IMG/VR virus record: IMGVR_UViG_3300043786_001177
Span: 1-51,814 of that record
DNA length: 51,814 nucleotides
From: a virus
Direction: 5' to 3' (one strand)
Part shown: piece by piece, positions 1 to 51,814 of the stretch
How the letters are laid out: each line of letters begins with the position of its first letter
Numbering within the stretch: position 1 is the stretch's first letter
Notes under the pieces: model-generated
The model's database searches: none
The model's input: the letters and a program-made list of their open reading frames with translations, nothing else
What the model was told of the DNA's origin: nothing
Made by a program: the position numbers and the translations under genes

Positions 1-111
1 CCAGACGCCCAGCACTTTCCTTCGTCCGAAGTGCGCTGGCACAATCCATTGCGGACGCCACGAAAATTCGATCCGTTTGTTTCGATGCGGATAATGAAAC
101 GAAAACTTCAT
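1..111 (-). CDS. Hypothetical protein, N-terminal part only (runs off the left edge)
   Basis: An open frame of 37 codons starts with ATG at 111 and continues past base 1. The residues begin MKFSFHYPHRNKRIEF and are rich in Arg, His and aromatic residues. A G-run ribosome-binding site (GGGGG) lies about seven bases before the ATG, and the start follows the stop of the neighbouring gene by two bases (TGATCCATG), which suggests translational coupling. No family can be named from this fragment. Seen: frame, start, RBS. Inferred: that it is a real gene, from spacing and strand agreement. Confidence 0.6.
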   Translation of the reverse strand, partial: MKFSFHYPHRNKRIEFSWRPQWIVPAHFGRRKVLGVW

Positions 112-114
112 GGA

Positions 115-477
115 TCAGCCCCCTGTTCTTGCAACGAACGCGGTCAGATCAGACTGTGCGATCTCCCGGACTTTGCGGAATGATGCAGCACTCGCATGAT
201 CGTCTGTCACCGTGGCATCAATCGCCTCGATCAACAGTTTCAAATCTTCGTCGCGACTGGAAACCATTGACCCAAACGGTCGCGATCGCTTGTCGATCTT
301 TCCGCTCGAAGTCTTTGCGTGCCCCAGCAGACTCACTCGAAGCGTGAACCGTTCATCTTCTGCATCAGGGAAATAGAGTGTTACAACAATTCGCTGCACA
401 AATCCCGCTGAAACTTCACGCGGTGTGTCCAGATCGAACTCGCAATTGAACTCTTGACAAAAGTGCCTGATTCGCAT
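115..477 (-). CDS. Hypothetical protein, 120 aa
   Basis: This compact 120-residue protein starts at ATG 477, preceded by a GGGGGTTG ribosome-binding site. The first half (FVQRIVVTLYFPDAEDERF) looks like alternating beta strands, and the second half is helical and ends in ARTGG. There is no signal peptide, membrane segment or catalytic motif. It is coupled to the partial gene at the left edge and follows an 81-base spacer after the next gene upstream. I do not recognise the family; its place at the end of the nuclease/kinase/ATPase region suggests a non-structural accessory protein. Confidence 0.65.
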   Translation of the reverse strand: MRIRHFCQEFNCEFDLDTPREVSAGFVQRIVVTLYFPDAEDERFTLRVSLLGHAKTSSGKIDKRSRPFGSMVSSRDEDLKLLIEAIDATVTDDHASAASFRKVREIAQSDLTAFVARTGG

Positions 478-558
478 GGTGCAACCCCCGTTTTCCTTGA
501 CCGGCCGCTCGAAATATGCGGCTCACAATCAACAGAACGCACAAGTCACGCAGTCGGA

Positions 559-1026
559 TCAAAGATTCTTCTCACGATTTTCCAGATCCGCATCTTCGCC
601 CAGCAAACTCTCGATAATCTTCCGCATCTGATTCCGGAAAAAAATCTGGTCAACAGCGTCCAGAAACTCCTGCCCGTGCTCGTTGTGCCCGCCACATAGC
701 CGCGACTTCACGAATCTGTCGTGAAAAATCTCTTCGTCCTCAAACAATCGCCATGACGCATAACGCACGACCGGATCGCTTGCCGCCTCAGAATCACTGC
801 ACATGATCCGCGTCCCCTCGCCCAGATACACAATGCGATCCGGCAGAACGCAATAAGCCCGATACAATTCGAGTGCACAGTCATGTGACTTGTAAGACTT
901 CGTTTTCTTCTTTCCATCAACATAACAAACAATCTTGACCTGCGGATACGCTCTGATGACTTCTGGCGGATTCTCTATCTCAACCTGCTCACCGTTGAAA
1001 TTCCGTCCATGAAACTCGCACAACAT
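559..1026 (-). CDS. Hypothetical protein, 155 aa
   Basis: The frame is open further upstream, but the likely start is the ATG at 1026-1024 (MLCEFHGRNFNGEQVE), because it overlaps the stop of the upstream gene as TGATG; the upstream extension lies entirely inside that gene. The protein has several scattered cysteines and a charged, helical C-terminus (QMRKIIESLLGEDADLENREKNL region). No catalytic motif or membrane segment is visible. Family unknown. The overlap implies that it is made together with the 1026-1535 product. Confidence 0.65.
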   Translation of the reverse strand: MLCEFHGRNFNGEQVEIENPPEVIRAYPQVKIVCYVDGKKKTKSYKSHDCALELYRAYCVLPDRIVYLGEGTRIMCSDSEAASDPVVRYASWRLFEDEEIFHDRFVKSRLCGGHNEHGQEFLDAVDQIFFRNQMRKIIESLLGEDADLENREKNL

Positions 1027-1535
1027 CAATTCACTCCTGTCGCTTGTGATACCTGATTCTGAATCACCCCAAACGGAACAAGCCCGCGCTCCATCAACTC
1101 CATCTGCTCCGACGCGCCAATCTGCTGAGCATTCCACCTGGAATCGCAGAACAACAGATAGTTCCAGATATCTCCGGCCGAACCCTTCACCCCGTTCGGC
1201 TTCTGAACCCAGACCTGTTTTGCTGACGGCCAGAACATGCGCCGCACAATCTGCACCGCAAGATCCTGACGCTGCGCCTCCGGCATCATGCTGATCGGAC
1301 TGAATGACGCGACACTCAGATTGAAACAACGATCCAGCAACGCACTCGAAAACCGACCAGACCGGCTATACCCGACGTCCCGCGTCATGATCACGCACAG
1401 CCCCTGTTTCAGATGCAGCTTCCGGCATTCCGTGTAATACTCGGTGATCTGCTTTCCGTCCCACTCACCACGTGCCGCCCGCATCTTGTGGTCCACGACA
1501 ATGTCATTCAGCCACACGTCAAACTCAGTCGCCAT
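1026..1535 (-). CDS. Hypothetical protein, 169 aa
   Basis: I start this gene at ATG 1535 (MATEFDVWLNDIVVDHK) because a strong GAGGGAAG ribosome-binding site lies just upstream; the 19 extra codons further up fall in the end of the preceding gene. It is a soluble mixed alpha/beta protein with several Trp and Cys residues. Two stretches stand out: QGLCVIMTRDVGYSRSGRF, and GDIWNYLLFCDSRW near residue 130. No known family is recognised. It is coupled by TGATG to the 559-1026 gene and sits below a small membrane protein gene. Confidence 0.65.
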   Translation of the reverse strand: MATEFDVWLNDIVVDHKMRAARGEWDGKQITEYYTECRKLHLKQGLCVIMTRDVGYSRSGRFSSALLDRCFNLSVASFSPISMMPEAQRQDLAVQIVRRMFWPSAKQVWVQKPNGVKGSAGDIWNYLLFCDSRWNAQQIGASEQMELMERGLVPFGVIQNQVSQATGVN

Positions 1536-1548
1536 CACACTTCCCTCG

Positions 1549-1788
1549 CTACGGTATCCACTTTGCCAAACCAAACCCGCACAACGCACCAAAAACGAAC
1601 GCCATCATTGACACAATCAGCACGCCAACCACGTTAGCGCCGCCCTGACTGTGCTCATAAAATTTCCGGTCCTCATCATCTTCGTTGAACCGATCAACTG
1701 ACGAATCACTGCCCGTCGAAAACAAACGTCGTGAATCGTCAAACTTGAAACCAGTGTCCTCCGGAATGACTCGTGACTTCATATCCAT
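1549..1788 (-). CDS. Small C-terminally anchored membrane protein, 79 aa
   Basis: The start is ATG 1788 (MDMKSRVIPEDTG), with a GAAGGA ribosome-binding site seven bases away. The first 45 residues are charged (FNEDDEDRKFYEHSQ). They are followed by one hydrophobic segment of about 25 residues (VVGVLIVSMMAFVFGALCGF) and a short Lys-Trp-Ile-Pro end. The expected topology is a cytoplasmic acidic domain with one membrane span. The function is unknown; small tail-anchored proteins of this sort occur as phage lysis or superinfection factors, but nothing here decides between these. A terminator lies just upstream of its ribosome-binding site. Confidence 0.6.
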   Translation of the reverse strand: MDMKSRVIPEDTGFKFDDSRRLFSTGSDSSVDRFNEDDEDRKFYEHSQGGANVVGVLIVSMMAFVFGALCGFGLAKWIP

Positions 1789-1813
1789 GATAAAGTCCTT
1801 CGATTGACAAACG

Positions 1814-1852
1814 AAAAAACGACCGCCGCTGCTTACACATACGACGATCGTT
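1814..1852 (-). terminator. Intrinsic terminator after the Rad50-like ATPase gene
   Basis: Read on the minus strand, an 11-bp stem (AACGATCGTCG with CGGCGGTCGTT, two G-U pairs) is followed by TTTTTTCG. It lies between the stop at 1892 and the start at 1788. Confidence 0.7.
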
Positions 1853-1891
1853 CTCTTTCTGGTCCGGTAATTCTTACAGCCGTTACTATCG

Positions 1892-3391
1892 CTATCCCAT
1901 GACCTCGACTCGAAGCCCGCTGGCCGTTTCAGCATTGCGATCGCACTCAGCCGTCAACACGCACAAACCGTTCTCCGCAACAGCGTCCAGAAGCAACTGA
2001 CGATTCTTCCCGTCAAGCCCCTCGAAGCAATGCTGCGGCAACCCAACGATCGGCACTTCGTTCTCGCTGAACTCCGCGAACTGACACGCCAGCAAACAGA
2101 CCTTTGCCGTCCCTTCACCTGGTGACAACTCCGAAAACGGAATCACTCCCCGACTGTGGTCAACGCACAACCGCAGATCGTCATTGACAGTCCACCCTGG
2201 CACAACGCTCAACGCATCAACCAGAATTTTCGCCGTCCCGTGCGACAACGTTTTCATCGCGTCCTGCTGCTTACCCGCTGCCTCACGCTGCGCCATCACT
2301 TGCCGCAGACGTGCCTTGCGTTCAGCGATCCCTGCGTTGTTGTTCTTCGTGACAATCGCTTCCGCGTGCTGCGAACGCAGTTCATCCAACGTTGCCGCCT
2401 GCTCCAGAATTACCTCAGCACTTGGCGCTGTCGCAACCTGCCCACGCAATCGCTCTGACCGCTCGGCTGAGTCCTTTGCAACGCGAATCACTTCCTTCAA
2501 CGGATCAATCTTCCGCCAGTTGTCCTTCAACTCGGCTTCCGTTTCCGCCAGCTTTTCCTGCAGCGCCTGAATCCCTTCCTGAATGTGCCGCATCTTCGCG
2601 CCGATCTGAGTGCCCTGCGCTTCCAACGCCGCCAACTCAGCTTCTTTCTCAGTCACGTCTACCGTCGCTGGCTGATTGATAATCTCCAGCGCCTGATCGG
2701 CCCGCTCACGATCTCGCTTCGCGTCTCGCAACGCCGTCGCCAATTCCTCAACCCGTGCGCCAAGTTCCTCAACAGAAACCGGCAGTTCAGTCGGCTCGGA
2801 AATCACCCCGATCTCGGCGATCGCTCCGTCGTGCTGCGTCACCTGCAGACCAGCCTCACGTGCCTTTGACTCAAGGAACAATTTCATTTCCTTGACCGCG
2901 TCCACAAAACCCTTGCCCTTGACGTCGCGAACACGGATGAACTCTTCGTACATCGTGCCCAGGTAGCCCTGCATCTGCGATACGGACAACTCAGCGCCGA
3001 TCACTTCCAGAACACCCTCCAGACGACGCTTGTCAGCAGCGACCGGATCTTTGATGCCGGGATTCAAAATCTTCGAAATCCCGCTACCGTCCTCGACCAT
3101 GGCGAACGCAACAGGCTCAACGTCGCCGCTCTTCTTTTGCGTCATTCGCGCCCCGATCGTCACCGTGACGCCAGGCATGCGAATCTTACCAGCCATCCGG
3201 CCGTCACGTGGACGAAGCCCCGCGTTCTCTTTTGTAACGGCCGACGTCACTGCGGTGATGGCCGTGCTCTTACCGGCCCCGTTCTCACCCACCAGCTTGA
3301 CGATCGTACCTGGCCTGATCGGAATCGTCACATTCTCGATCGCCCCAACGTCCTGAATGTTGATCTCAGCGCACTTGTTTGCAGCAATCAT
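1892..3391 (-). CDS. Rad50/SMC-like ABC ATPase with coiled coil and degenerate Walker B
   Basis: The 499-residue protein starts at ATG 3391 (MIAANKCAEINIQDVG) behind a GGGGGTG ribosome-binding site. A P-loop, GENGAGKST, lies at residues 35-43. Charged heptad-rich coiled coil fills roughly residues 210-380 without a CxxC zinc hook. An ABC signature-like LSPGE follows near 422-426 and a D-loop-like GLDGKNR near 458. This order is that of SbcC/Rad50/RecN-type DNA repair ATPases. The odd point is the Walker B region, VPIVGLPQHCFEGLD, where the usual Asp-Glu pair is missing, so hydrolysis may be weak or absent. It sits with nuclease, thymidylate kinase and RHH-like genes, so a role in DNA end processing or recombination is likely. 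Confidence 0.75.
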   Translation of the reverse strand: MIAANKCAEINIQDVGAIENVTIPIRPGTIVKLVGENGAGKSTAITAVTSAVTKENAGLRPRDGRMAGKIRMPGVTVTIGARMTQKKSGDVEPVAFAMVEDGSGISKILNPGIKDPVAADKRRLEGVLEVIGAELSVSQMQGYLGTMYEEFIRVRDVKGKGFVDAVKEMKLFLESKAREAGLQVTQHDGAIAEIGVISEPTELPVSVEELGARVEELATALRDAKRDRERADQALEIINQPATVDVTEKEAELAALEAQGTQIGAKMRHIQEGIQALQEKLAETEAELKDNWRKIDPLKEVIRVAKDSAERSERLRGQVATAPSAEVILEQAATLDELRSQHAEAIVTKNNNAGIAERKARLRQVMAQREAAGKQQDAMKTLSHGTAKILVDALSVVPGWTVNDDLRLCVDHSRGVIPFSELSPGEGTAKVCLLACQFAEFSENEVPIVGLPQHCFEGLDGKNRQLLLDAVAENGLCVLTAECDRNAETASGLRVEVMG

Positions 3392-3493
3392 CGAAACACA
3401 CCCCCACAAAAAACAAAGTCCAAAAGTTCTGACAGTCAACTGCCTGAAATCTCAAACGCTTTTCTTGCGGGTTCTGTTTTCATTTTTTGAAGA

Positions 3494-4021
3494 TCACCGA
3501 TTCAGAAAACTGCCCATTCCCTTTTGAACCGGCAGTTCAATCTTGTACTGCTTTTCCAGCTTCATCTGTGTCACGGCCTTGATGTACGTGGACACCTTAC
3601 CCGGATACAGCACTTCGATCCGTTCAATCCACTGCGCCGGAAATATAATCGGCGCCTGCAGTGCCAGACGATCTGGCGGCGAATCACGATTCAGCTTCGT
3701 GTTCTTGATTTCCTCGCGGCCCTCTTTCCAGTCCGGAACCGCAAACAGGTCTTTCTCGACCTTTGACAAATCATCATACACCGCTTCACGTATGAAGCGC
3801 GATATTCCACCCACGCCAACATACTTCAGCAACGCCGCGTACACGTCACGGCTCCAGCTTATTCCCTGTCGCTTGACGGGAATATCACGCCTGCGCTCAT
3901 CCTTAAACCAGCCCAGAATCGTTTCCTCAATGATCACCTGAAGTGACCTGCCATCAATTTCCTCGATGCGTCTAGCATGTGTCTCTGGGACACGTACTGT
4001 GACCTGTCTGAATGCCGCCAT
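3494..4021 (-). CDS. Triple ribbon-helix-helix-like putative DNA-binding protein
   Basis: The 175-residue protein starts at ATG 4021 behind GGGGGTGGGAT. It contains three similar segments that each read as a short strand followed by two helices: RQVTVRVPETHARRIEEI at the N-terminus, GISWSRDVYAALLKYVG in the middle, and APIIFPAQWIERIEVL near the end. The pattern is that of the MetJ/Arc (RHH) fold, whose strand inserts in the DNA major groove; normal RHH proteins carry one copy and dimerise. Three fused copies would be unusual. It is preceded by a possible sigma70-type promoter. A transcriptional regulator or partition-like role is inferred, not shown. Confidence 0.55.
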   Translation of the reverse strand: MAAFRQVTVRVPETHARRIEEIDGRSLQVIIEETILGWFKDERRRDIPVKRQGISWSRDVYAALLKYVGVGGISRFIREAVYDDLSKVEKDLFAVPDWKEGREEIKNTKLNRDSPPDRLALQAPIIFPAQWIERIEVLYPGKVSTYIKAVTQMKLEKQYKIELPVQKGMGSFLNR

Positions 4022-4143
4022 ATCCCACCCCCGTGAACATCTCGATCAATACTCCATTTGAGGACCAATTTGACAAAAAACACCCGCAAAAGGCAAAGCT
4101 AACGCAGGCATGCATCCATACAACACTGTTCATCCACACATAC

Positions 4144-4172
4144 TTACTACATATGGGTTTCCAGAAAGTCAA
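4144..4172 (-). promoter_or_regulatory. Possible sigma70-type promoter upstream of the RHH-like gene
   Basis: On the minus strand TTGACT (4172-4167) and TAGTAA (4149-4144) are separated by 17 bases. The -35 is near consensus and the -10 is weak. It lies in the 175-base gap between the thymidylate kinase stop and the RHH-like gene start. No other gene is seen in this gap. Confidence 0.4.
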
Positions 4173-4196
4173 CAGATTCCCGCTATACCTACTTGA

Positions 4197-4997
4197 TTAT
4201 GCGTCTTTCTTTTCTCCACACGACGCCACATATTCCATCGCACGTTTTGCCGACGCAATGCATAAACTCAATCGCTGCTCGCTCGGATTGACCATCAGAT
4301 CCCCAAAAATCACTGTCGCAAGTCGCAAAAGGTTTACGTCATGCGGCTTCCCTGTTTTGTAGATTCTCTCACGCATAACGTGCTCGTACAGATTCTGAGA
4401 AATTTCGTCCGGTGACCGCTGCACACCGTTTTCCACCGTCGAAACCATCAGCCACCCGTGTTCGGCCGCGATCGACTTGTACTGTGCCAACGCCCGCTGC
4501 TGATGCCCGCCGTCACGCTCATGCACGTCGTCTGACTCACGCGACACCCGATTCGACTCTGCCGTTTTTTCCGTTGTGCTCAGCAAAATTTGCACGTCCG
4601 GCTGCGGCATTTTGTAAAGCTGATATTCCAGCCACATGATGAACCGCTTTAGATGCACCTGCTTTTCATGATCTCCAATCACCCGCGCCGACTGATGCGC
4701 CAGATTCGATCCCACATAGCGATCCACGATCACCACGTCGGACGTATTCAGCTTTCCAATCAGATCGCCCCGGTGCTCCAAACGATCTACCGCGTAGAAC
4801 ATCGCTGCCGCATATGGATCAAGATCGCCACAATCACCCCGCAGATAACGCGACACCTGTTCCGCACCATGCCCCATGCCGTACCGTGGAAACGCTGACG
4901 TCGTGACCAGAAACCCCTGTGCCCGAAGCTTCTCTGCCAACAACTTCGTCTGCGTCGCCTTTCCCGTTCCGTCAATCCCTTCCAACACGACCAGCAT
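4197..4997 (-). CDS. tmk: Thymidylate kinase with C-terminal extension
   Basis: This enzyme phosphorylates dTMP to dTDP for phage DNA synthesis. The start is ATG 4997 (MLVVLEGIDGTGKATQ), with GGGGGAG upstream. The P-loop EGIDGTGK is at residues 6-13. The DRYVGSNLAHQ motif corresponds to the DR(Y/F) dTMP-binding motif, and an Arg-rich lid follows (SNRVSRESDDVHERDGG). With 266 residues it is longer than the usual 205-215; the final 60 residues (from MRERIYKTGKPH) are an extra helical domain of unknown role. A terminator lies between it and the preceding gene, so it may head a short unit with its own promoter or be reached by read-through. Confidence 0.9.
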   Translation of the reverse strand: MLVVLEGIDGTGKATQTKLLAEKLRAQGFLVTTSAFPRYGMGHGAEQVSRYLRGDCGDLDPYAAAMFYAVDRLEHRGDLIGKLNTSDVVIVDRYVGSNLAHQSARVIGDHEKQVHLKRFIMWLEYQLYKMPQPDVQILLSTTEKTAESNRVSRESDDVHERDGGHQQRALAQYKSIAAEHGWLMVSTVENGVQRSPDEISQNLYEHVMRERIYKTGKPHDVNLLRLATVIFGDLMVNPSEQRLSLCIASAKRAMEYVASCGEKKDA

Positions 4998-5022
4998 AAC
5001 CAACTCCCCCAAAACCCAGTGC

Positions 5023-5060
5023 AAAAAAAACTGGCGTGCACAGTGACCCATGCACGCCAG
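5023..5060 (-). terminator. Strong intrinsic terminator before the thymidylate kinase gene
   Basis: A perfect 10-bp stem, CTGGCGTGCA with TGCACGCCAG, carries a 10-base loop and is followed on the minus strand by eight T. It lies downstream of the 5114-5818 gene. Confidence 0.9.
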
Positions 5061-5113
5061 CCCCACCAATGAACCGACCACACGGCCGGTTTTTCGTTTG
5101 GCACCTGCGAAGA

Positions 5114-5818
5114 CTAGCGACGCGCCTGAATCAACGCCGCAATGATCTTCACCAGCCAATATCCAAGCTGAATCCAAAAGAACAATCCCGCCCTGACGAC
5201 TTGCTGATCAATCAAATCCTGCACAATCAACTCGGCAGTGTCTTCCGCTGACTCTTGCGTCATCGTGCCACGGAATGCGTTCATGCGTTTCGGCGCTAAC
5301 TGCTGTGCTCCCCATGCGACACCAACAACATTCTCAATCACCATGCAGTATTTCTTCGGAACCTGATGGCGAATGAACAGCGTCGACAGTTCCTCATGAC
5401 TCGGCGCGTCCTGTCTCGGTTCAACAGGCTCATCAGCAGATACGTCGAAAACCATCATCAGGTCCGGCTTCAACCCCGATGCAGTCGTCACCAGCAACGC
5501 CGGATGCCCCGTCTCTTCATCCTCAACCAGTTGCACTTCCGACACGTCAAACGAAATGTTCGTCCCCAACGCCGTCACACTGATCGGCATCGGTGGTGTC
5601 ATTTTCCAGTCACGAAACCCAGTCATCTGAATCGATATCGACCCCGGACGATGAACGATCAAACCGGCGACTGCAATCTGCGGCAAATCCGAAAGTACGG
5701 CCGCAAGAATATCCCGCATGAACTCTGTAACCGTGATCGATCGCCGGATGCGAAACATCCCCACGGCTTTCACGTCACGCATAATTGCCTGCTCAAACGC
5801 CTCTGATATCTGTGTCAT
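5114..5818 (-). CDS. Hypothetical protein, 234 aa, C-terminal membrane segment
   Basis: The start ATG 5818 overlaps the stop of the nuclease gene as TGATG. The N-terminal 130 residues look like an alpha/beta domain with repeated strands (QIAVAGLIVHRPGSISIQM). A middle part (PSHEELSTLFIRHQVPKKY) is helical, and the last 30 residues (AGLFFWIQLGYWLVKIIAALIQ) form one hydrophobic helix. It is probably held at the membrane by its tail with the bulk in the cytoplasm. I recognise no family. It ends just before the strong terminator at 5060. Confidence 0.65.
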   Translation of the reverse strand: MTQISEAFEQAIMRDVKAVGMFRIRRSITVTEFMRDILAAVLSDLPQIAVAGLIVHRPGSISIQMTGFRDWKMTPPMPISVTALGTNISFDVSEVQLVEDEETGHPALLVTTASGLKPDLMMVFDVSADEPVEPRQDAPSHEELSTLFIRHQVPKKYCMVIENVVGVAWGAQQLAPKRMNAFRGTMTQESAEDTAELIVQDLIDQQVVRAGLFFWIQLGYWLVKIIAALIQARR

Positions 5819-6168
5819 CAGTATTCCCTGTATTCAGCGTGACCAGCTTTCACCATCAGATCATTCACGCAACCATCTTTGATATGAATTTCAGCAAGAT
5901 ATCGACCGTATTTTTCCCGCGAGTCGCGAATGGTCTGAACATAAACCGTGCTGCCAACCGGGATAAGCGACTTCAAATAATCATGCGACATGATCCCCTT
6001 CGCACGCTCATCGCCACGAATCTCAGGCGCGTTGATCCTTGCAAGCCGACAACGCTCAACTCGCTTTGTGGAAAAGCCAAGATTTATTTCCAGTGTCGCC
6101 GTGTCGCCATCATAGACAGACACAACGACCGCCTCATATCGATAGCGCTGCCATGGATCAGTCATCAT
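5818..6168 (-). CDS. Staphylococcal-nuclease-like (SNase/thermonuclease) protein
   Basis: The 116-residue protein has the SNase fold markers: VVSVYDGDTATLEI near the start (Ca-binding DGD), CRLARINAPEIRG with the expected Arg and the APE turn, and SREKYGRYLAEI, where the second conserved Arg falls. A bacterial SNase cleaves DNA or RNA with Ca2+. There is no signal peptide, so it may act inside the cell, for example in host DNA degradation. The start is uncertain because no clear ribosome-binding site precedes ATG 6168 (an ATG at 6165 or TTG at 6177 are alternatives). The stop overlaps the next start as TGATG. Confidence 0.85.
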   Translation of the reverse strand: MMTDPWQRYRYEAVVVSVYDGDTATLEINLGFSTKRVERCRLARINAPEIRGDERAKGIMSHDYLKSLIPVGSTVYVQTIRDSREKYGRYLAEIHIKDGCVNDLMVKAGHAEYREY

Positions 6169-6185
6169 AGTTTTCAATCTAAAAC

Positions 6186-6221
6186 AAAAAGGCGGCTGAA
6201 ACGATTCTGACGGTTTGCCGC
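6186..6221 (-). terminator. Intrinsic terminator after the lipoprotein-methyltransferase gene
   Basis: On the minus strand a GCGGC/GCCGC stem continued by AAAC/GTTT with a two-base bulge is followed by CTTTTTG. It sits 15 bases before the nuclease start. The rest of the gap (6222-6383) shows no gene; its minus strand holds TTATGG-like and TTGTTT stretches but no convincing promoter. Confidence 0.65.
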
Positions 6222-6383
6222 GTCACCGCACATAGCTTAGACCAAGCCGTGCGAAGGCCAGGAGTTTACAGATTTCACGTCGTTTCTTGCGTTATGGCAC
6301 ACTACTCAAACAACTTTGCTTCTGGCCAGACTACCATAAGACGGCCGACATTTTTTCTGTGGTCTTTCGGCCCCGCTGTTGAG

Positions 6384-8054
6384 TCAGATTTCATTGATAC
6401 CATCGACTGACGAATCAGTCTTCAGCCATATTTCTCCTAATTGGATCATTCCCATTCTAGGCACCTGATGGAATGGCGTCACAAGTCTCGGAACACGTGA
6501 CAAAATCGGCTTCAGTTCACCCAGCAACTGTGGATACAAATACGCCACCGCTGCTGTCACGTTGTATTGCCCAGGATCAAACTTCCGTGCGTCGCCTGTC
6601 AGTATCGTGATGCGATCCGAAAGCCCCGCTTCCGCCACTCGATGCCTGGCCAGCTTTGCCTGCTTCGGATCAATCTCAATTCCAACCGCCGTGCATCCGG
6701 ACGCCTGCACCGCCGCAATCAGAATTCGCCCGTCACCGCATCCGATATCCGCGAAGACGTCGTCTGCACTCAGTTTCAATGCCGCGATCACGTCCCCTGT
6801 CATCGCCTCTGTCGACGGCGCCTGAACGGCCGCGATCGCCTGCACAACAGGAACCGTCCGGCTCTTGCGATACTGCGACTGCAGAGAACGAATTCCCTGG
6901 CACATCTGGCAATTGCAGTTCCGCTGGTATGTCTCAAGATCAATTCGGCCCCACACCGTGGTCACAACCGGCAAACGCCCAGTCGTCGACACCACCGATC
7001 GATACACGTCACTGAAGCCCCCTGTCGACGTCTGTGGCTTCCCTGCGGCCTCTGACAACTCTCTGATCGACTTTTCAATCGAATCGGCTGTCCATTCGCC
7101 CTGTGCTGTCCTGCGCAGAACGCCATCGACAAAGTAACAAAGAAACGGCGTGCTTTTGCCTTTGGCCCACTTCAACGCTTCAGCCGCTTCCGACGTGGCT
7201 GCAAGATCGCGAATCTTGATGACCTGAATCTGCGACTCTGTGCCATCCTGACCGACCCACCCTGCATTCGCTTTTGCAACCAGATAGCCGCGTCGTTCCA
7301 GTTCGGGTAACACATTGTCGATCATCCTTTTGCATGGCTGACAAGAATCCTGCGACACCATCACCAGTTTGACCGACTTCGCCTGCGACTCTGTGAACCC
7401 CGACACCTTTGGCGCGTCCGGTTTACTCGCCGCTGCCACCGGTTTTTCCAGTGCCTGAATCCGTTGTTCAAGGATTTCAATCTTGCTCACGATCTTGACT
7501 TGATTGTCAGTCAGATCCTCAACCACTTTCGTCAACCGGTCCAGGTTCTCGCCGTCCGTGTCTTCCACAAACTCAGTCGACTCAGCTTCAGACGCTGGCG
7601 CTGGCGACGACACCGCTGGCTCTGGAACGTCTTCCGGCATCGGAACGCCAGGATCAGGTTCGGAAGACTCTTTTCCGCTTTCCGGAACAACTGTTTCCGC
7701 CGTTTCAGAAACGCCCTGATCGGCTCCGGAAGATTCCTTTCCGGTTTCCGGAAGAACTGTTTCCGCCGCCTCGCTGGATGCCTTTTTGCATGTGCAATTC
7801 GGCTGACACGCACACGGCCCCAGTCCGTCACCAGATCGCCCCGTCCCGCCGCACAGACACTTCGCTGGACCATTGTCCGGAACACTCGGAGTCGGCTTTT
7901 CCCGCCCGTCCGCATTCGCGTTGATCCACAGCAAGACTTTTCCATCAAGCACAGTCTGCTCATCGACCGGAATCACGATTACTTTCGGCGTCATCACCGC
8001 CTGACCACAACCCACCAAAACCAACGATGCCACCAACAATAACCAACGTCTCAT
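6384..8054 (-). CDS. Lipoprotein with thioredoxin-like and SAM methyltransferase domains
   Basis: The start is taken as ATG 8054 (MRRWLLLVASLVLVGCG), with AGGAG nine bases upstream. A lipobox (LVGC) puts the lipid-modified Cys at 16. Next come a Cys-rich segment (residues 65-91), an Asp/Glu/Ser/Pro linker with a 23-residue duplication (AAETVLPETGKESS and TAETVVPESGKESS), a short coiled coil (about 172-205), a thioredoxin-like domain with CQPC (238-241), a CNCQMC cluster near 380, and a C-terminal class I methyltransferase whose motif I is DIGCGDG (436-442) followed by GIEIDP. The fusion is unusual. It should be exported and anchored, yet the methyltransferase needs SAM, which is cytoplasmic, so that domain may be cytoplasmic through an inner-membrane route or repurposed. 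Confidence 0.75.
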   Translation of the reverse strand: MRRWLLLVASLVLVGCGQAVMTPKVIVIPVDEQTVLDGKVLLWINANADGREKPTPSVPDNGPAKCLCGGTGRSGDGLGPCACQPNCTCKKASSEAAETVLPETGKESSGADQGVSETAETVVPESGKESSEPDPGVPMPEDVPEPAVSSPAPASEAESTEFVEDTDGENLDRLTKVVEDLTDNQVKIVSKIEILEQRIQALEKPVAAASKPDAPKVSGFTESQAKSVKLVMVSQDSCQPCKRMIDNVLPELERRGYLVAKANAGWVGQDGTESQIQVIKIRDLAATSEAAEALKWAKGKSTPFLCYFVDGVLRRTAQGEWTADSIEKSIRELSEAAGKPQTSTGGFSDVYRSVVSTTGRLPVVTTVWGRIDLETYQRNCNCQMCQGIRSLQSQYRKSRTVPVVQAIAAVQAPSTEAMTGDVIAALKLSADDVFADIGCGDGRILIAAVQASGCTAVGIEIDPKQAKLARHRVAEAGLSDRITILTGDARKFDPGQYNVTAAVAYLYPQLLGELKPILSRVPRLVTPFHQVPRMGMIQLGEIWLKTDSSVDGINEI

Positions 8055-8096
8055 TTTCACGTACTCCTGCACCTGTGAACTGTCTGCAAACTCCGT

Positions 8097-9074
8097 TTAA
8101 GCCACCTGAGACTTTACGCCACCCAGTTTCGACCAGTCGATATTTGCGTTGAACCCGTCTGCACTGCTGATCGCGATACACTCCGCGCCCCGCAGATGCC
8201 GTTGAACGAACTCCGCAATCGGCACCAGCAGCGTTCCTGGCGGCAACAGTTCGCCCGTCAATGGATCTTTGACACGACCGTGGACGTCACCCCATGAATT
8301 CAGAATCGCTACGCATGGCACTTTGACGTTCTCCCAGAACGCATAGATCGTCATGGCATGCGGCCACGTGCCTGATGGCATGTGGAACCCTGAACTTGTC
8401 GGCTTCATCGTGTAGCCGGTGTTTGCACAGATGTGCAATGGATAGCCGTGATACAGAGAATCTCGCGTCTCATTCCAGCCGTTCGTTCTCGCCCACTGCA
8501 GAACTTTCTGCCCAGTCGCCTGCTCCAGATAATCACGGAACGACTTGCCTTGATACTTGCGATCGTCGCCCCACGCCTGACCCAGCGCTTTCGTGTACTG
8601 AATCCCAGCCGTCGCCTCGGCAATCACGCCATACAACGCTACCGCTTCAGCCTGCCATCCGCCGACCGAACCATCACCGCCGCGTAGCTGATTCTTTCCG
8701 ACCAGCACACGCCCCGTCGCATAATGAAACGGCGAGAAGAGCCACTGATATTCCTCGAACGCATCGTTCAAAATCGCCCCGCACAATCGCATCACCAGCG
8801 TGCGAATCATTGCGGTTGCAACACAATCCCCCAGCAACTGCGGATCAATGCGGATCGTCGAATCTGTCACCGCATTGACGGCCAGATCCAGTCGGATGTT
8901 TTTACCGGCGCCTGACTCTTTCTGACCGGCAATAAAAAATGGCTTCGCAAACTTCGAAGCCACGTCATCCGCCAGTCGTTGCGCCTCTGTAATGCGTTCC
9001 CGCATCGTGGTCGCATCGCGACGACCCCACCCGCAGAAGTCAATGCAATTTCCGGACGTGATAATCTGTGACAC
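8097..9074 (-). CDS. Papain-like (C1-type) cysteine peptidase
   Basis: The 325-residue protein uses a GTG start at 9074 behind GGGGCG. The catalytic set of papain-like enzymes is visible: Gln79 and Cys84 in DPQLLGDCVATA, His239 in TWPHAMTIYAF, and Asn259 in AILNSWGDVHG. The last of these is the classic NSWG box. There is no signal peptide. It lies between two lipoprotein genes and one gene from a holin-like protein, so a lytic enzyme acting on peptide cross-links is possible. Processing of virion proteins is the alternative. Papain-like enzymes are rare as phage endolysins compared with CHAP or NlpC/P60 types. Confidence 0.7.
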   Translation of the reverse strand: MSQIITSGNCIDFCGWGRRDATTMRERITEAQRLADDVASKFAKPFFIAGQKESGAGKNIRLDLAVNAVTDSTIRIDPQLLGDCVATAMIRTLVMRLCGAILNDAFEEYQWLFSPFHYATGRVLVGKNQLRGGDGSVGGWQAEAVALYGVIAEATAGIQYTKALGQAWGDDRKYQGKSFRDYLEQATGQKVLQWARTNGWNETRDSLYHGYPLHICANTGYTMKPTSSGFHMPSGTWPHAMTIYAFWENVKVPCVAILNSWGDVHGRVKDPLTGELLPPGTLLVPIAEFVQRHLRGAECIAISSADGFNANIDWSKLGGVKSQVA

Positions 9075-9083
9075 GTTGCGCCC

Positions 9084-9521
9084 CTATTTCTTCTTTGCTG
9101 CCGCTCGCATGGTTTCAGACAACTGATCGAACGCACGCACCAGCAATTCGCGTGACTTCTCAACCGTTTTGAGTTTCTCCAGTTCCGCAGTCACCAATGG
9201 ATGCGGCTCTTTCACGAACTGGCCTGCTGTCTTGATGCACGCATTCAGCAGCATCATTGCCGGGATATCAGCGCGTTCCTGAAACGACTGCGAGAACGCA
9301 CGGAACAGCGCCGCGTATCGCATGCAGACGTCCTTGGTGATCGATGCATCCGACACCAGAGCACTCAGGAACGCCGCGTCCACTTTTTCTGGCTTACCAG
9401 GTTCAATCGGAGTCACAACGTCCGGCTTCGGAACGTCTGGCACGACAACATCGTCTTTGCCGTCATCGATCTGGACACACCCGAAAATCAAAATCAACAG
9501 CGCAAGAAAAGGCAGACGCAT
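9084..9521 (-). CDS. Small lipoprotein, possible outer-spanin-like lysis protein
   Basis: The 145-residue protein starts at ATG 9521 after GAGGGGTG. The N-terminus MRLPFLALLILIFGCVQ is a lipoprotein signal with lipid-modified Cys15. An Asp/Pro/Val linker follows (VVVPDVPKPDVVTP), then a helical domain (about residues 48-140) ending in AAAKKK. It should sit in a membrane facing the periplasm. It lies between the holin-like gene and the cysteine peptidase gene, consistent with a lysis cassette. It is longer than typical outer spanins, so the assignment is tentative. Confidence 0.6.
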   Translation of the reverse strand: MRLPFLALLILIFGCVQIDDGKDDVVVPDVPKPDVVTPIEPGKPEKVDAAFLSALVSDASITKDVCMRYAALFRAFSQSFQERADIPAMMLLNACIKTAGQFVKEPHPLVTAELEKLKTVEKSRELLVRAFDQLSETMRAAAKKK

Positions 9522-9539
9522 GCGACACCCCTCGATTTG

Positions 9540-9986
9540 TTACTCGGAAACACTCTTGGCCGTCACTCGGCCGACTTTGATCTGCACTTTGTCAAGCAAT
9601 TCCTGGCCCTCTTCGTCTGCAATCAAGGCTACGCGAAGATGATGCACGCACCCCAACAGATGCGCGACTTCAACCGGTATCGCCGCCACTGACTCTGGCG
9701 TGATGGAATGGTCCGTGTCCGGACTTGACTTCGGCCCCGGCTCTGGCTTCTTTGGCTGCAAATTATCACCCAGCCCTGCCATGACAGACTTCCAGTTGAC
9801 GGCATTGCCGAACGCCGCCGCGACGCTGCCGCCGATTCCAATCAGCACAAACGCGACCATCCGCGATGGAATTCTTGCATCACCGACAGGAATCACTCCG
9901 CGTGAATCCCAGTATCCCGCGACCATCGTAATCACTGCGACAACCAACGATACGACGCACGCTGAAATGAGACGATTGAACCACAT
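9540..9986 (-). CDS. Holin-like protein with two membrane segments
   Basis: The start is ATG 9986 behind GGGGGTG. The 148 residues contain two hydrophobic helices: residues 7-25 (SACVVSLVVAVITMVAGYW) and about 43-62 (MVAFVLIGIGGSVAAAFG). A Pro/Lys linker follows (PKKPEPGPKSSPDTD), then a soluble tail of about 60 residues. Two-span small proteins next to a peptidase gene are typical holins. The soluble tail is larger than usual. It is the first gene after a terminator at 10025-10066, so its expression may depend on read-through or antitermination. Confidence 0.55.
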   Translation of the reverse strand: MWFNRLISACVVSLVVAVITMVAGYWDSRGVIPVGDARIPSRMVAFVLIGIGGSVAAAFGNAVNWKSVMAGLGDNLQPKKPEPGPKSSPDTDHSITPESVAAIPVEVAHLLGCVHHLRVALIADEEGQELLDKVQIKVGRVTAKSVSE

Positions 9987-10024
9987 ACCACACCCCCGAT
10001 AAACCTTGACAAAACAACCTGACG

Positions 10025-10066
10025 AAAAAAAAACTGCGCGAACACATTTTCAGCATTCGCACAGTT
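10025..10066 (-). terminator. Intrinsic terminator before the lysis-like genes
   Basis: An 11-bp stem, AACTGTGCGAA with TTCGCGCAGTT on the minus strand (one G-U pair), has a 13-base loop and is followed by an uninterrupted run of T. It lies between the 10081 stop and the 9986 start. Confidence 0.85.
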
Positions 10067-10080
10067 CATAACTGCAACAA

Positions 10081-10431
10081 CTATTCAACCGGCAGAGCAT
10101 AGCCCTGCAGCGCGTATTCCAATAAACCATTGACCACCAGGGCGATAATCTTCTCTTCCACGAACTCCGGCGCTCCGGGAACGTCGACGGCTTTATTGAG
10201 TTCCGTCGTCAATACGTCGGCCAACACCTTGAGTTCTTCCATCGTGACGCCGTCTGCCACTGTCGCCATCGCAGCAATAGCCCACTCTGGAATATGCGGC
10301 GCGATTCTTTCGACCATCCAGAGAATGGCCTGTGCTTCCACGGATTCAGGAACGATCGGAATGTCCAGGCTTTCATTCAGCTTCCGGACAAGATCATCAA
10401 TCACCGGCTTCGAATCCAATGCAATAGCCAT
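10081..10431 (-). CDS. Hypothetical protein, 116 aa, internally duplicated
   Basis: The start is ATG 10431 after GGAGG. The protein is helical and acidic, with two similar halves: LNESLDIPIVPESVEAQAI in the first and LNKAVDVPGAPEFVEEKII in the second. Each half ends in a hydrophobic helix (WMVERIAPHI and LVVNGLLEYAL). There is no signal peptide. It is the only gene of a short unit bounded by a CGTATGC-type promoter upstream and a strong terminator downstream, so it may be made in large amounts. Its function is unknown. Confidence 0.65.
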   Translation of the reverse strand: MAIALDSKPVIDDLVRKLNESLDIPIVPESVEAQAILWMVERIAPHIPEWAIAAMATVADGVTMEELKVLADVLTTELNKAVDVPGAPEFVEEKIIALVVNGLLEYALQGYALPVE

Positions 10432-10511
10432 CTGTAACCTCCATCAATCGCGACGACACTCGTCACTCACCACAAATGTGAAATCATGCAATCACATGCC
10501 GTGCCTGTGTT

Positions 10512-10541
10512 ACCATGACGCATACGCAAAGTCCAGAGCAA
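10512..10541 (-). promoter_or_regulatory. CGTATGC-type promoter of the 10081-10431 unit
   Basis: On the minus strand TTGCTC, 18 bases, then CATGGT; the spacer contains CGTATGC (10526-10520). It lies 89 bases before the ATG, between the small membrane protein gene and 10431. The rest of this 157-base gap holds no gene. Confidence 0.5.
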
Positions 10542-10588
10542 TGACGTGTTGCTTCATCAATTAGTAACAACTCGCCTGAGTGATGCGT

Positions 10589-10765
10589 CTAGCGACATGA
10601 TGAAAACCACACGACAAATGCAATTACGATTCCGAGTAGCAGCGTGGTTGCAATTGAGCGTATTGTTTCGATCCAGAAATTTCGCACAGTTACTCGACGC
10701 AATTCTTTCAGCACTTCATTTGCAAGATCGTCGATCTTCTTTTGTTCTTCCGGCGATGGCATCAT
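10589..10765 (-). CDS. Small membrane protein, 58 aa
   Basis: This short gene starts at ATG 10765 (a second ATG follows at 10762) with a GAGAGGA ribosome-binding site eight bases away, and ends in TAG at 10591-10589. Residues 1-36 are charged and helical (MMPSPEEQKKIDDLANEV). Residues 38-55 form one hydrophobic helix (IATTLLLGIVIAFVVWF), followed by SSCR. It follows the sulfotransferase gene by 45 bases and precedes a promoter box. A lysis or envelope role is possible; nothing in the sequence proves it. Confidence 0.6.
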   Translation of the reverse strand: MMPSPEEQKKIDDLANEVLKELRRVTVRNFWIETIRSIATTLLLGIVIAFVVWFSSCR

Positions 10766-10810
10766 GTGAGCAATCCTCTCTGTCAGAGCGACTGTCTGCG
10801 TCGTTGTATC

Positions 10811-11341
10811 TCAGATGTTATTCAGACTATTGAACAGAGCAATATCTCTGGCGTAGTGCTGCACCACAAATTGCAGTTCTTGATTACTCAGTTCGGGTTT
10901 TACTGGCTCTTCATTCATTTGAGGCAGTGGCGTGGGGAGTCCAAGAAATTCAGCACACTGGGTTAACTGTGAAAACAAGAAATACTTGGCTTGTGGGTGA
11001 CTCAAAAGGCCCATGCTGTCGAGCGTCCACGTATGCACATCGTCGAGATTTTCTGCTATCACGGCGGCTGGTGGTTTCTGCAGTCTCGCACACGCACTTC
11101 GAAACCGCTCAACTGGATCTCTCACAACGACTGCAAGCGTAACTTCTCCGGGCACATTCTCCACGGACAGATCACACATTCCCTGCTGTAGATTCATCAC
11201 GGGATGCCAGCGTTTTCCTTGATGCGGCTCCCAGCTTTCTTGCCGAGCTTGTGGGTCGAAGTGCTTCAAAATCAAACTAAACAGAGTGTGACTACCGCTG
11301 CGCGGCACAAGAGCAAGACCGACAGAGTTATTATGCCACAT
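10811..11341 (-). CDS. Sulfotransferase-like protein
   Basis: The 176-residue protein starts at ATG 11341 (MWHNNSVGLALVPRSGSHTL) with an AGAGG site close by; an in-frame ATG at 11353 overlaps the upstream gene. PAPS-dependent sulfotransferases carry a 5'-phosphosulfate loop near the N-terminus, here VPRSGSHT (residues 12-19), and a 3'-phosphate motif, here RDPVERFRSA (74-83) with Arg and Ser in place. It is shorter than most family members. It lies eight bases after the oxygenase gene, downstream of the fibre genes, so a sulfate may be put on a fibre protein, its glycan or a host surface sugar. The substrate is inferred only. Confidence 0.7.
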   Translation of the reverse strand: MWHNNSVGLALVPRSGSHTLFSLILKHFDPQARQESWEPHQGKRWHPVMNLQQGMCDLSVENVPGEVTLAVVVRDPVERFRSACARLQKPPAAVIAENLDDVHTWTLDSMGLLSHPQAKYFLFSQLTQCAEFLGLPTPLPQMNEEPVKPELSNQELQFVVQHYARDIALFNSLNNI

Positions 11342-11349
11342 GACACCTC

Positions 11350-11922
11350 TCATAACTCGCTGCCTCGCGGTACACAAAACCCGAACATAAACATGATACG
11401 CGGGGTGCTTCCAAAGCAGGTCTCTACGTGGTGGTAATTCTCACTGACACTGTACGCCATCAAATCGCCAGCTTGCAGCTTGTATGTCGCATCTTCTACG
11501 TGGATCAACCCACCCGACTCCGCCGCACTTACCAGTATGTTGAACCGCAGTGCAACAGTGCCTGGAGCCTGCCAATCAGTAGCTGGATCTTTATGTCGAT
11601 ACACGTCGCCGCCATCATACGTGATGCTTACAACCACGCCGTCCTTGCCGTGCCCTTCGATAACTTCCGCCTCTTTGATCAACGGAAATGCCTCTCGCAG
11701 TCGATTCTGTATTGTGTAAACCAAATCAGGATACTGGATGTTTCTGGACATCCTGTTCGTTTTTCTGGTTATCACTTGAATGAACTCTTTGGTTTCCCAG
11801 TTTCCGCTGACGCCATCAACAAATTGCGTATCGGCAGACGCCACAGCCCAGTCCGTCAAAATTGAACATTCTTCTGGTGCTATGAAGCTGCGAACCAGTA
11901 AGACATGTTTTTCGCAATTCAT
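11350..11922 (-). CDS. 2-oxoglutarate/Fe(II)-dependent oxygenase
   Basis: The start is ATG 11922, overlapping the stop of the preceding fibre gene as TGATG. The facial triad of the prolyl-hydroxylase-like fold is visible: His110 and Asp112 in YRHKD, and a distal His at 164/165 in NYHHVET. Arg175 in TPRIMFMFGF fits the 2-oxoglutarate ligand. The 190-residue length suits a single double-stranded beta-helix domain. Such enzymes hydroxylate Pro, Lys, Asn or Asp side chains or small molecules. Translation coupling to fibre genes, with a collagen-like gene two steps upstream, suggests a virion fibre as substrate. Confidence 0.8.
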   Translation of the reverse strand: MNCEKHVLLVRSFIAPEECSILTDWAVASADTQFVDGVSGNWETKEFIQVITRKTNRMSRNIQYPDLVYTIQNRLREAFPLIKEAEVIEGHGKDGVVVSITYDGGDVYRHKDPATDWQAPGTVALRFNILVSAAESGGLIHVEDATYKLQAGDLMAYSVSENYHHVETCFGSTPRIMFMFGFCVPRGSEL

Positions 11923-13139
11923 CACGTTACCCCCCATTTTTCGTACAAATAGTTTCTAATGCCATTGATTTGTGCGCTCGATAACACCGAATTGTAAACG
12001 ATCAGTTCCGCTAATGATCCAGTAAAAGCACGAAATAAATAGTACGCAACATTTCCGATACCACCTTCAGCCAAACTTCCACTTTCACTTAATGCGAGAT
12101 TGTTGTTAGCAAGTATTATGCTACCCCTATTGGATGCTGATGCTTGTGTCATATCAGAGGAAATAGTTAAATTATGCCAAGTATCCATTGCAAATGAATT
12201 TGTGCTAGACTCTGCGAAGTATCTACTTCCAAATGAGTTCAGGTTTTTTGCAGCTACCCGTATATAATTTTTTTGGATATCAGTGCATGACGTTTTGTCA
12301 CAACTCCGATATGTAATTTCATTTTGCATTGCCCATCCCGGGCCTTGTATTTGGTTGCTGTCTATCGCTCCGGCACCCAATAACGACTGGGAAGTATTGC
12401 TGGTTAAGGCTGTTAAGTAGGATTTATTTTTGTAAACGCAAAATACAGTACCCTGCGATTGATGCAGGAAACTTAATTGAAAACCATTAGCTATATTAAA
12501 TAACGTGTTGGTGGGAGAATCTAACGTATTTTTGCCATTGAGCGATGCAATTTTATGCTGGCCGCTACCAGTAGAGCTATTATTACTCGTAGTTGCGTGC
12601 CTTGAGTTTCCAGACTTATCTTGAATTCGTCTTACTTCTCCATTGTTTGCTGGAGTTGATCCTCCACTTATTGCCGTGTACAACGTGGTTGCGTCAGCCG
12701 CATCATACCAAAGTTGCAATCCAGCAATTGTATTCGGTGATATAGTGCCAGACGGTGTTGCGGTAGTGCTTGCATACTGGCCAACCGTAAAATTTACCGC
12801 CGCCACACGTACTGTGTAGCTAATGTCGTTTGTTAGTCCAGTGATTGTATATGCCGGGGTTGTGCTGCCAGTTAGCACTGCTGTTAAGGCTCCTCCGGAT
12901 GGCGTATATTCCACGAGATAGTTTGTGATCGTGCCGTGCGTCGTAGCCGGTGCTGTCCATGTCAGCGATAAAGCTCCACTTTGCGGTTGTGCCACTAAGT
13001 TTGTTGGCGATATCGGCCCCCTTGACCACTTCCCCTGTGGTAGCATTTGCTGGGCTTCGCGCAATGAGAAAATTCCGCTGGAGTTAGTTGTCGTCCACGT
13101 AGGCAATAACCCAGTAATGATTCCTGCTTCTGGTCTCAT
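11922..13139 (-). CDS. Fibre/appendage protein with fibronectin III and LamG-like domains
   Basis: The 405-residue protein starts at ATG 13139, overlapping the previous stop as TAATG. Residues 1-40 include GIFSLREAQQMLPQGKW, a segment common in phage appendage proteins. A fibronectin type III domain follows (about 42-130: LVAQPQSGALSLTW to YTVRVAAVNF). The rest, from LQLWYDAADATTLY, resembles a concanavalin-A/LamG-like carbohydrate-binding domain ending in GIRNYLYEKWGVT. It is probably a receptor-binding appendage. The LamG-like part is visibly richer in A and T than neighbouring genes, which suggests recent acquisition. Confidence 0.75.
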   Translation of the reverse strand: MRPEAGIITGLLPTWTTTNSSGIFSLREAQQMLPQGKWSRGPISPTNLVAQPQSGALSLTWTAPATTHGTITNYLVEYTPSGGALTAVLTGSTTPAYTITGLTNDISYTVRVAAVNFTVGQYASTTATPSGTISPNTIAGLQLWYDAADATTLYTAISGGSTPANNGEVRRIQDKSGNSRHATTSNNSSTGSGQHKIASLNGKNTLDSPTNTLFNIANGFQLSFLHQSQGTVFCVYKNKSYLTALTSNTSQSLLGAGAIDSNQIQGPGWAMQNEITYRSCDKTSCTDIQKNYIRVAAKNLNSFGSRYFAESSTNSFAMDTWHNLTISSDMTQASASNRGSIILANNNLALSESGSLAEGGIGNVAYYLFRAFTGSLAELIVYNSVLSSAQINGIRNYLYEKWGVT

Positions 13140-13492
13140 TAAGAAATATCCTCATAAGAACAAACTGCTTCCAAGTCCCCATTCACTGACGCAGTTAGTC
13201 GTAGCGAATCCCCTTCTTCCAGATAAAGCGGTTTGCTCAACAAGTCAATTGTTGCATCTGCTGGAACACCGACTGTGAACGCTATGCGATACGCCACGCC
13301 ACTGCGAAAAAGATCAACTGTTACATCAGCAGCAACCGCTCCGTCAACGTTTGATACCCACAAGCCAACGACGCGCAACACTTTATTGCTTGCTGCCGAA
13401 TTGGTCAGAATCGCAGTTGCCGAAGTTGTGACAACCAAAACGGCTGTGCGACCGTAACAGGCTGTCATCGATGGTAAGTTTGGTGCAGCCAT
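13139..13492 (-). CDS. Small beta-rich virion-associated protein, 117 aa
   Basis: I start at ATG 13492 (MAAPNLPSMTACYGRT), overlapping the previous stop as TAATG; the upstream open frame lies inside the neighbouring gene. The sequence is a run of beta strands (AVLVVTTSATAIL, VLRVVGLWVSNVDG, RIAFTVGVPADATIDLL) ending in EAVCSYEDIS. This suits a beta-sandwich that decorates a fibre or trimeric base. It is flanked by the collagen-like gene and the LamG-like gene and coupled to both. The family is not recognised with certainty. Confidence 0.6.
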   Translation of the reverse strand: MAAPNLPSMTACYGRTAVLVVTTSATAILTNSAASNKVLRVVGLWVSNVDGAVAADVTVDLFRSGVAYRIAFTVGVPADATIDLLSKPLYLEEGDSLRLTASVNGDLEAVCSYEDIS

Positions 13493-14094
13493 TAGAATAT
13501 CAATCCTATTGCGAATGCCCGTGAATTTGAAACGCCGCCGCCGCCACCACCTGAACCGGCTGGTCCCACGAGTGATGTCGGTGAACCCCACGCACCTGCC
13601 GTTTTCGGCCCGTAGATTTCGCTCACTACCGTGTTGATGTAAAAGTCGCCATCGACGCCCAAACCGTTTGAGGGCGCTCCGCTGCCACTGCGAACCGTCT
13701 TGCCGTCAAGTCCGTTGGTGCCGTTGGTGCCGTTGGCTCCTGTCGGTCCTGTGGCACCCGCTGGTCCAACCAATGACGTCGGTGATCCCCAATTGCCACT
13801 AGTCTTCGGACCATAAATCGTGTTTGCTGCCGTGTTGATGTAAAAGTCGCCATCGACGCCTAAACCGTTTGAGGGCGCTCCGCTGCCACTGCGAACCGTC
13901 TTGCCGTCAAGCCCACTACCTCCACCTAATGGCTCGCCATCGGCACTTGCAGCCGCGCGAATTTCTGCAGGACTAAGAATTTTCGACGCACCGAACCCAT
14001 CTGCTCCAATCACGGAACCTGCAGGCAATTGTGGTGTGAAAATTCGTGAGAACAATGCCGTGATGAATGCTGGATCATTGCCTGGCTCTATCAT
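13492..14094 (-). CDS. Collagen-like fibre protein with duplicated module
   Basis: The 200-residue protein starts at ATG 14094 behind AAGGA. After a 60-residue N-terminal part comes a module of about 67 residues present twice: GLDGKTVRSGSGAPSNGLG, DGDFYINT, IYGPKT, then WGSPTSLVGPAG. Between the copies is a Gly-X-Y run of about eight triplets (GPAGATGPTGANGTNGTNG). It ends in a Gly-rich stretch and a short tail. Collagen-like modules trimerise and form thin stalks in phage fibres. Prolines of the triplets are in X positions. The oxygenase gene two genes downstream makes hydroxylation of this protein conceivable. Confidence 0.8.
   Translation of the reverse strand: MIEPGNDPAFITALFSRIFTPQLPAGSVIGADGFGASKILSPAEIRAAASADGEPLGGGSGLDGKTVRSGSGAPSNGLGVDGDFYINTAANTIYGPKTSGNWGSPTSLVGPAGATGPTGANGTNGTNGLDGKTVRSGSGAPSNGLGVDGDFYINTVVSEIYGPKTAGAWGSPTSLVGPAGSGGGGGGVSNSRAFAIGLIF
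13630..13910 (-). repeat. Near-identical direct repeat inside the collagen-like gene
   Basis: About 80 bases starting at 13630 recur at 13831 (offset 201) with a single visible difference. They encode the GLDGKT to DGDFYINT module. The near identity at DNA level indicates recent duplication or ongoing recombination. Confidence 0.85.
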
Positions 14095-14147
14095 TTTGAC
14101 GTCCTTCAGGCACTACTGAACGGCTCGCGATGCATTGCGTTTTCAAC

Positions 14148-14176
14148 ATAATTCGTGCGGTTCATAACATAAACAA
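14148..14176 (-). promoter_or_regulatory. Possible promoter upstream of the collagen-like gene
   Basis: On the minus strand TTGTTT (14176-14171) and AATTAT (14153-14148) are 17 bases apart, with a leader of about 47 bases before ATG 14094. This 107-base spacer is A+T-rich compared with its surroundings and carries no gene. Confidence 0.4.
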
Positions 14177-14180
14177 CACG

Positions 14181-14202
14181 AAAAATACAGTACGTAAACT
14201 GT
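14181..14202 (-). terminator. Weak terminator at the end of the 14202-15239 gene
   Basis: A short ACAG/CTGT hairpin overlaps the stop codon and is followed on the minus strand by ATTTTT. The stem is only four to five pairs, so this is tentative. Confidence 0.3.
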
Positions 14203-15239
14203 TAATTCGTGATCAGTCGCCTGACAAAAGTGGCTAATCCCTTCCACGCCAACGTCACACTTTCCCCAGTTGACCACTCGGCGCGAAACTGGACGCGATA
14301 GACGCCAGGCGTGAACTTGATGGTCACAGTATGTGATAAACTCAATCGGAGCATCGCTGGTGTTTGCCCAACGGCAGCGACGAACTCACACGTGCCTTCC
14401 GCGAATGCCTTCACATTTCCAGTGTTTCGAGCGTTTTCCGGATGCAACAGACACCTGATTGTGCAGTTAACATCGGATAGCGACTTGTTTCCAAAGGTGG
14501 TCGATACCGCGTTCCCGTAGATGTCTGTCAGTGTGATCGGAATTCTTCGACCGACGTCGGCCGTGTACGTGTCGCCGATCACAAGATCCTGATCAAGCCC
14601 TGTGACACTTCCCACGTTCAACGGAATCGTCGCCCCCAGCAGAAGCGTTACGGCTGTTCCATTGCCACCGCCACCGCCGCCAGACGTCGCGGACGCAATC
14701 GCGATCACTGTGACCTTATCACCGATTGCCACCGTGAACCGTGGCGCTGCTTCCAGCGTGACTTCCCGCGTTGCTCCTGCGTACGCACTGACCACGCCCA
14801 CAGACTTCTGCAGTGCTGTTGCCGCGTCCGTGATGACAACCATCTGCCCAACATAAGCGCTGTTGTCTGCAGACCCCGCAGCAAGACGGAAGACCGTCTG
14901 ACTGGTGATCGCCGAAATCGTTGTGCTGACCAGCAGACTGATATCGTCATTGGCCAGCACAACTTTTCCAACCACTTCCGTGACGCGCGTTTCACTCACG
15001 CCAAGCTGGCCATAGAACGGCACAAGTCCGGACTGATTGACAACAGCAGCGCCAAGCGTTTCCGTCCACGGTTCATCGACGGACGCCGTGAACCAACCGC
15101 CACCCGCTTCAGCCAAAAGATCCCCTGCGCCATTGAGCGCAGAAAAATCACTGCTCTTCGTCAACTTCAACGTGAGCGTTCTTCCAGGCGTCGACAGATA
15201 CCCGGACAGACCTGGCATATAGCAGGAAACGGTTGTCAT
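14202..15239 (-). CDS. Beta-rich tail/appendage protein, 345 aa
   Basis: The start ATG 15239 overlaps the previous stop as ATGA. The N-terminal 90 residues (CYMPGLSGYLSTPGRTLTLK) form one beta-rich domain. A second domain follows (EVVGKVVLANDDISLL to VAIGDKVTVIAI). A poly-Gly linker (GGGGGG, near residue 190) joins it to a C-terminal beta domain (LDQDLVIGDTYTADVGRRIP to VYRVQFRAEWSTGE). The C-terminal part resembles baseplate upper protein or fibre Ig-like domains, where an applied polymer-like description (trimeric base) is usual. No enzymatic motif is seen. It sits between the giant fibre and collagen-like genes. Confidence 0.6.
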   Translation of the reverse strand: MTTVSCYMPGLSGYLSTPGRTLTLKLTKSSDFSALNGAGDLLAEAGGGWFTASVDEPWTETLGAAVVNQSGLVPFYGQLGVSETRVTEVVGKVVLANDDISLLVSTTISAITSQTVFRLAAGSADNSAYVGQMVVITDAATALQKSVGVVSAYAGATREVTLEAAPRFTVAIGDKVTVIAIASATSGGGGGGNGTAVTLLLGATIPLNVGSVTGLDQDLVIGDTYTADVGRRIPITLTDIYGNAVSTTFGNKSLSDVNCTIRCLLHPENARNTGNVKAFAEGTCEFVAAVGQTPAMLRLSLSHTVTIKFTPGVYRVQFRAEWSTGESVTLAWKGLATFVRRLITN

Positions 15240-15547
15240 TCTTCAGCTTTCGCTACGTTCAGGATTTCAAGGCATTGTGCCTTGAGAAACAACGGCATTC
15301 GCGGCAACAACTCCACGAACGATTTCAGTGACGCAAGATCTTCACTGTCCAATTCGATCGATTCGCTGGCCGACATTTTACTGGCCCAGGAATACAATTT
15401 GATCACATTCTTTTCTGCGGCTGCACCTGCAATGTGATCCGCCAGAATCGGCCCCAGTTTGACCTCATTCTCTTTCTCATCCAGCATTGGCTTTCCGCTG
15501 ATGAGTTTTGCCATAACATTGAAACTGACATTAAATTTCTTCGCCAT
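15236..15547 (-). CDS. Hypothetical protein, 103 aa
   Basis: The start is ATG 15547 (MAKKFNVSFNVMAKLI), or the in-frame GTG at 15556, which has a slightly better ribosome-binding site (GGATGG). The protein is mostly helical and acidic, with no Cys pair, signal or membrane segment. Its C-terminus (LEILNVAKAEE) overlaps the next gene start as ATGA. It may assist folding or assembly of the appendage proteins encoded on either side; the family is unknown. The 140-base spacer before it shows no gene I can support. Confidence 0.55.
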   Translation of the reverse strand: MAKKFNVSFNVMAKLISGKPMLDEKENEVKLGPILADHIAGAAAEKNVIKLYSWASKMSASESIELDSEDLASLKSFVELLPRMPLFLKAQCLEILNVAKAEE

Positions 15548-15688
15548 CTTAAACACCCATCCTGCAAGGCTTTTTGTTTGGCATATCGAATCGCCTTGAT
15601 ATCCGATCTGCGCACTGTGGACAACGTCCCTTGTTTCTCTATACGACGTTTCCGCTCCGTAGTTTTTCGTCTCTTGCTGGTGGAATTA

Positions 15689-16165
15689 TTATTCTTCAGA
15701 CTGTTGTTCAACCAGAGGCTCTGATTCCTCCACCAGAGGCTCTGATTCCTCCACCAAAGGCTCTGACCATGCGTCCGCCAATTTCGTCAGCGTGATGCCG
15801 CCCTGGCCAATTGTGTACTCAAATGCTGCCGCCTTGTATCGATCATCCAGAGCGCCGGGATATGCCGCCTCGATGAATTGAACCAAACCCGCTGCGGCTG
15901 TCATGATGGAAATCGCGGTCGCACCCAGTATGTCGAGAATAGACTGCATCTGTTCAACAGAGTATCGGCTACCGTTCCCGACGAAAGTGGTCACCGGCTG
16001 TCCGTCGACGTATCTGGTTTCGTACTGTCCAGACACCCCCCAGAAGTCTTCGTAAGAAGAAATAAAATGAACCCGATACGTTTCCTCTAACTGATTGGCG
16101 CGAAGCACCTTGTTCCTGGCATGATCGTGTGCATCGAATGATGCGACTGGTACTTCAAATGGCAT
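15689..16165 (-). CDS. Hypothetical protein, 158 aa, acidic C-terminal heptad repeats
   Basis: The start is ATG 16165 after AAGGTGAG. Residues 1-130 are a mixed alpha/beta domain (SFDAHDHARNKVLRANQ, YRVHFISSYEDFWGV). The C-terminal tail carries three near-identical copies of EPLVEES-type units encoded by an 18-21-base tandem repeat at about 15715-15768, ending in QQSEE. It directly follows the giant fibre gene by 27 bases. In many phages the gene after the fibre encodes a fibre-assembly chaperone; that role is possible here but unproven. Confidence 0.6.
   Translation of the reverse strand: MPFEVPVASFDAHDHARNKVLRANQLEETYRVHFISSYEDFWGVSGQYETRYVDGQPVTTFVGNGSRYSVEQMQSILDILGATAISIMTAAAGLVQFIEAAYPGALDDRYKAAAFEYTIGQGGITLTKLADAWSEPLVEESEPLVEESEPLVEQQSEE
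15715..15768 (-). repeat. Short tandem repeat at the end of the 15689-16165 gene
   Basis: The unit AGAGGCTCTGATTCCTCC (plus strand) with CACC or CACCA extensions occurs in tandem, about two and a half copies, coding for repeated SEPLVEE. Slippage could change the tail length. Confidence 0.7.
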
Positions 16166-16192
16166 AACTCACCTTCCCTAAAATTACACTCT

Positions 16193-19100
16193 TTACCACG
16201 TCGCGATTGCCGCTCTCTTCCAGAAATTATTTTGGGTGCAGACATAAACATAGTTCGCGTCCCAACAGATTTCACCTTGGTTGCCTGCTGCCGCCGCACT
16301 GGCTGGAGTTCTCGCTGTTCTCAGTCGAATCGAACTTCCCACGATATCGAGAATTGCTGTAGGCTCAGTAGAGAATGATCCGATCCCGATGTTACCCGCT
16401 GCTCCAATAATCATGCGGACAGCAGGACTTGTCGAACCTATCGGAGTGGTTTGAAACCGTATGTTGCCACCACATGCCGCTGATGTGAAATTCTCAGCGG
16501 CATAATAAAGGATTCCCGCTGAAAGATTATCGTGGAATGCTCCTGCCCCACCACCTGTCTCATAATATCCAACTGCGTGCCAAAACCCTAACAAGTCGCC
16601 GGATATCACTTTGGTTGGCGCTGCGAATGTGCCGTTGGCTCGCCTGTGACGCATACCGTTATGAGCACCATAAGTGTCGAAGTAGAGACTGCAAGTTTTT
16701 GCAGTAATGTGACCCTCAGCGATTGCTTGCCCGTCCAGTGTCGTGATACCAGTGACAGCAAGATTTGAACTGCAAGTCACTGTGTCCGAGAAAGTGAAAG
16801 CCGAACCGGACCCAACCGCATTGAACGTGACTCCACCCGTCGAACTGACCGTGGTTGAAAAGTAGTCATCATTGTCGTACCCAACTCGTAACTGTTCAGT
16901 CGTGGAAACGACATGCACCTTTGCAGCCGTCGTCACTGATGCCGCTCCAGTCCCAAATCCCCACAGGCCAGCCGATGTCAGCCGCCCGTGTTCTGTGCCG
17001 GTCACCGTGGTGTTATTGGCAGCCGTATAGAATCTAAGGAGTGTCGCAGCATTTCCGAGTGATGTTCCGCCGCCGATATTGAGGGTATTGGCGGCGGTTT
17101 CAGCGGTCCCAAAGAGCAGCAGAAACGGCTCTTCCGCGTTCGTGTAATGCCTCATTCCGAGACGCCACGACTTGTTCGTCGCGTTTGTCGTCACGTCGCT
17201 AAAAATTATTTGACCACTCGCGGCGTCTATATTCAGAACGCCGGTCGATGATACCGTGTGGCTCACGTATGAGTCAGCATCGTACCCGATTCTCAGTTGC
17301 TCTGTTGTACTAACGACATTCAGGCGACTTGCCGGTGTGGTGAAATTAGTTCCAATTCCAACCTTGCCGTCATCAGCAATGAAGAACCGTGTGACTGCTG
17401 CGGTCGTCCCGATTGTTGCCGTATTGATACGAAAGGTAGTACCCTGTGCCGTTGGTGTGTAGTCTTCCGCCGCATACATCGCCAGAGTACAGCCCCAATT
17501 TGTATGAAACGCCCCTCCGCTGTGGTATCCCGCCGAAGACCAGAACCCAACAAGATCGTTCTCCAGTGCTCCCAATGGCAATGCCAATGTTCCGTTCGCT
17601 CGTCTGCTTCGCATTCCGGCGTGAGTTCCATACGTGTCGAACCACAAATTAGCGTTACGAACATAGAGATTGGCAGACTCTAAGATTGTTGTATTTGATA
17701 AGGTTGTATTCCCAGCGACGGCGAGCGCCGAACTGAATGACGCAGCGCCAGTGTTTGTGATCGTCAACCACGGTGTGATCGTACTGCTACCGTTCGAGTA
17801 TCCACCCAGTGTGATGCCTCTGAGCGTACCGCCACCACTTCCATTTTGCGGACCGATTTCGACATTCGCCCCTGGTCTGGCATAGATCTGCAGGAATTCA
17901 TAAGACGACGCCGATGTTGCTATGCCGTAAACTCGGAACGTTTGTGCATTAACCGAGTTCTTCACGGCGAAGGTATTAGCTGCATCGCGACAAAGTACAA
18001 CATCTCCCCCCAGAGAAATTAAACCCGACACCGAAAAATTCATGGTTGCTGAAAGGTCTGAGGTAAACGTCTTTGCTCCGGCGAACGTCTGCGTGCCAGT
18101 GGTCACTACTCCACGCGCTGTTGCGCTTGCATTAGGCAGGTGATAAATGATGGTGTTTCCAGACAGCACAACGTTGAAGTCAGTTCCGGTGGTGCCCGTA
18201 TTAAACGAGTTGTCGCCGGTATTCATTCCAATCAGTCCAAGATCGGTTTTCAGCGTTGCCAGCGTCTGCACTTCCGGTGCACCAGTGCCAGCCGTTTTTC
18301 TGTAGAACACGCTGGCCGTTGCCATGTTTGCCATCTTGGCCAATGTGACAGATGAGTTTGCAATGGTTGTTGCAAACGATCCTGTGCCCGTTCCCGTCAC
18401 GTCGCCGGTGAGCGTGATCGTCTGGTCGCCGCTGTTTGTTCCGGTCAAGCCCAGATCAGTTTTCAGCGTCGCCAGCGTCTGAACTTCCGGTGTACCATTG
18501 CCAGCCGTTTTTCTGTAGAACACGCTGGCCGTTGCCACGTTGGCCATCTTGGCAAGTGTGACCGCCCCCGCCACGATCGTTGTCGTGAACGCTCCTGTCC
18601 CAACTCCCGAGACATCCCCGCTTAAATTTATCGTCTGATCGCCGGTGTTCGTTCCGGTCAAGTCCAGATCGGTTTTCAGCGTCGCCAGCGTCTGAACTTG
18701 AGGAACCCCTGTTCCCGCCGTTTTGCGATAGAAGACAGTACCTGTCGCAACGTTGGACATCTTTTCGAGTGTTACTGCTCGATCGGCAATCGTCGTGGTG
18801 AAAGAACCAGTGCCCGTGCCAGTGACATCGCCGGTCAGCGTGATTGTCTGATCTCCGCTGTTTGTCCCGGTTAGCCCCAGGAATGTTTTGAACGATGACA
18901 GGTCACATTGCTGCATCGGACCAATACCAGCAGAGAATCTGTAGTAAAGAGTTCCTGAAGCACTATGCTCAAACTTATTATGGTTGATCGAACCATCCGG
19001 AATTGTTGTTGCGAATGACCCCGTTCCAGATCCAGTGACAGCGCCTGTCAGCGTGATTGTCTGATCCCCGGTGTTCGTTCCTGACAGATTGCTGGCGGTG

Positions 19101-22100
19101 ATCGTCCCTGAAAACGTTTTGTTGCCAGCGAACGTCTGCGTGCCCGTGGTGACCACACCACGCGCTGTTGCGCTGGCACTTGGCAAATTGAACGTGTGCG
19201 ACGTTCCTGTTGATACGATGGCAAAGTCTGTCCCTGACGTCCCAACTTCCAGCGTCTGGCTTGTTCCGGTGAGTGCATTCAGCGACGTAATCCCACCACT
19301 ACCACCACCAGCACCAGCCGCCCACACGCCATCGTCTCGAAGGAATTTTGTCCCGTCCGGAATTCCGGTGATATACAGTTTGTTGATTTCGATTGAACCT
19401 GCGAGCATCGCATTTGTGATAACGCCAGCTTCAATTGTTGTCAAAAACGTTCCCGTGCCAGAGCCTGTCACGTGCCCTGTGAGCGTGATGGTCTGATTCC
19501 CGGTGTTTGTACCAGACAAATTGCTGGCTGAAATCGTTCCAGAAAACGTCTTGTTGCCAGCAAATGTTTGCGCGCCTGTTGTAACCAATCCGCGTGCTGT
19601 CGCGCTGGCACTTGGCAAATTGAAAGTATGAATTGTGCCACTAGATGTGATCCCGAAATCTGTCCCGGTTGACGATACGCCAAAATTCTGAGTAGCGTCA
19701 GTGAGTCCGTTGAGCGTTACCACGCCAGTTGCCCCCGCTGATGGCACCTGCCATGATCCGTCGTCACGAAGAAACTTCCCTCCTGTTGGCGTTCCCGCCA
19801 CCAATAACTTGCCAACAGAAATTGAACCGGCCAACATCGCGTTTGTGACTACTCCGGCTGCAATCGTTGTCGCAAACGATCCTGTGCCTGAACCTGTGAC
19901 GTGCCCTGTGAGCGTGATTGTCTGGTCGCCGCTATTCGTTCCCGTCAATTCCAGGTCCGTCTTCAGAGTCGCCAGCGTCTGGACTTCCGGTGCACCTGAT
20001 CCGGCCGTTTTGCGATAGATCACACTGGCCGTCGCCATATTGGCCATCTTGTCAAGCGTGACCGCTCCGGATGCAATTGTCGTTGCGAATGACCCCGTGC
20101 CCGTCCCTGTCACGTCGCCGGTCAGCGTGATTGTCTGATCCCCGCTGTTTGTCCCGGTCAAGCCCAGATCAGTTTTAAGCGTTGCCAGCGTCTGGACTTC
20201 CGGCGCGCCTGATCCAGCCGTCTTTCTGTAGAACACGCTGGCCGTTGCCATGTTGGCCATCTTGGCAAGCGTGACTGCGCCAGCAGCGATCGTCGCCGCG
20301 AATGACCCCGTGCCTGTACCCGTCACGTCGCCGGTGAGCGTGATCGTCTGGTCGCCGGTGTTTGTGCCAGACAGTGACGTCACGGCCTCTGGTAAGCCTG
20401 TCAGCTTGCTCCAGGCGAGCGACGTAATCCACGACGGATTTGCATACGATCCAGCCAGCGCCACGAATGAGGCTACCGATGCAGAGATTGTCGCATACGG
20501 CGCCAAGTCCTGGTCACCGGTATTCGTTCCGGACAACTGCAGATCAGTTTTGAGTGTATTCAGCGTCTGCACTTCCGGCGCGCCTGATCCGGCCGTCTTT
20601 CTGTAGAACAATGTGCCAGAACTCACAAACGCCATTTTGGCCAGTGTGACGGACTGTGTTGCGATAGTCGCTGCAAACGATCCCGCACCTGAACCTGTGA
20701 CGTCGCCGGTGAGCGTGATCGTCTGGTCGCCGGTATTCGTACCAGACAGCGAAGACACGGCTGATGGCACGTCTGTCAGCTTGCCCCAGGCGAGCGACGT
20801 AATCCACGACGGATTTGCATACGATCCCGCCAGCGCCACGTATGTTGACGCGGCTGTTGCTGACGTCAGATACGCGCTCAAGTCCTGGTCGCCGCTGTTC
20901 GTGCCGGTCAAGCCAAGATCGGTTTTCAGCGTGGACAGTGCATGCACTTCCGGCACGCCGGTCCCGCTGGTCTTTCTGTAAAACACCGTGGCTGTGCCGA
21001 CGTGTTGCATCTTTTCCGGCGTGATTGATCCGTCTGCAATACTCGACAAAAACCCTGACGGATTTCCAGACAATGGATAAGCGTCTGTGATGCCGTAACC
21101 GGTCAGAGTTGTCGGCTTGCTGGTGAGTGACGCGAACGAATGCGAATGTCCGGCCGTCGCATAGTTCGTTGACAAATGCGTGATCAGGTCCGCCTGATTG
21201 GTCACAATGCCGCTGATCTCTCCCCAGATGGCTGTGGTGTCTGTCAATTCGACGTACACACTGCCGGACCATCGGTACGTCTTGCCATTGTTGATCGTCA
21301 CATAGATTTTCCCAGTCGCCCCCGATCCTGGAAGCGATCCAAAGTCGGCGGCTTCGATGACGTCATCCACGAACGACGGCAACTGATTTGACGGAACCAG
21401 TCCGCCAACCAGGTCCGCCTTTGTTGCCAGACTTGCGGCCAGTCCTGTGATCTTCGATGAATCCAGCGCCGTGATCCATACCGGATTTGAGTACGATCCG
21501 GCCAGCGAAACATAGGCCGCGTCTGCTGCAGACGTTGTCAAGAAACTTGATGGATTCCCGGACAACGGATAAGCGTCTGTGATGCCGTAACCGGTCAGAG
21601 TTGTCGGCTTGCTGGTGAGCGATGCGAACGAATGCGAATGTCCGGCTGCTGAATAGTTTGCGGACAGATAGGACGTCAGGTCTGTCTGGTTTCCCACTGT
21701 GCCGCTGATCTGTCCCCAGATCGCTGTGGCATCCGTCAGTTCAACGTACACACTGCCGGACCAGCGATAAGTCTTTCCTGTGTCGATTGTGATGTAAATC
21801 TTTCCAGTCTCGCCAGTCCCTGGAAGAGAAGCGAAGTTGTTTGCTTCGATGACGTCATCAACGAACGACGGCAATTGATTTGACGGGACCAGTCCGTTGA
21901 CCAGATCAGCCTTTGCTGCAAGCAGTGACGTCAGCCCTGTGACTTTATTCTGCGCGATGGCCGTGATCCATGCCGGATTCGAGTACGAACCAGCCAGCGC
22001 CACGTAGGCGGAATCTGCTGCCGACGTCGTCACGAAGCTGGATGGATTTCCAGACAAAGGATAAGCGTCTGTGATGCCGTAACCGGTCAGAGTTGTCGGC

Positions 22101-23398
22101 TTGCCGGTGAGCGACGCAAACGAATGCGAATGACCAGCCGTTGCGTAGTTTGTGGAAAGATGCGTGATCAGGTCCGTCTGATTGGTGATCGTTCCACTGA
22201 TCTGCCCCCAGATCGCTGTGGAATCCGTCAATTCGATATAGGCGGACCCTGACCAGCGATACGTCTTGCCGGTATCGATGGCAACATAGATCTTGCCTGT
22301 CTCACCATTTCCCGGAAACGCCACTGCATTTGCGGCTTCGATGACGTCATCCACGAACGATGGAAGCTGGTTTGCTGGCACCAGTCCGCCAACCAGATCG
22401 GCCTTTCCTGCGAGCGCTGACGTCAGCCCCGTGACTTTATTCTGCGCGATGGCCGTGATCCAGGCCGGATTCGAGTACGAACCTGTGAGCGACACGTAGG
22501 CGGCATTCGCGGCTGACGTTGTCAGGAAGCTGGAATCAATCTGATTCACTGGCACCAGTCCGCCGACCAGGTCCGCCTTTGTTGCCAGACTTGCGGCCAG
22601 TCCCGTGATCTTCGCTGAATCCAGCGCTGTGATCCATGCCGGATTCGAGTACGACCCTGCGAGCGCCACGTATGCAGAATTTGCTGCCGACGTCGTCACG
22701 AAGCTGGATGGATTGCCAGACAATGGATAAGCGTCTGTGATGCCGTAACCGGTCAGAGTTGTCGGCGTGCCGGTGAGCGATGCGAACGAATGTGAATGTC
22801 CGGCCGCTGAAGCGTCTGTGATACCGTAACCGGTCAGAGTTGTCGGCTTGCCGGTGAGCGATGCGAACGAATGTGAATGTCCGGCCGCTGAATAGTTTGC
22901 GGCCAGATAGGACGTCAGGTCTGTCTGGTTTGAAACTGTGCCGCTGATCTGTCCCCAGACTGCTGTTGCGTCTGTCAGTTCCACATAGACCGAACCGCTC
23001 CATCGGTAGGTCTTTCCTGTGTCGATCGTCACGTAGATTTTGCCGGTGGCGCCAGTCCCTGGAAGTGACGCGAAATTGTTGGCTTCGATGACGTCATCAA
23101 CGAACGACGGCAATTGATTCGACGGAACCAGTCCGCCGACCAGATCGGCTTTCGCGGCCAGGCTTGCGGCCAGTCCTGTGATTTTCGAGGAATCCAGTGC
23201 CGTGATCCAAGCCGGATTCGAGTACGCGCCTGCGAGCGCCACATAGGCCGCGTCTGCCTCTTGCTTTGAGTACAGACCTTGACTCGACCGCAGTTCTTCT
23301 GGCGTGAGTGCTTTTGAGAATCCAACCCCGTCAGACGCCAATACACGAACAGTCGTCTCTTTTGTTTGGATCGTCTCTTGCGTTGGGTTAGATGGCAT
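16193..23398 (-). CDS. Giant modular tail fibre, 2401 aa
   Basis: The start is ATG 23398 with AGGGG upstream. The N-terminal part has roughly five copies of a module of about 130 residues ([78 protein letters not shown]). The middle holds about a dozen units of around 70 residues ([36 protein letters not shown]). The C-terminal 600 residues have two related domains ([25 protein letters not shown]) and end in [17 protein letters not shown] and a final ATW, a tip seen in many phage fibres. No S74 chaperone triad is visible. It should trimerise into a long, receptor-binding fibre. Confidence 0.9.
18150..20760 (-). repeat. Short fibre repeats ([14 protein letters not shown] type)
   Basis: About a dozen units of roughly 200 bases occur in this interval, each containing the plus-strand core GTCGCCGGTGAGCGTGATCG or a variant of it. 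They encode beta-strand repeats of the giant fibre and differ mostly at third positions. Boundaries are approximate. Confidence 0.8.
21030..23300 (-). repeat. Long fibre repeats ([12 protein letters not shown] type)
   Basis: About five units of roughly 400 bases share blocks such as the plus-strand GTGATGCCGTAACCGGTCAG, including one extra short duplication at about 22735-22870, where a 68-base block is repeated back to back. Boundaries are approximate. Confidence 0.8.
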
Positions 23399-23407
23399 CT
23401 TCAGCCC

Positions 23408-23719
23408 CTAAAACTTTTGACCTGTCGTGTTCTCGACAACTTCGGCTGTTACATCGAGCGACTGCGAATCGATTGTCAGCTTCAGCCATTTTTTGCACGC
23501 CGGACACTCAACCTGTTCATCATCGATTGTTGGCGGGAAATATGTCCAGAAATGACCTGCCAGCATTCCCAGCACAAACACTGACGCCGGTGACTTAAAC
23601 CCCAGCTTCTGCATCCATGTGGAAATCAATGCACGCCGGTTTCCGGTGACGAACGCCACAACTTCCCATACCAACACGACAAGCCCGACCGCAATGATGA
23701 TCACGCCTGTTCCGGTCAT
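23408..23719 (-). CDS. Small membrane protein with CxxC tail, holin-like
   Basis: I favour ATG 23719, one base after the previous stop (TAACATG); an in-frame ATG at 23734 overlaps it. Two hydrophobic segments are visible (about residues 4-26, VIIIAVGLVVLVWEVVAFV, and 42-62, ASVFVLGMLAGHFWTYF). A cytosolic or periplasmic tail follows with CPAC and no second Cys pair, so it is half a zinc ribbon that could pair in a dimer. It lies next to another two-span membrane protein gene, so the two might form a membrane complex or holin/antiholin pair. Confidence 0.6.
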   Translation of the reverse strand: MTGTGVIIIAVGLVVLVWEVVAFVTGNRRALISTWMQKLGFKSPASVFVLGMLAGHFWTYFPPTIDDEQVECPACKKWLKLTIDSQSLDVTAEVVENTTGQKF

Positions 23720-23720
23720 G

Positions 23721-24170
23721 TTAAGACTTGGCATGCGTGAGTTGTTTCACTTCGATTGTCAGTAGATTGATCGCCGTAGTCAGATGTTCTTTCGACTCAT
23801 GATGAAGACTGGAATGAACTTCCACCCCCTCACGAAGATCCGACAACGCCCCCAGATAGTGTTCGTCTCGTATCTTCAGGGCTTCCAGAAACGCCATGCG
23901 TTCTTCGCGTCGTTCCGCATCCCTGCGTGATTCCTGATATGGGATATGTCTGGTGACAAGCCAGACAAACAGGCTCAGCATGACACCAACGGCCCCCCAC
24001 TGCATAAACCGACTGTTCAAAGCGTTAGCGACCAGGTCGATTTCCTGATTCGGGTGAAAATGCCGTGCTGTATCTTGAGAGATTAACGCCGCCAGCAACT
24101 GGTTTGACCCCCACAAATCTATGATCGCCATGAATGCCAGGATGATTACGAACGCAAACATGCCGCGCAT
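23721..24170 (-). CDS. Membrane protein with two spans and coiled-coil tail, 149 aa
   Basis: The start is ATG 24170 (MRGMFAFVIILAFMAII), with an excellent AGGAGG site; the longer frame runs through the promoter element. Span one is residues 4-20 and span two about 57-75 (WGAVGVMLSLFVWLV). The remaining 70 residues are a charged helix (RRDAERREERMAFLEAL) with later heptads (LLTIEVKQLTHA). It heads a unit with a 36-base promoter-type element just upstream. It could be a holin or tail-associated membrane protein; neither is proven. Confidence 0.6.
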   Translation of the reverse strand: MRGMFAFVIILAFMAIIDLWGSNQLLAALISQDTARHFHPNQEIDLVANALNSRFMQWGAVGVMLSLFVWLVTRHIPYQESRRDAERREERMAFLEALKIRDEHYLGALSDLREGVEVHSSLHHESKEHLTTAINLLTIEVKQLTHAKS

Positions 24171-24206
24171 TTGTCCCTCCTGCGTCCGCCCCCCAGGACT
24201 TCCTTT

Positions 24207-24242
24207 CGTGTGCGTGAGTGTGTCCCGCATATGGTAGCGATC
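24207..24242 (-). promoter_or_regulatory. Shared 36-base upstream element (copy 1)
   Basis: The element matches copy 2 at 32884-32919 without gaps at 30 of 36 positions. On the minus strand it reads GATCGCTACC, then A/G TATGC, a variable core, then TCACGCACACG. It lies 37 bases upstream of ATG 24170 and includes the CGTATGC-type box as CATATGC. It is probably a promoter or regulator site. Confidence 0.55.
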
Positions 24243-24266
24243 CGTCTTGAAATGGCAATTGCATTC

Positions 24267-24500
24267 CTATTGGTTGCGATTCCCATAATAGGTCCGTGGA
24301 CCTATTTGAACTTCCGTTGCGAATTCCGTGCAGACGTCACAGGCGAGAACCAGTGTTTTGTCGTCTGAATTCAGCATGACCAGAAGTTTTCTGCGATCGT
24401 ATTCCGTTGCGACACAATCACTTTTGTGTCGTCGGCAGATCCACAAGTCCGGCGTTCCGCAGCACGTGTGCCGTTTTGCCCCTCTGTGGATGCACTCCAT
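24267..24500 (-). CDS. Stand-alone Cys-rich domain protein, 77 aa
   Basis: The start is ATG 24500, three bases after the stop of the glycosyltransferase gene, with CGGGA as ribosome-binding site. It repeats the Cys-rich domain of that enzyme: CIHRG, CCGTPDLWICR, DCVATEYDRRKL and CDVC. The conserved Cys pattern (C, CC, C, C, C..C) suggests one zinc-binding unit. The last residues are encoded over a perfect-arm palindrome at 24288-24305. It may be a duplicated domain that acts with the enzyme or binds the same target. It is preceded by no promoter and followed by the 24207 element. Confidence 0.7.
   Translation of the reverse strand: MECIHRGAKRHTCCGTPDLWICRRHKSDCVATEYDRRKLLVMLNSDDKTLVLACDVCTEFATEVQIGPRTYYGNRNQ
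24288..24305. repeat. Palindrome ATAGGTCC-GT-GGACCTAT (site 1)
   Basis: Eight-base arms with a two-base centre; followed on the minus strand by TATTATGGGAATC. The same arms and flank occur at 48624-48641. It overlaps the 3' end of the small Cys-rich gene. Confidence 0.6.
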
Positions 24501-24503
24501 GTT

Positions 24504-26330
24504 TCAGTCCCGCGACGTATCAAACTCATCGCCAGTGAAGTGATCGGCGGTGACGCCGCGATGCAACAATCGTTTCCACCAGCCATTGTCAGCCGCCTTG
24601 CAGTTGGCCGCGAACTCCACATCGAAGAATTTGTGCGGCCCATCGCCGGACAATGGGAAACGTCTTAGCAGTGATCGACGTGTCAGAAGCAAACCGAACC
24701 CTGTCCCGTCAACCTCTTCGATCCCTTCACCGTGAAGACTTGAGAACGATTCATTTCCGAGAAACGGAACTCTGAATGCACAGCACTTGTCTGACTGATA
24801 CCGCTGCCTGTAGACGCCGGAAACGCCTGACACCCATGGCCCCATTTCTCTCAGCAACAGTTCGATGGCGTTCTTCTGATGCGGCACCACATCGTCTTCG
24901 ATAATGACCGCGTATTCGGTCCCCAGCAGTCTGATTGCGGTGTTGTAGACTGCACCCACGGCCGCTTCAACGGCTTTGCTGACACCTGGATTGTTCCGCC
25001 GTTCTTTGTCAGCCAGATTCTTCACGCCAGCGTCAATTCGCTCAATCTGAATTGACCCCTGCCAGTCCTCAAGTCCCAGCATGGCGGTTGTCAGTGGCGC
25101 GTGATACGAATTGATGATCATCAGCCTGAGTTGATGCAGTGGCCACGTCTGTGACGACAGCCACGCTCTGAGTTTTCCCCAGACACTCCATCGCCCACTG
25201 AACGCGATCACGATTGTCAGAGTTTCATTCTCGAAGTCCGCATCGTTCCAGTACACATTGTTCGGCCGCAACGACATGTTGTTGCCGTGCATCCGGTAGG
25301 ACAAAGGCGTGTTCATCTTTTTGGCGATCCATGCGCCAGAACGCAGAATTGCTTTTGCGATCCTCCAGTCCTGCGACCAGCACTTTGAACCGTCGATCTT
25401 TCCGCCACGGAACACCAACGACTGATGCACCAGTTCTGTGCGAATTACAGACCCTGCGCTCACCCAGTTTCGCTGTTCAATGTCGTCCGCTGTCAACTGA
25501 AACGGCGCTCGCTCTGTCCCGTGCGCTGGACCTGATGCGCCGCCAAAGTATTCCAAATGCGGATATACGATCGCAATCCGACGATCCTCTTTGAAGACTG
25601 TCATCGCGTCTGCGAAGTAGTTTTCCGGAATCATGTCGTCCGCATCGATGAATGCCACGTACGTGCTGGTGACATGAGAAAGCCCGATGCCTCTGGCTTC
25701 ATGCACGTCCCGCACTTCACATCGAACGTACTGCACGCCTTCGAACTGATCGACGATTTCTTTCGGATTGTCCGTGCTGGAGTCGTCAACCACGATGATC
25801 TGCGAGACAGATTTCCGCTGTGCTTTGATTGACTGCAGACACTCGCCAAGAAATCGTGCGTAGTTGTGGCATGGAACAACAACTGAAATTGTTGTCGTGT
25901 CGAGTTCAACGATTCGCGTGACAGAAGATTCTTCACGATGCACGCAGGTCTCGCATACCTGCAATGCCTGCGACTCTGGTGTTCCAACAACAGACGCCAG
26001 CTTTCTTTTGTTCTGCTCTGTTGCAATGCAATCAATCTGCAGCTTCCTGCAGATCCATAGTTGTGGTGAACCGCAACAGACGTTCCTTGCTGACCCTCGG
26101 TGAATGCATGGAACTGGATCTGGGAGCACTACAGCAGCAGACTGAACCGGGGATGGCGGGCCGATCGCGATCAGTTCAAACTCGGTTTTCTGCCGCGTCA
26201 ACTCATCGCCAATTGCTTCAGTCACCACCCTGCGCGATCCATCCCCAGCCAAACTCCCGAGTTTGGCACCGACGTGTTTTTTAACAAATTCCAATGCTGA
26301 TTCTTCGCTGGTCCTACCGAGGCATAGCAT
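24504..26330 (-). CDS. Double glycosyltransferase (GT2-like, GT-A) with Cys-rich N-domain
   Basis: The protein has about 608 residues from ATG 26330; a GTG at 26342 is the alternative. A short N-terminal domain precedes a Cys-rich domain (CIHRG, CCGSPQLWICRK, DCIATEQNKRKL, CETC). The first GT2 domain is clear: TISVVVPCHNYARFL, QIIVVDDSSTDN and the metal-binding FIDADD. A second GT-A domain starts near LTIVIAFSGRW, has YAVIIEDDVVP as its acidic motif, and ends in GTGFGLLLTRRSLL. It should add two sugars or elongate a glycan using nucleotide sugars. Its position among fibre and tail genes suggests that virion proteins or host glycans are the acceptor. Confidence 0.85.
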   Translation of the reverse strand: MLCLGRTSEESALEFVKKHVGAKLGSLAGDGSRRVVTEAIGDELTRQKTEFELIAIGPPSPVQSAAVVLPDPVPCIHRGSARNVCCGSPQLWICRKLQIDCIATEQNKRKLASVVGTPESQALQVCETCVHREESSVTRIVELDTTTISVVVPCHNYARFLGECLQSIKAQRKSVSQIIVVDDSSTDNPKEIVDQFEGVQYVRCEVRDVHEARGIGLSHVTSTYVAFIDADDMIPENYFADAMTVFKEDRRIAIVYPHLEYFGGASGPAHGTERAPFQLTADDIEQRNWVSAGSVIRTELVHQSLVFRGGKIDGSKCWSQDWRIAKAILRSGAWIAKKMNTPLSYRMHGNNMSLRPNNVYWNDADFENETLTIVIAFSGRWSVWGKLRAWLSSQTWPLHQLRLMIINSYHAPLTTAMLGLEDWQGSIQIERIDAGVKNLADKERRNNPGVSKAVEAAVGAVYNTAIRLLGTEYAVIIEDDVVPHQKNAIELLLREMGPWVSGVSGVYRQRYQSDKCCAFRVPFLGNESFSSLHGEGIEEVDGTGFGLLLTRRSLLRRFPLSGDGPHKFFDVEFAANCKAADNGWWKRLLHRGVTADHFTGDEFDTSRD

Positions 26331-26381
26331 GACTACAAACACTCCGGGGAAATGACTGACGTTAGAAATAGGGCAAAGACA

Positions 26382-26462
26382 CTATTGTCCGTTGAACTGA
26401 ATTTGAGGTCGAATTGCCCGGATATGGTTTCCATCCGGCCGACTCCAAGTTTTGCAAACCAT
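26382..26462 (-). pseudogene. Fragment of a fourth paralogue (N-terminal 26 codons)
   Basis: From ATG 26462 an open frame encodes MVCKTWSRPDGNHIRAIRP and stops with TAG at 26384-26382. It matches the beginning of the 26474-27082 protein (VCKTWSQPDGNHIRG) almost exactly, then diverges. It lies between that gene and the glycosyltransferase gene. It is best read as the remnant of a deleted fourth tandem copy, or a very short gene. Confidence 0.6.
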
Positions 26463-26473
26463 GATTACCTCAA

Positions 26474-27082
26474 TCAGAATGGCTCAGTCGAGATTGAAAC
26501 GCTCAAACAATTTCCAGCCGGTCCGCTGTGATAACCGAGTACCGCAGACCCACGTGAGCTAGTACACCACGGGACTGACCCCGTGTACGCGCAGGCCAGT
26601 TGGCCAGGAAGCGGACCAGGTAAAGCGCCGCCGGTGATCATTTGCGCGTAATAGAAACCGACCCGAATTCCAGCCCTGCGTGACCCAAACGGACCGGTGG
26701 GTCCGCCTATCCACAACATGCCTATGTTTTGTGGATGGCCCACAAACTCTTCGCATGGTCTCGGCGGATCAAAAATCGTAGTGAAGTAGTTGATTTGCGC
26801 AGCGGGACCACCAGCGGCATTACACTTACCCGTCAGCACATGCTGGCCGAGAAACGAATTCATTACGCAGTCAGACAGAAATGTGTCCATGATTTTAGTC
26901 ACGGAAAGATAGTAAATCTGCCTCGCCTTCTCAGGAGCAAAGCATCCGCAGTCCGGAACGAGAGTGTCGATCGGAGTAACGCAGATTGAGCAGTTGTTTG
27001 AATTCCCCTCGGCGAACAATTCGTTCGTGCAAAGTCCACGAATGTGATTCCCATCCGGCTGGCTCCATGTTTTGCAGACCAA
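26474..27082 (-). CDS. Tandem Cys-rich paralogue 3, putative tail/receptor protein, 202 aa
   Basis: This frame has no ATG at the conserved start, but AAGGAGGTG stands just before TTG 27082, so I begin there: LVCKTWSQPDGNHIRG. It shares with its two upstream neighbours the N-terminal pattern VC(K/R)TWS, a first Cys (GLC), and CSICVTP. The rest is a beta-rich domain with further Cys residues (CGCFAPEK, NAAGGPAAQINYFTT). It follows the previous stop by one base. A beta-sandwich distal tail or receptor-binding function is inferred from location; family not recognised. Confidence 0.65.
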   Translation of the reverse strand: MVCKTWSQPDGNHIRGLCTNELFAEGNSNNCSICVTPIDTLVPDCGCFAPEKARQIYYLSVTKIMDTFLSDCVMNSFLGQHVLTGKCNAAGGPAAQINYFTTIFDPPRPCEEFVGHPQNIGMLWIGGPTGPFGSRRAGIRVGFYYAQMITGGALPGPLPGQLACAYTGSVPWCTSSRGSAVLGYHSGPAGNCLSVSISTEPF

Positions 27083-27083
27083 T

Positions 27084-28226
27084 TTACACCTCCTTCCGTT
27101 GAACCACGATTGACGCAGGCCAGCCAGTCGCCATTTCACTGCCATCGCTGAACTGAGTGTTGATCCCACTTGAACTCGGGGCTAACGTAGACCAGCCCGG
27201 AAACGAGCCGCCCCGCTGCACCGCAGACATGACGTATCCGCCGATTCCAGTTATGGTCGATGCCGAGTTAGGCGTGGACAGCGACGTGTAAACGGCCGAC
27301 ACCGCCTGCTTCGTCAACGTAAAACTTGTAGCCGCCAGAAACGCAGCCCGATCGGTTGTCGAAAATCGGTAGTTTGCGAACGTGACCGCCCCAGGAGAAT
27401 TCCCAGCCACCCGATTGATGAAGCCGTCGACTGATACACCGGTGTTCTCAATTCCGTAGCTCCACGGAAAAGTGCCAGACCGGTTGGCATATCCCAGCTT
27501 GACGCCGTTCTGGAGCGATGAAGTCTGTTCAAGGTGAGCCGCAACCGAAACGTTGTACGTTGTGACCGGATCATCCCAGTCAGGACCACCGATGACGTCC
27601 GGAGTTTCAGCCCAATACTCCAGCGAGTAAATCAACCGGCACTTAACGAGTTCAAGATTGCGGATGTTCCATTTTTGTGGATGCGGATAGCTGTCAACAG
27701 GCGGAGTGATTGTGGTCACCCGGGGAACCTCAGTCTGAAGAATGATCTTCGACACACTGATACCGAATCCGCATTTCACATTGTCGCCGGAAACCGTCTC
27801 CGTGCCCGGCTGAATGATTGCCTTTTTGACCGCAAAAGGATCAACGTTCGTGATCAGCGTCGCGCCCCAGATGTTACCTGAGGCTCCATGGTTCCAGAAG
27901 AACTCGTATCCATTCGTTGTGTCGAACGTGATGATTGTCGCTGGCCATCCAGAAGCGAATTGCACGAAAGATCCACCACGGGGGTTTGTGATGTCATCCT
28001 TCCATGGACTCAACCCCGGATAGGAGAACGACACCGAAACCGGCGTCTTGATCAGAAGCATGTACGTCTTTGTTTCTTTAGGCAGTATCACCTTTGAGCA
28101 TGGTGTCACAGTTGCGTTTTGAAACGGAGTAACGCAGATCGGGCATGATTCCGGGGAATAAAACCGATTCGTGCATAGCGGGTTGAAATACTTTTCAGCC
28201 AGCAGACTCCACGTTTTGCATGTCAT
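27084..28226 (-). CDS. Tandem Cys-rich paralogue 2, putative tail/receptor protein, 380 aa
   Basis: The start ATG 28226 follows the upstream stop by 11 bases. The N-terminus MTCKTWSLLAEKYFNPLC and CPICVTPF match the neighbours. After this 40-residue Cys-rich head come two beta-rich domains (KTYMLLIKTPVSVSFSY to CGFGISVSKIILQTEV, then LVKCRLIYSLEYWAETP to the C-terminus VVQRKEV). No enzymatic motif is seen. It is almost twice as long as its paralogues, mainly through an extra beta domain. The shared head could be a docking module that attaches different receptor-binding domains to the tail tip. Confidence 0.7.
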   Translation of the reverse strand: MTCKTWSLLAEKYFNPLCTNRFYSPESCPICVTPFQNATVTPCSKVILPKETKTYMLLIKTPVSVSFSYPGLSPWKDDITNPRGGSFVQFASGWPATIITFDTTNGYEFFWNHGASGNIWGATLITNVDPFAVKKAIIQPGTETVSGDNVKCGFGISVSKIILQTEVPRVTTITPPVDSYPHPQKWNIRNLELVKCRLIYSLEYWAETPDVIGGPDWDDPVTTYNVSVAAHLEQTSSLQNGVKLGYANRSGTFPWSYGIENTGVSVDGFINRVAGNSPGAVTFANYRFSTTDRAAFLAATSFTLTKQAVSAVYTSLSTPNSASTITGIGGYVMSAVQRGGSFPGWSTLAPSSSGINTQFSDGSEMATGWPASIVVQRKEV

Positions 28227-28237
28227 CGCTTTACTCG

Positions 28238-28903
28238 CTAGACAGGGCCAACCGTGACACTTGTGCCAGGTTCAATAGGGACGTAAACGCGCGGGAATGT
28301 ATCATCGTGCCGCCACTCGGTCATGGTATGAATCTCCCGGCAGTTTCCGGTCAGTCTTTCCGGCAGGTACTTCCGGAAGATCGCCCGACCGAATTCGGAA
28401 CCCCGCGCCCACCACATCGTCACATAAATGTACTCACCGGGGGCAGAACTCTTCGGGAACGTCACCTCAAACCGTGGCGTCCCCGTCCACGGCGTGCAGT
28501 CCCCAACTTGAACCGGTGCTTCCTGCGAATTCCAGCCATCGCAGTTTGAGTTTTCAGCGTAAACCGTAAACGCTCCGTTGTAGGCGGCATGGCAAGCAAC
28601 CTCAAACACTCCGGCAAGTGGATTCGTGTACTTCCACCACGGCTGGAAATAGGCGATGTTGATTAACGGCATGTTCAGCGTAACCTTGAGCATCGGCTTC
28701 CACGTCCGCTCCAGAATTGCCGTGGGCCAAACGCCCGACTTGATCACCTTGCCAAGATAGGTGTCGCAAGTCTGGCCGATCGGAAGCGGCGTCACGCAGA
28801 TTGAACATGCTTTCGAAGGATTGCCCGTTTCCGGCAGGAGTTGAGCAGAGCACAATGGCGAGGTGTAAGCGCCAGCCCATGGCGACCATGTTCGACAGAC
28901 CAT
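28238..28903 (-). CDS. Tandem Cys-rich paralogue 1, putative tail/receptor protein, 221 aa
   Basis: The start is ATG 28903 (MVCRTWSPWAGAYTSPLC), six bases after a GGAGG site; the earlier in-frame start lies inside the upstream gene. The head ends in CSICVTPLPIG. A beta-rich body follows (VWPTAILERTWKPMLKVTL, EVTFPKSSAPGEYIYVTMW) and ends in EPGTSVTVGPV. It is the first of three tandem paralogues with a common Cys-containing head. It directly follows the 28905-29651 gene and is probably part of the tail tip. Confidence 0.7.
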   Translation of the reverse strand: MVCRTWSPWAGAYTSPLCSAQLLPETGNPSKACSICVTPLPIGQTCDTYLGKVIKSGVWPTAILERTWKPMLKVTLNMPLINIAYFQPWWKYTNPLAGVFEVACHAAYNGAFTVYAENSNCDGWNSQEAPVQVGDCTPWTGTPRFEVTFPKSSAPGEYIYVTMWWARGSEFGRAIFRKYLPERLTGNCREIHTMTEWRHDDTFPRVYVPIEPGTSVTVGPV

Positions 28904-28904
28904 T

Positions 28905-29651
28905 CTATGCCTCCGGATCTGGAACAGCGCCATCAACGCAGAGCGTCACAACAGGCCCGTAAGCTCCCCACGTCATCGTCAGCGTTCCATCCATGGTCGT
29001 GTCAGCAGTCGCTGAACTTCCATCAAGGTACGTAGCCGTGAGAAGATTCCCTATGTCCTGAGTCCAAGCGGTTCCGGCTGTATTCAGCGAAATATCATAG
29101 GTTCCAGCCGGAAACAGAATATCGCCAAACTCCCCTTCAAACGTTTCCGCATTCATCTCGATCGACCAGGTGGATGCCGTTTCCATGCCGTTCACGATGG
29201 CACTTCCGTCAGCGATGCAGGTACACGGACAACTTCCTGTCCCGCTGCTGTCAGATGACCCACCTCCTGTCGACTTTGCCACAACCGGAATGATGTGCTG
29301 CGCGTTTTTTGTGTCTGTCGCATCGAACTGTGCGCCGTTCTCGTCATCAGATCCGGCAGTCCATTCCCCACTCAAAGCGCCGATGGATGTACCGACTGAT
29401 GCCGTCTCTGAAGTTTTCACCAAAACAAACTGCGCATCAAGATAATGAATTGCAGTGCCCTCTTTGTTGTTTGGCAGTGGTGCACCACCATTGACGACAT
29501 AGATTCCCTCATCGCCGTCTGGCTTCATCAGCGTATAAAGTGGCACGTCTGCGTTGACACCGTCGTAGCGCGTGACTGCACCCAGCCGCGCCATCGCATA
29601 CGCTGGCCAGGTTTCTCCTGTTGTGTTCTTAACATGAAACAGTGTTTTCAT
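28905..29651 (-). CDS. Virion-associated protein with CPCTC insert, 248 aa
   Basis: The start ATG 29651 overlaps the stop of the hub-like gene as ATGA. The N-terminal half (MKTLFHVKNTTGETWPAYAMARLG) is a beta-rich domain with a recognisable start common in phage structural gene neighbours. A Gly/Ser linker with CPCTC (near residue 140) leads into a second beta domain (WSIEMNAETFEGEFGDILF) ending in CVDGAVPDPEA. It resembles neither an enzyme nor a membrane protein. The order hub, this gene, three paralogues suggests a tail-tip component. Confidence 0.6.
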   Translation of the reverse strand: MKTLFHVKNTTGETWPAYAMARLGAVTRYDGVNADVPLYTLMKPDGDEGIYVVNGGAPLPNNKEGTAIHYLDAQFVLVKTSETASVGTSIGALSGEWTAGSDDENGAQFDATDTKNAQHIIPVVAKSTGGGSSDSSGTGSCPCTCIADGSAIVNGMETASTWSIEMNAETFEGEFGDILFPAGTYDISLNTAGTAWTQDIGNLLTATYLDGSSATADTTMDGTLTMTWGAYGPVVTLCVDGAVPDPEA

Positions 29652-31657
29652 GCGATCCCCTGCGCTGAAATGTCAATCGGGTTCTGTTGTGGAATGATTT
29701 CAATGATGGCCTGCTGCGCTCGGAAGTCCTGCAGAGCAAACTCAGCACGCTCTCTCTGCTGTTCCTGCAAACGCTTCAGTTTGGCCGGTGGCTGCGTTGG
29801 ATCGAACGACCCGCCAATTGACACCATCGTCTTGCCGACTTCCAAAACGCCCGAATAGGAAACCTGATGCGTCACGCCGCTGGTGTCGATCGCTCGGAAT
29901 GGCGTGTAGGTTTTCTTCTGCGGCGCCGGGAAATTCTGATATTGCTTCATGAATTCCGTGGCTGACGCATCCAGAATTGCATCAATGGCTGCGGTGTTGT
30001 TGATGACCGGATCGAGGATTGACAAATCGTTGTAGTCTGACCCGTAGTTCTGCACTCGGTATTCACTCACGTCAGACCTGTTGACCACGGCATTCGCGAC
30101 GTTCAAATTATTGCCTGTCGCCTTATCGAATCGCCGGTGATACCGCGTCCCGTATGGCTTCGCTCGAAATCCGTAGGCGCATCGCACGTACAATTCTGCT
30201 GGCTTAATACCGGTTTCGAACTGGTAGGCCGGTTTATTGAGAATCACATGCCCCTTTGTCCCGTCAATTCTGAATCCATGTTTCCACACGGCCAGCTTTG
30301 TGGTCACGCGATTCCGCAGACGGAAATCATCTTCTTTGAACTTGCCACAGATTTCTGCCGGTTTCCTTTTTCGCCGACCTAGTTCATCCAGCCCGCTTTC
30401 GATTCTGGTTGTCATGAGTGGCAACATCAGCTTTGTATCAATGGCCGTTACTCCAGGCGGAATGATCACATAATGCGGCTGTCCAGCAGCTTTTCTAGCC
30501 GCGTCCATCGCACTCTGTGTGCCTGAATTGATAACTGGATTTGCGTTTGGATTTGCAATCAGAAACGGATCGATCAGCGCCCACAGCGTTGAATGCGTGT
30601 TCTTTGCCGTGATGCCAACATACTCTGTGCCTGTCCATATGACAGTCCGCGCGTTTGCTATCACATAGACCTTTGACGGATCGCCCTGCCCTGGCAGGTT
30701 TCCAATAGCCGCCACTGAAGCTTCGAGCGTGAACCCCGGAAAAAACAACTGCCCCTTTGGAAACCCGACGACGCGAAGCATTCGATAGATTGTTTGATTT
30801 GCCAGTGAGGCTATCTTGTCGATTTCCTCTTCAGGCATTGTTCCGCGCAATCGCGTCGTGAGTGTCGACGTGTATCCGTGCGATGGATCTCCAATCGTCC
30901 AGCCCTCTGCTGGCGCGTAAGAAAGCATATTGATTGGCTTCACTGCGCCGCCGATTTCCAGCCCGATATCCTCCGTGACCAGCCAACTATCGAACAACGT
31001 GTCACCCGCATAGGCGGACACATAGTCTGGCGCGATGTTTGTGATCAGCCCCGATTCCACTGGAAGCATCAGGCCCGTGTTGTCAGGGACCGACCCCGTG
31101 TTGTCCGTGATAATCCTGACGGAATTGTCATTCATCAGATGCACGCTGCACCCGAACAGAGAACAGATACGATCCAGAATCGCGGCTGCGCTTTCATACT
31201 TCCAGATCACATGCGGTGCCAGTTGCGCATCTATTGGCAGTGCCGACACGTCGAACGATCCGCCTGTTGGCGCATGCAGCGCTTGAAGTGCCAGCAGTGC
31301 GAGTTCCTGTGCGTTTTTCTCTGTGCCTGCAATCAGCAGATTGGCATCATCCCTGACGTTGTACTCACCATTCAGTGTCGGCGTTTTCCATCGCCATCGG
31401 CGATCGGCAATTTTGTAGACAATGTTGCGATTCTGATCGTACTGCTCACGCGGCGAAATCAGCATGCATCCCGCGAACGTCACGACCGGTGTGTCACCGT
31501 TCGTTAAGACCAGATCACCAATAAAACTGCTGGGCAACGCGCTGCCCTGACGAAACACAATCTGCCCGATATCCGGCGCCACGCCAGGCGATCGGGTCAT
31601 TGACATTGACACCTGAACTTCAAGCCCGCCAAAGAATGCCTTGCATCGAATCGCCAT
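29648..31657 (-). CDS. Putative tail hub / baseplate-like protein, 669 aa
   Basis: The start is ATG 31657. The N-terminal third contains tail-hub-like elements (beta-rich VFRQGSALPSSFIGDLVL, and the segment HVIWKYESAAAILDRICSLF, which resembles the helical region of gp27/gpD-type hub proteins). A long middle part holds beta strands (PAYQFETGIKPAELYVRCAYGF) and the C-terminus is an alpha helix with charged heptads (PAKLKRLQEQQRERAEFALQ). Downstream of tape measure and minor tail genes, a hub that begins the tail tip is expected. The identification is by order and general pattern, not by a strict motif. Confidence 0.6.
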   Translation of the reverse strand: MAIRCKAFFGGLEVQVSMSMTRSPGVAPDIGQIVFRQGSALPSSFIGDLVLTNGDTPVVTFAGCMLISPREQYDQNRNIVYKIADRRWRWKTPTLNGEYNVRDDANLLIAGTEKNAQELALLALQALHAPTGGSFDVSALPIDAQLAPHVIWKYESAAAILDRICSLFGCSVHLMNDNSVRIITDNTGSVPDNTGLMLPVESGLITNIAPDYVSAYAGDTLFDSWLVTEDIGLEIGGAVKPINMLSYAPAEGWTIGDPSHGYTSTLTTRLRGTMPEEEIDKIASLANQTIYRMLRVVGFPKGQLFFPGFTLEASVAAIGNLPGQGDPSKVYVIANARTVIWTGTEYVGITAKNTHSTLWALIDPFLIANPNANPVINSGTQSAMDAARKAAGQPHYVIIPPGVTAIDTKLMLPLMTTRIESGLDELGRRKRKPAEICGKFKEDDFRLRNRVTTKLAVWKHGFRIDGTKGHVILNKPAYQFETGIKPAELYVRCAYGFRAKPYGTRYHRRFDKATGNNLNVANAVVNRSDVSEYRVQNYGSDYNDLSILDPVINNTAAIDAILDASATEFMKQYQNFPAPQKKTYTPFRAIDTSGVTHQVSYSGVLEVGKTMVSIGGSFDPTQPPAKLKRLQEQQRERAEFALQDFRAQQAIIEIIPQQNPIDISAQGIA

Positions 31658-31660
31658 GAA

Positions 31661-32101
31661 TCAATCCTCTTCATGTTCATCATCGTCATCAGGCTCATCG
31701 TCCGGCTCATCGTCAGCGTCATCACTATCGATCACGGAAAGAACGTACAAACTCCCGTTCGCATGCGATACCGTCTGCAGAAACGACGCTGGCATATCTT
31801 CCTTGCCGAACGTCATCGAGAAAGTCACATCGGAATCATTGAGGCTATGCTGACTCACTTTGACGGTGAGTTCGACAACCGGAAATTCATCCTGCATTCC
31901 CGGCAGAACCGGCTGATCGTCTGTCTTTGGATCAAGGCTGACCAGAACTCGAAGAGTCCTGCTCACAAACAGGTCATCGCGAATCTTCGGCCCACAAGTG
32001 GCTGAAGGAATTTTCACGCCAATCCGTGCTGTATTTTTCCCATACCCTCCACCGCCGAACCTGCATGCCGATTTGAATAACGCTTTGACAGTCTTTGCCA
32101 C
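31661..32101 (-). CDS. Minor tail protein candidate with acidic tail, 146 aa
   Basis: A GTG start at 32101 with GGGGTGG upstream gives MAKTVKALFKSACRFGGGG. The body is beta-rich (RTLRVLVSLDPKTDDQP, VVELTVKVSQHSLNDSD). The last 22 residues are nearly all Asp and Glu (DSDDADDEPDDEPDDDD). Such acidic tails occur in DNA-mimic and scaffold-type proteins. It follows the 249-residue minor tail gene and precedes the hub gene by three bases. A connecting minor tail protein is likely. Confidence 0.6.
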   Translation of the reverse strand: MAKTVKALFKSACRFGGGGYGKNTARIGVKIPSATCGPKIRDDLFVSRTLRVLVSLDPKTDDQPVLPGMQDEFPVVELTVKVSQHSLNDSDVTFSMTFGKEDMPASFLQTVSHANGSLYVLSVIDSDDADDEPDDEPDDDDEHEED

Positions 32102-32122
32102 AATGCCACCCCAAAATACGAA

Positions 32123-32872
32123 TCAGACCAAGTATGTCGGAACGACTGGCGAACTTGGTAGTTCCGGAAGCTGAAACGAATATGAATAGTCTTGCTGGTA
32201 CAACCAGATCATGGTCCCTCGTTGTGTGTACGACTTTGTGAGGCCGCTGTTCTTGGAAATCTTTGCGTCTGCCAGCGAGATCACTGGCGTCGGCAATGAC
32301 GAGAATCCGTTTCGTGAGACTATTTTCCCGGACTGCGTGATGTTGACGTTTGTGTAAGGCTTGATCTCTTGATAGATCGACTTCAGCCCCGCCTGGTCTG
32401 CCAGCGTTATTTCTGGACCACCATCACCTTGAATGCGGATCGTCTCGACAAGCGACACAACGTTCCGCGTCTGCTGCAAGTTCGCATAGATCCCGCCGAC
32501 CGTCATTTGAAACTTGATCTGCGTGGCCATGTGAAGCGGCGTATCGACGAACTTGAAATCTTTCAAGATGACGCCACCGATGGCCCCTGAATTCAACAGA
32601 GAATGATGCGTTGTCTGTTCGTTCGGGTATGGCTCGTTTTCAAAGCTAATTAGCTTAACGTCAACTCCCGGTGCCTTGATCGCGTTTTCCAGGCTTGCCA
32701 TCAATGGTGAGATATTGCGAGGCCCGCTTGCGTACAGATACCCCTCGAATGTTTGTTCGTAATCGTGCGCGATGATGAACGTGTTGTATTCGACAGGTTT
32801 CAGACTGCGCCCAGTGCAACGCACAGTGCACACTGGCGTTGAATATGTTCCGATTTGAAGATACAGGCCCAT
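32123..32872 (-). CDS. Minor tail protein candidate, 249 aa
   Basis: The start is ATG 32872 behind GGGGCG. The protein is beta-rich throughout (YLQIGTYSTPVCTVRCTGR, VDVKLISFENEPYPNEQ, DTPLHMATQIKFQMTVGG) and ends in QLPELPSSPVVPTYLV. It has no catalytic or membrane feature. It stands two genes below the tape measure, where distal tail proteins are normally encoded, so a distal tail ring or tip adaptor role is proposed. A copy of the shared 36-base element precedes it, so it heads its own transcription unit. Confidence 0.6.
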   Translation of the reverse strand: MGLYLQIGTYSTPVCTVRCTGRSLKPVEYNTFIIAHDYEQTFEGYLYASGPRNISPLMASLENAIKAPGVDVKLISFENEPYPNEQTTHHSLLNSGAIGGVILKDFKFVDTPLHMATQIKFQMTVGGIYANLQQTRNVVSLVETIRIQGDGGPEITLADQAGLKSIYQEIKPYTNVNITQSGKIVSRNGFSSLPTPVISLADAKISKNSGLTKSYTQRGTMIWLYQQDYSYSFQLPELPSSPVVPTYLV

Positions 32873-32883
32873 GGTAAACGCCC

Positions 32884-32919
32884 CGTGTGCGTGATTGTTT
32901 ATGGCATACGGTAGCGATC
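32884..32919 (-). promoter_or_regulatory. Shared 36-base upstream element (copy 2)
   Basis: This is the counterpart of 24207-24242. It contains CCGTATGCCATAAAC on the minus strand, with CATAAA as a possible -10 hexamer. It starts 12 bases upstream of ATG 32872. The rest of this gap (to 32983) contains no gene. Confidence 0.55.
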
Positions 32920-32983
32920 ACACGGCAATCAATCAAGATTCAATACCGAATCGATGATCATCGGGATCTGTAGCGATGACTAT

Positions 32984-33253
32984 CTATTTCGCCTGCTCAG
33001 TGTCTTCTGACATACCGACCTTTTCACGAAGTATCCGGACATCCTTTGTCAGATTGATGATATGGCCGATGTGAAGTCGCTGTGCTTCCGATCTGGACTC
33101 ATTCACGAACTCGATGTTTTCCTGGATCTTTTTGTCGGCTGCTTCAACGTCAGCCACCTTTGCAAACTCAGTCACATCGACTTTGTTTGAAAGTGAAACA
33201 CCAATCGAAATAATCGACAAAGCAATTGCAATAATTGAAAGAGCGTTTTTCAT
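32984..33253 (-). CDS. Small membrane-anchored coiled-coil protein, 89 aa
   Basis: The start is ATG 33253 (MKNALSIIAIALSIISIGVS), after AGGGGAA. Residues 4-20 form one membrane span or uncleaved signal anchor. The rest is a charged helix with heptads (VADVEAADKKIQENIEFVNE, LTKDVRILREKVG). It follows the tape measure gene by 58 bases. It may be an accessory of DNA injection or a membrane-bound tail partner. The upstream in-frame ATG at 33310 would begin before the ribosome-binding site and is less likely. Confidence 0.6.
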   Translation of the reverse strand: MKNALSIIAIALSIISIGVSLSNKVDVTEFAKVADVEAADKKIQENIEFVNESRSEAQRLHIGHIINLTKDVRILREKVGMSEDTEQAK

Positions 33254-33310
33254 GCGTTTCCCCTGAAAAGTGACTTCCAGAGCGTAATGCACAAGTTCTC
33301 TCGTGTCCAA

Positions 33311-35758
33311 TCAAATACCGTCCCTGGCATCGAGTGCTTGGCGCAATTGCTGTAGCTGTTTACTGTTTTGCTCCAATAGTCGCGTTAAAGTTTCGGCGAT
33401 GGCTGTCATTTCCGCTGCTTCCTCTTCCGATTTCTGAATTGCTTTATTTGCTTTTTCCATCAAGTCGTTAGCCTCTTTTTGCTCGGCTGGAGTGTACTGC
33501 TGGGCATCAGCCAGCGAGTCTTTGATCTCTTGCGGACTTGCTGACGCTCCGCGTGCGAGAATGTCTGAAAGCTCCGGTGTCATGAGGTTTGCCTGCCCCA
33601 GAACTTTACGCATAGATTCGACGGACTGACTCTTCTGATCGATTGTTGCCGTAGGCTTTTCAGTTTCGCGCAGCAGTATGTCGACTTCCTGCATGGCAAT
33701 CTTCGATTCCTGAAGATTGAAGCGGTTTGCAAGTGCCATTTCATCTTTCTGCGAAGCCGTCAGATCTTTCAGGACATTTTCCTGTTGGAGTTTTTCTACC
33801 TTTGCATTTCGTGCGGCCTGCTGTGATTCTGCAAGCTGCTCTCTGTTGGTTTGGGCACCCCCCAAAAGTTCATTTTCGATGACCAAAAACATTTTTTTAC
33901 CAGACTCTTGCATGGACTTTGGAAGCGAGTCAAGCTGTCGTTCTAATTCTGCAAAATCTACAACCACACCGTCCTTGATTTTGGTTTGTCCAATCGATTC
34001 TTGAGTCTGCTTTCCAGTCATCATGTCGAACTTTGATTGATCATTGTCGAGTTTTCGAAGTTCTGCTTCGAGTCTTGTGATCGGATCTTCATACTGGATT
34101 CGACGCGCACCACGCGCCTGTGCTGACAGCGTTTCTGTTGGCTCTGTTGCTTCCCGATAGGCCAGTTCTTCCTTCAGCTTTTTGAGTTCCTCCGTAGCTT
34201 TCTTCCGTTCTTCGACAAGCCTTCCGGATTCTGATTGCTGCTCTTCAGTCATCCCTGACTGGAACACATCAGTTACACTCGTTTTGATTTTGCGCATCGC
34301 ATCCGTATCGGACCGCTGTCGCATTTCTTCATTTCTCTTACTAATCTCCTGCGGTGATAGTCCATCTTCTCCCGCCAGAAGTTTCTTGATCTCCCATTGC
34401 TCGATTAGGACAGTGCTCTGCCCCTTGATCATATCCGTTTGCGTCTTCAGCTTTTCGATCGTCTCTGACAACCCCTTATTGAATGCTACTTGATACTCTT
34501 CTGCTTTTTGTTTTGCCTCTTCTGTTGACTCGGTCAGAAAGTCCATTGCAATATCGGCCGCAACAACTGCAGCGGTTATCGCTGTAAATGCGAACTGCAT
34601 CGGCGCAATCATTGGCGTAATTGCCGCCGCAGTTGTTCCCAGCTTCATTGTGGCAACTTGAGTTAATGATGTTGCCGCCCCCAACTCCGTTTGCCTAGCA
34701 ACGATTTTTGCGGTTTCAGTGCCTGCCTTTTGTAGCCCGTCCAGCATTGTTCCAACGTTTGTGAACGCTGACGTCGCTGCTGACACTGTTTCAACGCGCG
34801 ACTGAACCGTCATGAATTCTTTAGCAATCGATTCCAGAGCATCGCCGCCGATATTTTTCAGCATTCGCATGTGCCCAATGTATCTCGCAACCGATGCAAC
34901 GGCCTGCCCAGCATTCAAACCGACGTTGCGCCAATGTTTCGGCATATCGTCGTTCGCTGTTGTTGCTTCTCTCGACTCTCTACTTTCTTGCTCCCACCTG
35001 TCATTCTGCGCGCCTTTATTCGCCTCAATCTCTTCCAATCTCCGACGCGCCGCCTCAGTTCGTTCCCTCAGTCTTCTTGCAGTTTCGTCAAATGTTTCGT
35101 CTGGCGGATCATTCGGCGGACCACTTGATGGTGGAATGATCCGGCCCTGCTGTGATTTCATTCTTGTGTCTGGTTGCTCAGGATCGAACAAAGGGCGCAC
35201 TGCCGGATCGCCATTGAGTGGCTTTACGGCTGTTGGATTTTGACCAGGTTCGGTGAGAGGACGAACAGACGGATCGCCCTGGTATTGCTGCTGGATTTGT
35301 TTGACGGTTTTTTCGTGTGATTCAACCGCTTGCTTTTCCTTCTCCAGAAGATCGGTTTTTCTTTTGGCCGCTTCTTCATCGATTTTGCGTTGATTCTCTG
35401 CCCACTCTGCCTGCCTTTTTTTTAAGTTCTCTTCCCATTCTTCAGTGTTTGTCTTTTTTGCCTGCAGCGTCTTTTTGTGCTCTTCAACTTCTTTCGCGCC
35501 AGCGTCCTTCGCTGCGTTTGCAGATTCCGCCTTTTGCTCATCCAGTTCGGTTTGCACTTTGGCCGACTCGGTCTGCACCTTGACCAATTCTTCTGTCTCT
35601 TGGCGGGTCTTCTTGACGATATCGGCGACGTCTGTCTGCTTATCCACCAGGTCTTTCAGTTCGGTCTGCGCTTCCGTGATCCAGCCGACATCCGGCATCT
35701 GGATATCACCTGGCTTCACGTCGACAATGATTGTGACTTTTCGTACGGCTTCAGACAT
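33311..35758 (-). CDS. Tail tape measure protein, 815 aa
   Basis: The start is ATG 35758 behind GGAG. Long coiled coils fill residues 30-170 and 420-800, interrupted by a Pro-rich part (about 165-220) in which the motif GDPSVRPL / GDPAVRPL is repeated. One hydrophobic stretch (TKLGTTAAAITPMIAPMQFA to AVVAADIAMDFL, about 372-412) is a membrane-inserting segment typical of tape measures. It follows the tail chaperone pair and precedes minor tail genes. The usual rule of about 1.5 angstrom per residue would predict a tail near 120 nm. Confidence 0.85.
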   Translation of the reverse strand: MSEAVRKVTIIVDVKPGDIQMPDVGWITEAQTELKDLVDKQTDVADIVKKTRQETEELVKVQTESAKVQTELDEQKAESANAAKDAGAKEVEEHKKTLQAKKTNTEEWEENLKKRQAEWAENQRKIDEEAAKRKTDLLEKEKQAVESHEKTVKQIQQQYQGDPSVRPLTEPGQNPTAVKPLNGDPAVRPLFDPEQPDTRMKSQQGRIIPPSSGPPNDPPDETFDETARRLRERTEAARRRLEEIEANKGAQNDRWEQESRESREATTANDDMPKHWRNVGLNAGQAVASVARYIGHMRMLKNIGGDALESIAKEFMTVQSRVETVSAATSAFTNVGTMLDGLQKAGTETAKIVARQTELGAATSLTQVATMKLGTTAAAITPMIAPMQFAFTAITAAVVAADIAMDFLTESTEEAKQKAEEYQVAFNKGLSETIEKLKTQTDMIKGQSTVLIEQWEIKKLLAGEDGLSPQEISKRNEEMRQRSDTDAMRKIKTSVTDVFQSGMTEEQQSESGRLVEERKKATEELKKLKEELAYREATEPTETLSAQARGARRIQYEDPITRLEAELRKLDNDQSKFDMMTGKQTQESIGQTKIKDGVVVDFAELERQLDSLPKSMQESGKKMFLVIENELLGGAQTNREQLAESQQAARNAKVEKLQQENVLKDLTASQKDEMALANRFNLQESKIAMQEVDILLRETEKPTATIDQKSQSVESMRKVLGQANLMTPELSDILARGASASPQEIKDSLADAQQYTPAEQKEANDLMEKANKAIQKSEEEAAEMTAIAETLTRLLEQNSKQLQQLRQALDARDGI

Positions 35759-35807
35759 CTCTGTTCTCCATGATCTTTCAGCAACTCAGACGCTGGTATT
35801 CTAAAAC

Positions 35808-35847
35808 AAAAAAAGGTGCATGCGAATACTCATTATTCGCATACACC
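35808..35847 (-). terminator. Strong terminator between chaperone and tape measure genes
   Basis: A 14-bp stem, GGTGTATGCGAATA with TATTCGCATGCACC on the minus strand (one mismatch), has a 5-base loop and is followed by TTTTTTTG. The gap of 135 bases holds no gene. Termination here would let chaperones exceed the tape measure. Confidence 0.9.
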
Positions 35848-35893
35848 CCGTTTCGCATCGTACGAGTTCCTGTTGTCGAATCCTCGCCAACAG

Positions 35894-36310
35894 TCATCGC
35901 CTCCGTTCGATCGTTTCTCTCAGCCGTTGCCGCTCTTCCCTGTGACGTTCCAAGTACCGTTCTTCCCTGCGAGCACTGATGGAACGTTGCAACCCTTCGA
36001 GAATTCTCCGATATCGTTTCGCCCACTTATCATCAGGATGCTCATCCATCGCACAGCACAATCGCCAGTGCCAATAGACTTCTGCCATGTCCTTAGTGAA
36101 CTCTCTCAGCCCTGGCTTTCCCTTCGGGCAAACACTGTCATCATCATGGCATGGTGGTCTTGTGACTGGTATCGGATGACCACCGTTGAGTATCGGCTGG
36201 CCCTCTGTTTCACTGCCTTCCTCAAGATCATACGCACACGTTTTACAGTGCTCACAATTGATCGCTGCGATTTTCGGCCGTTCCATCCAGACAGTCGCAG
36301 CTTCAATCAG
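35894..36310 (-). CDS. Tail assembly chaperone T part, made by -1 frameshift (G-T fusion)
   Basis: Directly after the stop-overlapping slippery site the -1 frame reads LIEAATVW and then MERPKIAAINCEHCKTC, in frame without a stop. The T part therefore has 138 residues, giving a fusion of about 290 residues with G. It holds CEHCKTC and PPCHDDDSVC, a likely zinc site, followed by a helical C-terminus with Arg/Glu repeats (RYRRILEGLQRSISARREER). The ATG at 36286 is probably not a true start, because no ribosome-binding site precedes it. The lambda G-T product works the same way: G coats the tape measure and T recruits tail tube subunits. Confidence 0.85.
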   Translation of the reverse strand: MIEAATVWMERPKIAAINCEHCKTCAYDLEEGSETEGQPILNGGHPIPVTRPPCHDDDSVCPKGKPGLREFTKDMAEVYWHWRLCCAMDEHPDDKWAKRYRRILEGLQRSISARREERYLERHREERQRLRETIERRR

Positions 36311-36316
36311 TTTTTT
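36264..36316 (-). promoter_or_regulatory. Programmed -1 ribosomal frameshift signal
   Basis: The heptamer A AAA AAC spans 36316-36310 in the reading phase required for a -1 slip (GTA AAA AAC TGA). A seven-base stem, GCTGCGA (36301-36295) with TCGCAGC (36270-36264), starts eight bases after the heptamer, the distance typical of stimulatory structures. Confidence 0.9.
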
Positions 36317-36765
36317 ACGTTTGCCTCATCAAGTTTCGCAAACAGATCGGCAACCGTTTTGTTCTCTGCCCGATCCTTGACCGCTTTGACCTGTTCATCA
36401 ATCTTCAATTGTGGGTCGACGTCGCCGTATGCCTGCCATGTTGAGATTGCCATGATCCTGTTTCTGACGTGCACCATCACGTCACTCTTGATCACATCCG
36501 GATCGATCTTGACGATCTGCCCGCGCTTGTCTGGCTCAGGATGATTGTCAGGATATTTCAAGTCCCATTTCACAAGCAAAGTGGCCAGCGTCGCAAGGAT
36601 GTACGCTTCCTGCTCATCCGGCGTCGTAAACCGTTCCAGATCTCGCCCGTACTGCACTCTGGCTTCTGGCCATAGCCCTCGATACTCCCAGCGAATCGGA
36701 CCGTCAACACCCGGAATCTGTGCGATATACCCTTTGAAAATCTGCCCCTTGTAACATGTGCCCAT
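36307..36765 (-). CDS. Tail assembly chaperone G-like protein, 152 aa
   Basis: I start at ATG 36765 (MGTCYKGQIFKGYIAQIP), preceded by AGGGAG. The zero frame ends in EANVKN and TGA immediately after a slippery A AAA AAC site. The protein is small and acidic at the end, and the gene lies between the tail tube region and the tape measure, the position of lambda G. Its stop at 36307 is followed, one frame back, by the T part. The promoter and leader upstream nearly copy that of the capsid gene, which suits a product needed in large amounts. Confidence 0.85.
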   Translation of the reverse strand: MGTCYKGQIFKGYIAQIPGVDGPIRWEYRGLWPEARVQYGRDLERFTTPDEQEAYILATLATLLVKWDLKYPDNHPEPDKRGQIVKIDPDVIKSDVMVHVRNRIMAISTWQAYGDVDPQLKIDEQVKAVKDRAENKTVADLFAKLDEANVKN

Positions 36766-36778
36766 GCTACCAACTCCC

Positions 36779-36841
36779 TGTTTTGTCACCACCCCCGCAA
36801 TGACTGTCTGAAAAATGTGTGATTCAATCAAGCATACGAAC
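36779..36841 (-). promoter_or_regulatory. Conserved promoter/leader element (copy B)
   Basis: On the minus strand GTTCGTATGC, then a spacer, then GTCATTGCGGGGGTGGTGAC (a hairpin with G-rich loop) and AAAACA, followed by the chaperone ribosome-binding site. It aligns with 44135-44196 with a single one-base gap. Confidence 0.65.
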
Positions 36842-36879
36842 GTTGACAAACAGAAGACACGAGACGTTCCCTGCCTGCA

Positions 36880-37275
36880 TCAACGTGGAATTCTCTCCAC
36901 GATTTCCTTTCTGATTTCCACCATGAAATCAATCACGACCGTGCCGACCACCTGCATCAGCATTTCATTGTCACCAGGCGCTATCTGCGATTCGCCTTTT
37001 GCGATCTTCTGCAGTCGATCGAAGTATCGGTCATGAATCATCTTCCACTGCTGATCAAGCCACGCGCCGCTGCGAGCGAGTGAATCCGTCGCATCACTCT
37101 GCGGATCAACTGCGTGCTGTGCTGTGAACTCGGCCAGCGATTCAAGCATGGCCGCTGCATAGTCGGCATCCTCTTTCGAGACGCTGACGGCGGACGGACA
37201 TTTATTGACGAATCCGATGACCATTTCCAGCGCTTGCCGGATCAATGGCGTCACTGCGACCTTTGGCTTATCCAC
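36880..37275 (-). CDS. Hypothetical protein, 131 aa (between tail tube and chaperone)
   Basis: A GTG start at 37275 after a GGGGGGG run gives MDKPKVAVTPLIRQALEMVI. The protein is almost entirely helical and acidic (KEDADYAAAMLESLAEFTA, GDNEMLMQVVGTVVIDFM). There is no membrane segment. In many siphophages a gene at this place encodes a tail assembly factor; the sequence does not show its family. The next gene down has its own promoter. Confidence 0.6.
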   Translation of the reverse strand: MDKPKVAVTPLIRQALEMVIGFVNKCPSAVSVSKEDADYAAAMLESLAEFTAQHAVDPQSDATDSLARSGAWLDQQWKMIHDRYFDRLQKIAKGESQIAPGDNEMLMQVVGTVVIDFMVEIRKEIVERIPR

Positions 37276-37305
37276 AACGTTGCCCCCCCAGGCATTCTCT
37301 CTTGA

Positions 37306-38259
37306 TTAACTCGGCACGTCATCATTCGTGAAGATGACTTCTGCACCACCACTGGCGCCACCATCTTTCGTGCGTGCCACACCGTTCAAATCCAGCATGA
37401 TCGTCCCACGAGAAACGGCCGGATCATTGATCGGAATCTGCACAGCCTGGCATCGAATGATCAGCGACATTCCCGCTGTCGGATGCGTCAGCGTGATCAC
37501 AACGTCCAGAGCACTCGGCGGCGTTGCTCCCTGCATGAGTGCAGCAACAGTCGCCTGTGTGTGCGGTCCAACCAGTTTAAGCGTCGTTGTGGCCTGATCG
37601 CCACGCAAAAATCCACACGGATTGACCGAGTCGAAATACTCTGGTGAAAGCTTATTGTCGATATCCAACTGAAACTGACGAAACCGATGCGTCGTTCCGT
37701 TGACCGTGACCACCGCATCCTGATGCATGTACGGCGCTTTGTTCGATGGCAACAATCCCACCGGCCATGCCGAATCGGCCTGCAATGAAGACTCGCGATC
37801 GCGGCCCATGCACCCAACAACCATTCGGAGCGGCTGACCTGCAGTGCTTCCAAGGCTGAATCGATTTACAACCAGATCGACGTAGGTGTAAAGCGATGAG
37901 TCTCTGTGCAGGAGAATATGGAAGTATGGCGGCACGACCGGCGACGGATAAGTCACGTTGCCAGATATGGCCCTGCCTGTTGCATGCGGCAGAAATCTTG
38001 TCAGCAGATCCGGCGTTGCCAGCAGATTGATATCGCCGTCAACGATCTTCAATCCAGGCCGCGTCTGCTCAGACGCCTGCGCTGTTGTGCCGTTCATACC
38101 GCTGTTGTTGACGTGCGGCTGCTTCAGCGAAAGCGAGCAACCACCATCCGCAAGCGGATAGGCCGGTGATCCTGAACTGAAGTTTGAGAATTGACCTGTC
38201 ACGCCTGCGTCATACGCGATGCGTGAGAAGACTGCACTACTTCCACATGCTGTTGCCAT
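37306..38259 (-). CDS. Major tail tube protein, 317 aa
   Basis: I start at ATG 38259 (MATACGSSAVFSRIAYDAG) with GGAG seven bases upstream; the earlier in-frame start lacks this. The protein is beta-rich and repeats short strands around turns (YTYVDLVVNRFSLGSTAGQP, HRFRQFQLDIDNKLSPEYF), as expected for the tube fold shared with Hcp. Gene order supports this: it precedes the tail chaperones and tape measure. A second gene of similar size encoding a sheath is absent, which indicates a non-contractile tail. Confidence 0.75.
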   Translation of the reverse strand: MATACGSSAVFSRIAYDAGVTGQFSNFSSGSPAYPLADGGCSLSLKQPHVNNSGMNGTTAQASEQTRPGLKIVDGDINLLATPDLLTRFLPHATGRAISGNVTYPSPVVPPYFHILLHRDSSLYTYVDLVVNRFSLGSTAGQPLRMVVGCMGRDRESSLQADSAWPVGLLPSNKAPYMHQDAVVTVNGTTHRFRQFQLDIDNKLSPEYFDSVNPCGFLRGDQATTTLKLVGPHTQATVAALMQGATPPSALDVVITLTHPTAGMSLIIRCQAVQIPINDPAVSRGTIMLDLNGVARTKDGGASGGAEVIFTNDDVPS

Positions 38260-38351
38260 TTGATGACTCCGCAACCCCCAGAGCATCTTACATCGGCTCT
38301 GACCCGACCGACCGTGGCTTCTTACTCATTCAACTGCGACGACGAAGTCTT

Positions 38352-38624
38352 TTACGACTCCGTGTTTCCGACCGGACCGTCAGTCGTCAACTGATCCAGA
38401 ACGCTGGTTTTCTTCTGTGCCTTTTCGTGGGCTTCGATAAGCTGCGAAATCGCCGCTTCAAACGCTTCCTTGCTGGAAAACGTCTGCGACTGCAGTGTGT
38501 CTGAGTTCATCAGAACATATCGTCGCTCAACCAGCTTATTCTTGGCGTCAAGCTTTTCCTGCGAAATGCACAGATGCGAACCCTGTGTTACCAGGAACGG
38601 ATTTGCGGTAATCGTACGAAACAT
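38352..38624 (-). CDS. Hypothetical protein, 90 aa
   Basis: ATG 38624 (MFRTITANPFLVTQGSH) is seven bases from GGAGAG; the GTG at 38630 is too close to it. The first half looks like two strands and the second half is one long helix (EAFEAAISQLIEAHEKAQKK). There is no signal or membrane segment. It lies between a small membrane protein and the tail tube, possibly in its own unit, since a CGTATGC-type promoter precedes it. Function unknown. Confidence 0.6.
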   Translation of the reverse strand: MFRTITANPFLVTQGSHLCISQEKLDAKNKLVERRYVLMNSDTLQSQTFSSKEAFEAAISQLIEAHEKAQKKTSVLDQLTTDGPVGNTES

Positions 38625-38665
38625 ATTCACTCTCCGAACACTGCTGTCACTGCGGATGCCTGACG

Positions 38666-38694
38666 GTCATAGGCATACGATACAGGTGACGCAA
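38666..38694 (-). promoter_or_regulatory. CGTATGC-type promoter before the 38352-38624 gene
   Basis: On the minus strand TTGCGT, 17 bases, then TATGAC; the spacer contains CGTATGC (38679-38673). It lies about 42 bases upstream of ATG 38624. The remaining gap (to 38775) shows no gene. Confidence 0.55.
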
Positions 38695-38775
38695 CGATCT
38701 TGCAACATTAGTCACGACTGAACTCTGGAAACAGACGATCTCATCCGGAAACTCAGAACGAACCGAATGCCGCAT

Positions 38776-38961
38776 TCATTCTTTTTTCTTGCCGAACGTG
38801 TTCTTCAAATACCCCGTACCGCCCTCAAGCCCCGCCGCACCGAGGAAAAACAAAACCAGAGTCCTGATCTCTGTCGCATCAAATACCGTCGCGTTGATCC
38901 ACAGAATAACGCATAGCGTGACCATGAGAATCACCAAACGCATGATTGATTCACTAATCAT
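38776..38961 (-). CDS. Small membrane protein with two segments, 61 aa
   Basis: I use ATG 38961 (MISESIMRLVILMVTLCVIL), seven bases from AGGGG; a TTG two codons earlier is possible. Two hydrophobic helices are visible (about residues 6-22 and 35-49: TLVLFFLGAAGLEGG), followed by a Lys-rich tail (KNTFGKKKE). The two-span structure fits a holin or another small pore protein, but the position in the head-tail region is unusual for one. Unknown function. Confidence 0.55.
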   Translation of the reverse strand: MISESIMRLVILMVTLCVILWINATVFDATEIRTLVLFFLGAAGLEGGTGYLKNTFGKKKE

Positions 38962-38979
38962 TTTCAAACCCCTTGATAC

Positions 38980-39204
38980 CTAAAACTGAGTTCCCTTCGG
39001 ACAGTGCAGCATGCACCCCGTCCACCATCCACAAACTTCGGCTTCAATCCGGTTACAAAATTGGCCACGATACGAAACGCATTCAGAACATCGCTGCTGT
39101 GCAGGATTTTTCGACCCGTGGCAGGTTATGCACGGCTCTTTCGTTTGCCGCAATTCTCCACACGATTCGCAGCGTATGATTCTGGTTTCTTTCAGGTCAC
39201 GCAT
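38980..39204 (-). CDS. Cys-rich small protein with zinc-ribbon-like spacing, 74 aa
   Basis: The start ATG 39204 overlaps the previous stop as TGATG. The sequence has CESCGELR, CITCHGS, CSECVSYRGQFC and later CGWWTGCMLHC, so at least three Cys pairs in CxxC arrangement. That pattern suggests two zinc-binding knuckles. It has no DNA-binding or membrane features. It sits among head-tail completion genes and could be a small structural stabiliser or a regulator. Confidence 0.65.
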   Translation of the reverse strand: MRDLKETRIIRCESCGELRQTKEPCITCHGSKNPAQQRCSECVSYRGQFCNRIEAEVCGWWTGCMLHCPKGTQF

Positions 39205-39452
39205 CACGGCAAGTCCACGACTTCCAATGTCTGAACGATCACTGCGTTTGGACCGTTTCTGAGTTCTGTCGAAAGCCCGTTGTGCTTAAACTTCATTTCC
39301 AGCGTTCGTGCGGCCTCAATCTGCTCCGGTGTTCTCAATGGCACGTCCACGACTTCCCTGGCATCAAACGCAACTCCAGCAACCTTGCCAAGCTGCCTGA
39401 TCGTGTATTCGCTGGCAGACGGAACCACGATTCGCATCACTTTCATTCCCAC
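39204..39452 (-). CDS. Hypothetical protein, about 82 aa
   Basis: The start is uncertain: GTG 39452 has GGAGA seven bases upstream, ATG 39446 and TTG 39479 are alternatives. The stop overlaps the next start as TGATG. It is a small alpha/beta protein (VMRIVVPSASEYTIRQLGKV, EQIEAARTLEMKFKHNGLS, NAVIVQTLEVVDLP). No family is recognised. It lies immediately after the morphogenesis gene and may belong to the tail completion set. Confidence 0.5.
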   Translation of the reverse strand: MGMKVMRIVVPSASEYTIRQLGKVAGVAFDAREVVDVPLRTPEQIEAARTLEMKFKHNGLSTELRNGPNAVIVQTLEVVDLP

Positions 39453-39471
39453 GATTTTTCTCCACTTATCG

Positions 39472-39939
39472 TCAGGCAAACATCATTCTGACCGCAGCGT
39501 CTGCGATTATGTCCAGAACTTTGTCAACGGCTTCGTCAGTGGCCCCGACCATCATGCGCTGCGGCACCTTTCGTCCGCCGTCCTGATGAAGCCAGGCCCA
39601 CGCTCTCTGTGTTCCGAATTCCAAAGTCGCCTGCCCGAATTCCCGGATCGACGATTCATTCACTTTGGTCAGGCTATCCATGAGTTCCCAGGTTTCTCTG
39701 AGAATGATGGCGTGCCCTTTCTTCTGGACTGTGTACGGCCGCAATGGCGCCCAGGGCTGACCATCCGGCCCGGCGCTTGACGCGAAGAATCCGCGTTCCA
39801 TGTCCTGCAGAACATCAACGACCTGTTGCCACGATTGCGGCGCGACACTCGGCGTTCTGATGGCATTCAACATACCATCGAGCATCGCGCGAAATTCGTC
39901 GATCGATCGCAGCGTCATGGTGTCTTCGATGATGATCAT
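39472..39939 (-). CDS. Virion morphogenesis / tail completion protein (Mu gpG-like), 155 aa
   Basis: I start at ATG 39939 (MIIIEDTMTLRSIDEF), ten bases after the preceding stop. The middle has the marker of this family: SSAGPDGQPWAPLRPYTVQK (basic turn after GxPW), then LRETWELMDSLTKV and the strand segment EFGTQRAWAWLHQDGG with the H-Q-x-G turn. The final helix holds DEAVDKVLDIIADAAVRM. In Mu and related phages this protein completes tail or head-tail joining. The location between connector genes and the tail tube gene fits. Confidence 0.7.
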   Translation of the reverse strand: MIIIEDTMTLRSIDEFRAMLDGMLNAIRTPSVAPQSWQQVVDVLQDMERGFFASSAGPDGQPWAPLRPYTVQKKGHAIILRETWELMDSLTKVNESSIREFGQATLEFGTQRAWAWLHQDGGRKVPQRMMVGATDEAVDKVLDIIADAAVRMMFA

Positions 39940-39949
39940 TCTGCACCGA

Positions 39950-40444
39950 TCAATAGATTCCCGTTGGCTCTTCCGTCTCGAACAACACATCGAACGACGA
40001 CACGAACTTCGCGCTGTTCTGCCAGGCTGACTGCTGAATCGGAGAACTCGGCCTGACGGTCGCGTGCATGATGCATGCGTTTGGAATCGCTGTCAGCAAT
40101 CCATTCCCGCGATACGTGTGCATCGCGCTCATCAGGCTATCTCTGTGCGCTGTATAGACGGCCGGATTCTTTTCGACGATGGCTTTGTCACCGATCATCA
40201 GCACAGTAAAGACTCGTGTCTTTCTCGCTGAAACGTTTGTGCTTTGGCCAACCACGAACTGCTCAGCCTGCACGTGCGATATGCTGACGAATGGATACAG
40301 CCGCGCCCCATACAACAGGCGTCCGGATTTGACGTCGTAGTCTGGCGCGATCTGAAACACGATGCCCCTTGTGACTGTCAAGCCGACCTGGAACAATCTG
40401 GCACCGATGATTTCGGCTAATTCTTCAACAACCCCCAGCGCCAT
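39950..40444 (-). CDS. Head-tail joining / tail terminator candidate, 164 aa
   Basis: The start ATG 40444 overlaps the previous stop as TAATG. The N-terminus MALGVVEELAEIIGARLFQ is a helix typical of tail terminators. It is followed by beta strands (TRGIVFQIAPDYDVKSGR, HVQAEQFVVGQSTNVSAR) and a long AVYTAHRDSLMSAMHTYRG helix. Position and size are consistent with a tail completion or terminator protein (gpU/gp17-like). No catalytic residues are seen. The assignment is by order. Confidence 0.55.
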   Translation of the reverse strand: MALGVVEELAEIIGARLFQVGLTVTRGIVFQIAPDYDVKSGRLLYGARLYPFVSISHVQAEQFVVGQSTNVSARKTRVFTVLMIGDKAIVEKNPAVYTAHRDSLMSAMHTYRGNGLLTAIPNACIMHATVRPSSPIQQSAWQNSAKFVSSFDVLFETEEPTGIY

Positions 40445-40800
40445 TATGGAATCTCCGAATCATGTTCATTCATGCGAGTGCAGACACACTGATGCATCGA
40501 GTTGGTGATTCTCGGCACTGCGTTGATTTCCCACAGTGAATTGTCTGTCAGACTTCGAATCCGGTATCCCGTGACTGGCGAGAACTCACCGCACTGAAAC
40601 ACCGGAAGCTTCCACGTTCTTGATTGATCCTGCAGTATCGCCAGCGCTGTGGAGTCCTGACGCGACACATTACCCCACGGCGCATCTGCGATGACGGCCA
40701 GTTCTTCCCCTGCGCGATTGAGAAGCTTGATTTTGTCACGTCGCGGATGCATGCGAAATGCCCGCGTCGCGTTCAACCTGCCTCGACCGTGATGCGCCAC
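40444..40800 (-). CDS. Head closure / stopper protein candidate, 118 aa
   Basis: A GTG start at 40800 is preceded by AGGTGA. The sequence is beta-rich with basic N-terminus (MAHHGRGRLNATRAFRMHPR) and KIKLLNRAGEELAVIADAP, QSRTWKLPVFQCGEFSP, SLWEINAVPRITNSM. The length and place right after the connector suggest a stopper or head-closure protein. The stop and the next start overlap as TAATG. Confidence 0.5.
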   Translation of the reverse strand: MAHHGRGRLNATRAFRMHPRRDKIKLLNRAGEELAVIADAPWGNVSRQDSTALAILQDQSRTWKLPVFQCGEFSPVTGYRIRSLTDNSLWEINAVPRITNSMHQCVCTRMNEHDSEIP

Positions 40801-40807
40801 GAATCAC

Positions 40808-41626
40808 CTACCTTGCGACCCATGAGTTGATGACGGACGTCGGTGACAATACGTGTGACAATCTTTCTTCGCCGCTCATCGCCTGCCGTCGCACATCCTC
40901 GAAAGAGAATGACGATTCATCCTTCCCTCGACCTGCCCGCTCGAACAGATCACAGACAAGACTCAGCGCGGCCATTGCCATATCGCTCGGCGGAATGTCT
41001 GCGCCCGCATAGACCGAAAGTCGAACCGTCTCTGTCGTTCCGACTTTTCTCAGGCTCCACTGTCCACGCGGAGTGTTGATCGGCACGCGGAACGTTCCAA
41101 TTTTCCTAATGACTTCGACCGCCTTTTCGCCCTTGACGTTCCTGGCGAACCAGTCTGTGCCGCTGATTGCGATCCAGTCGTTATCTTTGTCGTTATCAAG
41201 GATCTCGATGATTTCAAAGCATGGCGTGACGGATTCCGGCAACCAGATTCGCGTTGAATTTCGCGGAACGATATCAACCGTCGTGCGCGGATGCAGCGTG
41301 AATTCCGTTTCCTCGATTGATCCGTTGACACTGAGTTCAATCAGATTCTGATTGATCACGGTAATCGTGTGCACTGCGTCAATTGAATTGTTTCCGGACC
41401 CGACAATCTTCACGACTTGCCCAGTCCGGAAACCATGTTCAATCACTCGAAGCCGTGCTTTCGAGTTGACGGAATCGACTCGGTCGCAGACCCAGGCAAT
41501 TCCTCGATCTGTCTGCTGTCGAATGCGCCTGATAATCTGTGCGATATTCCGCGTCAGTTCGGCATCGTCGCCGCTGTCCGGCAAATCAATTCCGAGTTCA
41601 TGTTTCGCCTGATTCAAGGTGATCAT
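40808..41626 (-). CDS. Head-tail connector (gp6/gp15-like adaptor) with inserted beta domain, 272 aa
   Basis: The N-terminus MITLNQAKHELGIDLPDSGD, followed by AELTRNIAQIIRRIRQQTDRG, is the hallmark of phage head-tail adaptors. The C-terminal helix pair (DMAMAALSLVCDLFERAGRG) completes the usual fold. Between them is an inserted beta domain of about 130 residues (VCDRVDSVNSKARLRVIEHG to VRLSVYAGADI), which makes the protein twice the usual length. The start is ATG 41626 after GGAAG. It lies between a capsid-associated gene cluster and tail completion genes. Confidence 0.75.
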   Translation of the reverse strand: MITLNQAKHELGIDLPDSGDDAELTRNIAQIIRRIRQQTDRGIAWVCDRVDSVNSKARLRVIEHGFRTGQVVKIVGSGNNSIDAVHTITVINQNLIELSVNGSIEETEFTLHPRTTVDIVPRNSTRIWLPESVTPCFEIIEILDNDKDNDWIAISGTDWFARNVKGEKAVEVIRKIGTFRVPINTPRGQWSLRKVGTTETVRLSVYAGADIPPSDMAMAALSLVCDLFERAGRGKDESSFSFEDVRRQAMSGEERLSHVLSPTSVINSWVAR

Positions 41627-41685
41627 GTTTTCTTCCAGGGAATAGTCGCCCGCTCAGATTCATTTTGCCGCCTCACCAGCGCCTG

Positions 41686-41991
41686 TCAGGTTTTTGGTGC
41701 CTCAGCCGCCTCTGGCGGCGCAACTGCCTTATCGCGTTTCGCGATGGCGCTCATGACGTCCGCAAGCTTCTGATACGCTTCCCAGTTGTCCAGTGTGGTT
41801 TCCAGAATCGACGGCTCTTCGTCGACGGCTACGACAATCTGATCCATCATCGTGACGATCTTCAACCCTGTCAGACAACACTGACGCAGCGCCTTATCGC
41901 TCGGCACGGTGCCATTGTCCGCGATACTGGCGGCGATTGTCCCCGCCACGCTCAAAGCCCGATCGATCTTTTGTTGAGACAACTTTGCCAT
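41686..41991 (-). CDS. Hypothetical helical protein, 101 aa
   Basis: ATG 41991 (MAKLSQQKIDRALSVAG) follows AGGAG; the longer frame upstream covers a terminator. The protein is helical (LRQCCLTGLKIVTMMDQIV, LDNWEAYQKLADVMSAIA) with an Ala/Pro/Glu C-terminus (APPEAAEAPKT). It sits between the capsid-associated protein and the connector, just after a terminator hairpin. It could be a small scaffold or connector accessory. Family unknown. Confidence 0.6.
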   Translation of the reverse strand: MAKLSQQKIDRALSVAGTIAASIADNGTVPSDKALRQCCLTGLKIVTMMDQIVVAVDEEPSILETTLDNWEAYQKLADVMSAIAKRDKAVAPPEAAEAPKT

Positions 41992-42016
41992 TGTTCTGAA
42001 CTCCTGTTTTATGGTC

Positions 42017-42049
42017 AAAAAAAAACCGCACGCCTGAAAAGACGTGCGG
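42017..42049 (-). terminator. Intrinsic terminator after the capsid-associated gene
   Basis: On the minus strand the stem CCGCACG/CGTGCGG with an 10-base loop is followed by nine T. It lies 42 bases below the 42091 stop. Confidence 0.9.
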
Positions 42050-42090
42050 CGTATCACAACTTGCAAAAGCGACGACGTCTTCGCTTATGT

Positions 42091-42630
42091 TTACGCGAAA
42101 ATTGATGTGTTGTGAGGCGCTGCACCGTAAAGGGTGTCGCGTCTGAGGAACGCCACCAATCCGTTGCGTGCCGTGGCCGATCCTGCGGTGAATCGTACGG
42201 CGACATATGGTTTGCCTGTTGGCAACTGACGCGCTCGAATTGGAATCACGAACAACTGCTGCTTATCGCCGTCTGCTGCCAGCGTTGAAAACGATGCCAA
42301 TGCCGTTCTCACACCGGCTGTCAATTGTTCGATTCGCGTTGGCAGTCCGGTTCCCTGTTTAATCGTCGTTGCGCCGATCGTCTTGAACAGATCGCTGAAC
42401 TTCACTGCGACCGCACCGGTTCCGGATGCATCGGATGCGGCCATGATTTCAATCGTGCCGACCGACGTTGCACCTGCGACTGACGCTGCCAGCCACAGAA
42501 TGCATTCCAGAATTTCTGCACCAACCATGTTGATATACGAACTTGTGACTGCTGTTGACGCTGTCATTGATACAGCCGCATCCGGGATGACAAGCTGCCC
42601 CATTTCCTGAATACACGCGGTTCCGTTCAT
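42091..42630 (-). CDS. Capsid-associated / decoration protein candidate, 179 aa
   Basis: The start is ATG 42630 (MNGTACIQEMGQLVIPDAAV) with GAGGTG upstream. The sequence is beta-rich with Ala and Gly runs (EIMAASDASGTGAVAVKFSD, FVIPIRARQLPTGKPYVAVR) and ends in DTLYGAAPHNTSIFA, a pattern common in proteins encoded directly after HK97-type capsid genes. It has no signal or membrane segment. It is separated from the capsid gene by a terminator and follows its own translation signal, so it may be made in a different amount. Confidence 0.55.
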   Translation of the reverse strand: MNGTACIQEMGQLVIPDAAVSMTASTAVTSSYINMVGAEILECILWLAASVAGATSVGTIEIMAASDASGTGAVAVKFSDLFKTIGATTIKQGTGLPTRIEQLTAGVRTALASFSTLAADGDKQQLFVIPIRARQLPTGKPYVAVRFTAGSATARNGLVAFLRRDTLYGAAPHNTSIFA

Positions 42631-42667
42631 TAGTACACCTCAATCAATAATGATTTTGTTTTAGATC

Positions 42668-42717
42668 AAAAAACGGCGTCATGCTGTTCGCCACGACAGC
42701 AACCAACACAACGCCGT
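42668..42717 (-). terminator. Two-tier terminator after the major capsid gene
   Basis: The outer stem ACGGCGT/ACGCCGT encloses an inner stem TGCTGT/ACAGCA, and is followed on the minus strand by TTTTTTGATC. It would limit transcription from the capsid gene into the next gene. Confidence 0.75.
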
Positions 42718-42745
42718 GGGGGTTCTCATGCCTTGCGGCTACTTA

Positions 42746-44119
42746 TTATCGTGCAGCCAGACGAATGAAGCTGCTCTGAGTCGGTGGATTCGTTGCAGCG
42801 TCAGGTGACTTGAACGGGGTGATTGGTGTTGGCAACAGTGGTGATCCGCCGAATCGGACGACGAATCGCAGACACTGCTGATCGGTCATGAACTCGACGT
42901 GAATACTCACGTCTTCGCGTACCAGCGACTGAGTGATCGCCTTGTACTGCTTCAGGTCCACATACCAGACGTCGCCAGGTGATCCGAGTGGCGAACAGAG
43001 TTCGCTTTCGATCAATGGCCGATTCAACAGTGTGCTCGTGACAGGGCCAGCAAGACCACCGTTTTGAATGTTGACCGTCACAGGGAAGTTGCCGATTGAC
43101 ATTTGACCAATCTGCGGGATGACGCTCTGGTGATGCATCCAGACTGCAGATCCTGCAGAGTTGCGCCACATGCGAGCGGACATCTTCAGAGCGTTCTGTG
43201 CGACAAACGTCGCGGCAGACTGACCACCTTCAGCAGATTCCTGAATAACGGCGCCTGAGCGAGCGAACCCAAGTGGTTCGTTCAGTCCGTTGCCCCACAT
43301 GATCGCTCGGCTCAACGCGAAGTTGATTTCCTCACGCACCGCGTTGCGAACGTAGGTCTCAACTGCGTATGGCGTGTCGTTCATGATTTCTGTGGTCATG
43401 AACACAAAGACTACCAGCTTACGCATGCGAATTTCAGTGAACGCCAGCTTTGGGCGACTGTCAGCGCCCGGATCAGACTCATCGATCCAGTAGTGCATGA
43501 CACCACCGTTTCGAGTTCCGTCGTTGCGATCAAGATCTTTGACGCGCGGAATGTTGTAGACCGTTGCTGTGGTTGGCAACGTGTCAACTCGGCTTGCCAG
43601 ATCGTTCTGGACAAACAGCGTTTCAATCTTTGGCGCGATTTCCGGATTAAGAAGAAATCCGCCGTCTTCGCCGACTGTGCTGGACAGTCCGCGTGCCTTG
43701 AAGAATCCACCCATGTCACGCATGCCCTTGAACGTGCTTGCGTGTCGGGCTGTGAATTCGTCCCTGCGACCGGCCTGCTTTGCTCTCCATCCGTCCTGAA
43801 GGAACTCACCCATGTTGTCCCACGGACAAGCGAATGGATAGCCTGCGTCCTTCAGTGACTTGGCCAGCATGTAGTCGCGATACTGCGTGTTCATGTGGCG
43901 AGACGGATCGTCCCACGTCTTGAACATCGCGCGGTTTTTTCCTTCCTCCGGCGTTAGAGCATCAGCCCCGAACGCCTTGTGCGAAGCGGATGAAACTGTC
44001 CCCAGTTCATTCGCTTTGCCTGGGATAACAACCTGCTCGCCGCCACGTTGTCGTGCGACAAGTTCGTCGATTGCTCGTTCAACTTCAGAGTCGGCAATCA
44101 CTGGGGAGTTTGATGACAT
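42746..44119 (-). CDS. HK97-type major capsid protein, 457 aa
   Basis: The start is ATG 44119 (MSSNSPVIADSEVERAIDEL). The first 140 residues are helical and probably a delta-type scaffold removed by the prohead protease. The mature part starts near TVGEDGGFLLNPEIAPKIE. HK97 markers follow: SRVDTLPTTATVYNIPRV (N-arm and E-loop region), RMRKLVVFVFMTTEIMNDT, EEINFALSRAIMWGNGLNEP, and the P-domain helix VETYVRNAVRE. The length and gene order (protease before it) fit. It lies directly below a conserved promoter and leader, as expected for the most abundant virion protein. Confidence 0.9.
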   Translation of the reverse strand: MSSNSPVIADSEVERAIDELVARQRGGEQVVIPGKANELGTVSSASHKAFGADALTPEEGKNRAMFKTWDDPSRHMNTQYRDYMLAKSLKDAGYPFACPWDNMGEFLQDGWRAKQAGRRDEFTARHASTFKGMRDMGGFFKARGLSSTVGEDGGFLLNPEIAPKIETLFVQNDLASRVDTLPTTATVYNIPRVKDLDRNDGTRNGGVMHYWIDESDPGADSRPKLAFTEIRMRKLVVFVFMTTEIMNDTPYAVETYVRNAVREEINFALSRAIMWGNGLNEPLGFARSGAVIQESAEGGQSAATFVAQNALKMSARMWRNSAGSAVWMHHQSVIPQIGQMSIGNFPVTVNIQNGGLAGPVTSTLLNRPLIESELCSPLGSPGDVWYVDLKQYKAITQSLVREDVSIHVEFMTDQQCLRFVVRFGGSPLLPTPITPFKSPDAATNPPTQSSFIRLAAR

Positions 44120-44134
44120 TTTCGAAAGTCCTTT

Positions 44135-44196
44135 TGTTTCGTCATCACCCCCGCAATGACTTTAGTCGAATGTGCGATACCATAACGCATACGAAC
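44135..44196 (-). promoter_or_regulatory. Conserved promoter/leader element of the capsid gene (copy A)
   Basis: On the minus strand TTGCAA (44206-44201), 16 bases with CGTATGC, then TATGGT (44184-44179), a 17-base stretch with CACATT, the hairpin GTCATTGCGGGGGTGATGAC, and AAACA before the AAAGGA ribosome-binding site. It is about 62 bases long and nearly repeated at 36779-36841. The 89-base spacer has no gene. Confidence 0.7.
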
Positions 44197-44208
44197 AGTT
44201 TTGCAAGA

Positions 44209-45933
44209 CTAGGTTGAAAGTCCTGCAGTCATCCGCTTAATAAATCCCTGACGAATCTTCTCGCGAAGTTCCGCCCGTTCTTTATCTTCCTGTTTCTGTG
44301 AGAACTGATCACCGATCACACCTTTCAGCATGGCCGCTGTCAATTCTTTCTGCTGTGTCGTCGTGGCCATTTCATGAAGAGCATTCAGCCCCTTTGTGAA
44401 TGGCTTTGGAAGCATTGATTTCCGTCCATAGAACAGATCGGCTCGCAATGACTTTGTGAGTTCGGCTGTCTCTGGCTTTTGCTCTGCTCCCGGTCCAGGC
44501 TTTCCATATCGCTGTTCCTGAAACTCAGCGACCTTGCCGATGAAGCTTCTGAGTTCACTGGTGAACTCTTTGCACTTCTTTGTCAGTTCGGGTTCCTGCT
44601 CTTCAATTGCTGCCTCAGCTTCATCAACGACCTGAGTCGCTTTCCTGATGAGCGCCTTGAGATAGCGAAGCCCCGGCTGTTTGATCATGAGATCTTCAGC
44701 CTCTGGTTCTTGTGCAACCACTTCGGCAGAATACTCGCTTGCGGCGTTGGCCATTTCTGTGGCCGCAGATACTGGCTTGTCTGCGGGCTTTGCTGTGGGC
44801 TTTGCTGTGGGCTTTGCTGCGGGCTGCTGCGGCGCTTCAACGTCAACTGCCTCTTCTGTTGCTACCACTGCAGCAACGTCGTCAGACGTCGACTTGGCGA
44901 ACAACAGAATCATTCCTGGCACATCATTACTGGCGTGCTCTTCAACCGGCCCGCTGTAGGCGGACTGCACAGACTTCAGAAATGTCTGCCCGTTTCGCAT
45001 TTCCGTTCCGATCGCCGTGCTCTTCAGTCCGAGATTCGCGGCGCTCTTCAGAAACCCTCTGGCTTCGGGCAGTGTGTAGTGACTTCGAGAAAACAGCACA
45101 GCGACTGGTGTTTGCACGTGATCGTCTCCATAACTTTTCTGGAATGGCCAGTGCTTGATTTTCCCTGCGTGATTCAGGTTCGTGACTGGTTCCGCCAGGT
45201 TGAGAGATTTGAGAACCATTTTCAGACTCGGATCAAGCGACATCCCGTCGAGTCCATTTCTGCACAGAATCCCCTTGAGGATCGGCACAACTTCTTTCGC
45301 TGGAGTGATCTCACGCATTGGCGTGACGATCTCGCGATTTGCTGGCATCCAGACCCACGACCATTCGATCAGTTCATACTTGTCATGGCTGACTGATCGC
45401 GTCCGGACCGGCATGATTTGATTGTTATGAAACATCACACCAGGCAGTCGCGGCTTGTAGTTCGATAGCTGGTGGTTCAGCGCGCCAATTGAACGACCGC
45501 GAAGCACACCATCGTCGACCAGGCGAAACACCTGTCCTGCGAATTTTGTGGCCTGTGTGAATCGACAACCGGAATACCATCCGTCCGGCCGTCTGTGCAG
45601 ATCGAAAACTCTTTCCGGCGTTTCTGCTGTTCCGACTGGTGGCACCATTGGTGCAACGCGATGCGAGTGCTGGAGAAAGACGACCGGATCTCTTCGGAAT
45701 GCCACGTCGATCAATCCATCCGGGTTTGTTACTTCACCGTCGCGGTCTTCAGATCCATTGGTGATCAACAGTGGCGCGACATACATCTTGCTGCGATCGA
45801 TTTCCATATCAAGGAAATGCGTTGATGGCGCAGCCATTTCCCAGTAGTCGTTTTCACGACCTTTGGGGATGATTGAAGACACGGCCGCGCTGTTCGCGCT
45901 TTGTGTCTCTTGCTGTTCGAGTGCTTGCGTCAT
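44209..45933 (-). CDS. Prohead protease with long C-terminal (scaffold-like) extension
   Basis: The 574-residue protein starts at ATG 45933 behind GGTGGA. The N-terminal 230 residues are the HK97-type protease (U35): SEDRDGEVTNPDGLIDVAF, then PVVFLQHSH with the likely catalytic His (89/91), and VLRGRSIGAL with the likely Ser (148). The remaining 340 residues, with Ala/Pro/Lys repeats (PTAKPTAKPTAKPADKPV) and coiled helices (ELTKKCKEFTSELRSFIG), form a probable internal scaffold. Fusion of protease and scaffold is known in some phages. It lies one gene upstream of the capsid gene. Confidence 0.85.
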   Translation of the reverse strand: MTQALEQQETQSANSAAVSSIIPKGRENDYWEMAAPSTHFLDMEIDRSKMYVAPLLITNGSEDRDGEVTNPDGLIDVAFRRDPVVFLQHSHRVAPMVPPVGTAETPERVFDLHRRPDGWYSGCRFTQATKFAGQVFRLVDDGVLRGRSIGALNHQLSNYKPRLPGVMFHNNQIMPVRTRSVSHDKYELIEWSWVWMPANREIVTPMREITPAKEVVPILKGILCRNGLDGMSLDPSLKMVLKSLNLAEPVTNLNHAGKIKHWPFQKSYGDDHVQTPVAVLFSRSHYTLPEARGFLKSAANLGLKSTAIGTEMRNGQTFLKSVQSAYSGPVEEHASNDVPGMILLFAKSTSDDVAAVVATEEAVDVEAPQQPAAKPTAKPTAKPADKPVSAATEMANAASEYSAEVVAQEPEAEDLMIKQPGLRYLKALIRKATQVVDEAEAAIEEQEPELTKKCKEFTSELRSFIGKVAEFQEQRYGKPGPGAEQKPETAELTKSLRADLFYGRKSMLPKPFTKGLNALHEMATTTQQKELTAAMLKGVIGDQFSQKQEDKERAELREKIRQGFIKRMTAGLST

Positions 45934-46016
45934 TGAAGTCCACCAATGACGTCACCCATGCCCCCAAGGATGCGTCTGGTGCAACACTGTGGCGACTCGT
46001 TTTGCGTATGTCAATA

Positions 46017-46045
46017 GCCGTAACGCATACGTGCGGTGCATTCAA
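46017..46045 (-). promoter_or_regulatory. CGTATGC-type promoter before the prohead protease gene
   Basis: On the minus strand TTGAAT, 17 bases, then TACGGC; the spacer has CGTATGC (46031-46025). It follows directly after a bidirectional terminator. The leader before ATG 45933 is about 80 bases and has no open frame of note. Confidence 0.55.
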
Positions 46046-46046
46046 T

Positions 46047-46075
46047 AAAAAAAGCCACTGCATGACAGTGGCTTT
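46047..46075. terminator. Bidirectional terminator between MuF-like and protease genes
   Basis: The stem AAAAGCCACTG with CAGTGGCTTTT carries poly-A on one side and poly-T on the other, so it would work in both directions. It lies between 46101 and 45933. Confidence 0.85.
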
Positions 46076-46100
46076 TAATGCTGGCTGTGATTCAGCCACA

Positions 46101-46862
46101 TCAACGAATTTTGAATCCTGATCTCTGGATGGCCTGTCTCACCGCGCTGGCCCGTGGTGGAAGTCTTGCGATGCGTCCGCGCACCAGCAGATTGTTGTAC
46201 TCGCCAAACAACAGTTCGAGAACACAACAACAATGCGGATGCATTGGCGGTCCTGACGGCACAAATCGCGACCAGAAAGAATAGACTGTTCCATCGAGCA
46301 ACGGGCACACGTCGCAATGCTGGCATGGCCGCGTTCTCCAGACCAGTTCGCACGCAACTCCAGCGTCAACGAGTTCGTGATAGATTGCAGAGACGGCGAC
46401 GGATCGTGCTGCCGTCATTTCGGTGATCGAAATCATTCTCGCCCGTGCAGTTGTGATGACGTCCTCTGGTGACGATCCGTTTGCGAGTCTGTTTTGCGTT
46501 GTGTTGCTGATCGACTCTGCGGCGAATCGTGCCCTGCGCTGCATTTCTTCAGCCGCACGTTGCTGAATAGCTGCTTCCGTTCTCTGGCGTTCTCTTTCGG
46601 ACTGCTCAAGGTTCTGGATTTCCTCGAACGCCGTGTTCATCTGTGACAACGTATAGCCCAGCATCAGCGCCAGCAGCGCTGCGGCTTGTTCGTTCTCCCA
46701 TTTCTTCCAGTGCGACGCCTTGACTTTGGAGATATCTGGCGGGCTTCCGACGATCGCAACCAACTGCGATTTCTGTCTCTCGAAGAGTTTTTCAAACCGT
46801 TTTTCGAATTGCTTTGGCAATACTTTGCGGATTTGCTTCAACTGCTGCTCAGCCGTTGGCAT
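46101..46862 (-). CDS. MuF/SPP1 gp7-like minor head protein, 253 aa
   Basis: The start ATG 46862 follows the preceding stop by two bases. The N-terminal half is helical (QLKQIRKVLPKQFEKRFEKL). The C-terminal half is the phage head morphogenesis domain: ITEMTAARSVAVSAIYHEL, then ACELVWRTRPCQHCDVCPLL with Cys pairs, and GPPMHPHCCCVLE, the conserved PPxHPxCxC motif. Such proteins enter the procapsid with portal and scaffold. The gene is directly after the 2H-like gene and the next unit starts with its own promoter. Confidence 0.8.
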   Translation of the reverse strand: MPTAEQQLKQIRKVLPKQFEKRFEKLFERQKSQLVAIVGSPPDISKVKASHWKKWENEQAAALLALMLGYTLSQMNTAFEEIQNLEQSERERQRTEAAIQQRAAEEMQRRARFAAESISNTTQNRLANGSSPEDVITTARARMISITEMTAARSVAVSAIYHELVDAGVACELVWRTRPCQHCDVCPLLDGTVYSFWSRFVPSGPPMHPHCCCVLELLFGEYNNLLVRGRIARLPPRASAVRQAIQRSGFKIR

Positions 46863-46864
46863 CG

Positions 46865-47647
46865 CTAGTATCCTCCATCGAGTGTATCACTCAGCCCCAG
46901 CGCTCGATTCATCCATGCATCGTCGTCCTCATCGTCGTCGTCCTCATCGTCGTCGTCGTCATCATCGTCGTCATCGTCGTCGATATCGATTGAGTATTCC
47001 GTATCGATCAACGCGCCGCCAGATTCCATGTCCAGCGTGCTCATGCCGTTGGCCTTACCAAACAACGCGGTGTCTGGCGTTGTGGCTCCGAATCGCATCG
47101 GCGAGTGTCCATAGAACGGGCAATCCCGCTCTTCAAGGGACGTGCCGACTTTCAGTTCGTTGATGATCCAGTCGACGCCGATGATGCCGGACGCTTTCAG
47201 ATCATTCAGAACATGATCGTCGATGGTGATTTCTTCGAACGTCGCGACCACGATATACGGCGTGAACGACAGCGGCTCAATTGCGTAGGTTACGCTTGCT
47301 GCAAGCGACTGGTGAAGTTCCTGCAGGTCCGGACAATCAACTGTGATCACCAGCGCTGTCTGCAGTTGGTTGATCCGTTTGGTATCGAACCGCATTGCGA
47401 CCGCCCGCATAGGCGCCATACACGTAGCTATTTTTGCGATGTGGTCGATGCATTCGTCTAGGTCCGCGATTCCAGCGATGACTCCGATTCGCAGATCATC
47501 GTTGATTTTGGCGATCGGTATGGCCTGCACGAACATCTGCTGCCAGCGCCGTATGGCGTCTTCGATTGTAGGTGGAAGCCTCACCCAAACAGATCCCTGT
47601 CTGGATGATTTCATTGCCAGCATTCGTTTGAAAAAAACGTCGCTCAT
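46865..47647 (-). CDS. Degenerate 2H-phosphoesterase-like head protein with poly-Asp tail, 260 aa
   Basis: The start is ATG 47647 after AGGTG. Residues 16-140 look like one 2H phosphoesterase (2'-5' RNA ligase-like) fold: GSVWVRLPPTIEDAIRRW, the strand DLRIGVIAGI where HxT is expected, the typical FDTKRINQLQTALVITVD, and FTPYIVVATF where PHxT is expected. Both catalytic His positions seem replaced (Leu52 region and Tyr131). 2H proteins occur near head genes in various phages. Residues 215-250 are almost pure Asp, encoded by a GAY repeat. Whether the fold assignment is right is uncertain. Confidence 0.5.
   Translation of the reverse strand: MSDVFFKRMLAMKSSRQGSVWVRLPPTIEDAIRRWQQMFVQAIPIAKINDDLRIGVIAGIADLDECIDHIAKIATCMAPMRAVAMRFDTKRINQLQTALVITVDCPDLQELHQSLAASVTYAIEPLSFTPYIVVATFEEITIDDHVLNDLKASGIIGVDWIINELKVGTSLEERDCPFYGHSPMRFGATTPDTALFGKANGMSTLDMESGGALIDTEYSIDIDDDDDDDDDDDDEDDDDEDDDAWMNRALGLSDTLDGGY
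46921..46989 (-). repeat. Trinucleotide repeat encoding poly-Asp
   Basis: Plus-strand cgt and cat codons (minus GAC, GAT) are repeated with a few tcc and cct interruptions across about 23 codons. Replication slippage could change the tail length. Confidence 0.8.
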
Positions 47648-47667
47648 GTTGCACCTGAATCAAAGAC

Positions 47668-47674
47668 GCATACG
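47668..47674 (-). promoter_or_regulatory. CGTATGC-type box before the 2H-like gene
   Basis: CCGTATGCGTC lies 21 bases before ATG 47647, so the box overlaps a very short leader. A good -10 hexamer cannot be chosen with confidence. Confidence 0.4.
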
Positions 47675-47689
47675 GTCACTGCGAGAATG

Positions 47690-48562
47690 CTACCGAGTAG
47701 CCGCCTCATTCGCCAATACCGCGATGGCTTCTTTTGCCGTCGCACGGTGAATCGCCAGGACTGGCGTGATCTTTCCAGCCTTTGTGCGCTGGTAACCCCC
47801 TGCGAAGTTCCAGACGACTGGCAAGCCCAGTTCCATGCACCGGTCGAAGACGAAGCGATCACGTGCCTTCAGTTGAGCATCCGTCATCTGTCCACCGAGT
47901 GGATCATTGATATGCGGATCTGCCCCGGCCTGGTAAATCAGCAGTCCTACGCCGTCCGCTGCGGACTTTGTCAGGAACGCATCGATATCGAACAACAAGT
48001 CTTTCTGTCCTTCGGCGCCTCGATCGAATCTGTGCCCGCCGTACGTCCAGTGTTTCACTGTGTCCGTCAGTTCCAGCGTTTCGATAATATCTTCCGTGCC
48101 GTCACCATAGTGCTGATCGCAGTCCAGAATCGCGACCTTGCGGCACAACCCTTCGTTGATCACGGTCCGTGCGGCGACGATCAGCCCGTTGAACGTGCAA
48201 AACGCCCCGTTGTAACCATGGCCAGCGTGATGGAATCCGGACGTCGGAGAACAGACGATCCGGTTTTCAAACGCGGCTCGGCTTGCGGCGACCAAAGAAC
48301 CGACCGTCACGCGGCAAGACTGCGTGACTTCCGGAATGCAATTGCCGTGACCGTTGGACTTCTGTCCTGCCAGAACTTTCTCGGCGAACTTTCGATCATG
48401 TGCAAGCGCCAGATCCTCGATCGTTGCGGCTTCGAACTCGCTGACGATCTCAATGTCCAGCCCGCGTTTCTGCCAGTCTGCAACACACTGCGCTGGCTTC
48501 TTTGCTGACGGTGAATAGCCGCCAGAATCCACTGACATATCATCACGAAAAAATACCTGCAT
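47690..48562 (-). CDS. Zinc-dependent deacetylase, HDAC / acetylpolyamine amidohydrolase superfamily
   Basis: The 290-residue enzyme starts at ATG 48562 behind GGGGGGTG. All key residues of the superfamily are present: the general-base pair His111-His112 in SGFHHAGHGYN, zinc ligands Asp149 and His151 in ILDCDQHYGDGTEDI, the third ligand Asp215 in QAGADPHINDPLGG, and the catalytic Tyr257 in FAGGYQ. The family removes acetyl groups from lysine side chains or polyamines. The length is a little shorter than bacterial amidohydrolases (about 340). It lies between a small charged gene and the 2H-like gene, in the capsid region. Target unknown. Confidence 0.9.
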   Translation of the reverse strand: MQVFFRDDMSVDSGGYSPSAKKPAQCVADWQKRGLDIEIVSEFEAATIEDLALAHDRKFAEKVLAGQKSNGHGNCIPEVTQSCRVTVGSLVAASRAAFENRIVCSPTSGFHHAGHGYNGAFCTFNGLIVAARTVINEGLCRKVAILDCDQHYGDGTEDIIETLELTDTVKHWTYGGHRFDRGAEGQKDLLFDIDAFLTKSAADGVGLLIYQAGADPHINDPLGGQMTDAQLKARDRFVFDRCMELGLPVVWNFAGGYQRTKAGKITPVLAIHRATAKEAIAVLANEAATR

Positions 48563-48602
48563 CGCTACACCCCCCTGACTATGTTATTGAATCAACCAAA
48601 CG

Positions 48603-48657
48603 AAAAAACGGGTGATTCGCATAATAGGTCTGCAGACCTATGATGACGTTTCACCCG
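48603..48657 (-). terminator. Long hairpin terminator containing a palindrome (site 2)
   Basis: On the minus strand CGGGTGA/TCACCCG encloses the perfect 18-base palindrome ATAGGTCTGCAGACCTAT (48624-48641), and is followed by TTTTTTCG. The palindrome has the same arms as 24288-24305, with TATTATGCGAATC after it. It sits between the 48684 stop and the deacetylase start. Confidence 0.7.
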
Positions 48658-48683
48658 AATTTCAGCGCGACAGTTTTTCGTTT

Positions 48684-48875
48684 TTACCGTGTTTTACCGG
48701 CAATTCGTGCGTCCGCCGCTCGTTCCATTTCGGCAACTTCGTCTGCGGAAAACGGATTGCCCTCATTCTGAGGTGCCTGCGTTTCCACAACTGTTGCGGC
48801 TTTGGCTTTCTGCCGTTCCTGGTACTTCGCTTCCTGTTTCGCCTGAACTCTTGCAATTACGTCTTTCAAAGCCAT
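48684..48875 (-). CDS. Small charged helical protein, 63 aa
   Basis: The start is ATG 48875 (MALKDVIARVQAKQEAKYQE), six bases from GGGAG; upstream in-frame codons overlap the leader. It is a basic helix followed by a more acidic one (NEGNPFSADEVAEMERAADA). The function is unknown; its place between the GNAT-like and deacetylase genes makes it a possible scaffold or partner. A GTTATCAGTGGTATGGC stretch in its leader resembles the promoter boxes only loosely. Confidence 0.55.
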   Translation of the reverse strand: MALKDVIARVQAKQEAKYQERQKAKAATVVETQAPQNEGNPFSADEVAEMERAADARIAGKTR

Positions 48876-48960
48876 TTGTTTCTCCCGGTGAAATTGTCTG
48901 CGTTTTTGTCGCCATACCACTGATAACGAAAAAACCGTGCCAATGGATCAAAGTTTTTTT

Positions 48961-51015
48961 CTATCTGCTCGATCTTTCGTTCAAATACCGTTCCAGAACC
49001 TGCATGCTACGCGATCCGTCGTTTAGGTCAAAGTCCATTGAAAGACTGCTGCCGTTGACGAACCAATAGTCTCGACCGCCTGGCGCGTCGAACAGATCCT
49101 GAATTGTTTCCACGTTGGGAAACTTCTGTCGGATTTCGTCTTCCTGCCTTAGCCCTCGGATGTTGCGTTCGTATCCCAGAAGCGGCCACGTGTAGTAGCC
49201 GTTCATGCTCCCGCCCAGACTTCCTGCTGCACTCACCGAAATATCTTCGAATTCCGCCGCTCTGGCTTGTCGGACCATCTGTGAGAAGATTTGTGCCCCC
49301 TCGCCTTTGTATTGCGAACCGGCTCGGAAGTAGGCCGCATAGATCGACTTCCCCGAGATTTCGCGTTCCATGCGAAGTCCGCCAGGTCCTTCGACTTCAA
49401 TGCTGGTTCCGCTGACAGAGACTGTCGATCCTTCAGGTGCCCCCACGAATGACGCAGCATCGTCGATTCCCAGATTGCTGAGTTCGTACGAACTGCCTTC
49501 GCTGTCACTGTCGTAACCACCACCCTCCGCGTGTCCATAGTTTCTAGCCGCTTCGAACGACGAATCGGAATCCATGTTGTTCCATTCTTCGTCTGCGTAC
49601 TCCTGCAGAACATCGTCATCGTTCATCATTTCTTCGACTTTGTTGTCGATCAGTTGTTCGACTCCGGACGTCCACGACTTCCCGCGCCTCCATGCTGCAT
49701 AGATCTGGTCCGCAGCTTCATCATCGTCGATCTGAATAATCTCGGCGATATCATCTTCACCGGGGATGTTGACAACGCCTGGCTCTGATTGATTCAGCGA
49801 CGCCGTCACCAGATCAATCAGTTCCTCGACCTTGTCGTTGTCCAAATCACCATCTTTCCAGGCTGCTGCACTGTCCGTCAATTTAATTCTGATGGACTCC
49901 AGATCGGCATCTGTCATTTCCTTGCCGATTTTCAGCCCGCCGTCAATGGCCTCTTTGACGGTACTTTCGATCTGGTCCGCGACTTCTGCCTGACCTACAT
50001 CCAGATATTCCCAGTCGATATCCGGAAGCAACTCATCCAGGTTTTCACTGATCACATCTTTCGTGTCAACGTTTTCACGGACTGACTCGCCTACCCATTC
50101 AAGGAAATCAGAGTCTCGCATGCGATCACTGGTCCAGTCTTCCTGCACCTGCGACTGCGTGTAGCTGTCCAGATCATCCCATGAACTCGGCCCACTCACG
50201 CCAACGTCGGCGCTGCTTGCTTTTAGTGGCATCAGTTCATCGAACGACTTTTGTGCAGTCGGCTTGATCGCAATCGGCTTTTGCGCATCAGCCGGATTTT
50301 CCGCATAGTGCGCCCACAGCGCGGCTTTCTCATCGAACTCTTTGGCTTTCTTGAAATACAACTCCCTGTCATCGTCCCCCATGACTCTGGAAATCAGGTT
50401 TGGATCGGTTTGCGTTTCTCGCTTGATTGGAAGCAAGTTCCAGAGTTTTTGGGCATCCTGTTCGTACTGCGCCGCGATCTCACTGGATCGCTGTTGCGTC
50501 ATCGATCCTGCGGCATTATGGATCGCCGCTTTGGCCATCGGCGCCATCTGTGCTTTATCGATCGACTTCGGCGCGACCTTATGCATCAGCTTCACCGTCG
50601 CGCCTGTTGCCGCGTCAACGATTGCGGGCTTTTGTGGCTTCGGTGGCTTTGGTTCCTTGCCTGCTGCCTCACGTTGCTTCTGCATCGGTGACGGCTTCGG
50701 CTGCGGCTTTGGCTTTGGCGTGACCGGCTGTGCCTGCTGCGCGGGCTGTGCTGGCTTCTGCAGTGGCGCTGGCTTTCGCTTTGGAATCGCTGGCACTGTT
50801 CCGGCCTCTGGCTTCAAGCCCTGCGGCATGCGTCGCACGACCGGCCGTTCCTGCGCTGTGCCGTCATAGATCACGCCGTCGCCGTCGCCGTCGATCTCCT
50901 GCCCCGGACCGCCGCGTTTCTTCTTTCCCGGTGGACGCATACCGATCTTGCCAATCGCCTTGAGTGATTGCGCCTGTCGAAAGAACGAACTGGCGAAAGA
51001 TTCATTGCCGGACAT
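48961..51015 (-). CDS. Head-region protein with EF-hand-like loop and GNAT-like C-terminal domain, 684 aa
   Basis: The start is ATG 51015 (MSGNESFASSFFRQAQSLKA) without a strong ribosome-binding site. An EIDGDGDGVIYDGT loop (about residues 40-53) looks calcium-binding. A Pro/Lys/Gln-rich linker and an acidic helical region (about 230-500) follow. The C-terminal domain (514-684) has features of GNAT acetyltransferases: an acetyl-CoA loop-like YKGEGAQIF (569-577), a helix (VRQARAAEF) and NGYYTWPLLGYE (605-616). The general-base residue cannot be named. The GNAT assignment is an inference. The paralogue next to it shares the same C-terminal domain. Confidence 0.55.
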   Translation of the reverse strand: MSGNESFASSFFRQAQSLKAIGKIGMRPPGKKKRGGPGQEIDGDGDGVIYDGTAQERPVVRRMPQGLKPEAGTVPAIPKRKPAPLQKPAQPAQQAQPVTPKPKPQPKPSPMQKQREAAGKEPKPPKPQKPAIVDAATGATVKLMHKVAPKSIDKAQMAPMAKAAIHNAAGSMTQQRSSEIAAQYEQDAQKLWNLLPIKRETQTDPNLISRVMGDDDRELYFKKAKEFDEKAALWAHYAENPADAQKPIAIKPTAQKSFDELMPLKASSADVGVSGPSSWDDLDSYTQSQVQEDWTSDRMRDSDFLEWVGESVRENVDTKDVISENLDELLPDIDWEYLDVGQAEVADQIESTVKEAIDGGLKIGKEMTDADLESIRIKLTDSAAAWKDGDLDNDKVEELIDLVTASLNQSEPGVVNIPGEDDIAEIIQIDDDEAADQIYAAWRRGKSWTSGVEQLIDNKVEEMMNDDDVLQEYADEEWNNMDSDSSFEAARNYGHAEGGGYDSDSEGSSYELSNLGIDDAASFVGAPEGSTVSVSGTSIEVEGPGGLRMEREISGKSIYAAYFRAGSQYKGEGAQIFSQMVRQARAAEFEDISVSAAGSLGGSMNGYYTWPLLGYERNIRGLRQEDEIRQKFPNVETIQDLFDAPGGRDYWFVNGSSLSMDFDLNDGSRSMQVLERYLNERSSR

Positions 51016-51070
51016 ATTATTGCTTTCTGAGTTGAGTTTTCTTGTTGGAGAAATGCCAGCAATGGTTTTC

Positions 51071-51814
51071 TTACTTGTTGGCCTTTTCGTTCATATACCG
51101 TTCGAGCACTTTCATATTCCGCGACCCGTCACTCAGATCGAAATCCATCGAAAGAGTGCTGCCGTTCACGAACCACCAGTCTCGACCGCCTGGCGTATCG
51201 AACAGATCCTGCATGGTTTCGACTCCCGGAAAGTTCTGTCGAATTGCGTTGCGTTCGCTGACGTCGTCGATGTCCGCTTCGTATCCCACAAGCGGCCACG
51301 TGTAGTAGCCATTCATGCCGCCACCCAGTTCGCCTGCGGCCGTTACTGAGATATCCATGAATCCGGCTTCTCTGGCCTGTCGCACCATCTGCGCGAAGAT
51401 CTGCGCCCCCTCGCCCTTGTAACGTGAACCGGCATTAAAATTGGATGAATAGATCGACCCTTGGCTGATTTCTCGCTTCATGTACAGATCGCCGCGACCT
51501 TCGACGTTGATCGTAGTCCCGTCGACGGTCACAGTTGACCCATCTGGTGCGCCTACGAATGACGCGGCGTCTTCGATTCCAAGTTCTCGAAGTTCCGGTG
51601 AACTGATGGTGCTTGACTGCTCTGAATACTCTTCCGCATGTCCATGATCTTTTGCGGCTTGCAGCATCGCATCATCGTCCATGTTGTCCCATTCCATCTC
51701 CGCGTATTCCTGCAGCGTGTCGTCATCGCTCATTCTTGATTCGACTTCGTTATCGATCAAATCGTTGATGGCTTCCGACCGTCCTCGCTTCCAGATTTCA
51801 TATAATTGGCTGAC
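51071..51814 (-). CDS. Paralogue of the GNAT-like head-region protein, C-terminal part (runs off the right edge)
   Basis: The frame is open through the window edge, with 247 codons visible before the stop at 51071 and no start. It aligns well with the C-terminal 245 residues of the 684-residue neighbour: LIDNEVESRMSDDDTLQEYA, GIEDAASFVGAPDGSTVTV, YKGEGAQIFAQMVRQAREAGF and NGYYTWPLVGYE are shared almost unchanged. This is tandem duplication with divergence in the acidic linker. The same tentative GNAT-like reading applies. Its N-terminal domains lie outside the window. Confidence 0.7.
   Translation of the reverse strand, partial: VSQLYEIWKRGRSEAINDLIDNEVESRMSDDDTLQEYAEMEWDNMDDDAMLQAAKDHGHAEEYSEQSSTISSPELRELGIEDAASFVGAPDGSTVTVDGTTINVEGRGDLYMKREISQGSIYSSNFNAGSRYKGEGAQIFAQMVRQAREAGFMDISVTAAGELGGGMNGYYTWPLVGYEADIDDVSERNAIRQNFPGVETMQDLFDTPGGRDWWFVNGSTLSMDFDLSDGSRNMKVLERYMNEKANK

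What the first reader, a model, noticed from the sequence alone, without database searches (positions are those of the whole stretch)
10811..14094. Hydroxylase and sulfotransferase coupled to collagen-like fibre genes
Seen: oxygenase (HxD...H, Arg175) starts by TGATG at the end of a fibre gene; a sulfotransferase-like gene follows eight bases later; a collagen-like protein is encoded two genes upstream. Known: viral and bacterial collagen-like proteins are hydroxylated and then glycosylated in some systems. Inferred: a fibre-modification cassette. Caveat: Pro is in X, not Y, of the Gly-X-Y triplets, so Asn, Asp or Lys may be the true substrate.
Basis: partly seen in the sequence, partly recalled or inferred. 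Interest (0 to 1): 0.75.

Follow-up and report, generated by a model that had tools for sequence, protein, structure and literature searches.

The report
Phage fibre lysine hydroxylation-sulfation cassette
A phage gene pair, an oxygenase and a sulfotransferase, travels as an inseparable unit beside virus-attachment fibres whose unrelated folds all carry the same tiny Cys-x-Lys-x-Gly-Cys loop, which suggests an undescribed chemical modification of phage attachment proteins.

Summary
The oxygenase (OX) is a 2OG-Fe(II) hydroxylase-type enzyme: HxD...H...R is invariant and the model superposes on PiuC and prolyl-4-hydroxylases (Z 15-17). Its partner (ST) has a PAPS-sulfotransferase fold. They form a fixed pair. 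Of 23 other IMG/VR contigs with this OX clade, 22 have the ST and one is cut at the OX; a reciprocal ST scan returned the same 22 contigs and no others. All lie among fibre genes.

A better substrate appeared. Fibres upstream of the pair, of at least four unrelated sequence families, share a hexapeptide, C-x-K-x-[G/S]-C (window: CDKTSC, 12302-12285). It occurs 30 times in 39 upstream ORFs (0.01 expected after shuffling) and clusters at the pair even in a 381-kb genome. It is absent from the homologous fibres of nine contigs without the OX clade. The Lys is invariant and stays where both Cys are lost.

Best reading: OX hydroxylates this Lys and ST sulfates the new hydroxyl, on a receptor-binding loop. 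The pair and the tag are shown; the chemistry is inferred. I found no description of such a system in the library searched.

The parts
10811..11353 (-). Sulfotransferase (ST), short PAPS-sulfotransferase-fold enzyme; P-loop PRSGSH, 3'-phosphate signature VVRDPVERFRS, invariant Trp-His-Pro (WHPVMN); likely start ATG 11353 overlapping the oxygenase stop
   Evidence: profile match to PDB 3rnl sulfotransferase E 9.5e-4; model pLDDT 82, top PDB neighbours nearly all PAPS sulfotransferases, HS 6-O-sulfotransferase 5t03 Z 8.1
11350..11922 (-). 2OG-Fe(II) oxygenase (OX), hydroxylase type (HKD...H...R)
   Evidence: (H110, D112, H164, R175 invariant in 56 sequences), model pLDDT 95, PDB neighbours PiuC, P4H, viral collagen P4H, PHD2 with Z 15-17
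11922..13139 (-). Fibre protein, fn3 domain plus LamG-like (concanavalin-like) C-terminal region; carries the CDKTSC loop; proposed substrate
   Evidence: fn3 E 2.3e-13, Laminin_G_3 E 0.034, phrog_10356 virion structural protein 9e-14, motif at residues 280-285
12285..12302 (-). Hexapeptide tag CDKTSC (consensus C-x-K-x-[G/S]-C); Lys282 = 12296-12294; proposed hydroxylation and sulfation site
13139..13492 (-). Small structural protein (likely start ATG 13492), conserved in relatives
   Evidence: 41% identity to L001:4093-4452, E 4e-24; TAATG junctions
13492..14094 (-). Collagen-like protein (8 consecutive Gly-X-Y triplets); in the same coupled gene run but not conserved with the pair, so probably not the substrate

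Best explanation
OX and ST form a dedicated two-step modification system for phage receptor-binding fibres. The substrate is a short exposed loop, C-x-K-x-[G/S]-C, probably stapled by a disulfide and grafted into fibre domains of unrelated sequence. OX hydroxylates the side chain of the central Lys; ST transfers sulfate from host PAPS to the new hydroxyl, giving an O-sulfonated hydroxylysine on the attachment surface. The modified residue would tune receptor binding. Shown by computation: enzyme folds, obligate pairing, fibre setting, tag, and invariance of Lys. Inferred: that the tag is the substrate, that Lys is the modified group, the order of steps, and the biological role.
For: (1) Pair: OX clade (55-70% identity) in 23 other contigs; the ST is next to or within about 3 kb of it in all 22 not cut at the OX; the reciprocal ST scan gave 22 loci, all in those same contigs. 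(2) Fibre setting: the pair lies among fibre genes everywhere, usually right after a ~440-aa fibre. (3) Tag: 39 ORFs of 250 aa or more within 4.5 kb upstream contain 31 C-x4-C sites, 30 of them C-x-K-x-[G/S]-C; none with another residue in place of Lys; shuffled expectation 0.01. (4) Clustering: 28 of 39 DNA-pattern hits in 18 records totalling 2.04 Mb lie on the coding strand 0.6-3.7 kb upstream of OX; expected 1.15, binomial p 2e-34; the other 11 equal the control density (8 hits in 22 records). (5) Homologous fibres in contigs without the OX clade: tag in 0 of 7 (jelly-roll-like family) and 0 of 2 (discoidin-like family), against all six and all seven viruses with the pair. (6) Lys over Cys: in L090 the loop reads SNKSGT, and L001's GKGGS aligns with L005's CDKVGC in fibres 67% identical. 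(7) Different codons encode the tag, so constraint is on protein. (8) Enzyme folds.
Against: No biochemical or mass-spectrometric data exist. The motif was first noticed in four of these viruses, so their counts are not independent (the other 13 distinct viruses are; 12 of 13 carry it, one as a one-residue-longer variant). Several viruses are related, leaving perhaps ten independent lineages. L001 lacks the Cys form near the pair. Some viruses have two or three ST-like genes for one OX, which a single hydroxyl does not explain. No APS kinase was found in 17 records, so PAPS must come from the host. The ST match is moderate in score.
Confidence: 0.6

Rival explanations
1. The tag is the substrate but the product is a cross-link, not a stable sulfate: OX oxidises Lys and ST makes the hydroxyl a leaving group (sulfate ester) that a neighbouring Cys displaces, giving a Lys-Cys stapled loop.
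For: Two Cys flank the Lys in nearly all tags; sulfation as an activating step is known for other sulfotransferases (own knowledge).
Against: Both Cys are replaced by Ser/Thr in an L090 fibre and are absent at the aligned place in L001 while Lys stays.
Confidence: 0.13
2. The pair modifies something else (host or phage glycans, a small molecule, another virion protein); the C-x-K-x-G-C loop is a structural disulfide hairpin co-inherited with this fibre module.
For: ST resembles heparan sulfate sulfotransferases by fold; glycosyltransferases lie nearby in L001 and L004 and in the window at 24504-26342.
Against: The tag occurs in unrelated fibre sequences and is missing from homologous fibres where the OX clade is missing; Lys has no structural reason to be invariant in a disulfide hairpin; glycosyltransferases are not constant neighbours.
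Confidence: 0.15
3. One reading: the collagen-like protein is hydroxylated on Pro/Lys/Asn of Gly-X-Y triplets and then sulfated.
For: Collagen-like gene in the same coupled gene run; OX resembles the viral collagen prolyl hydroxylase vCPH (Z 15.8).
Against: 12 of 17 distinct viruses with the pair have no Gly-X-Y run of six or more near it.
Confidence: 0.05
4. Only hydroxylation hits the tag; the ST sulfates another group (Lys amino group, Tyr, Ser/Thr) on the same fibre.
For: Number of STs varies from one to three per OX; aromatic residues often follow the tag (17 of 30 have Tyr/Trp two residues after the second Cys).
Against: No other acceptor residue is conserved, whereas ST and OX are never found apart.
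Confidence: 0.12

Closest known systems
Mimivirus L230, bifunctional lysyl hydroxylase-glucosyltransferase of virus collagen (own knowledge)
   Same: Virus-encoded; hydroxylates Lys of a virion protein and then conjugates the new hydroxyl
   Different: Substrate is Gly-X-Y collagen, conjugate is glucose, one fused enzyme; here two separate genes, a sulfotransferase, a short Cys-flanked loop, in tailed phages of bacteria
PBCV-1 viral collagen prolyl hydroxylase (vCPH, 5c5t) and bacterial/algal P4H
   Same: Same double-stranded beta-helix fold, HxD...H...R site, similar size (Z 15.8-16)
   Different: 12-18% identity; no collagen or Pro-rich substrate conserved with the pair here
WelO5 halogenase / BesD-type lysine enzymes
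   Same: Weak Pfam match to WelO5 (E 0.0055); a BesD-homologue lysine hydroxylase (7jsd) at Z 15.1
   Different: Halogenases have Gly in place of the metal-binding Asp; here Asp112 is invariant. Those act on small molecules
Heparan sulfate 6-O-sulfotransferase and bacterial sulfotransferase 3rnl
   Same: PAPS-binding P-loop and 3'-phosphate signatures, fold (Z 8.1 and 5.9)
   Different: ST is much shorter (176-180 aa), its acceptor is thought to be a protein, sequence similarity is marginal
2OG-Fe(II) oxygenases of T4-like cyanophages (e.g. S-SCSM1)
   Same: S-SCSM1 ORF 241 is 26% identical to OX and lies near tail-fibre genes
   Different: No ST partner, no tag; proposed roles in the literature are nitrogen metabolism or DNA repair (PMC3037559, PMC9602691)

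Membership tests
2OG-Fe(II) oxygenase superfamily (hydroxylase type) | His-x-Asp...His iron triad and Arg for 2-oxoglutarate | tested here: met
   H110, D112, H164, R175 invariant in 56 sequences
2OG-Fe(II) oxygenase superfamily (hydroxylase type) | Double-stranded beta-helix fold | tested here: met
   Model pLDDT 95; PDB neighbours all of this fold at Z 15-17
2OG-Fe(II) oxygenase superfamily (hydroxylase type) | Hydroxylation of a substrate coupled to 2OG decarboxylation | not testable with these tools
   Needs enzyme assay
PAPS sulfotransferase | 5'-phosphosulfate P-loop and 3'-phosphate binding signature | tested here: met
   RSGSH loop; V-R-[ND]-P-x2-RF-x-S; Arg14, Ser15, Arg74, Arg79, Ser82 invariant in A12
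PAPS sulfotransferase | Sulfotransferase fold | tested here: met
   Top PDB neighbours nearly all PAPS sulfotransferases, though Z only 5.5-8.1; profile match to 3rnl E 9.5e-4
PAPS sulfotransferase | Catalytic base (often His) | tested here: inconclusive
   His46 of W-H-P-[IV]-M-N is invariant but its role is untested
Collagen hydroxylation system | Gly-X-Y substrate encoded with the enzyme | tested here: not met
   Gly-X-Y run of six or more in 5 of 17 distinct viruses
RiPP (ribosomal peptide) tailoring system | Short precursor peptide with leader and core | tested here: not met
   Tags lie inside fibre ORFs, nearly all of 400-1500 aa
Multifunctional lysyl hydroxylase (PLOD / L230) | Lysyl hydroxylase-type oxygenase fused to a glycosyltransferase | tested here: not met
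   OX is a single 190-aa domain with no fused transferase

The most novel reading that the evidence does not exclude
A new protein modification system: a phage-encoded lysyl hydroxylase and a sulfotransferase that together write O-sulfo-hydroxylysine onto a portable C-x-K-x-[G/S]-C loop in receptor-binding fibres of unrelated sequence families.
Probability: 0.45. Interest if true: 0.93.

Novelty: categorically new. Interest (0 to 1): 0.86.

Why it matters
Phage genomes hold many 2OG oxygenases and some sulfotransferases whose roles are guesses; [quoted passage not shown] Here both get a concrete, testable substrate: one named lysine in one named loop. If right, it shows that phages chemically modify their attachment proteins beyond the 20 amino acids, explains why such genes sit among fibre genes, and gives a short portable tag that an enzyme pair may modify in different protein scaffolds.

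Tried and rejected
Collagen as substrate: rejected by lack of conservation. WelO5-type halogenation: rejected because the metal-binding Asp is present and invariant. Tyr as sulfation site: Tyr near the tag is common but not conserved. The second ST type in some relatives (Sulfotransfer_4, PF17784 1.9e-28) does not match ST by profile comparison, so it is a separate family; the window lacks it. Phage-encoded PAPS supply: no APS kinase in 17 records. Bacterial homologues: the genome-contig scan found none. Cultured phages: no ST match, no match for the window fibre's C-terminal region, and only S-SCSM1 for OX. A tag next to the wider OX family: the few Cys-Lys-Cys hits there are in Cys-rich or glycine-rich stretches or in non-fibre genes. 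Literature: nothing on phage oxygenase plus sulfotransferase acting on fibres and no paper with 'hydroxylysine sulfate'; the library holds only open-licence papers. Sequence search of the PDB found no OX relative; the model did.
Full report
OBSERVATION. On the minus strand the window encodes, in order, a collagen-like protein (14094-13492), a small structural protein (from ATG 13492), a 405-aa fibre (13139-11922), the oxygenase OX (11922-11350) and the sulfotransferase ST (likely 11353-10811). Every junction is a stop/start overlap: TAATG, TAATG, TGATG and ATGA. The window is a 51.8-kb virus record, a tailed phage by its major head protein and minor tail protein matches.

ENZYMES. OX has no Pfam match above threshold, only weak WelO5. 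In 56 relatives H110, D112, H164 and R175 are invariant. Its model (pLDDT 95) superposes on PiuC-type oxygenases (Z 16-17), algal and bacterial prolyl-4-hydroxylases, the PBCV-1 collagen hydroxylase, PHD2 and a BesD-like lysine hydroxylase (Z 15-16). Asp112 marks a hydroxylase rather than a halogenase. ST has the P-loop and 3'-phosphate signatures of PAPS sulfotransferases with an invariant His in WHP[IV]MN. A family profile matches sulfotransferase 3rnl (E 9.5e-4), and the model's best PDB neighbours are nearly all PAPS sulfotransferases, led by heparan sulfate 6-O-sulfotransferase at Z 8.1. Scores are moderate, so the fold is likely rather than certain.

AN OBLIGATE PAIR. Scans of IMG/VR with the OX clade gave 23 contigs at 55-70% identity, from about 12 to 381 kb. 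In every contig that has sequence beside OX, ST lies next to it or within about 3 kb, often overlapping it; the only exception is cut at the OX itself (L103). The reverse scan with ST returned 22 loci, all in those same contigs. The scan of one genome per bacterial and archaeal species found no relative. Gene order varies: fibre-OX-ST in the window; fibre-ST-OX in most; ST-fibre-OX in L001 and L005. The association is therefore kept through rearrangement. Some relatives add a second ST or a Sulfotransfer_4 gene. In the wider OX family, unrelated sulfotransferases also adjoin OX in L011, L035 and L055, so this pairing seems to have arisen more than once.

THE TAG. Reading the fibres beside the pair, I noticed the same hexapeptide in four viruses: CDKTSC (window), CGKSGC (L004), CDKVGC (L005) and CGKNGC (L007). 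Tests followed. First, C-x-K-x-x-C occurs 45 times in 129,000 residues of OX-clade loci and 3 times in 267,000 residues of control loci. Second, in 39 ORFs of at least 250 aa within 4.5 kb upstream of OX, 30 of 31 C-x4-C sites are C-x-K-x-[G/S]-C; none has another residue in place of Lys; shuffled sequences give 0.01. Third, in whole records 28 of 39 DNA-pattern hits lie on the coding strand 0.6-3.7 kb upstream of OX, against 1.15 expected (p 2e-34), while the other hits equal the density in control records. Fourth, outside the four discovery viruses, 12 of 13 distinct viruses carry it; L090 has the longer CGKSGNC. Codons differ, so selection is on the protein.

CONTROL WITH HOMOLOGOUS FIBRES. 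The jelly-roll-like family beside the pair also occurs in seven contigs without the OX clade: none has the tag, whereas all six viruses with the pair do, and in L004 only one of three paralogues, the one next to the enzymes, has it. The discoidin-like family occurs in two contigs without OX: none has the tag there, while all seven viruses with the pair have it. The window's LamG-like region has homologous domains in L004 that lack the loop. So the tag is not needed for these folds; it goes with the enzymes. One caveat: L117, one of the seven, carries a weak ST-like ORF (38 bits) and its contig ends soon after.

WHICH RESIDUE. Lys is invariant. Where both Cys are lost, Lys and the Gly remain: SNKSGT in an L090 fibre, and GKGGS in L001 opposite CDKVGC of L005 in fibres 67% identical. 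The Cys probably staple the loop; the Lys is the likely target.

MECHANISM. OX hydroxylates the Lys side chain; ST moves sulfate from host PAPS (no APS kinase in 17 records) to the hydroxyl. Why a phage would do this is inference: a fixed negative group on a rigid, exposed loop of a lectin-like domain could form part of the receptor-binding site. Rivals are a Lys-Cys cross-link, a different acceptor for ST, or a substrate outside the fibre.

COLLAGEN.

KNOWN OR NEW. Cyanophage 2OG oxygenases have been linked to nitrogen metabolism and DNA repair (PMC3037559), without specific study of their function in viruses (PMC9602691), and phage sulfotransferases are called unexplained (PMC10580990). Mimivirus L230 (own knowledge) is the nearest in logic: hydroxylate Lys, then conjugate. 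I found no description of an oxygenase-sulfotransferase pair with a peptide tag, and no paper with the phrase 'hydroxylysine sulfate', within an open-licence library. I rate it categorically new as a system; both enzyme folds are ordinary.

LIMITS. No experiment exists; related viruses inflate counts; the tag was found post hoc in four of them; ST's fold scores are moderate; both structure predictions went to the enzymes, so the loop's place on the fibre is not modelled; the tag could not be searched across the whole collection because it is too short for the pattern scan.

Noticed in passing
L015, L026, L028, L030, L105 and others, next to the oxygenase: In the wider oxygenase family, dozens of phages place the gene beside a 117-133 aa cupin-like protein (LRQMHFVKAGDxNEGHxHxxDHxTLLA...), often next to glycine-rich adhesin-like fibres; possibly another fibre-modification module.
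   Followed up: partly
L118:6333-7830, L119:12622-14119, L120-L122: Viruses with the same jelly-roll-like fibre but without the OX clade carry after it a different sulfotransferase-like gene (GYPKSGTTYL), a radical-SAM-like gene (CNLxCxGCxHF) and a glycosyltransferase-like gene: a possible alternative fibre-modification cassette.
   Followed up: no
L123:8458-9123: Fibre fragment with the tag (CGKSGC) joined to a TnpB-like transposase fragment at a contig end; the place where OX/ST would lie is cut off.
   Followed up: no
L093:8281-8589 (also L094:5048-5356): A 102-aa protein ends in NVKCGKDSCKTKVIHK, the tag outside a fibre, about 4.6 kb beyond the oxygenase.
   Followed up: no
window 47690-48562: Histone deacetylase domain protein (Pfam E 5e-27) inside the phage structural gene region.
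   Followed up: no
window 6384-8072: A protein with a lipoprotein-like start, a thioredoxin-like region and a C-terminal methyltransferase domain.
   Followed up: no
window 8097-9074; L001:11543-13489; L004:15379-17319: A papain-like (NSWG) protein near the tail genes; the L001 homologue (29% identity in the matching part) appears to be interrupted by an intein, and L004 has an intein-like protein in a similar place.
   Followed up: partly
window 13139-11922 N-terminus; L005 and L117 fibres: Fibres share an N-terminal peptide of the type SGIFSLREAQxxxxxGKWxRGP (SGVWTVREAESLRRAGEWPRG in relatives), perhaps a common attachment or trimerisation element.
   Followed up: no
window 24504-26342: Family 2 glycosyltransferase (Pfam E 9e-29) upstream of the 2401-aa repetitive fibre gene; may modify that fibre.
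   Followed up: no

Follow-up and report, generated by a model that had tools for sequence, protein, structure and literature searches.

GNAT-like domains on three consecutive polyvalent proteins and a nearby HDAC-family deacetylase in a phage head module

Does a phage head module encode both the writer and the eraser of acetyl marks? The question is raised by the end of the window, i.e., the whole 51,814-nucleotide stretch of viral DNA analysed here, where an earlier note had read two tandem proteins with a GNAT-like C-terminal domain, one small gene and a complete deacetylase. The locus comprises the following features:

42746..44119, minus strand: HK97-type major capsid protein, MCP (PF05065, E 1.3e-27)
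46101..46862, minus strand: MuF-like head morphogenesis protein (phrog_2662, E 1.6e-11; PF04233, E 0.0019, under its cut-off)
46865..47647, minus strand: 260-aa protein with a poly-Asp stretch (ORF), whose family matches in Pfam and PHROGs scans are to low complexity only
47690..48562, minus strand: putative Zn-dependent HDAC-family deacetylase, 290 aa (PF00850, catalytic residues complete)
48603..48657, minus strand: terminator-like hairpin with a U6 tract, in the gap between small gene and deacetylase (RNA folding)
48684..48920, minus strand: small intervening gene, 78-aa ORF
48961..51015, minus strand: 684-aa protein (ORF)
48964..49554, minus strand: GNAT-like domain copy 3, residues 488-684 of the 684-aa protein (AF2 model, Foldseek, VIA, conservation)
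50842..50892, minus strand: DGDGDGVIYDGTAQERP linker (motif scan)
51071..51814, minus strand: C-terminal end of the upstream polyvalent protein, cut off at the window end (ORF; complete in L003:5209-8448)
51074..51649, minus strand: GNAT-like domain copy 2 (profile match and alignment)

The head-module setting is borne out by the MCP and MuF-like genes of the window and by a sibling phage (L003, 99.97% identical to the window over 4-14 kb), in which portal and terminase are found upstream, placing the polyvalent proteins together with head and packaging genes in the order terminase-portal-...-MuF-MCP. The sibling also completes the truncated upstream gene, which encodes 1079 aa with an ART-PolyVal domain (PF18760, E 5.7e-16) and the GNAT-like domain, and shows a further copy, the third, at the C-terminus of a 2135-aa chain with portal (PF04860, E 5.6e-14) and InPase (PF18823, E 7e-40). 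The same domain terminates three consecutive proteins, i.e., portal-InPase-GNAT and ART-PolyVal-GNAT—both carrying several effector domains per chain, and seen in full in the sibling alone—plus the 684-aa GNAT protein, made up of a tagged N-terminus, a Pro/Lys-rich linker, an acidic middle and the C-terminal GNAT-like domain; relatives carry up to three such domains per chain. Six copies of the DGDGDGVIYDGTAQERP linker are spread across these three polyvalent proteins and none occurs in the deacetylase (motif scan). The two tandem proteins are likewise confirmed, the C-termini of the 684-aa protein and of the truncated ORF 51071-51814 being 71% identical over 177 residues. Since the sibling's upstream protein has 1079 aa, the 684-aa gene is a partial tandem duplicate; the paralogues share 70% aa identity with a dN/dS of 0.27 (0.20 within the GNAT domain), and both copies are evidently under purifying selection. 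Their presence on ART-PolyVal and portal-InPase chains assigns these GNATs to the 'polyvalent' virion effector proteins, and, through its fusion to the portal, one copy only is likely to be present in the virion.

The AF2 model of the GNAT domain, built on 74 homologues (pLDDT 89.3, pTM 0.83), is confident from residue ~510, and acetyltransferases make up 50 of the 50 among the Foldseek PDB matches listed (best E 2e-4). VIA (best Z 8.6, 131 residues at 4.2 A) returns acetyltransferases, including AcrVA5 (6iuf), in all rows except one 'uncharacterized' entry and the Elp3 chains, which themselves have a GNAT-type domain; PDB profile hits are acetyltransferases only, and a neighbour among viral structures (TM 0.72) bears a phage head morphogenesis annotation. 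A GNAT acetyltransferase fold is predicted for residues ~510-684 and for the C-terminus of the upstream neighbour, and the GNAT reading of the earlier note stands up to this structural comparison. A chance resemblance of KGEGAQ and NGYYTWP is ruled out by the predicted fold, and the domain recurs across dozens of viral contigs and is thus not a product of chance.

KGEGAQ had been proposed as an acetyl-CoA loop, which fits: QYKGEG at 568-573 provides Q568-x-x-G571-x-G573, matching the GNAT motif (Q/R)xxGx(G/A), and the two glycines, which lay outside the search pattern of the second scan, are kept in 69/74 and 71/74 rows (93-96%). The conservation of GYYTWP, found as NGYYTWPLLGY at residues 605-615 of the 684-aa protein, is partly circular because GYYTWP served as the search pattern. 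In the portal copy VGYAVWP replaces NGYYTWP and the motif is partly lost, so activity is not required of every copy. An alignment by eye places the conserved W610 near the position of the catalytic tyrosine found in many GNATs. Direct scans of the 684-aa protein with Pfam, PHROGs, NCBIfam and PADLOC gave nothing useful, Pfam being without any hit; among relatives, Pfam matches to Acetyltransf_1/7/10 reach 0.0032 at best and one protein matches phrog_3810 'acetyltransferase' at 5e-5. No match to the GNAT domain or to two relatives was found in isolate phages by tblastn, and the GYYTWPRxGY subfamily occurs in Planctomycetota contigs.

The deacetylase is complete, as had been claimed (Hist_deacetyl PF00850, E 5.4e-27). 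Alignment and sequence show every catalytic residue, i.e., the double histidine H111/H112, D147-x-D149-x-H151, D215 and the catalytic tyrosine Y257, with D149, H151 and D215 as zinc ligands. It is not a pseudogene, the ORF being intact and identical in the sibling. Its nearest PDB relatives are 9rje (E 4e-21) and VcHdaH 9gkv (E 9e-15), with polyamine enzymes lower (8e-9). Phages widely carry putative HDAC-family deacetylases (one scan gave 248 viral stretches), which mostly neighbour thymidylate synthase, dCMP deaminase, HNH or ligase genes; this distribution comes from flanking-gene tallies, which replaced head-gene positions obtained via Phage_capsid and Phage_Mu_F, these being nearly empty in deacetylase records.

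One small gene does lie between the GNAT protein and the deacetylase (ORF 48684-48920); its probable start is the ATG at 48875, giving 63 aa, on the basis of a GGGAGA upstream of this ATG, and it has no family in Pfam and PHROGs scans. The same interval between the 684-aa GNAT gene and the deacetylase gene holds the terminator-like hairpin, which folds with -30.6 kcal/mol over a 91-nt stretch (z -4.17; 0/200 shuffles as stable) and is missing from the list of a simple terminator scan because its loop is too long.

Co-occurrence in relatives, which the earlier note proposed as a check, is not conserved, and most relatives show the outcome that the note itself had named as refuting the pair. A PF00850 deacetylase was identified in 2/49 virus records with this GNAT family, namely the sibling and a jumbo phage in which the genes are far apart. 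A related GNAT-like protein is nearby in 4/79 viral deacetylase loci, corresponding to two further lineages, versus 0/78 control loci, an excess that is not significant (Fisher 0.12, or 0.25 by lineage). Most related phages carry one gene without the other, so the two are probably independent tools and no fixed pair. Among 80 InPase-type loci, a GNAT occurs in just two, which are also the two that have a deacetylase, in a control set built from the InPase of L144 and biased toward L144 kin because that protein was the query.

In the first of the two further lineages (L142/L145) a GNAT-like protein and a deacetylase adjoin, together with an ART exoenzyme and, in L142, Acb1 and RelA/SpoT; in the second (L144/L147) InPase, GNAT-like protein and deacetylase adjoin, the deacetylase being antisense to its neighbours in L144 and on the opposite strand also in L147. 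The deacetylases of the window and of these two groups occupy three places in a quick tree, which may still share a single origin of the label. The putative GNATs of L142, L145 and L144 are a distant subfamily. The AF2 model of the L145 domain (pLDDT 79, best Foldseek E 0.27, VIA Z all <5) has no significant PDB match, so the GNAT assignment in L142, L145, L144 and L147 is by profile matches only. These two lineages and the overlap among InPase loci suggest that the GNAT/deacetylase association may not be accidental, and the recurrent adjacency is best taken as a lead, with the window, L142, L144, L145 and L147 as a short list of loci worth testing.

Taken as a whole, we consider it fairly probable that the region is a virion-effector island within the head module, in which virion-delivered GNAT effectors stand beside an independently acquired accessory deacetylase of a kind that sometimes settles in effector clusters; both would probably be separate host-takeover tools rather than a fixed writer-and-eraser pair. 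What the analysis shows is the family membership of the sequences, their predicted fold, the catalytic residues, the order of the genes, the fusion to the portal and the non-obligate co-occurrence; packaging and injection, enzymatic activity, targets and timing are inferred. The polyvalent proteins would be incorporated into the virion and delivered to the cell along with the DNA, and their GNAT domains would transfer acetyl from host acetyl-CoA onto host proteins early in infection, with the ART domain ADP-ribosylating in parallel. The deacetylase, a separate, untagged accessory gene behind the terminator-like hairpin, would be produced in the infected cell and strip acetyl groups off proteins or small molecules; such genes may often be acquired by phages, some ending up in effector islands. 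An accessory role is favoured by the occurrence of these deacetylases mostly without this GNAT, their metabolic-gene flanks, the missing tag, the hairpin upstream and the antisense orientation in L144.

A dedicated pair, in which host or virion proteins are first acetylated by an injected GNAT and a later-made deacetylase reverses the marks, for example freeing host machinery or de-acetylating virion proteins ahead of assembly, appears improbable. It draws on the single small gene separating the two here, on the repeated adjacency in L142/L145 and L144/L147 with three tree positions of the deacetylases, and on the InPase-locus overlap, but has against it the low co-occurrence, the non-significant Fisher values, a possible single origin in the tree, the differing orientation in L144/L147, the hairpin, and the distant subfamily of the L142/L145/L144 GNATs, of which the L145 model has no significant PDB match. 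The writer-and-eraser proposal is partly supported: it keeps its GNAT reading, its intact deacetylase and its head-module setting, has two more lineages with adjacency that speak against pure accident, and loses its expected co-occurrence. A bolder version, to which we also give little credence, is that tailed phages repeatedly assembled a virion-delivered acetyltransferase and a self-encoded HDAC-family deacetylase as a reversible acetylation switch, marks made at entry by the injected protein being removed later by the cell-made enzyme; the different GNAT subfamilies and deacetylase branches of the three lineages are consistent with it. Should the pairing be real, the phage would encode a reversible acetylation system of its own, open to acetyl-proteomics of infected cells.

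Rather unlikely, too, is a non-enzymatic GNAT-fold virion module serving assembly, portal binding or packaging, with an unrelated deacetylase. The C-terminal domain shared by three consecutive proteins and repeated up to threefold in relatives, the degraded motif of the portal copy and W610 would suit it; however, the acetyl-CoA loop glycines are conserved independently of the second scan's pattern, the duplicate copies are under purifying selection, and GNATs have an established place among polyvalent effector domains (PMC5512222). Least credible, and very improbable, is a small-molecule chemistry in which GNAT and deacetylase work on polyamines, acetylating and deacetylating spermidine in the manner of phage spermidine acetyltransferases and viral acetylpolyamine amidohydrolases: both activities have been shown for phage or giant-virus enzymes (PMC9992855) and the HDAC family includes polyamine deacetylases, but the closest solved relatives, 9rje and the cluster 5b lysine deacylase VcHdaH, rank ahead of polyamine enzymes, bacterial polyamine deacetylases sit in cluster 4 (PMC11532494), and GNATs fused to large virion proteins better suit protein targets.

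Phage GNATs are known from Rac of phiKMV-like phages (PMC7552054) and from AcrVA5, which target the host RNA polymerase alpha subunit and Cas12a, respectively; unlike the proteins described here, they are small and unfused to virion proteins, and the sources consulted report no phage-own deacetylase alongside. Reversal of a mark by a deacetylase is described for Salmonella TacT/TacA-CobB and AcrVA5-CobB (PMC5449658, PMC9114340), in which the eraser is a host sirtuin, whereas the HDAC-family enzyme here is encoded by the phage. The latter resembles cluster 5-like bacterial Zn-dependent deacylases such as VcHdaH in its Hist_deacetyl domain, full catalytic set and length of ~300 aa (PMC11532494, a bacterial survey in which 'phage' and 'virus' are absent), but the window's putative enzyme is phage-borne and lies in a head module. 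A phage homologue, the putative histone deacetylase gp202 of Rhodococcus phage E3 (32% identity), is encoded two genes upstream of a putative tail fibre gene and, unlike in the window, outside a head-effector island, with no acetyltransferase among its annotated neighbours.

Iyer et al. (2017, PMC5512222), whose main text lacks the word 'deacetylase', describe polyvalent proteins containing GNAT, frequently next to ART, and containing InPase as packaged effectors. As in that study, the GNATs reported here occur in large multidomain proteins with portal and head genes, ART and InPase nearby, and are predicted to be packaged and injected; here, in contrast, three proteins in a row carry the GNAT domain, the portal itself among them. 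This adds to the virion-type polyvalent effectors a GNAT subfamily borne by the portal and by the two proteins next to it. This GYYTWPRxGY subfamily, without a match in Pfam or, by tblastn, in isolate phages, may equal one of the two GNAT families of PMC5512222.

Tandem proteins with a GNAT-like C-terminal domain do precede a complete deacetylase in the 51,814-base virus record analysed, with one small gene between them, as the earlier note had described in proposing that a phage head module carries both a writer and an eraser of acetyl marks. The features of the locus are:

47690-48562, minus strand: deacetylase, 290 aa, Hist_deacetyl match 5.4e-27
ATG at 48875, minus strand: small gene, probably 63 aa, the only gene between the 684-aa gene and the deacetylase
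48961-51015, minus strand: 684-aa gene, sharing its C-terminal domain with the truncated upstream ORF
51071-51814, minus strand: truncated upstream ORF running off the window end, 1079 aa in the sibling phage
7163-13570 of the sibling DNA L093, beyond the window end: 2135-aa single-chain fusion of the portal with an inorganic pyrophosphatase-like domain, linkers and a GNAT-like domain
window 50842-50892, and L093 proteins at 3643-6909 and 7166-13582: DGDGDGxIxDGTxQERP motif, from a motif scan

Over as much as 14 kb, the sibling (IMGVR_UViG_3300044613_002570) is 99.97% identical to the window; it extends beyond the end of the window, where the upstream protein is complete, with an ART-PolyVal domain (5.7e-16). 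It is preceded by the 2135-aa protein (Phage_portal, 5.6e-14; InPase, 7e-40), which carries a third, partly degenerate copy of the GNAT-like domain, and further upstream by a terminase large subunit-like gene (Terminase_6C, 1.8e-4, just under the cut-off). The 684-aa gene is a partial tandem duplicate of the 1079-aa gene (70% amino-acid identity; 71% over 177 residues between the C-terminal domains of the 684-aa gene and the ORF at 51071-51814), and since dN/dS is 0.27 overall and 0.20 in the GNAT domain, both copies look retained by selection. These proteins match the description of phage polyvalent proteins, which are multidomain, encoded with virion genes, predicted to be packaged and injected, and composed of parts that include InPase domains and GNATs, the latter often adjoining an ART domain (Iyer et al., PMC5512222); packaging and injection are likewise predictions here. 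One GNAT copy would likely be present in the virion through its fusion to the portal. On the 3' side of the deacetylase lie a 260-aa poly-Asp protein, a MuF-like protein and, further on, an HK97-type capsid protein. The setting is a virion-effector island, more plainly so than the earlier note had seen. In the 260-aa protein (46865-47647, minus strand), which separates the deacetylase from the MuF-like protein, the long aspartate run is near the C-terminus (approx. 46919-46999). Six repeats of the EF-hand-like DGDGDGxIxDGTxQERP motif are spread over three consecutive polyvalent proteins, and no other locus scanned contains it; it may be a tag for calcium binding, processing or packaging.

Structure prediction bears out the GNAT reading. 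The AlphaFold2 model of the domain, built from an alignment of 74 relatives, is confident (mean pLDDT 89.3, pTM 0.83), and 50/50 among the Foldseek PDB matches listed are acetyltransferases (best E 2e-4). VIA-align rows are also acetyltransferases, except Elp3 chains (which have a GNAT-type domain) and one uncharacterized entry; the best Z, 8.6 over 131 residues, could by itself reflect just a common arrangement, the uniform match list being the stronger argument. A 28-relative profile searched against PDB sequences gave five matches, all with weak E-values: four are named acetyltransferases or yncA, while the fifth, 1yvk, is a 'hypothetical protein' elsewhere titled acetyltransferase. The loop QYKGEG agrees with the GNAT motif (Q/R)xxGx(G/A), its two glycines being kept in 69/74 and 71/74 rows. 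GYYTWPxxG is conserved among relatives, partly circularly because it served as the search pattern of the scans; its W610 lies close to the catalytic-tyrosine position of many GNATs, and the adjacent Y607/Y608 could substitute for that tyrosine. The family, sometimes with two or three domain copies per protein, spans dozens of viral contigs, Planctomycetota and a few other bacterial contigs.

The deacetylase retains, by alignment, the double histidine H111/H112, the zinc ligands D149, H151 and D215, the charge-relay D147, and Y257 (positions from sequence). Among solved structures it is closest to 9rje and to the bacterial lysine deacylase VcHdaH (cluster 5b), with acetylpolyamine amidohydrolases ranking behind. 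It has many viral relatives (248 stretches from one viral-contig scan, plus ten phage records), and their nameable flanking genes are mostly thymidylate synthase, dCMP deaminase, HNH endonuclease, ligase and similar. A recurring context that differs from the head module, in L021/L099 and L125, places a phage deacetylase close to genes for a DNA ligase-like protein and an AAA ATPase, the latter followed by a second large gene.

Pairing of the two genes in relatives recurs in two further lineages, but rarely. A PF00850 deacetylase occurs in 2/49 virus records with this GNAT family, one being the sibling and the other a jumbo phage (618 kb) that carries the two genes at widely separated positions. 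Conversely, GNAT profile matches occur in 4/50 deacetylase records, and a GNAT-like protein lies within 8 kb of the deacetylase at 4/79 loci. These four fall into two lineages, L142 and L145, whose neighbours carry an ADP-ribosyltransferase exoenzyme domain (L142 adding Acb1 and RelA/SpoT), and L144 and L147, with InPase. Among 80 InPase-type control loci, just two contain a GNAT of this kind, L183 and L184; these correspond to L144 and L147 and are also the two that hold a deacetylase; 50 other InPase records, searched whole, had none. The resulting comparison (4/79 against 0/78) gives p 0.12, or 0.25 by lineages, and the association is therefore recurrent yet not established. The GNAT-like domains of these lineages are distant from that of the window (15-16% identity), and a model of one of them had no significant match by fold. 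On a quick deacetylase tree those with a GNAT neighbour require three label changes; the label may have a single origin.

Signs of INDEPENDENCE are a hairpin before the deacetylase, opposite strands in L144/L147 and linker motifs missing from the deacetylases examined. In the window, the small gene and the deacetylase are separated by this strong hairpin, which has a U6 tract (fold z -4.17); a simple terminator scan restricted to hairpins with short loops did not report it. The L144 and L147 deacetylases are oriented opposite to the GNAT-like gene, and the linker motifs repeated in the polyvalent proteins (DGDGDGxIxDGT in the window, KGAPxGNxNA in L142/L145) occur in none of the deacetylases examined. 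A writer/eraser pair is a reasonable lead but an improbable one, and we rank above it the safer reading that the GNATs and the deacetylase are two independent host-directed tools.

The KGAPxGNxNA peptide, which is repeated between effector modules at L142:2208-7604 and L145:4767-7607, including those of an Acb1-ADP-ribosyltransferase fusion and a RelA/SpoT-like protein, resembles a modular tag for delivery or processing. The window also encodes, downstream of the head genes, a 612-aa glycosyltransferase-like protein (24504-26342) and a methyltransferase-domain protein (6384-8072), possibly surface or virion modification genes. A thymidylate kinase-like gene lies at 4197-5177 (PF02223, E 4e-21).
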